Shown here piece after piece: positions 1 through 33,260 of a stretch of DNA of 33,260 bases; positions within the stretch are counted from its first letter, which is position 1, and each line of letters opens with the position of its first letter. A program made the translations under genes and the position numbers. The notes beneath the pieces are model-generated. The model saw only the letters and a program-made list of their open reading frames with translations, was not told the origin of the DNA and searched no databases. This DNA is from a virus: the IMG/VR virus record IMGVR_UViG_3300006737_000094, positions 1 through 33,260 of that record. One strand, 5' to 3'.

Positions 1-1165
1 AATCAGGATATTCAAACTTACCTCTTGTACTTCCTAACAAAATAAGATTACTTCCCCAAAGCTCCCGCCCATCATAGTCTTCTTCAGGCATGTCAAATAT
101 TCCCCATGTCTGAATAACTGTGAAGTCAGCAGTTGTCTTTGTAGAAAAGGCTGTATCAAATGTTTGAATAATAAAGTCACAGGACGGCGGGTCATCATAA
201 TCCCACCGTTCAACCCACCTCTTTTTTATAATCCCACCTTCTTCTGGTGTAGGATTCTGCATATATAATGATTCCCAATACCTTGAACCATTGCTTGCAA
301 TAATCTCTTCTTCATCTACTCGTAATACTTCGTCGGGTTTCCATTCAGGAAAATAAGAACTACCTACAGGTAAATCAAGTAACTCTGAAGCTTCTTCGTC
401 AATCCAAGCAGGTATCTTTACAACCTCCCAAGGATATGTACTTTCCATATCCATTACTTCTTCCTGCTTCAGTAACCATCCACATAAATCATCATGATGG
501 TATCTTGTGTTAATAATCACTATAGAACCACCGGGCATAATACGAGTACGCAAACCAGCAGGATACCATTCTTTAATATACCTACGACCAGCTTCTGAAA
601 AGCTGTCCTCTTCCGACATAGCATCATCCAAGATTGCTATATGCGCTCCCCGTCCTGCAATCTGTGATCGAACACCAGCAGCATAGTATGTACCATTAAG
701 ATTTGTTTTCCATTTACCCGCCGCCCGTACATCACTCCGTAATGTAACACCGGGAAAAATATCTTGGAACTGTTCTGTGTTTACAATATCTCTTACAGAC
801 CTACCGAAGTCTGAGGCAAGTTGATCACTATGAGATATCGTCAGTATCTCATGTTGAGGATTATTACCTATATACCATGCTGGAAATATCTTGGAACAAA
901 TGACTGACTTGCTACTACGAGGTGGTAAAAAGACCATTAACCTTTTGATCTCACCATCCTGAACCTTTTGAAGTTTGTCAGAGAGAATTTTAATATGTCT
1001 CCCCATCTTCCAATCAGACACAACTGTAGGGGCAACAAGACGAACAAAGGAAATAAAGTCCATCTTACTTGTTTGTAACACAAGATCATCTAGAAATGTA
1101 CTTAGTGTCGCTAGTGTATCTATAGAGTTCTCTATAGATTCTTCCATACCTTCTTCTAAACTCAT
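1..1165 (-). CDS. terL: Terminase large subunit, N-terminal 388 codons (cut by window edge)
   Basis: Large terminase: the ATPase-nuclease motor that packages phage DNA into the prohead. The reading frame starts with ATG at 1165 on the minus strand, has AAGG shortly upstream, and runs open to the left edge, so the C-terminus is missing. A Walker A-like loop PPRSSKS lies at residues 81-87, a Walker B strand IAILDD at 176-181, and the first RNase H-like nuclease acid in QTFDTAFS at 334-341, followed by TTADFTV. Order and spacing fit known large terminases. It is the first gene behind a good minus-strand promoter (1256-1284). The small subunit is not beside it; a candidate lies at 23717-24124 on the other strand. 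The identification is firm. Confidence 0.93.
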   Translation of the reverse strand, partial: MSLEEGMEESIENSIDTLATLSTFLDDLVLQTSKMDFISFVRLVAPTVVSDWKMGRHIKILSDKLQKVQDGEIKRLMVFLPPRSSKSVICSKIFPAWYIGNNPQHEILTISHSDQLASDFGRSVRDIVNTEQFQDIFPGVTLRSDVRAAGKWKTNLNGTYYAAGVRSQIAGRGAHIAILDDAMSEEDSFSEAGRRYIKEWYPAGLRTRIMPGGSIVIINTRYHHDDLCGWLLKQEEVMDMESTYPWEVVKIPAWIDEEASELLDLPVGSSYFPEWKPDEVLRVDEEEIIASNGSRYWESLYMQNPTPEEGGIIKKRWVERWDYDDPPSCDFIIQTFDTAFSTKTTADFTVIQTWGIFDMPEEDYDGRELWGSNLILLGSTRGKFEYPD

Positions 1166-1255
1166 ATTTAACCTTTTGTTATTGTTATTAAAATTAATTA
1201 TTAAAGTTATTATTTAAAATATGTTTGTTCTGTTTCTCTGTAATCTGTATAGACT

Positions 1256-1284
1256 ATTATACACTATTTTTAAATACTATGCAA
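1256..1284 (-). promoter_or_regulatory. Sigma70-like promoter upstream of terL
   Basis: Read on the minus strand, TTGCAT (1284-1279) is followed after 17 nt by a perfect TATAAT (1261-1256). Transcription would start near 1249 and leave a leader of roughly 80 nt before the terL ATG at 1165. This suggests that the host RNA polymerase reads the packaging/virion strand. No phage RNA polymerase gene is seen in the window. It is a sequence match only. Confidence 0.65.
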
Positions 1285-1548
1285 GCCCCCGATTAAAAAA
1301 AATTATAGGTGTGATATTAATGCAACAATATCCTTGATGAGTTACCTTGGTATTTTTGGTAAATATTTGAGGGGTCTGTTTTATATATATACACATGCAT
1401 GCGTTTTTGCGGGTGGGGGTCTACAAAGTCTTTTAGACTTTGACAGTCTGGCAAAAAAGAATGCTTTTTCTTTGAAAAAAACTACAAAGTTCTCTGTAAA
1501 TCTGTAAGATTTAGCTTGACTGTGACATTTTAGTCATAGACTAAGAGT
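1285..1548. other. Gene-free divergent control region; possible origin or packaging site
   Basis: No credible gene is present. Seen directly: an A8 run (1295-1302); the repeated word GGGGTCT near 1372 and 1416; a 22-nt strictly alternating pyrimidine-purine run (1382-1403); a perfect 7-bp inverted repeat CAAAGTC/GACTTTG with a 5-nt loop (1424-1442); three A/T-tracts centred about 11 bp apart (1453-1458, 1465-1469, 1475-1481); and TGTGACATTTT (1521-1531). Bent or easily unwound DNA between divergent transcription units is typical of origins and regulatory regions, but no function can be proven from this sequence. Confidence 0.4.
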
Positions 1549-1600
1549 TTATTTATTACTCTCTACTTAGCTTTCTTTGAAAGCAGAGAGTGATAAATAA
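1549..1600 (+). repeat. Intercistronic stem-loop, copy 1 (ACTTA type)
   Basis: The arms TTATTTATTACTCTCT (1549-1564) and AGAGAGTGATAAATAA (1585-1600) pair along 16 bp with one T-G wobble (T1557, G1592). A 5-nt bulge ACTTA follows, then the inner stem GCTTTC-TTT-GAAAGC. It shares bulge and inner-stem style with the copy at 3947-3999. Unlike the others, no gene starts directly behind it; 1601-1706 contains no supported reading frame. Confidence 0.8.
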
Positions 1601-1636
1601 CTTATAAAACAATAGGTTATCGACAATCTGTTTGGT

Positions 1637-1652
1637 GTGACATTTATGTCAC
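1637..1652. promoter_or_regulatory. Perfect palindrome, operator-like
   Basis: GTGACA-TTTA-TGTCAC is a perfect 6-bp inverted repeat with a 4-nt centre. The word GTGACATTT also occurs at 1522-1530 and 4363-4371. Short palindromes next to early promoters often bind repressors or activators, but no regulator can be assigned here. A transcription-factor half-site is the simplest reading; chance in AT-rich DNA is possible. Confidence 0.35.
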
Positions 1653-1687
1653 TGCTGATGAAAATCGACCAGCCCTTGATGAAGGGC

Positions 1688-1717
1688 TTGACAAGCTATG
1701 ATGAACTAATTAATAAT
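1688..1717 (+). promoter_or_regulatory. Candidate early promoter leading into stem-loop copy 2
   Basis: A perfect TTGACA (1688-1693) is followed after 18 nt by AATAAT (1712-1717), a 5/6 match to the -10 box that lies inside the left arm of the stem-loop at 1707-1758. A 7-bp hairpin AGCCCTT-GATG-AAGGGCT (1671-1688) sits just upstream. If the start point is about 7 nt beyond the -10 box, the transcript begins within the stem-loop, so promoter and hairpin may be alternative uses of the same bases. Confidence 0.4.
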
Positions 1718-1758
1718 CTTCTTAGTGAGTTCTTACGAACTAAGAAGATGATTAATTA
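1707..1758 (+). repeat. Intercistronic stem-loop, copy 2
   Basis: Outer arms TAATTAATAATCTTCTT (1707-1723) and AAGAAGATGATTAATTA (1742-1758) pair except for one A-G mismatch (A1715, G1750). Bulge AGTG is at 1724-1727; the inner stem AGTTC-TTAC-GAACT is at 1728-1741. CTGGAG and the ATG at 1774 follow. Confidence 0.9.
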
Positions 1759-1773
1759 AACTGGAGAAACACA

Positions 1774-1953
1774 ATGAAAGCAATAGCTTTATTTGGATTT
1801 ATGGTATCAACTATGTTGTTCCTACTCTGCATGCTGAAGGTAGCCACCGAAGGTGTTTTGTTTGGTTGGATTGTGATGGATATCACATTCCTGACAGTAA
1901 TCCCCCTTTCGGCCATTTGGTTTTTAGTTCATGCCTGTGAGCCGAGAAACTAA
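1774..1953 (+). CDS. Small membrane protein, 59 aa
   Basis: A 59-residue protein with two hydrophobic stretches (about residues 3-21 and 29-52) joined by a short loop, so probably a two-pass inner membrane protein with a short polar tail. CTGGAG stands 7-8 nt before the ATG. The TAA stop (1951-1953) is the first three bases of the next stem-loop. It is the first gene of the early plus-strand series. Early phage membrane proteins of this size often interfere with host functions or superinfection, but no family is recognised. Presence of a gene is likely from the binding site, the stem-loop cassette layout and the coherent hydrophobic pattern. Confidence 0.7.
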   Translation: MKAIALFGFMVSTMLFLLCMLKVATEGVLFGWIVMDITFLTVIPLSAIWFLVHACEPRN

Positions 1954-2003
1954 TTAATAATCTTATAGTAGAGTATCTTACGATACTATAAGATGATTAA
2001 TTA
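1951..2003 (+). repeat. Intercistronic stem-loop, copy 3
   Basis: Arms TAATTAATAATCTTAT (1951-1966) and ATAAGATGATTAATTA (1988-2003) pair except one A-G mismatch opposite G1995. Bulge AGTAG is at 1967-1971; the inner stem AGTATC-TTAC-GATACT is at 1972-1987. The stem differs from copy 2 (AGTATC/GATACT instead of AGTTC/GAACT) with matching changes on both sides. Confidence 0.9.
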
Positions 2004-2018
2004 AAACTGGAGGTTGAG

Positions 2019-2186
2019 ATGAGTAAAATTGAATTGTTGAATGCCGAGTTTGCTGACCTTGATGTGACCGTTTCGGTCAGTGCTGGTGGTGGCGGGTTTG
2101 ATATCTTTGAGAACTCCACTGGCAATCACATCACAACTTGTTGTGATTTGCAGGAAGTGGAAGCGACCTTAGATGGTTGCTTCTGA
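2019..2186 (+). CDS. Small unknown protein, 55 aa
   Basis: A 55-residue soluble, acidic protein with a glycine-rich centre (GGGG) and paired cysteines (CC) plus a third Cys before the C-terminal Phe. CTGGAGG precedes the ATG at a normal distance. It lies between two stem-loop copies (1951-2003 and 2190-2241), and its TGA ends 3 nt before the second. No known family is recognised. It is believed to be real because of binding site, cassette position and coding-like codons. Confidence 0.65.
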   Translation: MSKIELLNAEFADLDVTVSVSAGGGGFDIFENSTGNHITTCCDLQEVEATLDGCF

Positions 2187-2189
2187 GGT

Positions 2190-2241
2190 TAATTAATATC
2201 CTACAGGGTAAGTTCTTACGAACCCTGTAGGGTATTAATTA
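2190..2241 (+). repeat. Intercistronic stem-loop, copy 4
   Basis: The outer stem pairs 2190-2207 with 2224-2241, with one T-G wobble (T2199, G2232). The core is CCTACAGG with CCTGTAGG. Bulge GTAA is at 2208-2211; the inner stem GTTC-TTAC-GAAC is at 2212-2223. Further out, GGTTAA and TTAACC could extend the pairing. AAAGGAG and the ATG at 2271 follow. Confidence 0.9.
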
Positions 2242-2270
2242 TCTTAACCAGCCAACAAAGGAGATGTCTA

Positions 2271-2396
2271 ATGATTAAGAACATGGTGTGCGATCTTATT
2301 GACTTTGCAAAGACAGGTCAAAGTGACCTGTTGGTTTGTTCACTCAACCACTATCGGTTGCCATGTCCAAAATGGTTGTTGAAATTCTGCGGGTAA
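2271..2396 (+). CDS. Small unknown protein, 41 aa
   Basis: A 41-residue protein with four cysteines and a basic C-terminal half (YRLPCPKW, then LLKFCG at the end). AAAGGAG stands about 9 nt before the ATG. The TAA stop (2394-2396) is shared with the next stem-loop. A competing ATG at 2264 stops after four codons. No family is recognised. Its small size lowers certainty, but it repeats the arrangement of its neighbours: stem-loop, binding site, gene, stem-loop. Confidence 0.55.
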   Translation: MIKNMVCDLIDFAKTGQSDLLVCSLNHYRLPCPKWLLKFCG

Positions 2397-2446
2397 TTAA
2401 TAATATCCCTGTAGAGTATCTTGCGATACAGGGATATGATTAATTA
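2394..2446 (+). repeat. Intercistronic stem-loop, copy 5
   Basis: Arms 2394-2410 and 2430-2446 pair except an A-G mismatch (A2402, G2438); core ATATCCCT with AGGGATAT. Bulge GTAGA is at 2411-2415; the inner stem GTATC-TTGC-GATAC has TTGC instead of TTAC as loop. AGGAGA and the ATG at 2480 follow. Confidence 0.9.
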
Positions 2447-2479
2447 TCTTTTACCAACCGCCAACGATAGGAGAATATC

Positions 2480-2677
2480 ATGGCAAAGCGTACTGAAAAA
2501 ATTACCCAATCCTTTTCTGGCACCCGCTGGATGAAATTGCGGGACGGCTGGGAAGCCTTCCAAAAGGCAAAGGAGGACGGCAAGCCAATCCGTATCCTCC
2601 ACCCTTCGGGTAGCTTTAAGGTAATCCACAATGCTTCGGCATTGCCGGAAGGTGTGGAGGCTAGGCATAAAGCCTAG
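2480..2677 (+). CDS. Unknown small basic protein, 65 aa
   Basis: A 65-residue, lysine/arginine-rich soluble protein beginning MAKRTEK, with aromatic residues spaced through the first half (WMKL, GWEAF) and a hydrophobic strand near FKVIHN. AGGAGA precedes the ATG. It may bind nucleic acid given its charge, which is only inference. Its stop codon TAG lies in a short perfect hairpin CTAGGC-ATAAA-GCCTAG (2661-2677) rather than in a standard family stem-loop. The overlapping frames on the other strand are shadows. Confidence 0.75.
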   Translation: MAKRTEKITQSFSGTRWMKLRDGWEAFQKAKEDGKPIRILHPSGSFKVIHNASALPEGVEARHKA

Positions 2678-2770
2678 TCTCTGCAGGGCGAGGGATTGTC
2701 CCGGTTAAGCCAGTAACGCCCTAAAAATTAAGACGCTGGTAGGTGTGGTGAGCCTTCACTAGAAATCACC
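2661..2770 (+). other. Structured non-coding stretch between two small genes
   Basis: This gap lacks the usual stem-loop but is full of other complementary pairs: CTAGGC/GCCTAG (2661-2677), GGGCG/CGCCC (2686-2690 with 2717-2721) enclosing GGGA-TTG-TCCC (2692-2702), and GGTGA/TCACC (2747-2751 with 2766-2770). It could be a small RNA, a 5' leader structure or a degenerated cassette junction. It is not a tRNA: no T-arm or anticodon arm pattern is present. Confidence 0.3.
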
Positions 2771-2795
2771 ATTAACTTTGCAAAGGAGATAGCCG

Positions 2796-3023
2796 ATGGC
2801 TAAAAAGACAGTAAAGACTTCGATCCGGGTAAACCCGAAAGGGAACTACAACTACGGCTTCCATCGCCTGAATAGTGGATATCGCTTAGATATCCCCTAT
2901 GCTTCGGTGTCAGTCTTCGATGGTGGTAGCAATGCTACTGTGCGCCGTCCTACTAGTGGCCTACGGTTCATTTATGAGAATAACCGGAAGGGCAAGGTCA
3001 GAGTTGCCCATAACGTCGGCTAA
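2796..3023 (+). CDS. Unknown small basic protein, 75 aa
   Basis: A 75-residue protein starting MAKKTVKTS, rich in Arg/Lys, Gly, Tyr and Asn, without hydrophobic segments. AAGGAG precedes the ATG by 8 nt. The stop TAA (3021-3023) is the first triplet of stem-loop copy 6. Its start resembles that of the 65-aa neighbour (MAKRTEK), but the rest does not align by eye. A nucleic-acid or host-protein binding role is possible; nothing specific is recognised. Confidence 0.75.
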   Translation: MAKKTVKTSIRVNPKGNYNYGFHRLNSGYRLDIPYASVSVFDGGSNATVRRPTSGLRFIYENNRKGKVRVAHNVG

Positions 3024-3072
3024 TTAAATATCTGCTAGGTAAGTTCTTACGAACCTAGCAGATGATTAATTA
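3021..3072 (+). repeat. Intercistronic stem-loop, copy 6
   Basis: Core CTGCTAG (3032-3038) pairs with CTAGCAG (3055-3061). The outer TAATTAA/TTAATTA arms pair with an A-A mismatch and a T-G wobble (T3029, G3064). Bulge GTAA is at 3039-3042; the inner stem GTTC-TTAC-GAAC is at 3043-3054. GAGGAGAAAGG and the ATG at 3088 follow. Confidence 0.9.
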
Positions 3073-3087
3073 TCTGAGGAGAAAGGC

Positions 3088-3336
3088 ATGGATCGCAATA
3101 ACATACGACTTACCTATAAAGGCTATGAAATATCCATAGCCCAACATAGAGAGGGAGATAAAGTTGTCCTTTCTGAGATAGCTCTGAAAGAGGATGGTGA
3201 ATGGAAAACAGCTTTACAAGCTGGAGGTGCTATTGTAAATTTAGACTTTGGCAAAACGCTAGACGGTTTTGCTGGAGTACTCGGCTGTGTCATCTACTAT
3301 ATTGATGAAATCAAAGGGGAAGATTATGCTGGTTAA
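3088..3336 (+). CDS. Unknown protein, 82 aa
   Basis: An 82-residue, mildly acidic protein that reads like a small beta-rich fold: alternating polar/hydrophobic strands (IRLTYKGYEISIAQ, then KVVLSEIALK) followed by a hydrophobic helix (FAGVLGCVIYYIDEI). GAGGAGAAAGG lies upstream of the ATG. The 3' end overlaps the next gene by 11 nt, suggesting coupled translation with the GP88-like protein. No family is recognised. Confidence 0.75.
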   Translation: MDRNNIRLTYKGYEISIAQHREGDKVVLSEIALKEDGEWKTALQAGGAIVNLDFGKTLDGFAGVLGCVIYYIDEIKGEDYAG

Positions 3337-3949
3337 AGATGCGAAGACCTTCGGTGTTATCAGCACCAAAAATACAAAGATGGGTAGCACCACCTTTGCG
3401 ATTGATGCCTTTGCTTGCAAAGTTGGTGATAAACTTGCAAAGATCGAAGGAACACCATGCTTCTCTTGCTATGCAAGAAAGATTCAGAAGCTACGACCTT
3501 CGGTCGATCAAGGCTGGAAAACTAACCTTGCCAAGTGGGAACAATCTGATCCGAAGGATTGGATTAAAGCTATGGCTTTTCAGATCGAACGATACTGCTT
3601 CGATGGCTTTCACCGCTGGTTCGATAGCGGAGACTTACAGTCTGTTGAAATGCTGGATGCTATCTGTCAGGTAGCTAAAGCTACACCACAGATTAAACAC
3701 TGGCTCCCAACACAGGAAAGGGGTATTGTAAAACAATACAGCAAACCAATTCCCGATAATTTAATCATTAGAGTGTCGGCATCGATGATTAATGGTGACA
3801 AGCCTAGCTTTGACCATGCATCACAAGTCTTTTACAAAGTCGATCCGAAAGGCTTTGAATGTGGAGCAAGCAAGCGAGGCAATGCTTGTGGACCTTGCAA
3901 GGCTTGCTGGGATAAGTCGATAGACTTTATCAGCTATCCCAAACACTAA
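3326..3949 (+). CDS. GP88-like phage protein, 207 aa
   Basis: Resembles the phage 'gene product 88' family (function unknown). Features that fit: an early TPCFSCYARK segment (Cys 45 and 48), a middle segment with WFDSGDLQS and WLPTQE, and a C-terminal CGPCKACWDK followed by a terminal SYPKH. The clustered cysteines could bind a metal or an Fe-S centre, which is inference. The frame is open further up to 3269, but ATG 3326 has AGGGGA at the right distance and overlaps the previous gene by only 11 nt, so it is preferred. The TAA stop (3947-3949) opens stem-loop copy 7. Confidence 0.75.
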   Translation: MLVKDAKTFGVISTKNTKMGSTTFAIDAFACKVGDKLAKIEGTPCFSCYARKIQKLRPSVDQGWKTNLAKWEQSDPKDWIKAMAFQIERYCFDGFHRWFDSGDLQSVEMLDAICQVAKATPQIKHWLPTQERGIVKQYSKPIPDNLIIRVSASMINGDKPSFDHASQVFYKVDPKGFECGASKRGNACGPCKACWDKSIDFISYPKH

Positions 3950-3999
3950 TTAATATCTATCTACTTAGCTTCTATAGAAGCAGATAGATAGTTAATTAA
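3947..3999 (+). repeat. Intercistronic stem-loop, copy 7 (ACTTA type)
   Basis: Arms TAATTAATATCTATCT (3947-3962) and AGATAGATAGTTAATTA (3982-3998) pair fully if G3991 is bulged out. Bulge ACTTA is at 3963-3967; the inner stem GCTTC-TATA-GAAGC is at 3968-3981. Only copy 1 has the same bulge and GC-start inner stem. CTGGAGG and the ATG at 4012 follow. Confidence 0.88.
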
Positions 4000-4011
4000 C
4001 TGGAGGTTATC

Positions 4012-4230
4012 ATGGATAAATTTCGTACTGCACTTCTCGATCTTACAGTCTCCGAAGGTGGGACTGTTTACATGGAGGAGAGTAATGACTCAGCCATTAT
4101 TCTTTCTCCCTCCCAAATTCCTACAGTAATGCTGGCACTAAGCCAAGCATTAGTAAATAAGAAAGAGCAAGAGATGGCTGAAGGTCGGGAAGCGTTGCTT
4201 CAGAATTTAGTTTCTGAAGTTAGAGATTAA
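4012..4230 (+). CDS. Unknown protein, 72 aa (paralogue of 5462-5626)
   Basis: A 72-residue acidic protein. Its middle part, GTVYMEESNDSAIILS followed by QIPTVMLALSQAL, aligns by eye with GTVYLRDGENFIVVS and EIPSLMAELAKGL of the 54-residue product at 5462-5626. The two are therefore probably paralogues: a short beta hairpin followed by an amphipathic helix. The C-terminus is an additional charged helix (KKEQEMAEGRE). CTGGAGG precedes the ATG. No function is known to me. Confidence 0.75.
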   Translation: MDKFRTALLDLTVSEGGTVYMEESNDSAIILSPSQIPTVMLALSQALVNKKEQEMAEGREALLQNLVSEVRD

Positions 4231-4239
4231 CTTTATTTG

Positions 4240-4273
4240 CTACGGGGTGTTGCCTAACGGCAGCATCCTGTAG
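4240..4273 (+). other. Strong RNA hairpin in a gene-free stretch (4231-4497)
   Basis: CTACGGGGTGTTGCC-TAAC-GGCAGCATCCTGTAG pairs along 15 bp with three G-T wobbles, so it is stable only as plus-strand RNA. The C-G closed TAAC loop recalls the C(TTAC)G loops of the stem-loop family. The remaining gap holds TTGACA...TGTCAA (4306-4325), GTGACATTT (4363-4371), CGGCT-ACGGG-AGCCG (4411-4425) and TGCT-GCGT-AGCA (near 4449), but no supported gene. It may be a structured non-coding RNA or leader. No T-run follows, so a classical terminator is unlikely. Confidence 0.4.
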
Positions 4274-4497
4274 TATAATAATGTCTCTATCATACATAAA
4301 TAATTTTGACATGCCATTTTGTCAATGGCTAGAAGGTGAGCGACATCTTTGATCGAAGCAAAGTGACATTTGCAAAACAACGTCAGACGCAAGTGCGAAG
4401 CAAATCTTGTCGGCTACGGGAGCCGTTAGGGGCTATTTGTGAAGGTTATGCTGCGTAGCAAGTAGCACCATCCGCACTCTAACAATGGAGAAAGGCT

Positions 4498-4638
4498 ATG
4501 AAAAAAATAAAACAAAGAAGGATTGAGGCGCATGCCTTGAGCTTGCCACAGTTCAAGCGGCAGGTTGTTAAGTCTAAGAAGACTTACATTCGGAAACCTA
4601 AACACAAACAATCTGGAGGTAATTACTGTTATATATAG
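4498..4638 (+). CDS. Small very basic protein, 46 aa
   Basis: A 46-residue protein dominated by Lys/Arg (MKKIKQRRIEAHA at the start, KSKKTYIRKPKHKQ later), suitable for binding nucleic acid. GGAGAAAGG precedes the ATG. The last seven codons and the TAG stop (4636-4638) lie in the left arm of the following stem-loop, so that structure would form only when ribosomes are absent. No family is recognised; reality of the gene is moderately supported. Confidence 0.5.
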   Translation: MKKIKQRRIEAHALSLPQFKRQVVKSKKTYIRKPKHKQSGGNYCYI

Positions 4639-4672
4639 TGGAGTTCTTACGAACTATATATAGCAGTAATTA
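4620..4672 (+). repeat. Intercistronic stem-loop, copy 8
   Basis: Arms 4620-4634 and 4658-4672 pair with one T-G wobble opposite G4663; core TTATATAT with ATATATAG. Bulge AGTGG and inner stem AGTTC-TTAC-GAACT follow the family pattern. The ends are TAATTACTG/CAGTAATTA instead of TAATTAAT/ATTAATTA. CTGGAGAAAGG and the ATG at 4687 follow. Confidence 0.88.
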
Positions 4673-4686
4673 TCTGGAGAAAGGCA

Positions 4687-4896
4687 ATGGAGTACGAAGT
4701 AACAGTATACCGGACAATGGTACAAAAAGTAACTATTGTAAAAGATAGTCCCATCCCGTTGTCTAATGAAATAGCAATAATTTTAAAAGAGGAGGCCGAA
4801 GACGAAGCTGCTGAGATGTATGACTACGAATGGACAGATGTATCATCTGACATAGAATATACTTGGACTGGAGTCGAACGAAAGAAGCAGCTATGA
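4687..4896 (+). CDS. Unknown acidic protein, 69 aa
   Basis: A 69-residue protein with an N-terminal beta-like part (YEVTVYRTMVQKVTIVK) and a strongly acidic helix (LKEEAEDEAAEMYDYEW). CTGGAGAAAGG sits before the ATG. The stop TGA overlaps the next ATG in the arrangement ATGA, so translation of the two genes is probably coupled. It opens a run of about fifteen tiny overlapping genes. Acidic early proteins can mimic DNA, but that is only speculation here. Confidence 0.75.
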   Translation: MEYEVTVYRTMVQKVTIVKDSPIPLSNEIAIILKEEAEDEAAEMYDYEWTDVSSDIEYTWTGVERKKQL

Positions 4897-5138
4897 AAAA
4901 GATTATTCATGTGAACCAACACATCATTCGAGATAATCGCAAGAATGATACAAGAAAGCCGCCACTAACTTGCAAGACAAGCAAAGATAATATCTATGCT
5001 AAAGATATTATTATTGATGGGCCATGTAGGATAGTTTATAATCCTGATAAACCTTTGTCTTGTGGTGCCCATGTTTGGATTGAAACAGAGAGTGAGATTA
5101 CTGTAGTGGGCAAAGCCCAGAAATGGAGTGATTTATGA
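4893..5138 (+). CDS. Conserved-looking phage protein, 81 aa
   Basis: An 81-residue protein starting MKKIIHVNQHIIRDN and containing PPLT, then KDIIIDGP and KPLSCGAHVWIETE. I recognise this pattern as a widespread, uncharacterised phage protein, especially in marine phages; the function is unknown. The frame extends upstream to 4863, but ATG 4893 overlaps the previous stop (ATGA) and is preferred. The next gene starts inside its stop codon (5135). Confidence 0.75.
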   Translation: MKKIIHVNQHIIRDNRKNDTRKPPLTCKTSKDNIYAKDIIIDGPCRIVYNPDKPLSCGAHVWIETESEITVVGKAQKWSDL

Positions 5139-5284
5139 GCCACAAGGCTAACGATATCCTTCGGGAAAATCTTTTTGAAGAAGTTCTGAATGAACTTCTT
5201 GAAAAGCATCCGCATGCCTATCTTCCTTGGATTGAAGAGGTTGCGGAGAGGGTTACACTCAAACGACTAGAGGAAATGGAATGA
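5135..5284 (+). CDS. Small helical protein, 49 aa
   Basis: A 49-residue protein that is almost wholly charged amphipathic helix (LFEEVLNELLEKH, then WIEEVAERVTLKRLEEME). It is linked to its neighbours by ATGA overlaps at both ends (5135-5138 and 5281-5284), which is strong evidence of a real, translationally coupled gene. No family is recognised. Confidence 0.65.
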   Translation: MSHKANDILRENLFEEVLNELLEKHPHAYLPWIEEVAERVTLKRLEEME

Positions 5285-5469
5285 TTGATGACATCCAAGG
5301 ACAAGTATATCATAAGCTTGAAGAAGTTTTGATTAATACAATCAAGACTTGGGGACTTAGCGACCGAGATAGTAAGGCACATGCAGAATTAATTCTTGAC
5401 TTTGGACATACCGGAGTGCATGATCTTGCTATGGAAGTAAACGAAATTTTGGAGAACGAGTATGCTTAA
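5281..5469 (+). CDS. Small acidic protein, 62 aa
   Basis: A 62-residue acidic helical protein (MIDDIQGQVYHKLEEVL at the start, MEVNEILENEYA at the end) that starts in the stop of the previous gene and overlaps the next by 8 nt. Its composition resembles that of its upstream neighbour, but no clear homology is visible. Function unknown. Confidence 0.65.
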   Translation: MIDDIQGQVYHKLEEVLINTIKTWGLSDRDSKAHAELILDFGHTGVHDLAMEVNEILENEYA

Positions 5470-5626
5470 AGCTGAAGTTACTGATACCGGAACTGGAACA
5501 GTCTACCTTCGGGATGGTGAAAACTTTATTGTTGTTAGTGCTTGTGAAATACCAAGCCTTATGGCAGAACTTGCAAAGGGACTTGAAGAATTTCGATCTA
5601 ACATAGAATGGGAGTGGAAAATATGA
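5462..5626 (+). CDS. Unknown protein, 54 aa (paralogue of 4012-4230)
   Basis: A 54-residue product with GTVYLRDGENFIVVS and EIPSLMAELAKGLEEF, which aligns by eye with the product at 4012-4230. A tandem-duplication history with later separation, or two related cassettes gained separately, would both explain it. The start overlaps the previous gene by 8 nt, and the stop overlaps the next ATG (ATGA at 5623-5626). Function unknown. Confidence 0.65.
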   Translation: MLKAEVTDTGTGTVYLRDGENFIVVSACEIPSLMAELAKGLEEFRSNIEWEWKI

Positions 5627-5781
5627 TTGCCAATCAACCATACAATAGGTATTCTCAGATCGACTCTGAGACTGCTGCTTACATTTGCCTTGTCGCTAAC
5701 GTCGAAGACGTAAGAGACATCTCACTGATGGATATAAATACTTTTATGACTGACATGGAAGATTGGTACAAAGATGTATAA
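5623..5781 (+). CDS. Small acidic protein, 52 aa
   Basis: A 52-residue acidic protein (YSQIDSETAAYICLV near the start, DMEDWYKDV at the end). GGAG in GGGAGTGG about 8 nt upstream may serve as binding site, and ATGA coupling to the previous gene supports it. The next gene overlaps its end by 8 nt. No family is recognised. Confidence 0.6.
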   Translation: MIANQPYNRYSQIDSETAAYICLVANVEDVRDISLMDINTFMTDMEDWYKDV

Positions 5782-5863
5782 AAATCTGTTTATTGTTATA
5801 GCGTTATCCTTCTGCATGGTACTACTTACTATGTATACTCAATCACTACTGGGGTTAGACTAA
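5774..5863 (+). CDS. Tiny membrane peptide, 29 aa
   Basis: A 29-residue peptide, MYKNLF followed by about 18 hydrophobic residues, forming one membrane segment. It sits tightly between two coupled genes: its start overlaps the previous gene by 8 nt, and its last base is the first base of the next ATG. Without that arrangement it would be too small to call. Possible roles are unknown. Confidence 0.45.
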   Translation: MYKNLFIVIALSFCMVLLTMYTQSLLGLD

Positions 5864-6045
5864 TGGAAAGTTACTGCGAAGTTTACGACTTCACTTCAAT
5901 ACGTTCTGCTGTGCTTGAAGCAAAAGGAACTTGGACTATGGAAGATCAAGTGCGAGTAGATATGTTGGAGGAGGGATTGAACCCACATTCTGTATCAGAT
6001 GTGAACCTGTATTGGATCGACATACTTAAAAACTATGGAGGATAA
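5863..6045 (+). CDS. Unknown small protein, 60 aa
   Basis: A 60-residue protein (MESYCEVYDFTSIRS at the start, NLYWIDILKNYGG at the end) with an ATG sharing the last A of the previous stop (TAATG). Its end contains GGAGG, which forms the ribosome binding site of the next gene at 6050. No family is recognised; the tight packing makes it likely to be real. Confidence 0.65.
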   Translation: MESYCEVYDFTSIRSAVLEAKGTWTMEDQVRVDMLEEGLNPHSVSDVNLYWIDILKNYGG

Positions 6046-6049
6046 TTCT

Positions 6050-6250
6050 ATGAAAATAGAATATCGCCGTCGCAGTGACGGCATGGTAAACAAGTGGAAG
6101 CAGGTTATGGCTTCCTCTCTCGACAATGATCTCTATGAAGAGATCATGGAAAGTGGGAATAAGTTCCTTGATCGCCCGGTGTGGGTGGTCGAGGATGTTC
6201 TCACTGAGAACGAATACCAATACGGAGTAAAAAAGAAAAAGAAAAAATGA
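6050..6250 (+). CDS. Unknown small protein with lysine tail, 66 aa
   Basis: A 66-residue protein (MKIEYRRRSDG at the start, then EEIMESGNKF, RPVWVVEDV) ending in six lysines. ATG 6050 is chosen over ATG 6035 because GGAGG (6037-6041) stands at the proper distance for it. The lysine tail is written by an A-rich stretch (around 6230-6247) and could be slippery. The next gene starts within the stop (ATGA). Confidence 0.65.
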   Translation: MKIEYRRRSDGMVNKWKQVMASSLDNDLYEEIMESGNKFLDRPVWVVEDVLTENEYQYGVKKKKKK

Positions 6251-6423
6251 AAGGCTTGACTTTTCTTTTTATATTAGTTATCTTGAATGGGTGCCTTCCA
6301 CTGACAATCATGTCGGTGGGTGGCTCCATTTATGACAGGTATGAAAAGAAAAAAATAGAAGAAAGATTAGAACAACTTGAAAAGGAAGAGAAAGAAAATG
6401 CTAGACCAATTCTACAACACTGA
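6247..6423 (+). CDS. Single-pass membrane protein with charged tail, 58 aa
   Basis: A 58-residue protein: an N-terminal hydrophobic segment (LTFLFILVILNGCLPLTIM, about residues 4-22) followed by a highly charged helix (YEKKKIEERLEQLEKEE). Either a one-pass membrane protein with a cytoplasmic or periplasmic coiled coil, or a lipoprotein with a weak lipobox at LNGC. It overlaps the DUF932-like gene by 26 nt. It could be a spanin-like or host-takeover membrane protein; neither can be shown. Confidence 0.6.
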   Translation: MKGLTFLFILVILNGCLPLTIMSVGGSIYDRYEKKKIEERLEQLEKEEKENARPILQH

Positions 6424-7267
6424 CCGAGAAGTATTTTTCAAGGTAGACGAAGAGCCTGTTGTTGGTAGCTGGACAAGAACACCCGCTAAAGGCAAACGAA
6501 TGCTGCGAAAGCAGGACACCGGAGAATACCTTAGTATTGTGGGTGACGGCTATCGGACAGTGGAGAACGAAGAAGTTCTCATGCCTCTTCAAAAGGCTAT
6601 GATTAATTACTTTGATCCCGCTGTGCTGGAGAGCGTAGAGATTAATGATACAATGGGCTATCGTAAAAGTGGGCTTATCACTTGGTCAGAGTATCGTTTT
6701 CCTGAACTTGCAAAAGCTATTGAAACATCCAGTGGTCATCGTACTAATCTGATGCTTCGATATATTTTTAAGAATGGATACGATGGTAAGCATGGTATGA
6801 CCTTGTATGCTGGAGAGATTGATGTATTCTGTACCAACGGAATGATCACTGGTAGTTATGATAAATTTACTAAACGTCATACATCTAGCTTTGATTCAGA
6901 TGACTTTGTATTAGCTTTTGAACAAAGCATGGCAAAGTATCATGAGATTGCCGACCAGTATCAGCGATGGGCAGATACAAAAGTTGATCCAGAAAAAGTT
7001 GCAGAAGTTTTAGAAAAGTTTACTGGCTCTGAAGAGTACAAGCCCAATCGTTTAGCAACGAAGTTGTGGTCACAGTTTATTGATGAACGAGAGGTAAGAG
7101 GCAGTAATGTCTTTGCTTTTGTTTCTGCACTTACGCATTATGCTAGTCATAATGATAACCGTTTCCCTGTTACTCGATCTGGTTCTTCTGATACCTTGTA
7201 TAAGAGGCAGGAAAGAGTGCAGGGTTGGTTACGTTCTAAAGCTTTTAAAGAATTAGAAGCGGCGTAA
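6398..7267 (+). CDS. DUF932-like phage/plasmid protein, 289 aa
   Basis: Belongs, by pattern, to the DUF932 phage/plasmid-like family (function unknown; often found near recombination or anti-restriction genes). The recognisable parts are GDGYRTVENEEVLMPL, the central LRYIFKNGYDGKHGM, and DVFCTNGMITG, followed by a helical C-terminal half. A TTG at 6377 would add seven residues, but ATG 6398 has GGAAGAG upstream and is preferred. Its last base overlaps the next ATG (TAATG). It is the first large product of the early region. Confidence 0.75.
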   Translation: MLDQFYNTDREVFFKVDEEPVVGSWTRTPAKGKRMLRKQDTGEYLSIVGDGYRTVENEEVLMPLQKAMINYFDPAVLESVEINDTMGYRKSGLITWSEYRFPELAKAIETSSGHRTNLMLRYIFKNGYDGKHGMTLYAGEIDVFCTNGMITGSYDKFTKRHTSSFDSDDFVLAFEQSMAKYHEIADQYQRWADTKVDPEKVAEVLEKFTGSEEYKPNRLATKLWSQFIDEREVRGSNVFAFVSALTHYASHNDNRFPVTRSGSSDTLYKRQERVQGWLRSKAFKELEAA

Positions 7268-7458
7268 TGAAACTATATACTACAGACGAGGACTTTGATA
7301 TCTTGCATCAGGCAGTAGATAAAGCTCGTAAGAATGCAAAAGATATTAAAGTTCCTCGTCAATCTTTGTTGAATGTTCTAATGGATCATTCACATTTTAT
7401 AACTGCATTAAAACAATATGGTGAAAGCGTTGAATACCCTAATGAAAAGGATAAATAA
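7267..7458 (+). CDS. Unknown small protein, 63 aa
   Basis: A 63-residue helical protein (DFDILHQAVDKARKN near the start, KVPRQSLLNVLMDH in the middle) with TAATG coupling to the DUF932-like gene and a 2-nt gap to the next. It recalls small phage proteins of unknown function; no family can be named. Base composition turns visibly more AT-rich from here to about 9633. Confidence 0.65.
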   Translation: MKLYTTDEDFDILHQAVDKARKNAKDIKVPRQSLLNVLMDHSHFITALKQYGESVEYPNEKDK

Positions 7459-7460
7459 CT

Positions 7461-7760
7461 ATGCTTGAAACTAAATTAGATTTAGGAAAAATAAATGCAC
7501 AGATTGAAATTCATACGGATGGTTTATATATTGCTGTATATCTTAATACTAGTGATAGTATTAAAACTATCTGTAAACTTTCTTTAGATGATTTAGTCCT
7601 AGATTATGTTAAAACTTCTACACATAATAATTTGATATCTGAAAAAGATTTTTCAGAATTATATACAGAAATTAATTCAAGTCTTATGTTGCTTGAAGAA
7701 TTAATTGGTGATGATTTCCCAGACTCAGGATTTACAGATGACTTTTCAACTACTCACTAA
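7461..7760 (+). CDS. Unknown acidic protein, 99 aa
   Basis: A 99-residue acidic protein with an N-terminal beta-like half (AQIEIHTDGLYIAVYLN) and a helical C-terminal half (ELYTEINSSLMLLEELI). No strong ribosome binding site is visible; it begins 2 nt after the previous stop and is probably read by the same ribosomes. It overlaps the next gene by 23 nt. Unknown function. Confidence 0.65.
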   Translation: MLETKLDLGKINAQIEIHTDGLYIAVYLNTSDSIKTICKLSLDDLVLDYVKTSTHNNLISEKDFSELYTEINSSLMLLEELIGDDFPDSGFTDDFSTTH

Positions 7761-8049
7761 TCTAAAGTTTTTAGTAAAAGAATTATCTAATCAAGAGATT
7801 AGACACATTGATCCTTTAAGAATGAGGATAACTTTACAAGGACTAATTAATGCAGAAGAGAAAAGAATGACTGAGTATAATACAGGATTTATTCCTGAAA
7901 TATTATGTGATATCAATGACTTAATAGATTTAGCTAATGATATTATGGTAGATAAACATAGTAAAAACGAACAGTTATTTACATTAGCTTTATCTTTATC
8001 ACTATTAAAAGAAAAAATATCAAAGGAATTTATTGGAGATGTTAAGTGA
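7738..8049 (+). CDS. Unknown helical protein, 103 aa
   Basis: A 103-residue, mostly helical protein (LTNLKFLVKELSNQEI at the start; DINDLIDLANDIMV in the middle). The frame is open up to 7705, but ATG 7738 has CAGGA upstream and reduces the overlap with the preceding gene from 56 to 23 nt. Very AT-rich codons. No family is recognised. Confidence 0.6.
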   Translation: MTFQLLTNLKFLVKELSNQEIRHIDPLRMRITLQGLINAEEKRMTEYNTGFIPEILCDINDLIDLANDIMVDKHSKNEQLFTLALSLSLLKEKISKEFIGDVK

Positions 8050-8209
8050 ATTAGAATTAGCTAAAATAGAAATTAAAGAACTTAACAAACAACTTTATAC
8101 ACAATATAAAGATAATGTGGAGTTAAGAAAACAAATAGAATATTTAAAAGCTAAGTTAGAAAGTTGCGAAAATCTTTTAGAACAACTATCAGTAATTAAA
8201 CTAAAGTAG
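8039..8209 (+). CDS. Coiled-coil peptide, 56 aa
   Basis: A 56-residue protein that reads as one continuous heptad-rich helix (MLSELELAKIEIKELNKQ, then ELRKQIEYLKAKLESCENLL), so a coiled coil, possibly dimeric with one cysteine. It overlaps the previous gene by 11 nt, and GGAG is near the start. A binding partner is unknown. Confidence 0.6.
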   Translation: MLSELELAKIEIKELNKQLYTQYKDNVELRKQIEYLKAKLESCENLLEQLSVIKLK

Positions 8210-8216
8210 GTATACA

Positions 8217-8291
8217 ATGATTATAGAACTAATGATAATTAAAGTAGTTATTATAGGTAGTTTTTATTTAATAGGAGCAATAGCTTCATGA
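8217..8291 (+). CDS. Tiny membrane peptide, 24 aa
   Basis: A 24-residue, almost wholly hydrophobic peptide (MIIELMIIKVVIIGSFYLIG) whose stop TGA overlaps the ATG of the cell-wall hydrolase (ATGA at 8288-8291). Position directly before a secreted hydrolase suggests a link to lysis, for example a small holin-like or pinholin-like peptide, but the size makes the call weak. AGTAGG upstream is a modest binding site. Confidence 0.35.
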   Translation: MIIELMIIKVVIIGSFYLIGAIAS

Positions 8292-8770
8292 GAATATTTA
8301 TAATAGGATTTATTATTCTTGTGTTATTTAAATCTACTGTTGCTAAATCTGAAGATTTAGAATATGATAAACAGTTAGACTGCATGGCAGAAGCATTATA
8401 CTTTGAGGCAAGAGGTGAGTTATTCTCTGGAATGTTAGCAGTTGCTACAGTTATTATGAATAGAGTAGATCATCCTTCCTTCCCGTCAAACATTTGTGAT
8501 GTTGTACATCAAGGAAAATATTGGAAAGGTAATCCTGTTAGAGATAAATGTCAGTTTAGTTATTACTGCGATGGCAAACCAGAAAGTTTTTTAGATGAAT
8601 ATGCCCTGCGGGAATCTTATCAAGTAGCATCCTTTGCTATGGAAGGAGCTAGGCTACATCACCTTAATACAGCATTATATTATCATGCAGTTTACATTAA
8701 CCCTAACTGGCCTTATAAAAAATTAATGGTTTTAGGTCAACACATATTTTATGGAGTAGAAGATGGCTAA
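8288..8770 (+). CDS. SleB-like cell wall hydrolase with signal peptide, 160 aa
   Basis: Peptidoglycan-cleaving enzyme of the SleB/Hydrolase_2 type, which acts on the cell wall. Residues 1-20 form a signal peptide or signal anchor (a charged start, then IFIIGFIILVLF). The catalytic-domain hallmarks are AEALYFEARGE (the family's key Glu near residues 40-44), VIMNRV, CQFSYYCDG (residues 88-96) and YYHA followed by NPNWP near the end. It overlaps its neighbours by 4 and 8 nt. It probably acts as endolysin exported by the host Sec system. A second, unrelated wall enzyme is at 24544-24927 on the other strand. Confidence 0.85.
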   Translation: MRIFIIGFIILVLFKSTVAKSEDLEYDKQLDCMAEALYFEARGELFSGMLAVATVIMNRVDHPSFPSNICDVVHQGKYWKGNPVRDKCQFSYYCDGKPESFLDEYALRESYQVASFAMEGARLHHLNTALYYHAVYINPNWPYKKLMVLGQHIFYGVEDG

Positions 8771-8966
8771 GAACTTATGGGACAGAGATAGAAAAAGTAT
8801 TTACAAAGGACTTGTAAAAGAGTATCAACAAGAAGGGTATGATATTAAAGAGGCTAGGCGATTGGCTAGTCAGGAGACAGATGAGATCATGGCTGATAAA
8901 AAGTTTTTTGTAGATACACTCATTGAAGTAGAAGAGGAGGAAGCAGGTGAAGATCGAACTTATTAA
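8763..8966 (+). CDS. Unknown charged protein, 67 aa
   Basis: A 67-residue, charged, helical protein (KGLVKEYQQEGYDIKEAR near the start) with a very acidic C-terminal part (IEVEEEEAGED). GGAG stands before the ATG. It overlaps the hydrolase by 8 nt and thyX by 20 nt; its acidic codons GAAGAGGAGGAA double as the thyX ribosome binding site. Unknown family. Confidence 0.7.
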   Translation: MAKNLWDRDRKSIYKGLVKEYQQEGYDIKEARRLASQETDEIMADKKFFVDTLIEVEEEEAGEDRTY

Positions 8967-9633
8967 TTCTATGGGTGACGATCTAACTGTAGTTAATGCA
9001 GCTAGAGTTTCTTTTGATAAAGAAAGTGAGTGGGAAAATATAACTCCCGCTGGGCCTATAGAACATTTGCTTACAGAAAAAGATATAAAGTTAATAAAGT
9101 ATCTTGCAAAGCATAATCACTTCACACCCTTTACTCATTGCACTATTACAATGAGAGAGACTGTACCTATCTTTGTAGCCCGTCAAAGATTTAAACATAC
9201 TATAGGCTTTAGTTATAATGAAGTCAGTCGGCGCTACGTTAATGACACTCCAAAGATTTATACACCGGACGCATGGAGAGCTAAAGCAAATAATGCAAAG
9301 CAGGGTAGCAGTGAAGAGACAATTGATATAAACCCTGTGGGAGAAAGACCCCCACCTATGGTGGACATCTATAAACTTTCTATAAAAAATTCTTTATGGA
9401 CATACGAAGAGCTACTACGCAAAGGTGTCTGCCCAGAGCAAGCTAGGATGGTGTTACCACAATCTATGTACACAAGTTATTATGTAACTGGCTCTTTATA
9501 TGCATGGGCAAGAGCCTACAATTTAAGAAGTGATCCCCATGCACAAAAAGAAATCCAAGAGATAGCATCTCAATGGAATGAAATTTGTTTAACTTTATAC
9601 CCAACTTCATGGAAGGCATTAACAAATGACTGA
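8947..9633 (+). CDS. thyX: FAD-dependent thymidylate synthase ThyX, 228 aa
   Basis: Makes dTMP from dUMP with methylene-tetrahydrofolate, FAD and NADPH, supplying thymine nucleotides for phage DNA. The ThyX signature RHR-x7-S appears as RQR-x7-S (Arg 79, Gln 80, Arg 81, Ser 89), followed by YNEVSRRYV. Also typical are HFTPFTHCTIT upstream and ARMVLPQ in the C-terminal half. Length is normal for the family. The start is GTG 8947, with GAGGAGG just upstream; no ATG fits. The second residue of the signature being Gln instead of His is a variant worth noting. The next gene starts inside its end (9626). Confidence 0.93.
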   Translation: MKIELINSMGDDLTVVNAARVSFDKESEWENITPAGPIEHLLTEKDIKLIKYLAKHNHFTPFTHCTITMRETVPIFVARQRFKHTIGFSYNEVSRRYVNDTPKIYTPDAWRAKANNAKQGSSEETIDINPVGERPPPMVDIYKLSIKNSLWTYEELLRKGVCPEQARMVLPQSMYTSYYVTGSLYAWARAYNLRSDPHAQKEIQEIASQWNEICLTLYPTSWKALTND

Positions 9634-9793
9634 TAGATGGCTAGTTCAAGTAGCAGGTAATGATGACTTAGAAAAGTCATTATCATTTCAAAGTAAAAAA
9701 GAAGCTGAAGAATTTATTGAAGAACGAGTTGACATGGTACGTCACTTGGGATATGATCCCGATGAGACATACTATTTAATACCCATACAGTAA
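9626..9793 (+). CDS. Small unknown protein, 55 aa, with promoter in its 3' part
   Basis: A 55-residue protein (RWLVQVAGNDDLEKSL at the start, KEAEEFIEERVDMVRHLG in the middle). It overlaps thyX by 8 nt. Its 3' part contains a good promoter (9729-9757), and its end contains the left arm of stem-loop copy 9, with the TAA stop in the bulge. So this gene carries the control signals of the replication operon inside its own coding sequence. No family is recognised. Confidence 0.65.
   Translation: MTDRWLVQVAGNDDLEKSLSFQSKKEAEEFIEERVDMVRHLGYDPDETYYLIPIQ
9729..9757 (+). promoter_or_regulatory. Sigma70-like promoter for the replication operon
   Basis: TTGACA (9729-9734), 17 nt, TATGAT (9752-9757): a perfect -35 and 5/6 -10 box. 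Transcription would start near 9764, giving a leader that includes the whole stem-loop 9774-9820 before the primase-helicase gene. It lies inside the upstream gene, so the match could be chance, but its position fits well. Confidence 0.5.
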
Positions 9794-9820
9794 GTTCTAC
9801 GAACTGTATGGGGATTAAAT
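9774..9820 (+). repeat. Intercistronic stem-loop, copy 9 (distant copy)
   Basis: Arms ATTTAATACCCATAC (9774-9788) and GTATGGGGATTAAAT (9806-9820) pair except an A-G mismatch (A9781, G9813). Bulge AGTA and inner stem AGTTC-TAC-GAACT have a 3-nt loop. It lies 5 kb from the other eight copies, before the first replication gene. AGAGGAG and ATG 9833 follow. Confidence 0.85.
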
Positions 9821-9832
9821 AGAGGAGATAAT

Positions 9833-11485
9833 ATGGAACGAACTAACGCTAAATTTGTACGACATACATCATGTGATCACTGTGGATCGTCGGATGCCAA
9901 TGCAGTCTACGATGACGGTACTACATGGTGTTTTTCTTGTGAAACTTTCGGAAGTGAGGATAACATGGAAGCGGCACAGTCGCCCATCAAAAATGTTTAT
10001 ACATCTAATCTATCAAGCGGTCAGATCACTGGTATACCAGATCGTAAGATATCTGCCGATACTTGTAAGGCTTACAACGTAACCACTCTTACCAACAACG
10101 GCACAATCTTCAAGCATATCTACCCGTATTACGATGACTCCAATACGCAGATAGCTACAAAGATTCGTACCGTACAAAACAAAGGCTTTTTATCTGAAGG
10201 TAATATGTCTGGCGCTGTACTGTTTGGTCGCAACAAGTTCTCTGCTAAAGGTAAATATATTACCATTACTGAGGGCGAGCTTGACGCTATGGCGGCATAC
10301 CAAATGTTTGGCAGCAAGTGGCCTTGTGTGTCAGTCAAGTCTTCTAGCTCTGCACTGGCAGACTGCAAGAAAAGTTTTGACTATCTTAATTCTTTTGAAA
10401 ATATTATTATCTGCTTTGATAATGATGCTGCTGGACATAAGGCAGCAGAGAAAGTTGCTGGCTTGTTTGAGCCACACAAATGTAAGATTGTTAATCTTAG
10501 TCAGTTCAAGGATGCATCTGATTATCTACGAACTGGAAATCAAGAAAGCTTTGTTCGCACATGGTGGGCAGCAGAGCCATATACCCCTGCAGGTATTATT
10601 AATCTTGATGCCCTTGGAGATACACTGTATGAAGAAGACTTCTGTGAGACAGTACCTTATCCTTGGACGGGACTCAATAAAAAGATATACGGTATGCGTA
10701 CTGGTGAGTTACTAACTTTTACTTCAGGTTCAGGTATGGGTAAGAGCAGTATCATTCGAGAGTTAATGCATCATATTATGAAAACCTCTACCGATAACAT
10801 CGGTGTTCTTGCTTTAGAAGAGAGCATTCGTAACACTGCGCTAAACATCATGTCTGTTGAGGCAAGTCAACGACTATACATCAAAGAGGTGCGGGATACT
10901 TTCTCTATTGATCAGCTACAAAAGTGGCAGAATGCTACCGTAGGTACAGGACGTTTCTTTGCCTTCGATCACTTCGGTTCTATCTCTAACGACGAGATAC
11001 TGAATCGAGTGCGCTTTATGGCAAAGGCTCTTGATTGTAAATGGATTATTCTTGATCACCTGTCGATCCTTGTTTCTGGACAAGAGGATGGTGATGAACG
11101 TCGATCTATTGATATTCTAATGACAAAGCTTCGATCTCTCGTAGAGGAGACAGGAGTTGGTTTGTTGTTGGTATCTCACCTTCGTAGAGCATCAGGCGAT
11201 AAAGGTCATGAAGATGGACGAGAGGTATCTCTTGCACACCTCAGAGGTAGCCAGAGCATTGCTCATCTAAGTGATGGTGTGATAGCCTTGGAGAGAAACC
11301 AACAAGAAGAAGACGAGACGCTTGCCAATACCACTGTGGTTCGCATTCTAAAGAACAGGTACACAGGTGATACTGGCATTGCTACCTACTTGTATTACGA
11401 CAAAGATAGTGGTAGGATGTCTGAGATATCCAACCCCTTTGATGTAAATGAGGATGACGAGGAGGAAGGTTTTGACAACTACTAG
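9833..11485 (+). CDS. Primase-helicase (T7 gp4/Twinkle type), 550 aa
   Basis: Primes lagging strands and unwinds the fork. N-terminal zinc finger with Cys 14, 17, 33 and 36; TOPRIM parts TEGELDA (146-152) and CFDNDAAG (194-201); RecA-type helicase with Walker A GSGMGKSS (299-306), Walker B KWIILDHLS (403-411) and SHLRR (448-452), then LRGSQSIAHLSDGVIALER (470-488). The C-terminus is acidic and ends in an aromatic residue (NEDDEEEGFDNY), as in T7 gp4, where this tail binds the polymerase. It has its own promoter and stem-loop and a good AGAGGAG. Arginine is mostly written with CGN codons here. First gene of the replication operon. Confidence 0.95.
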   Translation: MERTNAKFVRHTSCDHCGSSDANAVYDDGTTWCFSCETFGSEDNMEAAQSPIKNVYTSNLSSGQITGIPDRKISADTCKAYNVTTLTNNGTIFKHIYPYYDDSNTQIATKIRTVQNKGFLSEGNMSGAVLFGRNKFSAKGKYITITEGELDAMAAYQMFGSKWPCVSVKSSSSALADCKKSFDYLNSFENIIICFDNDAAGHKAAEKVAGLFEPHKCKIVNLSQFKDASDYLRTGNQESFVRTWWAAEPYTPAGIINLDALGDTLYEEDFCETVPYPWTGLNKKIYGMRTGELLTFTSGSGMGKSSIIRELMHHIMKTSTDNIGVLALEESIRNTALNIMSVEASQRLYIKEVRDTFSIDQLQKWQNATVGTGRFFAFDHFGSISNDEILNRVRFMAKALDCKWIILDHLSILVSGQEDGDERRSIDILMTKLRSLVEETGVGLLLVSHLRRASGDKGHEDGREVSLAHLRGSQSIAHLSDGVIALERNQQEEDETLANTTVVRILKNRYTGDTGIATYLYYDKDSGRMSEISNPFDVNEDDEEEGFDNY

Positions 11486-11924
11486 AGTAAAGAAAAAGTT
11501 TGACAGGCAGCTATACAATATGGTAAATCAAAAGAGTGTAGATGCTGGCAAAAAATACTTAAAGTCTATTGGACATAGAATTACATCTACCAAAGAAGAT
11601 ATGAAGGTAGATATTCGTAGCTCCAAAGACGGCAAGCAGTATCTCACAGAGGTTGAGGTCAAGCTAGTGTGGGACGGCGAGTGGCCCAAGCACTGGAAAG
11701 ATATTCAATTGAGTGAGCGCAAGCGGAGACTTATTGAGTATGCAAAGAATAAGGAAAAAGATTTATGTTTTCTTATCTTTAATAAAAGCTTTACATCTGC
11801 TTGGAAAATTGATAGTAATATACTAGATGACTGTGAACTAAAGGAGGTTCCCAACAGGTTTGTATCCAAAGGAGAATACTTCTTTATTGTTCCAACTGAA
11901 AAGGCTGAACTTATTACATTATGA
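11472..11924 (+). CDS. Probable PD-(D/E)XK-fold nuclease, 150 aa
   Basis: A 150-residue basic protein. Asp 47 (KVDI) followed by TEVEVK (Glu 62, Lys 64) matches the PD-(D/E)XK nuclease core, and the region around it has the expected strand pattern. The rest (WPKHWKDIQLSERKRRL) is helical and basic. A TTG at 11472 is chosen because GGAGGAAGG lies just upstream; an ATG at 11448 would put the binding site inside the gene. It sits between primase-helicase and polymerase and overlaps polymerase by 4 nt. A junction-resolving or DNA-degrading role is inferred. Confidence 0.65.
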   Translation: MTTTRVKKKFDRQLYNMVNQKSVDAGKKYLKSIGHRITSTKEDMKVDIRSSKDGKQYLTEVEVKLVWDGEWPKHWKDIQLSERKRRLIEYAKNKEKDLCFLIFNKSFTSAWKIDSNILDDCELKEVPNRFVSKGEYFFIVPTEKAELITL

Positions 11925-13585
11925 AATGCATCCTTGATATAGAAACTAATGGGCTTTTAAACGAAGCAACCAATGTCCACTGTATAGTGGCGTATGACAT
12001 CGACGGTAAGAAGCCCTACGTTTTCAAGGGTGACGAATGCCGAGCAAGGTTTCCTAACTTTGCAAGAAATGTATCACAGTTTATTATGCACAATGGTTTA
12101 TCTTTTGATGCACCTATGCTTAATAAACTTTGTGGTACAGAGATTAAAGATAATAGTATCTTAGATACATTGATACTATCACAACTGTTCAACCCCATGA
12201 GAGATGGTGGACACTCACTAGAGTCATGGGGCGAACGGTTTAATTTTCCGAAAGGAAGTGTAGAAAGCTTTGATTACTACACTGAAGATATGTTAGAGTA
12301 TTGCAAACAAGATGTTAATATAACATATAAACTGTATAACTATCTGAAGAAAGAAGGTTCTAAGTTTTCTAAAAGAAGTATTGATCTAGAACACCGGATA
12401 AGAAAGATCATTAATGATCAAGAGAACTTTGGTTTTTATCTGGATATTCCATATGCAACTACCTTTATGGCATCTTTGCAAGATAGATCACAAAATATTT
12501 ATAATCAGTTACAAGAGGTATTCCCTCCCATTGTAACCACTGGTCGAGTACACAAGAGAAGCGGTAAACCTTTAAAAGATATTATTGAACCGTTTAATCC
12601 AGCATCTCGAAAGCAGATCGGTGAGAGACTGATGGAGTTAGGATGGGAACCTACAAAGAAAACTGATAAGGGTAATGTGATTGTAGATGAAGATGTATTA
12701 AGTACAATTGATATGGATGAAGCTAAATTAATATCTGAATATCTACTACTACAGAAACGTCATACTCAAATAGCTTCATGGGTAGAAGCTGTTAAGACTG
12801 ATGGAAGAGTACATGGTAGAGTGCTAACGCTACGAACTGTTACAGGACGTATGGCACATACATCACCTAACATGGCTCAAGTACCTGCAGTGTACTCTCC
12901 CTTTGGTAAAGAGTGTCGGTCCTGTTGGACTGTTCAGAACCCAGAGACACATAGTCTTGTTGGTACTGACGCTTCAGGATTAGAGTTAAGAGGACTTGCT
13001 CATTTCATGGATGATCAAAACTTTGTTAATGAGATTTTAAATGGTGATGTACATACAGCCAATCAAAAGATGGCTGGGTTACAAAATAGGGATCAGGCAA
13101 AGACATTTATCTATGCACTTATGTATGGAGCAGGTGCCGCAAAGATTGGATTAATTGTAGGAGGAGATTCTAAGACAGGAGAAAATTTAATCAGTAAGTT
13201 TATGAGTAACATGCCTAAATTTAATTTATTAAAAAAGAAGTTGACAGAAGCTTCTGAATCTGGCATGATCCGAGGACTAGATGGACGGCTGTTACACATT
13301 AGATCACCACATGCATCTCTCAATACCTTGATACAAGGATCAGGTGCGGTGATATGTAAACAATGGCTCGTTCAAATGATTGATAAAATACAAGAGTCAG
13401 GAGTAGATGCAAAGCTTGTAGCCAGTGTTCATGACGAGTACCAATTTGAGGTTGCCAATGTTGACACAGAAAAGTTTGGTGAGATCACTAACACTGCTAT
13501 TAAAGAAGTCCAAGATATATATGATCTTAAATGCCCACTGGACTCTGAATTTAAAGTAGGAAAAAATTGGGCAGAGACGCATTAA
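11921..13585 (+). CDS. Family A DNA polymerase with 3'-5' exonuclease, 554 aa
   Basis: Replicative polymerase of the T7 gp5 type. Exonuclease residues: Asp 6 and Glu 8 (LDIETNG), NGLSFDAP near 58-65 and CKQD around 131. Polymerase motif A is GTDASGLELRGLAHF (348-362), motif B RDQAKTFIYALMYG (390-403) and motif C SVHDEYQF (502-509). The residue equivalent to E. coli Phe762 is Tyr 398, as in T7. At 554 residues it is shorter than T7 gp5 (about 700), so the thioredoxin-binding insertion is probably missing. ATGA coupling to the preceding gene. A processivity factor is not seen. Confidence 0.95.
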   Translation: MKCILDIETNGLLNEATNVHCIVAYDIDGKKPYVFKGDECRARFPNFARNVSQFIMHNGLSFDAPMLNKLCGTEIKDNSILDTLILSQLFNPMRDGGHSLESWGERFNFPKGSVESFDYYTEDMLEYCKQDVNITYKLYNYLKKEGSKFSKRSIDLEHRIRKIINDQENFGFYLDIPYATTFMASLQDRSQNIYNQLQEVFPPIVTTGRVHKRSGKPLKDIIEPFNPASRKQIGERLMELGWEPTKKTDKGNVIVDEDVLSTIDMDEAKLISEYLLLQKRHTQIASWVEAVKTDGRVHGRVLTLRTVTGRMAHTSPNMAQVPAVYSPFGKECRSCWTVQNPETHSLVGTDASGLELRGLAHFMDDQNFVNEILNGDVHTANQKMAGLQNRDQAKTFIYALMYGAGAAKIGLIVGGDSKTGENLISKFMSNMPKFNLLKKKLTEASESGMIRGLDGRLLHIRSPHASLNTLIQGSGAVICKQWLVQMIDKIQESGVDAKLVASVHDEYQFEVANVDTEKFGEITNTAIKEVQDIYDLKCPLDSEFKVGKNWAETH

Positions 13586-13590
13586 AGTTC

Positions 13591-13619
13591 TTGACATTAT
13601 AAAATAAGTATGTTATAAA
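13591..13619 (+). promoter_or_regulatory. Strong sigma70 promoter with extended -10
   Basis: TTGACA (13591-13596), 17 nt, TATAAA (13614-13619), with TG one base before the -10 box (extended -10). The word TATGTTATA begins exactly 12 nt after TTGACA, just as in the promoter at 18860-18888. It stands 6 nt after the polymerase stop and serves the HTH and single-strand binding protein genes. Confidence 0.75.
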
Positions 13620-13656
13620 CATTATATTGAAACAGACATGAAAGGAGATTATATTT

Positions 13657-13869
13657 ATGTCGAACTGTGAAATGAAAGTACTAGGCGCTCTGAAGAAGGG
13701 CATGAGAGTAACCCGTAAGACCGCTATCCAACGGGGATGGTGTGAGAACCTTACAGCTACTATTTCTGATCTTCGTAGCAAAGGTTATCCTATTGATACT
13801 GTTACAGCTAAACTACCAGAGGGTGGTAGTTACACTCGTTATCGTTTGAATGAAGCAGCAGCAAGCTAA
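13657..13869 (+). CDS. Small helix-turn-helix protein, 70 aa
   Basis: A 70-residue winged-helix-like protein: KVLGALKKGMRVTRKTAIQ, then CENLTATISDLRSKGYPI and a C-terminal hairpin ending YTRYRL. This matches the small phage helix-turn-helix domains (HTH_39-like). It has AAGGAG upstream and is the first gene behind a strong promoter, together with the single-strand binding protein. It may regulate its own promoter or assist replication; targets are unknown. The palindromes near 1637 are one candidate site, purely by inference. Confidence 0.75.
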   Translation: MSNCEMKVLGALKKGMRVTRKTAIQRGWCENLTATISDLRSKGYPIDTVTAKLPEGGSYTRYRLNEAAAS

Positions 13870-13880
13870 AGGAGCATAAC

Positions 13881-14366
13881 ATGGCTGATTATAAACACAA
13901 TATCATTTCTGGTACTGCCTTTTGGGCATCTGTCGTAGCCCCTAACACCACCTTTGATGCTGATGGTGTGTGGGAAGTTAATGTCTGTAATCTAGACGAT
14001 GAGGCTAAAGCCACTCTAGAAGCAGATGGTGTCGCCATCCGTAACAAGGGTGACGAGAAAGGAGATTACGTCCAGATCAAGCGTAAGGTCAGGCGTAATG
14101 ATGGTGGAGTAAACACTGCACCAAAGGTCGTTGATTCCAATAATTCCCCCATGCATAATACCCTTATTGGAAACGGCTCCCTCGTTAATGTTAAGTATCG
14201 GGCTTATGATTGGAAGTTCGGTAATAAGACGGGAGTCGGTGCCGACCTTGTAGCTCTCCAAGTAGTAGACTTGGTTGAGTATCAACAGGCAGGAGGTTCG
14301 GATTTTACTCCTGTCTCTGGTGGATACGCTTCTTCGGAAGACGATATCCCGTTCCCCTCTAACTAA
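13881..14366 (+). CDS. Single-stranded DNA-binding protein, 161 aa
   Basis: Coats single-stranded DNA at the fork and in recombination. The body (HNIISGTAFWASVVAPN at the start, later VNVKYRAYDWKFGN) fits a phage OB-fold protein of the T7 gp2.5 kind, and the end is an acidic tail SSEDDIPFPSN, close to the DDIPF tip of bacterial SSB that recruits other proteins. AAAGGAG precedes ATG. Codons look GC-richer than those of neighbours downstream, as often for abundant proteins. It lies between the HTH gene and the exonuclease gene. Confidence 0.85.
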   Translation: MADYKHNIISGTAFWASVVAPNTTFDADGVWEVNVCNLDDEAKATLEADGVAIRNKGDEKGDYVQIKRKVRRNDGGVNTAPKVVDSNNSPMHNTLIGNGSLVNVKYRAYDWKFGNKTGVGADLVALQVVDLVEYQQAGGSDFTPVSGGYASSEDDIPFPSN

Positions 14367-14369
14367 TGG

Positions 14370-14408
14370 AGATGGGCAGGACTCTTCGGAGTCCTGTCCT
14401 AACCATCT
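14370..14408 (+). promoter_or_regulatory. UUCG hairpin abutting the exonuclease start codon
   Basis: CAGGACTC-TTCG-GAGTCCTG (14377-14396) is a perfect 8-bp stem with the very stable UUCG loop. AGATGG (14370-14375) can also pair with CCATCT (14403-14408), which ends directly before ATG 14409. The only GGAG (14368-14371) is 37 nt from that ATG and partly in the outer stem. The fold may bring the binding site near or hide it, so translational control is likely. No T-run follows, so it is not a classical terminator. Confidence 0.6.
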
Positions 14409-15269
14409 ATGGAAAATATAACTACTTTAGTAGAGGATATTTATGATCTTTTTTCTGAGAATCATGAGAGTAGAAGATCAAAAGATGATATAGAGAAAGC
14501 AGCTAAAAAAGCTGGCAGAAATATAGCAAATCTTTTGATTAAATCTCTTGAAGAACGAAAAGAAAAAAGACCTGCTACATTACGATTATCAAATGTAGGC
14601 AAACCAAAGAGACAACTTTGGTATCAGCTTACTAAAGCGGAAGGAGAAAGCACACTTAAACCTCATGACTATATTAAGTTTATATATGGTCATATGATAG
14701 AAGAACTTTTGTTGTTTCTTTCTTTTGTTTCAGGACACTCTGTAACAGAGCAACAGAAGAGAGTTAAGATAGGCGGTGTAGTAGGACATAAAGATTGTAA
14801 GATTGATGGTGTTACAGTAGATGTTAAGAGTGCATCAGCTTATGCATTTAAAAAGTTTAAAGATGGAACACTATCTAGTAACGATCCGTTTGGTTACATT
14901 AGTCAACTCTCTGCTTATGCAAAAGCAAACAATGAAAAGGAAGCAGCATTCTTAGCTATTGATAAACAAAGTGGTGAGCTAACCCTATTACCATTACATC
15001 AGATGGAGTTTGATGATGTCGAAACTACGATTACAGACATTAAAAAATCCTTGGAGAATAAAGAACCCCCGTCTAAATGTTATGAAGACGTTCCTTTCAA
15101 CAAGTCTGGTAATCGCCAGCTTGCCATTGGTTGCAGGTACTGCGATTATAAGCGTATCTGTTGGGCTGATTCTAACAATGGTCAAGGGCTTCGCCAGTTT
15201 AATTATGCATCTGGTCCTGTATATCTCACACAAGTTACAACAGTTCCAAATGTGGAGGAAATTAAGTGA
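14409..15269 (+). CDS. RecB/Cas4-like PD-(D/E)XK exonuclease, 286 aa
   Basis: Probable exonuclease for DNA processing or host DNA breakdown, in the position where T7-like phages have gp6. The nuclease core is visible: GHMIEELL (94-101), GHKDCKIDG with Asp 129 or 133, and TVDVKSASAY with Asp 138 and Lys 140, followed by a Q-rich helix (YISQLSAYAKA). The C-terminal part has GCRYCDYKRICW, which may hold a metal or Fe-S cluster, as in Cas4-like enzymes, although an N-terminal fourth Cys is not evident. No ribosome binding site at the normal distance: see the hairpin 14370-14408. ATGA-like overlap with the next gene. Confidence 0.8.
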   Translation: MENITTLVEDIYDLFSENHESRRSKDDIEKAAKKAGRNIANLLIKSLEERKEKRPATLRLSNVGKPKRQLWYQLTKAEGESTLKPHDYIKFIYGHMIEELLLFLSFVSGHSVTEQQKRVKIGGVVGHKDCKIDGVTVDVKSASAYAFKKFKDGTLSSNDPFGYISQLSAYAKANNEKEAAFLAIDKQSGELTLLPLHQMEFDDVETTITDIKKSLENKEPPSKCYEDVPFNKSGNRQLAIGCRYCDYKRICWADSNNGQGLRQFNYASGPVYLTQVTTVPNVEEIK

Positions 15270-15598
15270 AAACCCAAAGTGCCAAAGCAAAGGGTAGAAG
15301 ATTTCAGCAGTGGGTGAGAGACAAGCTGATAGATATACTTTCTATAAATGAAGAGGACATAGAGAGTAGGAGTATGGGAGCTTCTGGTGAGGACTTAATC
15401 ATGGCACAGATGGCTCGCCAGAAGTTTCCCTTCTCCATTGAATGTAAGAATCAAGAAAGATTAAATGTATGGGATGCATACAATCAAGCAGAGACAAACT
15501 CAGGTAAGTATGAACCTGTACTCTTTATAAAAAAGAACAACAAAAAACCACTGGCAGTTTTAGATGCGGAATATCTTATTAAATTACATAGAAAATAA
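15266..15598 (+). CDS. Small PD-(D/E)XK endonuclease, resolvase-like, 110 aa
   Basis: A 110-residue basic protein with GASGEDLIM (Asp 43) and FSIECKNQ (Glu 59, Lys 61), the PD-(D/E)XK signature, and a conserved-looking KKNNKKPLAVLD segment near the end. It resembles small phage endonucleases thought to resolve branched DNA. The start is GTG 15266, overlapping the previous TGA (GTGA). The end overlaps the next gene by 35 nt. Resolvase activity is inferred from size and context, in the same position where T7 keeps gp3 close to its exonuclease. Confidence 0.75.
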   Translation: MKTQSAKAKGRRFQQWVRDKLIDILSINEEDIESRSMGASGEDLIMAQMARQKFPFSIECKNQERLNVWDAYNQAETNSGKYEPVLFIKKNNKKPLAVLDAEYLIKLHRK

Positions 15599-15914
15599 AG
15601 AAAAGTTATACGTCTATGATCCTATAGAAGAAGCTACTGATCCTAATGCAGAGCTTTTTAATGGTGTTATACTGCAAGCTCTTATTGACATTTGCAGTGA
15701 AGAAGAGTATAACACTAAGCATCATAAGGGTGCAAGGGAAGAAGCTATGGCATGGTTCTTCTCAACTATAGTATCAGTTGTGGATAACTTTGAAATGGTT
15801 TGTGATTTAGCTGGATTAGATTCTGGTACAGTAAGAAATTTTGCAAGAAAAATTACATTATCTAATAACAAAGAAGTGTTAAGACAACAAATGTTGAGGC
15901 ATTTTCATGACTAA
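15564..15914 (+). CDS. Unknown protein, 116 aa
   Basis: A 116-residue helical protein (NAELFNGVILQALIDICS in the first half, AREEAMAWFFSTIVSVVDNF in the middle, NFARKITLS later). ATG 15564 is the only upstream Met; it gives a 35-nt overlap and a basic first segment, so a start nearer 15600 at a rare codon cannot be excluded. Placed between nuclease and DUF3310 genes, so probably part of the DNA-metabolism operon. Function not recognised. Confidence 0.65.
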   Translation: MRNILLNYIENKEKLYVYDPIEEATDPNAELFNGVILQALIDICSEEEYNTKHHKGAREEAMAWFFSTIVSVVDNFEMVCDLAGLDSGTVRNFARKITLSNNKEVLRQQMLRHFHD

Positions 15915-16188
15915 ATTTAAAGAAGATTTTAATAGCTACATTAAAAGGAGACAGAAAGAAGTGGACGAACAGGAGGCTACATCAAAACAAGTTGGTGGTG
16001 ATCATTACAAAGATTGTAAAGTACAACCTGTTGAGTATATACATAGCAATGAGCTAGACTTTTTTGAAGGTAACATTGTTAAGTACATTACTCGTCATAG
16101 AAAGAAAGGTTCTGGATCACAAGATATTAGAAAGGTGATCCATTATGCAGAGCTTATTTTAGAATTAGTCTACAACGAAAAACCATAG
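15907..16188 (+). CDS. DUF3310-like protein, 93 aa
   Basis: Residues from about 29 onward match DUF3310: GGDHYKDCKVQPVEYIHSN, then LDFFEGNIVKYITRHRKK and IRKVIHYAELILEL. Such proteins are very common in phages and are sometimes annotated as nucleotide kinase-like, without clear proof. The first 28 residues are a charged helix. It overlaps the previous gene by 8 nt and lies 9 nt before the ribonucleotide reductase, which fits a nucleotide-metabolism role. Confidence 0.85.
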   Translation: MTKFKEDFNSYIKRRQKEVDEQEATSKQVGGDHYKDCKVQPVEYIHSNELDFFEGNIVKYITRHRKKGSGSQDIRKVIHYAELILELVYNEKP

Positions 16189-16197
16189 GGGAAGTGA

Positions 16198-17874
16198 ATG
16201 TTTAAATCTAATAAAAATCCACAGTTTAGATCAAAGTTTTCTGAAGATATCTTTTATACAAAGTACGCACATGCTGGTGCTGAAACCATGCATGAACTTG
16301 CAGCTACTTTAGTAGAAGATGTGTGTCAAGAATATATGAGTAAGCCTGAGAAGGATGAGCTTGTCAGTCACATTGCAGACCTACGGTTTTTGCCGGGAGG
16401 TCGCTACCTTTATTATGCAGGTAGAGATAAAAAGTTTTTTAATAATTGTTATCTTCTTAATTGTGAAGAAGACACTAGAGAAGATTGGGCTAATCTCTCA
16501 TGGAAATCTGAGTCCTGTCTGATGACAGGTGGTGGCATTGGTGCCGACTATTCTGTGTACAGAGCAGAGGGTAAAACTCTAGGAGGTACTGGTGGTATCT
16601 CCAGTGGTCCTCTACCTAAGATGCAGATGATCAATGAAATTGGCCGAAGGGTCATGCAAGGTGGTAGTCGTAGGTCTGCTATCTATGCTAGTCTTAATTG
16701 GAAACATGAAGATGTTTATAAGTTTCTTTCTGCAAAGAATTGGAAAGATATGCCTGTTGGTACAACGGGACAGTCCTTGTTTGATATTAAACAAGATGAC
16801 TTTAATTTTCCTGCACCTTTAGATATGACAAATATAAGTGTAAACTATGACACTGAATGGCTGTTAAATTATTGGAATACAGGAGAACTTGGGGATGTCT
16901 TTATTACTAATGTACGGCAAGCTTTATCAACTGCAGAACCGGGATTTAGTTTCAACTTCTTTGATAAAGAAAAAGAGACACTGCGAAATGCATGCACAGA
17001 GGTTACATCAGAAGATGATTCCGATGTCTGTAACTTGGGTAGTCTTAACTTTGCTAGGATTGATGGCGTTGAGCAGCTACGCTCTGTGGTTGAGTTAGCT
17101 ACTAAATTTTTAATATGTGGTACTCTACGAGCGCAACTTCCCTACGAAAAGGTTTATAAAACAAGAGAAAAGAACCGCCGTCTTGGTTTAGGTTTGATGG
17201 GACTGCATGAGTGGTTGATACAACGAGGCAGTAAATACGAGACAACAGAAGAGATGCATCGTTGGTTGAAGATTTACAAATCAGAATCTGATAAAGTTTC
17301 TGATGAGTTCTCTGATTTATTAGGCGTCTCTCGTCCGGTAGCAAAGAGAGCAGTAGCACCTACAGGAACTATTGGTATCATTGCTGGTACTTCTACAGGA
17401 GTAGAGCCTATCTTTGCTGTAGCTTACAAACGTAGGTATCTCAAGAACCGTAGGTGGCATTACCAATATGTGGTTGACAGTGCTGCTCAAGAGATGATTG
17501 AGTTGTATGATGCTGATCCTGACTCGATTGAATCAGCTATAGATTTAGCTACAGACTACGAACGTAGACTTTCTTTTCAGGCAAACATTCAAGAGTATGT
17601 CGATATGTCTATCTCCAGTACAATTAATCTACCTACTTGGGGATCAAAAGATAACAATGAAGACCTTGTTGTTCCCTTTGCTAATACCCTTGCTAAGTAT
17701 GCACACAGACTTAGAGGATTCACCTGCTACCCTGACGGTAGTCGAGGAGGTCAACCTTTAACTGTTGTACCCTACAAAGAAGCTGTCGATAAGCTTGGTG
17801 AAGAGTTTGAAGAGAACATTCAAACACATGATATCTGTGAGATAGCAGGTACAGGAGGAGTGTGTGGTGTTTAA
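16198..17874 (+). CDS. Class II (B12-dependent) ribonucleotide reductase, 558 aa
   Basis: Converts ribonucleotides to deoxyribonucleotides for phage DNA. Catalytic pattern: Cys 84 (NCYLLNC), NACTE with Asn 264, Cys 266 and Glu 268, and VCNLGS with Cys 278; GGGIGADYS at 111-119; PTGTIG and an active-site-like TSTGVEPIFA later. Cys 547 and Cys 556 near the C-terminus (final GGVCGV) would be the redox shuttle. No small (beta) subunit gene is nearby, and the length and motifs fit the monomeric adenosylcobalamin type, so activity would depend on host cobalamin. AGGGGAAG precedes ATG. An HNH gene overlaps its last codons. Confidence 0.9.
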   Translation: MFKSNKNPQFRSKFSEDIFYTKYAHAGAETMHELAATLVEDVCQEYMSKPEKDELVSHIADLRFLPGGRYLYYAGRDKKFFNNCYLLNCEEDTREDWANLSWKSESCLMTGGGIGADYSVYRAEGKTLGGTGGISSGPLPKMQMINEIGRRVMQGGSRRSAIYASLNWKHEDVYKFLSAKNWKDMPVGTTGQSLFDIKQDDFNFPAPLDMTNISVNYDTEWLLNYWNTGELGDVFITNVRQALSTAEPGFSFNFFDKEKETLRNACTEVTSEDDSDVCNLGSLNFARIDGVEQLRSVVELATKFLICGTLRAQLPYEKVYKTREKNRRLGLGLMGLHEWLIQRGSKYETTEEMHRWLKIYKSESDKVSDEFSDLLGVSRPVAKRAVAPTGTIGIIAGTSTGVEPIFAVAYKRRYLKNRRWHYQYVVDSAAQEMIELYDADPDSIESAIDLATDYERRLSFQANIQEYVDMSISSTINLPTWGSKDNNEDLVVPFANTLAKYAHRLRGFTCYPDGSRGGQPLTVVPYKEAVDKLGEEFEENIQTHDICEIAGTGGVCGV

Positions 17875-18412
17875 TAAAAAAGAATACAACAAAGAATATC
17901 GCTCAACACCTAAATATAAAAAATATAAAAAAGAATACGACAAAAAATATAATTCAAAACCTGAAGTTAAAGAACGTAAAAAAGAATACGAATCAAGACC
18001 TGAAGTTAAAAAACGTATGAAAGAATATAAAAAAAATTGGGGTCAATCATTTGTGGGAAAATTGTCGATAGTAAAGTCGAGAAGCAAAAAAAAGAATCTT
18101 GAATTTAATTTAACAATAGAATACTTAAAAAGTATATATCCAAAAAATAATATGTGTCCTCTGTTAAATATACCATTAGATTGGCAGAGTTCTCACAAGC
18201 ATCCTAACACTCCATCGTTAGATAGAATTGATAGCAGTAAAGGATATATAAAAGGAAATGTACAATGGGTAAGTTGGAGAGCTAATCAACTTATGTCTAA
18301 TGCAACTCCAGATGAGCTTCTTATGCTTGCTCAAAACTACAAAAAGATATACAATCAAAAACTTTATGGTGATAGTTTATTTGATCCAGAAGCAACAGAG
18401 ACTTTAAGATGA
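17867..18412 (+). CDS. HNH homing-type endonuclease, 181 aa
   Basis: C-terminal half has the HNH nuclease pattern of phage free-standing endonucleases: CPLLNIPLDW, then TPSLDRIDSSKGYIKGNVQW and WRANQLMSNAT. The N-terminal 50 residues are a run of Lys/Glu/Tyr repeats (KEY and KKY words with PEVK), probably DNA-contacting. GGAGGAG precedes GTG 17867; GTG 17864 is an alternative. It overlaps the end of the reductase gene by 8 nt, and the reductase is a common neighbour of such selfish elements. It is AT-richer than the reductase. Homing activity is inferred. Confidence 0.85.
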   Translation: MFNKKEYNKEYRSTPKYKKYKKEYDKKYNSKPEVKERKKEYESRPEVKKRMKEYKKNWGQSFVGKLSIVKSRSKKKNLEFNLTIEYLKSIYPKNNMCPLLNIPLDWQSSHKHPNTPSLDRIDSSKGYIKGNVQWVSWRANQLMSNATPDELLMLAQNYKKIYNQKLYGDSLFDPEATETLR

Positions 18413-18768
18413 GACAATTTATATTCGATTCATGGAATGGTATTATGAATGCTAATGCTAACCCACTAAAAAATATAACCGATATGCAAGTAAGACATCT
18501 TGTACTACAAACACTAGCATGGATGTGGTGCATTACATTTTCTATAATGATAGGCGATTTACTCTTCTTTGGTTATACACTTGTCGCACATACTGTTTTA
18601 ATAGCTGCTATTGTCATAACAGTCAGTACTTTTGAGGCAGCAAGAAGAAGTCCTACAAGTTTTGACTTTATTAAAAAATATCACACACCTTCTAGAAGTA
18701 GATATCAATGGTACAATGGTAAAAGAATAACTTACCAAGATGGTGATCCCGGTGGGGAACATGAATAA
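18409..18768 (+). CDS. Two-pass membrane protein, 119 aa
   Basis: Two membrane segments (about residues 36-58 and 60-77: WMWCITFSIMIGDLLFF and VAHTVLIAAIVITVS) flanked by a polar N-terminus and a hydrophilic, basic C-terminal tail (KKYHTPSRSRYQWYNGK). It starts in the stop of the HNH gene (ATGA), 5 nt before the tRNA gene. Function unknown; a role in lysis or membrane takeover is possible but unsupported. Confidence 0.7.
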   Translation: MRQFIFDSWNGIMNANANPLKNITDMQVRHLVLQTLAWMWCITFSIMIGDLLFFGYTLVAHTVLIAAIVITVSTFEAARRSPTSFDFIKKYHTPSRSRYQWYNGKRITYQDGDPGGEHE

Positions 18769-18773
18769 TATAT

Positions 18774-18850
18774 ACTCTCGTAGCTCAACTGGATAGAGCA
18801 ACAGACTTCTAATCTGTAGGTTGCAGGTTCAAGTCCTGCCGAGAGTGCCA
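18774..18850 (+). tRNA. tRNA-Arg (anticodon UCU), CCA encoded
   Basis: Full cloverleaf: acceptor ACTCTCG/CGAGAGT, D-stem GCTC/GAGC, anticodon stem ACAGA/TCTGT with loop CTTCTAA (anticodon TCT at 18808-18810), T-stem GCAGG/CCTGC with loop TTCAAGT, discriminator G and encoded CCA. It reads AGA and probably AGG. AGA is frequent in the AT-rich virion genes, so the tRNA probably supports their translation. It lies between the membrane protein and the hsp20 promoter. Confidence 0.96.
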
Positions 18851-18859
18851 AAAAAAAGC

Positions 18860-18888
18860 TTGACAAAAATAAAAAAATATGTTATATA
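18860..18888 (+). promoter_or_regulatory. Strong sigma70 promoter with extended -10, before hsp20
   Basis: TTGACA (18860-18865), 17 nt, TATATA (18883-18888), with TG one base upstream of the -10 box. TATACT (18885-18890) is an alternative -10. The TATGTTATA word at the same distance from TTGACA as at 13591-13619 marks these two as the same promoter class. It sits 10 nt after the tRNA. Confidence 0.72.
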
Positions 18889-18892
18889 CTAA

Positions 18893-18918
18893 GCGGGAAT
18901 GCCTTAATGGGTTCCCGC
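18893..18918 (+). promoter_or_regulatory. Start-site hairpin in the hsp20 leader
   Basis: GCGGGAA (18893-18899) pairs with TTCCCGC (18912-18918), a perfect 7-bp inverted repeat with a 12-nt loop, right at the predicted transcription start. It may stabilise the 5' end of the mRNA or act as an operator. AAAGGAG at about 18930-18937 stays free for ribosomes. Confidence 0.45.
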
Positions 18919-18943
18919 AACATCTTGCTAAAAGGAGATAACA

Positions 18944-19363
18944 ATGTTTACAGATTTTATTTTTAATCACAGTATAGGTTTAAACAAGTTAATGGAAGAC
19001 TTAGAAGCCATGAACTATGGCGCTCGTAAAGGTCAAACATTTCCTCCACATCGTATTACAAAAGAAGGAAATAAATATTATTTACAGATGACTGTAGCTG
19101 GCTATGAAAAAAAAGATATTAAAGTAGAGCTTAAAGATTCTGAAACTTTATCTATATCTTCAGATGGCTCGTCATTTAAAAATATTGGTGACAATGCTGA
19201 AGAACTTTATGACGGTATAGCAGCAAGAGGATTTTCAAAAGAATTTAAACTATCTCCCTATATGGAAGTTACAAATGTAACACTAGAGAACGGCATTCTT
19301 GAAGTGCAACTAGCGTATGAGCTACCAGAAGAAAAGAAATCAAAACTTCTAACAATTAACTAG
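18944..19363 (+). CDS. Small heat-shock protein Hsp20, 139 aa
   Basis: ATP-independent chaperone of the Hsp20/alpha-crystallin family, which binds unfolding proteins in oligomers. The crystallin domain reads YYLQMTVAGYEKKDIKVEL, then LSISSDG, AARGFSKEFKLS and NVTLENGILEVQL, where NGILEV is the family's conserved beta-strand region. The N-terminal arm is short (about 35 residues). It has its own strong promoter and start-site hairpin. In phages such proteins may help virion assembly or protect host functions, which is inference. Confidence 0.92.
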   Translation: MFTDFIFNHSIGLNKLMEDLEAMNYGARKGQTFPPHRITKEGNKYYLQMTVAGYEKKDIKVELKDSETLSISSDGSSFKNIGDNAEELYDGIAARGFSKEFKLSPYMEVTNVTLENGILEVQLAYELPEEKKSKLLTIN

Positions 19364-19402
19364 AAAGGAAAGGGGGAGGGCAGAAATGTTCTCCCCACTC
19401 TG

Positions 19403-19543
19403 ATGTCTAAAGATATAAATAAAAAAGTTTTAGAAACCTATCCAACAAAAAAGAAAACTAGTGTAGGTAAATCACCGCTCTCTAGACCAACTAATAAATC
19501 TAAACGAAGAGCATGGAAAAAATATAAAGGACAAGGAAAGTGA
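19403..19543 (+). CDS. Small very basic protein, 46 aa
   Basis: A 46-residue protein rich in Lys/Arg and lacking hydrophobic segments (KKKTSVGKSPLSRP in the middle, KSKRRAWKKYKGQGK at the end), suggesting nucleic-acid binding. No typical binding site is seen directly before ATG; GGGGGAGGG lies about 25 nt upstream. The stop TGA overlaps the GTG of the next gene (GTGA), which supports coupled translation. Similar tiny basic proteins are seen in other marine phages, function unknown. Confidence 0.55.
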   Translation: MSKDINKKVLETYPTKKKTSVGKSPLSRPTNKSKRRAWKKYKGQGK

Positions 19544-19983
19544 CAAAGAGATTTCTTAAACTAGATAAAGAAGTGTTTGATATTTTCTGGCCTGACCTAA
19601 GTATACTATTTAATAAGGTAATAGCAGAGCAAGGCTCTGGTCGAGATAGTCTTGAACTTCTCTATACTAAACTTAAAAATGATTTATTAGAAGTTTGGAT
19701 TTATAAAAGTGAAAATGGTATACAAGCAGCTTACTGTACAGCTATTACAGACTACCCAGAAAAGAGAAGTTTATTCTGGGGTTATATGAGTGCTATAGAT
19801 AACAACATGGGTGAGTGGAAAGAGCCGATGATTGCTGCGCTGAAACATTATGCATTGCATACCAATTGTGATTGTGTAGAATTTTTCTCAACAAGAACTG
19901 GATGGAATAAAATCTTTGAAGATGCTGGTGCTGTTGTAGAAAATATAGGTACAATTTATGAGGTAACTTTAGATGACAAATAA
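19540..19983 (+). CDS. GNAT-like acetyltransferase-type protein, 147 aa
   Basis: Looks like the GNAT acyltransferase fold without a confident subfamily. The first half is helix and strand (LLEVWIYKSENGIQAAY), and the C-terminal part CDCVEFFSTRTGWNKIFEDAG followed by IYEVTLD resembles phage GNAT-like proteins. Start is GTG 19540 with AGGAAAG upstream. The end overlaps the first glycosyltransferase gene by 11 nt. An acceptor substrate cannot be predicted. Confidence 0.6.
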   Translation: MTKRFLKLDKEVFDIFWPDLSILFNKVIAEQGSGRDSLELLYTKLKNDLLEVWIYKSENGIQAAYCTAITDYPEKRSLFWGYMSAIDNNMGEWKEPMIAALKHYALHTNCDCVEFFSTRTGWNKIFEDAGAVVENIGTIYEVTLDDK

Positions 19984-20764
19984 TATACCTACTATTTATA
20001 TTGGGTATGATAGTAAAGAAGAAGTTGCATATAAGGTATTACAAGAATCAATTTTAGATCATACTACTGCGCCTGTAAATATTATACCTCTACAACAGGG
20101 AAGACTAAGAGATATTAATTTTTATAGACGAACACACTTTGTAAAAGATAATATTAAATATGATTCTTTAGATAAAAAACCTTTCTCTACAGATTTTAGT
20201 TTTACAAGATTCCTTGTACCATTTTTACAAATGCATAGAGGTCTTGCACTTTTTATGGACTGTGATATGTTGGTGAGATCAGATATTATGGAGGTGTTTG
20301 AAATCCCCCAACGATCAAAACAAAAAGCTATCTGGTGTGTTAAACATGATTACAGTCCTACGGTAGCCCTAAAGATGGACGGACAAATACAAACACACTA
20401 TAGCAGAAAGAACTGGTCTTCTTTTGTACTGTGGAACTGCAGTCATGAAAGACATAAAAATTTTACAATTGATGATGTTAATTTAAAGAATGGATGGTAT
20501 CTTCATAACTTTCAATGGCTAGAAAATAGTGACATAGGTGATCTACCTGCAGCATGGAATTGGTTAGATGGTTATTCTAATGATGCAATTGAAGCAAAGA
20601 ATGTACACTTTACTACAGGTGGTCCTTGGTTTAAAGATTGGAAACCTAGCAAACGATCTGATGCTAAATACGCATTAGAATGGGAGACTCTTCATGATGC
20701 TATCGTATTAGAAGAATCTCTTGGAAAGGAAAAACAAATTAAATGGGAAAAAACATATGTTTAA
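19973..20764 (+). CDS. GT-A-type glycosyltransferase, 263 aa
   Basis: Probably moves a sugar from a nucleotide-sugar. It begins TIYIGYDSKEEVAYKVL, the start of the GT-A fold as in GT8-type enzymes, has FSFTRFLVP before the catalytic LALFMDCDMLV with a DxD-like DCD (96-98), and later HFTTGGPWF, typical of a metal-binding His in this superfamily. Length fits one single domain. Overlaps of 11 nt upstream and 8 nt downstream place it in one unit with the fusion gene that follows. The target (virion, cell surface or other) is unknown. Confidence 0.8.
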   Translation: MTNNIPTIYIGYDSKEEVAYKVLQESILDHTTAPVNIIPLQQGRLRDINFYRRTHFVKDNIKYDSLDKKPFSTDFSFTRFLVPFLQMHRGLALFMDCDMLVRSDIMEVFEIPQRSKQKAIWCVKHDYSPTVALKMDGQIQTHYSRKNWSSFVLWNCSHERHKNFTIDDVNLKNGWYLHNFQWLENSDIGDLPAAWNWLDGYSNDAIEAKNVHFTTGGPWFKDWKPSKRSDAKYALEWETLHDAIVLEESLGKEKQIKWEKTYV

Positions 20765-23054
20765 AAATGTAACAGTAGTAACTTCCTTTTCAGAGGATGG
20801 CTGGGATACCTATGCAAAAGAGATGATATGGTCTATTGCAGAAAACTGGGAACCAGAGATTAAAGTTGTAGCTTATTATCATGACTTTGATATTACAACA
20901 AAAGACCTACCAGAGTGCAGACATATTGAATATCGAAACCTTAATGATCTAAGTGAACTGATTGAATTTAGAGAAAGGTTTAAAGAGTATGATGGTACAA
21001 TGGGTGGTAAGTCCCAATATACTTTTAGATTAGACGCTATTAAGTTTTGTCACAAAGTTTTTGCTATTACAGACTGTGCCTTTGGTCTTTGCGAAACAGT
21101 TGAGAAGCCGGGATGGCTTGTGTGGCTAGACGCAGACACAGTAGCAGTTAGACCTCTTAGTAGATATAATCTTTTACAAAGCCTACCGAAAGGTAGTGAT
21201 CTTGTACACTTAGGTAGAAAGAACTTTACTTATAGTGAGACTTCTTTTATTGGGCTTAATCTAGAAAGCCAACCACCTATAGATTTTCTAGGTGATTTTC
21301 TGGGGGCATATCTTTCAGGCGAACTGCTGCACTACAGAGAGTGGCATGATGGTTTTATCTTTGAACGACTACTAACAATCTACAAAGCACATGGTCTAAA
21401 GTTTCATGATTGGACAGGTGATCTAGATATTAAGAGTATGACGGAAGGTAAACAAGCCTTTGAATTATTTCCACTGGGTTCTTATGTTAAGCACAAGAAG
21501 GGTAAAAAGAAAGATAAAACATATGAAGTAGCTCCTGATGTAACAGGTCCAGCCAGATATAAACAACTTAATAAAATGGTTGATACCTACAAACCTAACA
21601 CAATTGTAGAAACAGGAACTTGGAATGGTGGTAGGGCTATTGAAATGGCTATGTCAGCATTCCTGCATGTTGATGAAGTAACCTATACAGGATATGATTT
21701 ATTTGAGGATGCTACAGAAGAGCTTGATAAAGAAGAGCTTAACAGTAAAGCACACAACAGCATTGAAGCAGTGACTGCTAGGCTAGATGAGTTTACTGAA
21801 GCTATGAAAAGCCAAGGTAAAACTTTTAACTTTACTCTTATCAAGGGTGACACAAAAGAAACTCTTAAAAATACAAAAGCAGACTTTGCTTATATTGATG
21901 GAGGACACTCTGAAGATACAGTAAACCATGACTACGAGATGCTAAAGGAATGTGACGTAATTGTATTTGATGACTATGTAACTAAAGATGAGAACGGCAA
22001 CGATCCCGGCGAAGAGTTCTATGGTGTAAATAAAATTATTGAAAAGTTTGAAGGTCGTAAAAAAATCCTACCATCAAAAGACAGGATTGTAGAGGGTGGT
22101 ATCACACACCTAGCTGTCGTTATCAATAATGATAACATACCAGACATACCAGAAAACTTTGACGCTATACCAATTGTTATCCAACCAAGAGATTGTATGC
22201 CTAAAGAAGATATACAGAACAATGTTAAAGAGAATACTAAGCTTATTAATAAATGGATTGGAAGAGCATCACCTAATGACGAGGTAGCTGTTCTAATATC
22301 AGGTGGGGATAGCACTGATTGGGATAAGGTAAGGTCTATTATTGATATGGAGGGACCGCTACGCACTAAGGTAGTATGCGTTAAACATTCTTATCCTACT
22401 CTACTTAAACAAAAGATTCAGCCTTGGGCCTGTGTTATCCTTGATCCAAGACCCATTGAAGGACTAAGTACACATGGAGTAGTTCGTAAAGATTTGTTTA
22501 AAGACATTGATCCACAAACTATCTTTATGCCAGCATCTATGACTGATCCTTCTATTGTTAAGCTAATTAAAGAAAAGACAAATAACATTATTGGATGGCA
22601 TGCATTTACACAATCACTACAAGAGAATCAAAAAGATCAGCTAGTTAATAATGCTGTTAAAGTTAATGAAGAGCTAGGTATACAAGAAGGTGCTACTATG
22701 ATTACAGGTGGAACCTGTGCAGCTATGAGGTCAATAGGTATCATGCACACTCTTGGCTTTAGAAAGTTTCATTTATTTGGATATGATTGCTCTATGCCAG
22801 AGCCACCAGATGAAGATAAAGATCAAAAGATGGAAGATGGAAAACCAAAGTATCTAAAGGTTGGTGTTAAAGAGCAAGAGTTCTGGACAACTGGAGAGCT
22901 TATTGCGATGGCACAGGACTGTGAAAAACTATTTTCAAAAGAAGATGTTGATATGAAGATTAATTTTCATGGAGAAAATACTTTGGTAGCTGCATGCTGG
23001 GAGCTATCACCAGTACATCAATTAAAACACTATCACCAAGTACTAGACTTATAG
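20757..23054 (+). CDS. Three-domain fusion: glycosyltransferase, methyltransferase, DUF115-like, 765 aa
   Basis: Three units in order. Residues 1-250 look like a GT-A glycosyltransferase (FKNVTVVTSF start; WLVWLDADTVAVRPL with DAD at 125-127). Residues about 265-455 look like a SAM-dependent methyltransferase: IVETGTWNGG (283-292), YTGYDLFED (310-318), ADFAYIDGGHSEDTVNHDYE (375-394), IVFDDY (402-407). Residues about 505-735 resemble the DUF115/MptE-like Rossmann family: VAVLISGGDS, ACVILDPRP, ITGGTCAAMRSIGI, FHLFGYDCS. ATG 20757 is preferred over TTG 20721, which would increase the overlap with the preceding gene. DUF115 proteins are linked to motility or surface glycosylation in bacteria, so sugar-linked modification of a surface or virion is a guess. 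Confidence 0.75.
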   Translation: MFKNVTVVTSFSEDGWDTYAKEMIWSIAENWEPEIKVVAYYHDFDITTKDLPECRHIEYRNLNDLSELIEFRERFKEYDGTMGGKSQYTFRLDAIKFCHKVFAITDCAFGLCETVEKPGWLVWLDADTVAVRPLSRYNLLQSLPKGSDLVHLGRKNFTYSETSFIGLNLESQPPIDFLGDFLGAYLSGELLHYREWHDGFIFERLLTIYKAHGLKFHDWTGDLDIKSMTEGKQAFELFPLGSYVKHKKGKKKDKTYEVAPDVTGPARYKQLNKMVDTYKPNTIVETGTWNGGRAIEMAMSAFLHVDEVTYTGYDLFEDATEELDKEELNSKAHNSIEAVTARLDEFTEAMKSQGKTFNFTLIKGDTKETLKNTKADFAYIDGGHSEDTVNHDYEMLKECDVIVFDDYVTKDENGNDPGEEFYGVNKIIEKFEGRKKILPSKDRIVEGGITHLAVVINNDNIPDIPENFDAIPIVIQPRDCMPKEDIQNNVKENTKLINKWIGRASPNDEVAVLISGGDSTDWDKVRSIIDMEGPLRTKVVCVKHSYPTLLKQKIQPWACVILDPRPIEGLSTHGVVRKDLFKDIDPQTIFMPASMTDPSIVKLIKEKTNNIIGWHAFTQSLQENQKDQLVNNAVKVNEELGIQEGATMITGGTCAAMRSIGIMHTLGFRKFHLFGYDCSMPEPPDEDKDQKMEDGKPKYLKVGVKEQEFWTTGELIAMAQDCEKLFSKEDVDMKINFHGENTLVAACWELSPVHQLKHYHQVLDL

Positions 23055-23063
23055 GAGGATACA

Positions 23064-23468
23064 ATGCTAGGAATTGCAGAATCAGTTATCGGCGTTGCGG
23101 GTAAAGTCTTAGATAAATTTGTAGAAGACAAAGATTTAAAAACTAAACTTAACGCAGAGCTTCAATCACAATTAATTAATCTAGATACTCTTCAAGCACA
23201 AACAAATCTAGAACAAGCCAAACATGATTCTATTTTCGTTGCGGGAGCTAGACCTGCTATCATGTGGATATGCGCCTTTGCTTTGGCATGGCAGTATATC
23301 CTAGCACCAATGGCATCATGGGGATTGGCTATATGGTATCCTGTAGTTACACTTCCAGAGCTAGGCACTGAAGAGCTTACGGGGCTTGTTATGGCATTAC
23401 TCGGATTGGGGGCAGCCCGTTCATACGAGAAGGCTAAAGGTGTAGCTAGAAACAATATGTCTAGATGA
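23064..23468 (+). CDS. Holin of the 3TM GTA type, 134 aa
   Basis: Probably the holin that opens the inner membrane for lysis. The first half is a soluble amphipathic helix region (KVLDKFVEDKDLKTKLN), followed by FVAGARPAIMWICAFALAW, a stretch typical of the GTA_holin_3TM family, and further hydrophobic segments (YILAPMASWGLAIW, LTGLVMALLGLGAA). A good AGGAGG precedes ATG. It is followed by two more short genes and by the M15 peptidase on the opposite strand. Confidence 0.82.
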   Translation: MLGIAESVIGVAGKVLDKFVEDKDLKTKLNAELQSQLINLDTLQAQTNLEQAKHDSIFVAGARPAIMWICAFALAWQYILAPMASWGLAIWYPVVTLPELGTEELTGLVMALLGLGAARSYEKAKGVARNNMSR

Positions 23469-23478
23469 ATAATGTAAT

Positions 23479-23727
23479 ATGATAACTAAAGTTACACCAA
23501 CACACACTAAAGATTGGTACATTAAATGGGTAGCATCCCTCTTCGTTGTAATAGGAGTGCTACTCTCTGCTAATAACATATACCCATATAATTTAATGTT
23601 TCATTTTATAGGATTAACTGGCTGGCTTGTTGTATCTATGATATGGAATGACAGGGCATTGCTTATGATTAACTCTGTATCATTAGCTATTTTAGCAAAC
23701 GGGATTATACAATATTATGTTAAATGA
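23479..23727 (+). CDS. Small membrane protein, DUF6552-like, 82 aa
   Basis: Three hydrophobic segments (WVASLFVVIGVLLSA, LMFHFIGLTGWLVVSMIW and MINSVSLAILANGII) in 82 residues. The pattern YPYNLMFHFIGLTGW and WNDRALLMIN resembles a conserved phage membrane protein (DUF6552 as I remember it); function unknown. No strong ribosome binding site is seen, so it may be read by coupling to the holin gene. It overlaps the next gene by 11 nt. A lysis role is suggested by location. Confidence 0.7.
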   Translation: MITKVTPTHTKDWYIKWVASLFVVIGVLLSANNIYPYNLMFHFIGLTGWLVVSMIWNDRALLMINSVSLAILANGIIQYYVK

Positions 23728-24124
23728 AAAACAAGAAAAATTTGCACAAGCATATGTACTTAATCACAATGCTACAGATGCAGCAAAGACAGCAGGGTAC
23801 TCTGATAGGTCAGCATATAACCAAGGTTATAGACTGCTCCAAGAAGAAGCTGTTAAAGAAAGAATTGAAGAGTTATCAAGAGAACTGAGGACAACAGTAG
23901 ATGTTGTATCAGAGATTGAAAAGCAATATGAGTTTGCTAAAGGACAAGGCCATGTCAACAGTGCTATTAAAGCTCTTGAGCTATTATCAAGAGTTAGAGG
24001 CAACACTGCTGATACAGGTAAGAGTGTAGGTAAAGACGAACTTGTAACAATGATAGTAGGATGCTTACAAGTTTTAGGTAAGGAAGAGGTTGATAAGATT
24101 ATGGCTAAGTGTACCTTTGACTAA
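23717..24124 (+). CDS. terS: Terminase small subunit-like protein, 135 aa
   Basis: Probable DNA-recognition subunit of the packaging motor. The start MLNEKQEKFAQAYVLNHNAT, then DAAKTAGYSDRSAYNQGYRL and IEELSRELRTT, has the helix-turn-helix pattern of Terminase_2-type small subunits. It then has a coiled helical part (SAIKALELLSRVRGN) and an oligomerisation-type C-terminus. It is the last plus-strand gene and lies far from terL (1-1165, other strand), which is unusual; in a circular map it would be across the late region. A different regulator with the same fold cannot be ruled out. Confidence 0.75.
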   Translation: MLNEKQEKFAQAYVLNHNATDAAKTAGYSDRSAYNQGYRLLQEEAVKERIEELSRELRTTVDVVSEIEKQYEFAKGQGHVNSAIKALELLSRVRGNTADTGKSVGKDELVTMIVGCLQVLGKEEVDKIMAKCTFD

Positions 24125-24196
24125 GGTGGTTTAGCCTTGAGAGAAATCATTTTTGAGAAAAAGAACTGCGTAGTTTCTATAAGCTCATAAATAATT

Positions 24197-24544
24197 TTAT
24201 TTCTCCTTTTCTACAGGGGGATGTTTTCCGTTGTGCATGTGAGCTAATTTAGACACTTCGTCTTTTAATTGTTTTATCTCAGCAGCAACAGTACCTTTTC
24301 TTTTATTTTCTATAGCTAAATTATTTGGACTAAGTATGTCAGATAAAACTCCAATTTGTTGACGAAGAACTGAAACATTTTGTTCGGCTGTATCTAACTC
24401 TCTATTTAATTCATCTATATGTTTTTTAATTTCTTCTTGACCAGATTTTAGAGTAGCAACCTGTGAACGTACCAAGGCCCATGCTCCTGATAAAGAAGCT
24501 ATGACAGCACCAAGTTGAAACAACATTCTAACATCTAGTTCCAT
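24197..24544 (-). CDS. Membrane-anchored coiled-coil protein, 115 aa
   Basis: An N-terminal hydrophobic segment (LFQLGAVIASLSGAWALV, about residues 8-25), then a long charged coiled coil (VATLKSGQEEIKKHIDEL and following) and a His/Pro/Lys tail. The design fits an inner-membrane spanin-like or holin-associated protein. It directly follows the M15 peptidase (overlap of 1 nt), which supports a lysis role but does not prove it. It is the last gene of the minus-strand unit. Confidence 0.7.
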   Translation of the reverse strand: MELDVRMLFQLGAVIASLSGAWALVRSQVATLKSGQEEIKKHIDELNRELDTAEQNVSVLRQQIGVLSDILSPNNLAIENKRKGTVAAEIKQLKDEVSKLAHMHNGKHPPVEKEK

Positions 24545-24927
24545 TACTTATAGCTCCATACCCAAGGTCTACTATTAGATTCTTGATTAGACAAATCGTC
24601 AATATGTATAAATCTTGAATCATGGTTTCCTCGTTGAGCAACACCAATACCTGTCATACCATGTTTGAAAGCTAATTGTATTATATCATAAGCAAGTTTA
24701 CCCATACACTGTATGTCTACCGCTCTTCCTTGTGTATGTGAAGAGTTAGGAGCGCCACCTATAGCACTGTTATGAGCCGGGTGACGATAAGCAGATGTTA
24801 TAATAAGAGGTCTGCCAATCTCTTCCCTTAAATTATCTAACTTATGCATGAAGTTATCATCCATTCCATACTCACCTGTTCCCTTACAAACAAGTTCGTC
24901 ATGAGTAAAGTATTTCCAATTAGACAT
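24544..24927 (-). CDS. M15-family peptidase, endolysin-like, 127 aa
   Basis: Zinc-dependent D-Ala-type carboxy/endopeptidase of the Peptidase_M15_3 kind, probably cleaving peptidoglycan cross-links. The zinc-site motifs are SSHTQGRAVDI (His 64, Asp 71) and RFIHIDD (His 108); LIITSAYRHPAHN precedes them, as usual. No signal peptide, so it needs a holin. An upstream ATG (24954) lies in the previous gene; ATG 24927 has AGAGGA upstream and is chosen. It follows the 1186-aa virion gene by 1 nt. The plus-strand holin at 23064 may serve it. Confidence 0.88.
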   Translation of the reverse strand: MSNWKYFTHDELVCKGTGEYGMDDNFMHKLDNLREEIGRPLIITSAYRHPAHNSAIGGAPNSSHTQGRAVDIQCMGKLAYDIIQLAFKHGMTGIGVAQRGNHDSRFIHIDDLSNQESNSRPWVWSYK

Positions 24928-24928
24928 T

Positions 24929-27900
24929 TTATTCCTCTCTAATAGCAGTGCCATATAGCTGTTGGTAAACTCTATTTATATCTTCAATAGGTAGAGGCGC
25001 ACCAGTAACAAACCTTACTCTACCTCCTAAAGTTTCACTGATACCATCTGGAATAAACATATTAGCATCAGCAGCATTAATAAGTCTTTCTGCACCAGAT
25101 GGTAAGTCTCTACTAAATTGTTGTGTTAAACCTCTATTAAGTCCAGTCCTAAAATCTTCTTGCAGAATGTCTCCATAAGCATCTAGCGTAGACTGTAACT
25201 TTCTAAACTTTGAAAGCTTTTGTTGTTGTCCTTTTACATAAGCATCATATACTTGATCAGGAGTTTGAGCTTCATAAGAACTAAGGCTTTGATTTACATA
25301 TCTACTAGAATTTTGAATGTCCTGTACAACAGGAAGAATATTCCTTCTCATACCTTGAGTAAGATCAAGTCTAGATTTTCTTAATCCAAAAAATTCTTCA
25401 AGACCATCATATCCCGTAACACCTGCAGCACCAGATACTAGCCCACCAGTAGGTGTGGAGTATCCATATTTAGAAACTTCAGTTCCAGTTGGATCAGATA
25501 AAAATGAGTTAAGTGTAATCCCTTCTTCACCTAATTCTTTAGCTTTAGCTTGTTGAAAAGCAAGTCTATTTCTTAAAAATTTAACAAAGCCCGGTTCAAA
25601 TAATTCTGCTGATCCTATAGCTATATTTTTAAAAGTATCTCCTATTTCTGTAGGAGTTTCAAAATCTTGACCTCCACCTAGAGCATCTAAAAATCCTTCT
25701 GTAATCATAGATGTTCCTAAAAATGGACCAAGCATTTGATCAGATAATTGCAATGTTAATTTAGCCGCATCATCTGTTGTAAACTCTTGACCATCAGAAT
25801 ATAGTTTATCTACAGCCCTATGCAATGTTCTGCCACCTATCTTTAAATATTCAAAAGGATCAAGAGGACCAAGATCAACATAGTCAACTACAGTATTACC
25901 TCCTGCTAGTTTAAATGGACTTAAAAATATTTTAGCTGAGTGGGCTGAGTAGCTAGGAACAAGATCATTAATAGCATTCTTTTGATCATCTGATATACCA
26001 AAGAGGGATTGGCTATAGTCCGCTGCCATATCACCACCTATTCCAGCAACAGTTATGCCACCAAGTCTTTTCATTCCTTCAGCAACTAATCTAGGATTAT
26101 TAGAGGCTAAATCTTGCATAGTATATTTTACTAGATTTTTAGTAACTCGCATCATCTCTGCAGGAAAAGCTAAGAAGTCACCAACAGGCGCACCTCTAAG
26201 TTTTTTAAATCCTCTAGGAACAAGATTATAGTTAGGCATTAAGTCTCTTGTTCTTTGTGCAGCAAGCCTATCTAATTCATCAGCACTAATATCAGGCAAA
26301 GCTTTCTTTAAATAATTTTTAGTTTTTTCAAAATGAATAACTTTAAAATAATCATCTTCTGCTTGGTATAATTTGAATAGTTTATCGCCACCAGTTCTGT
26401 TTAAAATCTTTTGACCTAAACCATTTGGCTGTAGTTTAAACGCATCACTAGCCACCTGTCTAATAATATTAGCAGTAACACCACTATCTATAATTCCAAG
26501 TTCTTGATATTTAGCTACATTATCAGCTAACTCTTTTGAACTAACATTTTTAAATTTAGAACCTACTGCATCTGCAGCTTCTTTAAAACCTTTACCACCA
26601 GAGACCATGCCATTCGCAGCCATAAGTACTGTGTTACCCATCATATTTCTAAAATGTGTAGCTGGATTACCAACAGTCTTTGACAATTGTGAAATAGATT
26701 TACCTTTTAAAAATGTTCTAACTACACTATTAGGATTAGCTCCAAAGAATCCATCTTGATCAAGAGCATCTTTAACTATTTTTTGATAATTTTTATTTGC
26801 ATATAATCCTTCTAATGGATTTTTAAATGCTCCACTATTTACACCTGAAACAATACGAGATAATCTTTCTTCACCAGCTTCACCTAATGATTTAAGTCCG
26901 GCCTCTGGTTCAGGAGAAACAACTCGCCTTCCTATTCCTTGCACACCTGCTCTTGCTAAATCATTAGCATCAAGATGCCTTCTAATACCATCAAGATATT
27001 CATACTCTGCTTTAAATACAGAAAGTTTTTCTAATGTATTTTGAAAGTTTTTAAATGGGTCTTTTACTTCACCCCATAGTTCTCTAATTTCAGGAGGAAT
27101 ATCTTTACGTTTTCTTGTAGACTTACTTGTACTACCTGTGCTTTCTCTCATTTTATCTAAAAATTTAAACACACCTTCTGCTTCTGAGCCACCTCTACCA
27201 GCAACCAAATCTTTTAAAACAGCACCAATATTTTCTTCTGGAATGCCTTCAACATTTCTTAAATAAGCAGCAGCACTTTGTTTTATATTATCTGGTATAT
27301 CTTCAAACTTATAATTAGGATCATCAAAAGCTCTATATGATCTATTTAAATATGTTCCTATATTTTTATCTATTTTAATTTGTAGTTCACTACCATCTTT
27401 TAAAAAATTATCTTTTATAAAAGCAGACAACTTATCAATTTCATTTCTCATTTCATCTACAGTATTAGAAGCAAATGTAGAGTCTGCTCTTAATGTAGCC
27501 TTTGCAGTTTCGTCGCCAGCTAAAGCTTTATTGACTACATTTTCTAAATAGTCAGTATTATACAAATTTTTGTCTTTTAATTCCTTTTCTAAAGGTTCAT
27601 TAAATCCTCTTATCTTTGTAAATGTTGCGTTTGCAGCACCATCTTTTTTAACCGCAAGCTCAAGCATAGTTTCATCTGTACCACCAGTTGCAGTTAAATA
27701 TCTACTAAAAGGTACAATTTCATTTATTTTAGGACTAACACTTTTAGTAAGTGATTTTAAAATTTTAGCACCGCCAACAATTGTGCCTCCAAGAATACCC
27801 TCTAATGCTAAGTTATTAACAAGCTGATCAATAAATTGTTGTTCTTCTGGATCATCAAGATCAATAGTACGACTTCTAATTTTATCTAAGTATTCTTTTG

Positions 27901-28489
27901 GTAAAAGTTCATTGTCAACAAGAATATTAGCTATGTTATCTTCTGGTCTTTCATAAGCTGAATAAGTAAGATTAGCTGTACCAGCACCTGCAACATTTCT
28001 ACCAATTTTTCCTAGTCCTCCTAACTTGCCTAGTTTAGCAGCACCTGCATAGGGAATAAGATATGATCCAATCTCCGCACCTATATTACGGATATCACCT
28101 GTTAAGCCCTCTCCATGATAAGGATCAAATGTTTCTTGAAAAGTTCTTTTAACTTCATTAGGTATATTTGCACCAATGTCATCAGCAAAGTTACCTATAG
28201 TACTAGATACTGACTCTGGCAAGATCATATCACCAAGCTCAACAACACCTGTAGCTGCTCTACCTAAAGCAGATGTAAACATGGCTACAGGTGCAGGACC
28301 AAATCCTTCTGTTGGATCAACTTCACCTTTTTCATACTTATCAAAAAATGAATCGTATTCTTTATAATACTCATCAGGATTAACACCGTAAGATTCTATA
28401 ATACCTTCAACTTGTTCAGGTGCTACATCATCTCCAGCAATTTTATTTTTAATATCATGAAAGGTTTGAGTTCTAAAACTTATGCCCAT
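24929..28489 (-). CDS. Large virion protein, probably DNA-ejection type, 1186 aa
   Basis: A very long protein with helix-rich regions and several hydrophobic or glycine/alanine-rich patches (GSYLIPYAGAAKLGKLGGLG near 150-170; LVNNLALEGILGGTIVGGAK near 220-240; VAGIGGDMAADYS). Such patches and size suggest an internal virion protein ejected with the DNA, like T7 gp15/gp16, but no lytic transglycosylase motif is seen. AAGGAT precedes ATG 28489. It stands in line with other structural genes and before the lysis pair. Function inferred from size and order. Confidence 0.7.
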   Translation of the reverse strand: MGISFRTQTFHDIKNKIAGDDVAPEQVEGIIESYGVNPDEYYKEYDSFFDKYEKGEVDPTEGFGPAPVAMFTSALGRAATGVVELGDMILPESVSSTIGNFADDIGANIPNEVKRTFQETFDPYHGEGLTGDIRNIGAEIGSYLIPYAGAAKLGKLGGLGKIGRNVAGAGTANLTYSAYERPEDNIANILVDNELLPKEYLDKIRSRTIDLDDPEEQQFIDQLVNNLALEGILGGTIVGGAKILKSLTKSVSPKINEIVPFSRYLTATGGTDETMLELAVKKDGAANATFTKIRGFNEPLEKELKDKNLYNTDYLENVVNKALAGDETAKATLRADSTFASNTVDEMRNEIDKLSAFIKDNFLKDGSELQIKIDKNIGTYLNRSYRAFDDPNYKFEDIPDNIKQSAAAYLRNVEGIPEENIGAVLKDLVAGRGGSEAEGVFKFLDKMRESTGSTSKSTRKRKDIPPEIRELWGEVKDPFKNFQNTLEKLSVFKAEYEYLDGIRRHLDANDLARAGVQGIGRRVVSPEPEAGLKSLGEAGEERLSRIVSGVNSGAFKNPLEGLYANKNYQKIVKDALDQDGFFGANPNSVVRTFLKGKSISQLSKTVGNPATHFRNMMGNTVLMAANGMVSGGKGFKEAADAVGSKFKNVSSKELADNVAKYQELGIIDSGVTANIIRQVASDAFKLQPNGLGQKILNRTGGDKLFKLYQAEDDYFKVIHFEKTKNYLKKALPDISADELDRLAAQRTRDLMPNYNLVPRGFKKLRGAPVGDFLAFPAEMMRVTKNLVKYTMQDLASNNPRLVAEGMKRLGGITVAGIGGDMAADYSQSLFGISDDQKNAINDLVPSYSAHSAKIFLSPFKLAGGNTVVDYVDLGPLDPFEYLKIGGRTLHRAVDKLYSDGQEFTTDDAAKLTLQLSDQMLGPFLGTSMITEGFLDALGGGQDFETPTEIGDTFKNIAIGSAELFEPGFVKFLRNRLAFQQAKAKELGEEGITLNSFLSDPTGTEVSKYGYSTPTGGLVSGAAGVTGYDGLEEFFGLRKSRLDLTQGMRRNILPVVQDIQNSSRYVNQSLSSYEAQTPDQVYDAYVKGQQQKLSKFRKLQSTLDAYGDILQEDFRTGLNRGLTQQFSRDLPSGAERLINAADANMFIPDGISETLGGRVRFVTGAPLPIEDINRVYQQLYGTAIREE

Positions 28490-28495
28490 ATATAT

Positions 28496-30958
28496 TTATC
28501 CTTGTTCATCAGAAGCTTTTTGAGCTTTACCTATTTTAGCTCTAGCTGCGTCTATTGTTGCTTGAGTAGTTCCAGCTTCTTTGCCCCGTCTACTGCCTGT
28601 CCTTGCTAAAGATAAAGCAAAAGCATTTGCAGTATTAACAGCAGATGTTGGATTAACACCTTCATTTAATAAAGTTGTAAATCTATTATATACCTGTAAC
28701 TTTTGAAAAGGTTCAATTGTTAAGTCGTTTATACTTTTTACTAATTTATCATATGCTTCATTACCATCTAAACCATACCTATTTGCTATTCGTTCAGCTT
28801 GGGCTTTTGCTGATCTTAAATTATTTTCAGATTCAAGTTTACTTCTTTCCATATCAAGTTTAGTTTTAGCTAAATTAATATTAAGCTTATCTTTTAAGAT
28901 ATCACCCTCAATATCTTTAGCTGCTCTGCTTTCTTTTCTAAAGTCACTTTGTATATTTTTTAGTTCTGCAATAGAAGGTAGTGTAGCCTGATTTAGCTTT
29001 GCAAGAACCCCACCGGGTCCAGCTTTACCAGCAAACCTAGCTGATGTTGCAGCAAATTCTGCAAATAATCTTGCTTCTCTAGCCTCTTCTGCTTCAGATA
29101 ATCTTTCAGCACCCTCTCCTTTTTTCTTTTCTAAGAAAGATAGATAGTCACTAAATGCTGTATCAAGCTCATCATAACTATCTGATAAAGGAGTTCCCTC
29201 TTTATTTACAAGATTATTTAATTGTTTTGGGTCTAAAACAGATTTCTCAACTTCAGCAGATTTAATAGCTGCATTTGCAGCTTTTTCTATATTAGCTTCT
29301 TTTTTAATTACTTCAGATGATTCTTGCGGACCAAAAGCTGCATCATCTGCTAGTACATCGCTACCTACAACATCTCTGTTATCAATCATTTTAGGTAATT
29401 GTCTTGTATCTGCTATGCCACCCGGTAAAGGTGCAGCAATTTGAGTTAATGCTTCTTCACCTAAAGATTTTTTTCTACTTACTTCTCCACCCGCCAAAGG
29501 TGTTGAACCAAAAGGTGCAAATATATCTTGTTCTTGTTGAGTAAGATAATCAACTGTTCTAGAAGTTGGTATTTGACCTGATCCTAAACCTTCATCTACT
29601 TCTGTTATTGATGGAGGATCAACAGCTATACTTAATGGAACTGTTGGTGTAGCTTGAGCAGCTATTAACTCTTCAAGAGAACCAACAGGTTTAGCTCTTG
29701 CTGCTAATGAAGAATCTGAACCTCTAACAGTTCTAGGTGTACCAATAAGACTAGAAATTTTTTCTAAAAAATTAGCACCTACATTACGAATACTACTATC
29801 TCTTTGTTCAGCTTCTAATGGAGTTGGTCCCGATGGTGCTGATATACCTACTGGTCTACCATACATTCTCACATTTGGAATATTATATTGTCTAGTATTA
29901 TTTTGATGTCTTTCTAAACTAGCCAAGCCACCTCTAATTTGTCCACCAGATTGACGAGGTACTACCTGACCACCTGCTTTATTCTTAAAGCCACCCAAGG
30001 CACCAAAGATACCAACGCCTGTACCAAGTGTACCAAGAAGCTGTTGACCAAAGCTAGGTTGTGGTGTTTGTTGAGTTGTAACCTGATACGTTGACGGGGA
30101 GAATGGATATGCATTTACAAGAGCATTATACTCTTGTAATTGACGTAGTGGAAACTCTCTTTGTTCTATAAAGTCTCTCTCAGCTAAATTTAGTGCAGCT
30201 TGTTCTTGGGCTTGTTGAGCTTCACCAACACTAGAAAGCAATGCAAGTTCTCTTGCAGCTTGTGCAGGAACAGCTTCACCAAGACTTGAAAATAATCCAG
30301 CACCCGTTAATTGTCTTTGCTTTTCAGCTTCAAAAGATCGTTGAGCTTGTTCAAAAGCTGTAGCTAAACCTTTACTTTCAATATCATCAAGCTGACGTTG
30401 CAAGTTTCTTTGTGCTTCAGCCTCAAGAATAGCTGCTCTTGACCCGCCAAATGATCCAGCACCTACAGCCTCTGCTCTTAGTTTAGGTTCAATAACACTT
30501 TCAAACTGTCTAACAGTTTCTCTTTTAGCTTCATCAATAACTGGCCGATATACATCTTGTGTAAATCTTTCAAAATCTTCACCAGTAAAACCTAATGATC
30601 CAAGCCCAGCTTTTTCTTTAGCCTGTTGAAAGAACTGGGGTGATCTACCTAAGTCAGTTGAAGCAAGTCCCTGTCTTCCTAACGCTGCAAGACCAGTAAA
30701 AGCTTCTTGCTGTTCAGGAGCAAAGTCAGCAATTCTTGGACCAGTAAACTGATCGAAAGCTCTAAGCTGTTGAACAGTATCACCTGTATCTGGGTCTGTT
30801 GCATCTTCAAAGAACTGCGCCCTACCCGCTTCTAATACATCTTGAATAAAAGGTTTAGTTATATTAAACCCTTCATTTGTTAATGCTCGGGCTGAAACAG
30901 CAGTAGGACCACCGCCAAACTGTCCTGACCCACCAAAAACATTTGCTAATACACCCAT
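28496..30958 (-). CDS. Large virion protein with coiled coils, 820 aa
   Basis: The N-terminal third is Gln/Glu/Ala-rich (FAPEQQEAFTGLAALGRQGL; EAEAQRNLQRQLDDIESKG; AQQAQEQAALNLAERDF), then a glycine-rich hydrophobic hairpin (LLGTLGTGVGIFGALGGF, about 305-325) and KAGGQVVPRQSGG. The C-terminal third is a long coiled coil (LNLAKTKLDMERSKLESE). This resembles internal or tail-associated virion proteins of marine podovirus-type phages, cognate with the genes on both sides. GGAG stands before ATG 30958. No specific function is proven. Confidence 0.7.
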   Translation of the reverse strand: MGVLANVFGGSGQFGGGPTAVSARALTNEGFNITKPFIQDVLEAGRAQFFEDATDPDTGDTVQQLRAFDQFTGPRIADFAPEQQEAFTGLAALGRQGLASTDLGRSPQFFQQAKEKAGLGSLGFTGEDFERFTQDVYRPVIDEAKRETVRQFESVIEPKLRAEAVGAGSFGGSRAAILEAEAQRNLQRQLDDIESKGLATAFEQAQRSFEAEKQRQLTGAGLFSSLGEAVPAQAARELALLSSVGEAQQAQEQAALNLAERDFIEQREFPLRQLQEYNALVNAYPFSPSTYQVTTQQTPQPSFGQQLLGTLGTGVGIFGALGGFKNKAGGQVVPRQSGGQIRGGLASLERHQNNTRQYNIPNVRMYGRPVGISAPSGPTPLEAEQRDSSIRNVGANFLEKISSLIGTPRTVRGSDSSLAARAKPVGSLEELIAAQATPTVPLSIAVDPPSITEVDEGLGSGQIPTSRTVDYLTQQEQDIFAPFGSTPLAGGEVSRKKSLGEEALTQIAAPLPGGIADTRQLPKMIDNRDVVGSDVLADDAAFGPQESSEVIKKEANIEKAANAAIKSAEVEKSVLDPKQLNNLVNKEGTPLSDSYDELDTAFSDYLSFLEKKKGEGAERLSEAEEAREARLFAEFAATSARFAGKAGPGGVLAKLNQATLPSIAELKNIQSDFRKESRAAKDIEGDILKDKLNINLAKTKLDMERSKLESENNLRSAKAQAERIANRYGLDGNEAYDKLVKSINDLTIEPFQKLQVYNRFTTLLNEGVNPTSAVNTANAFALSLARTGSRRGKEAGTTQATIDAARAKIGKAQKASDEQG

Positions 30959-30971
30959 TCTATTTTCTCCA

Positions 30972-32687
30972 TTAACTCATTAATGATTGAAGAGCTTTAC
31001 CACCATCCATCTCTGGAGGTTGCATATCTCTACCATATTTTTCTTTTCTAAATTCACTGATAAATTCATCCATCTCATCTGCACCATCATCAGGATTACC
31101 ATTCCCAATCATAGCCATAACATCAGCAGGTACAACATATTCTTTAGGAGACACTGCTAGAAGACCACCACCTTTAATTTCCATTATCTGATTATCTTCC
31201 ATGCCATGTCCATCACCAGCTACAATACCTTCAAAGTCTGGGCTACCACCAGCAGCTAAACCAACAAGCCCTCCCTGTGCAGCAGGAACAAATTGAGTGG
31301 GACCAAAGAACTCAAAGCCTCCACCTTCAATAGCCCTACGTCTAGCTTCTGCTGCTGTAAGACCAGCACCAGTACCACCAAATTCGCCAACTCTTCTACG
31401 AGCAGAGACCCTTCTACGAGCTATAGGTGCAGGAATACCCTGACTAATAAGTTGTTGTGCAGCTTCTTCCTCTGCCATGCGTTGAGCTTCAATAGCATCT
31501 ACAAGGCTAGTAGCTTCAACAGAGGCTAACCCTCTACCTAAATCTCCAAATATAGCACCAGTATCTAATTCTCCATAAAGGTCTCTATATCCGTCTGGAA
31601 TTGCTTTAAAACCTGCTTGTAAACCATCTTTACTAGCTGCTGCTTTAGCAGGAGCAAATCTATCAATATATGCTGCTTCTCCTGTACCTGCATAAGCTTC
31701 CTCTGGAACAAAAAAATCAGCAGTTAGTTGTCTTTCTGCAGCTAATCTTGGAATTTGTTCAGCATTTAGTCCAGCCATACCCAGCCTGCTTTCTATTGGA
31801 CCTAAATTTTTAGTATCTTTAAACTGTTCTTGTGCTTTATTATATACTTCTAAAGAAGTAAGAGGTCTACTTGTTTTTGTTAGTATCCTGCTAGGTAAAT
31901 TAAAAACATTACTTGGACTTGAAATAGCTGCTAATTCAGCAGTTGTTCGGTTATTAAGTGCATCAGGTATACCCGGTAAAGAACCAGTTTTTTCTCCTAA
32001 AATATCTTTATACAACGGATCATCAAGAGGTATAAGTTCGTCATAATCAGTAATATCAATATCTGGAACTCTGTAACCTTCAGAATCAATCAAGTTAGTG
32101 GCGGCTTTATCACCTCCAAAAAGATATGGTCTCTTAGCTCTAGCTTTTGATAATTCTCTAGCTCTAAGATATTGTCTTTCCCTTGACTCTTTTATATAGT
32201 CATCACTATCTTTAATTCCTAAACGCTGATCATTTGGTCCTAAAAATTCAGCTAATTTACCAGTACCGTATTGCAAACCACCAGACACAATACCAGAAGA
32301 TAATGAATCACTTAAACTTCTAAATGGTAAAGAGCCTAATGCTGTACCTGCACCAGATAAAATAGACTTAGTAGCTAGAGGACTAAGACCTAACTGTGAG
32401 AAAGCAGGACCAGCAATAGCAGGTAAAGCAATAGAAGCTATAGCAGGAATAATATTTTCTGGTTTAAAGTAATTTTTAACAGCAGATTTAACAGTATCAA
32501 ATACATCACCTAAGAAATACTCAGGCAATCCAGTATCAGGATTAATAGACATTAGACCAGATTGTTGAAGTCTTCTAACTTCTGGTCTTGTCATGTGTAC
32601 AAGTTCTGTATCTCCTCCTCTACCTTGTAGAGCAAGAAGAGAAGCTACACCACTCTGTGGTGCTTGTCTATTAATAAATACTGCCAT
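30972..32687 (-). CDS. Virion-associated protein with EYVVPADV motif, 571 aa
   Basis: The N-terminal part has a hydrophobic Ala/Ile-rich stretch (IIPAIASIALPAIAGPAF, about 100-117) and a glycine-rich segment. The last 110 residues carry a pattern I know from marine phage virion proteins: a glycine-rich AAGG, then GDGHGMEDNQIMEI, SPKEYVVPADVMAMIGNG, GADEMDEFISEFRKEKYG. The middle is rich in Ala, Arg and Glu (IARRRVSARRRVGEF). AAGGA lies before ATG 32687; it overlaps the upstream gene by 17 nt. Structural role is likely; exact position in the virion unknown. Confidence 0.7.
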   Translation of the reverse strand: MAVFINRQAPQSGVASLLALQGRGGDTELVHMTRPEVRRLQQSGLMSINPDTGLPEYFLGDVFDTVKSAVKNYFKPENIIPAIASIALPAIAGPAFSQLGLSPLATKSILSGAGTALGSLPFRSLSDSLSSGIVSGGLQYGTGKLAEFLGPNDQRLGIKDSDDYIKESRERQYLRARELSKARAKRPYLFGGDKAATNLIDSEGYRVPDIDITDYDELIPLDDPLYKDILGEKTGSLPGIPDALNNRTTAELAAISSPSNVFNLPSRILTKTSRPLTSLEVYNKAQEQFKDTKNLGPIESRLGMAGLNAEQIPRLAAERQLTADFFVPEEAYAGTGEAAYIDRFAPAKAAASKDGLQAGFKAIPDGYRDLYGELDTGAIFGDLGRGLASVEATSLVDAIEAQRMAEEEAAQQLISQGIPAPIARRRVSARRRVGEFGGTGAGLTAAEARRRAIEGGGFEFFGPTQFVPAAQGGLVGLAAGGSPDFEGIVAGDGHGMEDNQIMEIKGGGLLAVSPKEYVVPADVMAMIGNGNPDDGADEMDEFISEFRKEKYGRDMQPPEMDGGKALQSLMS

Positions 32688-33260
32688 AGTTCCTTACCTG
32701 CTGTGGTTGTGCATAAAATGATGCTGGTTGCATAGCATTAGTATAATAGTTTGTTGATCTTAACCCATCGGGTTGTTGTTGACCTTTTATAAACTGTTCA
32801 GGTCTTTGAGATGGGATTGTTTCTTCTGGTATTGACATACCTTTATTTACTACATCAATAAGAGTAGGTTGTTTATCAATTAAATCTTGTATACCCCCAC
32901 CTGTTTGTGCAATAGTTCTACCGGGAGTAAAAACAAATGGTCTTCTTCTTATTCTTCTTAAATCACTTGTATTATTATTAGATGGTAAAACCTCTTGTTG
33001 AGGTCTAACTTCTAATGGGTTTCGTAAAACACTAGCAATACCTCTAGGTCTTTTTGGGTCTGGCTCGGCATCAGTATTAAAATTAAAGTCATCAACCGGA
33101 TCAGAAGCAGGAACTGTAGGGGTTGTATCTACTGTCTGTGGAGATGATGCTGAAATAGGAGATTGAGCAGGTGCTGGACCTATATCAACACCCATTGTAC
33201 TTAAAGACTTATTAGCTACAGATCGAACTTCACTTATAAAATCTTGTGTATTTAATCCTA
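32671..33260 (-). CDS. Proline/glutamine-rich virion-type protein, 5' end beyond window
   Basis: The reading frame is open from 32671 to the right edge: upstream of the first internal Met (33195) it still reads about 21 codons (GLNTQDFISEVRSVANKSLS, then Thr) without a stop. So the gene very probably continues outside the window. The visible part is low in complexity: Pro/Thr/Ser-rich (PAPAQSPISASSPQTVDTTP), then Arg-rich (SDLRRIRRRPFVF) and Gln/Pro/Asn-rich at the C-terminus. Unstructured linkers of this kind occur in phage structural or assembly proteins. It overlaps the next gene by 17 nt. Confidence 0.65.
   Translation of the reverse strand, partial: GLNTQDFISEVRSVANKSLSTMGVDIGPAPAQSPISASSPQTVDTTPTVPASDPVDDFNFNTDAEPDPKRPRGIASVLRNPLEVRPQQEVLPSNNNTSDLRRIRRRPFVFTPGRTIAQTGGGIQDLIDKQPTLIDVVNKGMSIPEETIPSQRPEQFIKGQQQPDGLRSTNYYTNAMQPASFYAQPQQVRNYGSIY

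Follow-up and report, generated by a model that had tools for sequence, protein, structure and literature searches.

The viral DNA analysed here, a stretch of 33,260 nucleotides (the window), contains nine hairpins that are copies of a conserved, covarying RNA hairpin family. This family is absent from Rfam and is known so far only from uncultured marine phages. The hairpins of the early genes probably mark sites where early mRNA is cut or bound. More specifically, host RNase III or another double-strand-specific RNase may process the RNA at these intercistronic sites, a reading to which we assign a probability of roughly 45%.

All nine copies are on the plus strand. Seven are of type A, with the apex RA-GU-N3/4-AC-GA, and two are of type B, which has the 5' bulge ACUUA and an inner stem of the GCUU(U)C/GAAAGC type. 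A model built on type A (R1) recovers all seven type A copies in the window at E 2.8e-7 or better. Hairpin 1 (type B, 1549-1600; R1 34.6 bits, E 2.6e-5) is located in the noncoding leader ahead of the first early gene, and hairpin 2 (type A, 1707-1758; 67.2 bits, E 1.4e-13) precedes the ORF at 1774-1953. The stop codon of this ORF forms the first three bases of hairpin 3 (type A, 1951-2003; 70.6 bits), which is followed by a ribosome-binding site (SD) and the ORF at 2019-2186. Hairpin 4 (type A, 2190-2241; 64.4 bits) separates that ORF from the one at 2271-2396, at whose stop codon hairpin 5 (type A, 2394-2446; 62.3 bits) begins, ahead of the ORF at 2480-2677. Hairpin 6 (type A, 3021-3072; 63.5 bits) begins at the stop codon of the ORF at 2796-3023 and precedes the ORF at 3088-3336. 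Hairpin 7 (type B, 3947-3999), missed by R1, begins at the upstream stop codon (3947-3949) and precedes the ORF at 4012-4230. Hairpin 8 (type A, 4620-4672; 42.3 bits), whose apical internal loop is 3x2 (GGA/GA), precedes the ORF at 4687-4896, and hairpin 9 (type A, 9772-9822; 51.7 bits) lies immediately 5' of the primase-helicase gene (9833-11485). An earlier note on this DNA had listed nine inverted repeats, all of which are present; eight start where it placed them, and the last starts at 9772 instead of 9774. For each of the nine, none of 200 shuffles that preserve dinucleotides folds as well (z -5.3 to -7.9). Other 55-nt stretches in the window fold equally well, and hairpin energy by itself is unexceptional there; family status comes from the common design and from covariation, not from folding energy.

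The stem sequence varies from copy to copy while the two arms change together, as the earlier note had claimed. Paired cells amount to 90.6%, compared with 57.7% in shuffles, and no slid alignment of the arms exceeds 53.6% pairing. The covariance test that the note had proposed gave a score of 0.805 against 0.215 +/- 0.016 for shuffled data, with none of 500 shuffles as high. An unbiased test used the apical 19-mer GTAGAGTATCTTACGATAC, which occurs in 49 distinct contexts; in every one of them the stem beneath it is perfectly Watson-Crick at pairs 4-8 (245/245). For contexts of AGTTCTTACGAAC, 310 of the 330 scored pairs are Watson-Crick. The note had also named arms that diverge in relatives as evidence against its claim. 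At the orthologous site upstream of the primase gene, represented by hairpin 9 in the window, 15 distinct forms occur among phages with 60-100% primase identity, and both arms change jointly and stay complementary.

At its base the hairpin is AT-rich. Above this lies a position that is prone to mismatch, frequently A·G, and then a run of some 11 strict Watson-Crick pairs, which is followed by the tandem RA/GA mismatch, by GU/AC and finally by a loop resembling UCUU. The stem measures about 18-20 bp plus the apical pairs or internal loop, i.e. about two helical turns. The apex is the best-conserved part, with invariant A, G, C and G columns. It had been proposed that the copies have nothing but the AT-rich ends and the inner loop in common. 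This description was slightly too narrow, as the variable stem is itself strand-biased (the 5' arm is ~86% pyrimidine at pairs 7-10), is nearly free of G·U pairs, and tends to be mismatched, commonly as A·G, at a recurrent position some 11 pairs below the apex. For type A, all 90 cases favour the 2x2 RA/GA loop over a 5'-bulge fold. A fold with a bulge and a GUUC/GAAC apex can be formed in 90 of 92 copies but is worse by 2-6.9 kcal/mol, has almost no paired changes (2 cells), and is disrupted by variants such as GTAGAGTTCTTACGATAC. We retain a fold of this kind only for type B, which has a 5-nt 5' bulge, and possibly for other variants. Type B also occurs in related contigs, as 15 distinct copies with covarying outer arms.

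The family is larger than the nine copies described in the earlier note: 30 of the 35 related viral records tested carry between one and eight copies, and related uncultured marine phage contigs contain 105 distinct arm/apex combinations. No carrier was found among cultured phages by DNA searches or by running R1 on 11 relatives, and R1 with stricter filters had no match in 289 sampled alphaproteobacterial genomes. We also considered a host-genome element; a pattern scan of genome contigs returned 68 stretches, and five of the 67 distinct matches fold well, none of them a family member. At the gathering threshold, Rfam identified only a tRNA in the window and nothing in ten related loci. The suggestion that the family has its own design and may be undescribed thus held up against Rfam and cultured phage records.

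In every carrier record the copies share a single orientation and are clustered in the early region. The hairpins begin at, or close to, the stop codon that ends one small gene and stop shortly ahead of the next gene's ribosome-binding site. An SD and a start codon lie downstream of 79 of the 92 copies, compared with 13 of 92 on the opposite strand. The stop codon at the stem was rejected as a test of strand because the AT palindrome gives TAA both ways (75/92 vs 56/92). The single orientation, the bias in downstream SD and start codons, and the strand-asymmetric features (the RA/GA apex, the mismatch, which is often A·G, and the pyrimidine-rich 5' arm) argue that it is the RNA strand, not the DNA, that acts. 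From the packed, co-directional genes we infer that the early region is a single transcript. The hairpins also flank, on both sides, a conserved leader RNA, which in the window is present in a short version between hairpins 1 and 2 (1601-1706, plus strand; core GATGA...TGATGA...CTTGACA...TGATGA). This RNA had no Rfam match in the window or in ten related loci.

As intercistronic processing sites, the hairpins would constitute an RNA-level cis element at the gene borders of the early transcript. An endoribonuclease specific for double strands, in the simplest case host RNase III, would cut the long early mRNA within or close to each hairpin. The predicted products are mono- or oligocistronic mRNAs in which the upstream 3' end would be base-paired and the downstream 5' leader short and open. 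Since each copy would act alone, a small gene together with one copy could be gained or lost in the early region. No phage-encoded RNase III was detected in 17 carriers with PF14622, so the host enzyme must be assumed. The near-absence of G·U pairs exceeds the strictness expected of an RNase III substrate and counts against cutting by this enzyme. To our knowledge, RNase III needs no sequence-conserved apex, and retention of RAGU...ACGA therefore points to other or additional recognition. In an extended form of the proposal, which we regard as improbable, the hairpins would be the cis half of a processing or regulon system specific to these phages, in which a phage-encoded factor would read the tandem RA/GA apex one helical turn above the conserved mismatch, cut or bind at every early gene border and free the leader RNA between hairpins 1 and 2, so that early genes would be plug-in modules.

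The main rival to RNase cutting, although in our view a rather unlikely one, is a specific phage or host RNA-binding protein that would recognise the tandem RA/GA apex together with a single turn of perfect helix, controlling translation or stability of the early genes as a regulon, with no cutting. The invariant apical columns and the semi-conserved pyrimidines of the 5' arm fit such an operator, although apexes as markedly different as types B-E occupy equivalent positions, which is awkward for one protein, and in those window copies that are followed by an ORF the SD is not part of the hairpin. A possible partner may be the small basic protein c0 (65 amino acids; 2480-2677, plus strand), which accompanies the hairpins in 25 of 30 carrier records and is missing from all five related non-carriers. 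This co-occurrence is weak evidence because c0 follows lineage just as c2 does, and the AlphaFold2 model of c0 is of moderate confidence (pLDDT 75) and gave no informative match in fold comparison. Uncut hairpins could alternatively block exonucleases and uncouple the translation of neighbouring cistrons with no dedicated protein. Strong stems without a U-tract, placed between stop codon and SD, would suit such a stabiliser or insulator, for which a conserved apex, exclusion of G·U and a conserved mismatch position would be unnecessary; we consider it distinctly unlikely.

Action at the level of DNA appears less plausible still. Palindromes serving as mobile cassettes or recombination borders that shuffle early genes, comparable to attC sites or to the promoter-stem-loop cassettes of T4, would agree with the strongly variable gene content between hairpins and with the near-lack of G·U pairs. 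Stem similarity is also higher among copies of one genome (0.53) than across genomes (0.37; 0/2000 permutations), which implies that copies spread or are homogenised. This possibility is very unlikely given the one orientation per record, the tight coupling to a downstream SD, and a mismatch position and RA/GA apex that are not self-complementary as DNA. In addition, no recombinase was identified, albeit without a systematic search for one, and promoter-like sites precede only a small minority of copies. Early-gene shuffling could instead be a by-product. Finally, polymerase template switching at quasi-palindromes might maintain arm complementarity without selection, as the perfect Watson-Crick arms and the few one-sided intermediates would allow. 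It would not, however, keep elements ahead of start codons or conserve their apex and location, and pair 12 remains mismatched in about half of the copies and a T·C mismatch is retained at one position in several contigs; we judge this explanation exceedingly improbable.

The family supplies many natural compensatory variants, and therewith a natural mutant library for what RNase III or another factor recognises. It is also a concrete marker of early-gene borders in uncultured marine phage genomes, and a model for how phages might add early genes without upsetting the expression of their neighbours.

Several known systems resemble this family in part. The promoter-early stem-loop (PeSL) cassettes of T4-type phages (Arbiol et al. 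2010, as cited in PMC4177764) reportedly place an early promoter and a stem-loop at the borders of small variable early genes. The likeness lies in stem-loops that border small, variable early genes and are linked to gene turnover. The comparison, drawn in the earlier note, works as an analogy, but a promoter is not general to the marine-phage element: a strong promoter-like site lies 5' of 11% of copies vs 1.3% of controls, largely at leader copies. A promoter-stem-loop cassette was accordingly rejected, the TTGACA enrichment stemming largely from the leader RNA motif GCTTGACA. Intrinsic terminators and REP/BIME-like palindromes are likewise intergenic hairpins near stop codons. Here, in contrast, there is a fixed apex and no U-tract (at least five T within any 8-nt stretch after the stem in just 9 of 80 cases), and none of the pattern matches in host genomes belonged to the family. 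A terminator scan listed no element, and the reading as intrinsic terminators was rejected. The SAS/ESAS repeats of cluster K mycobacteriophages are phage-restricted inverted repeats just 5' of non-structural gene starts, in one main orientation; SAS is a fixed sequence of 13 bp, and the arms of ESAS follow a 17-bp consensus that is fixed within each subcluster (PMC3203893). The marine-phage hairpins are similar in their restriction to phages, main orientation and nearness to start codons, whereas their arms vary copy by copy and covary. This parallel too had been proposed earlier and stands as an analogy, the fixed sequence being absent: the SAS 13-mer has no match in the window at 0-1 mismatch and one, at chance level, with two mismatches. 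The early RNase III sites of T7 (R0.3-R1.3) are several imperfect hairpins of ~20 bp per genome that separate the early cistrons on a polycistronic transcript and whose structure is better conserved than their sequence. The internal loop of R1.1 is asymmetric, which contrasts with the symmetric 2x2 loop preferred for type A; type B has a 5-nt 5' bulge. R1.1 is a model RNase III substrate (PMC4858673, PMC6121014). The earlier note's comparison with these sites likewise stands as an analogy: the marine-phage hairpins resemble them in length (~18-20 bp plus an apical internal loop), in intercistronic location and in clustering in the early region, and they differ in forming one recognisable covarying family with a conserved apex, a conserved mismatch position and an AT-rich base in which the stop codon is often embedded.

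All nine intercistronic stem-loops proposed in the earlier note were recovered in the window (starts at 1549, 1707, 1951, 2190, 2394, 3021, 3947, 4620 and 9772). Each folds better than all 200 of its shuffles (z -5.3 to -7.9), and folding energy by itself would not set them apart within the window. In four copies (1951, 2394, 3021 and 3947) the upstream ORF's stop codon forms the first three bases of the hairpin, and a ribosome-binding site and start codon follow in all eight copies immediately 5' of an ORF. Seven carry the type A apex, in which a loop of UCUU or shorter is followed by GU/AC and tandem RA/GA. Below lie about 11 Watson-Crick pairs, with a pyrimidine-rich 5' arm at pairs 7-10 (counted downward from the apex), then a mismatch-prone position (pair 12, often A·G, unpaired in 24 of 49) and an AT-rich base. 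A fold of type A with a 5' bulge and GUUC/GAAC was rejected, being 2-6.9 kcal/mol worse in every copy allowing it and showing almost no paired change. The other two copies (1549 and 3947) are type B, which has 15 distinct copies and is one of at least four other apex designs (B, C, D and E) found on such stems at similar gene borders (e.g. related loci L145, L168, L170, L183 and L128).

That the two arms change together, as previously claimed, was borne out in an alignment of 52 distinct copies, counting pairs for one named structure: 90.6% of cells were paired versus 57.7% in shuffles, and the covariation score was 0.805 versus 0.215 (0/500). When the partner was shifted by 1-3 columns, pairing fell to 34-54%. 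Because the aligned copies had been preselected for stems, two unbiased tests were added. One took all occurrences in related loci of the apical 19-mer GTAGAGTATCTTACGATAC, which is blind to the stem beyond its own three closing pairs; across 49 distinct contexts, pairs 4-8 were Watson-Crick in 245/245 and never G·U, and swapping arms between copies gave 52% pairing. For AGTTCTTACGAAC, 33 distinct contexts, at least two of them evidently unrelated, gave 310/330 Watson-Crick, 2/330 G·U and 18/330 unpaired positions. At the orthologous site immediately 5' of the primase gene, both arms change jointly among 15 distinct hairpins (primase identity 60-100%). Arms of types B and C clearly covary too. 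The near-absence of G·U at pairs 1-10 of type A stems is stricter than we would expect of an RNA helix.

The window carries genes for a T7-like primase-helicase (9833-11485) and a family A DNA polymerase (11921-13585), as well as for a ThyX-type thymidylate synthase and a ribonucleotide reductase. Its nearest relatives in culture are pelagiphages, and distant ones (49% primase identity to HTVC115P; 38-39% terminase identity to HTVC023P and HTVC027P). This 33,260-nt viral record is probably an incomplete genome, since a 56,002-nt sister contig bears the same array.

Pattern scans of viral contigs returned 42, 99, 61 and 4 stretches; for one pattern, strong hairpins after folding numbered 68 distinct viral versus 5 host-genome matches, the latter without the family design. 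The 105 arm/apex combinations listed were called distinct by arm and apex sequence, although those that are related are not independent, and the source contigs are metagenomic and in part redundant. A covariance model of type A matched 30 of 35 related viral records (1-8 copies each), most carriers having been chosen for containing the motif and the five copy-free records as primase relatives. No match to the family was found in the cultured relatives tested, in 289 alphaproteobacterial genomes or in Rfam; nor was a description found in the open-licence PubMed Central subset, where absence is not proof. In the 30 carriers, orientation is uniform per record and most copies cluster in the early region, often with one more 5' of the primase gene. 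Gene maps place early, small, variable genes between copies, with a few in common (c0, c2 and c1). A ribosome-binding site and start codon lie within 80 nt downstream of 79/92 copies, versus 13/92 on the opposite strand. Stems are more alike within than between genomes (0.53 versus 0.37; 0/2000 permutations), which points to copies multiplying or becoming homogenised inside a genome.

Among relatives, a noncoding stretch of about 200 nt separates the first hairpin from the next. This conserved leader RNA, found in 27 distinct core forms, has the invariant motifs TCATCC...GGATG and GAYGA...TGAYGA...CTTGACA...GAYGA, and at the gathering threshold it had no Rfam match. The window version spans 106 nt (1601-1706; fold z -2.1), and related loci carry it at L128:6677-7044(-), L163:4819-5185(+) and L257:7009-7376(-). 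A core hairpin between GAYGA and TGAYGA covaries to some extent on a rough alignment, and RNAalifold gave little consensus besides the TCATCC/GGATG hairpin, so any leader structure is tentative. Between ORFs 4012-4230 and 4498-4638, 269 nt without a called gene (4229-4497) fold strongly (z -3.6) and could possibly be a further structured RNA; one long hairpin in this stretch, near 4233-4280, has a UAAC loop. Repeated operator-like palindromes occur 5' of early genes (TGTGACATTTTAGTCA, 1519-1542; TGTGACATTTATGTCAC, 1637-1656; TTGACATGCCATTTTGTCAA, 4302-4320).

We consider intercistronic processing the likeliest function, at a probability of about 0.45: a double-strand-specific RNase would cut between cistrons at the hairpins. 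Passive stabilisation by the hairpins, a role as cassette borders at the DNA level, and palindromes maintained by mutational repair are all weaker explanations. RNase III alone does not account for the conserved apex and the near-absence of G·U pairs, which favour an additional reader of the hairpins. The ORF c0 (2480-2677), a core early gene of hairpin-carrying phages, encodes a 65-aa basic protein whose predicted fold is uninformative; it is present in 25/30 carrier records and 0/5 related non-carriers, but the unrelated c2 also occurs together with the hairpins. RNase processing is preferred because the hairpins resemble the early RNase III sites of T7 in position, strand, length and number.
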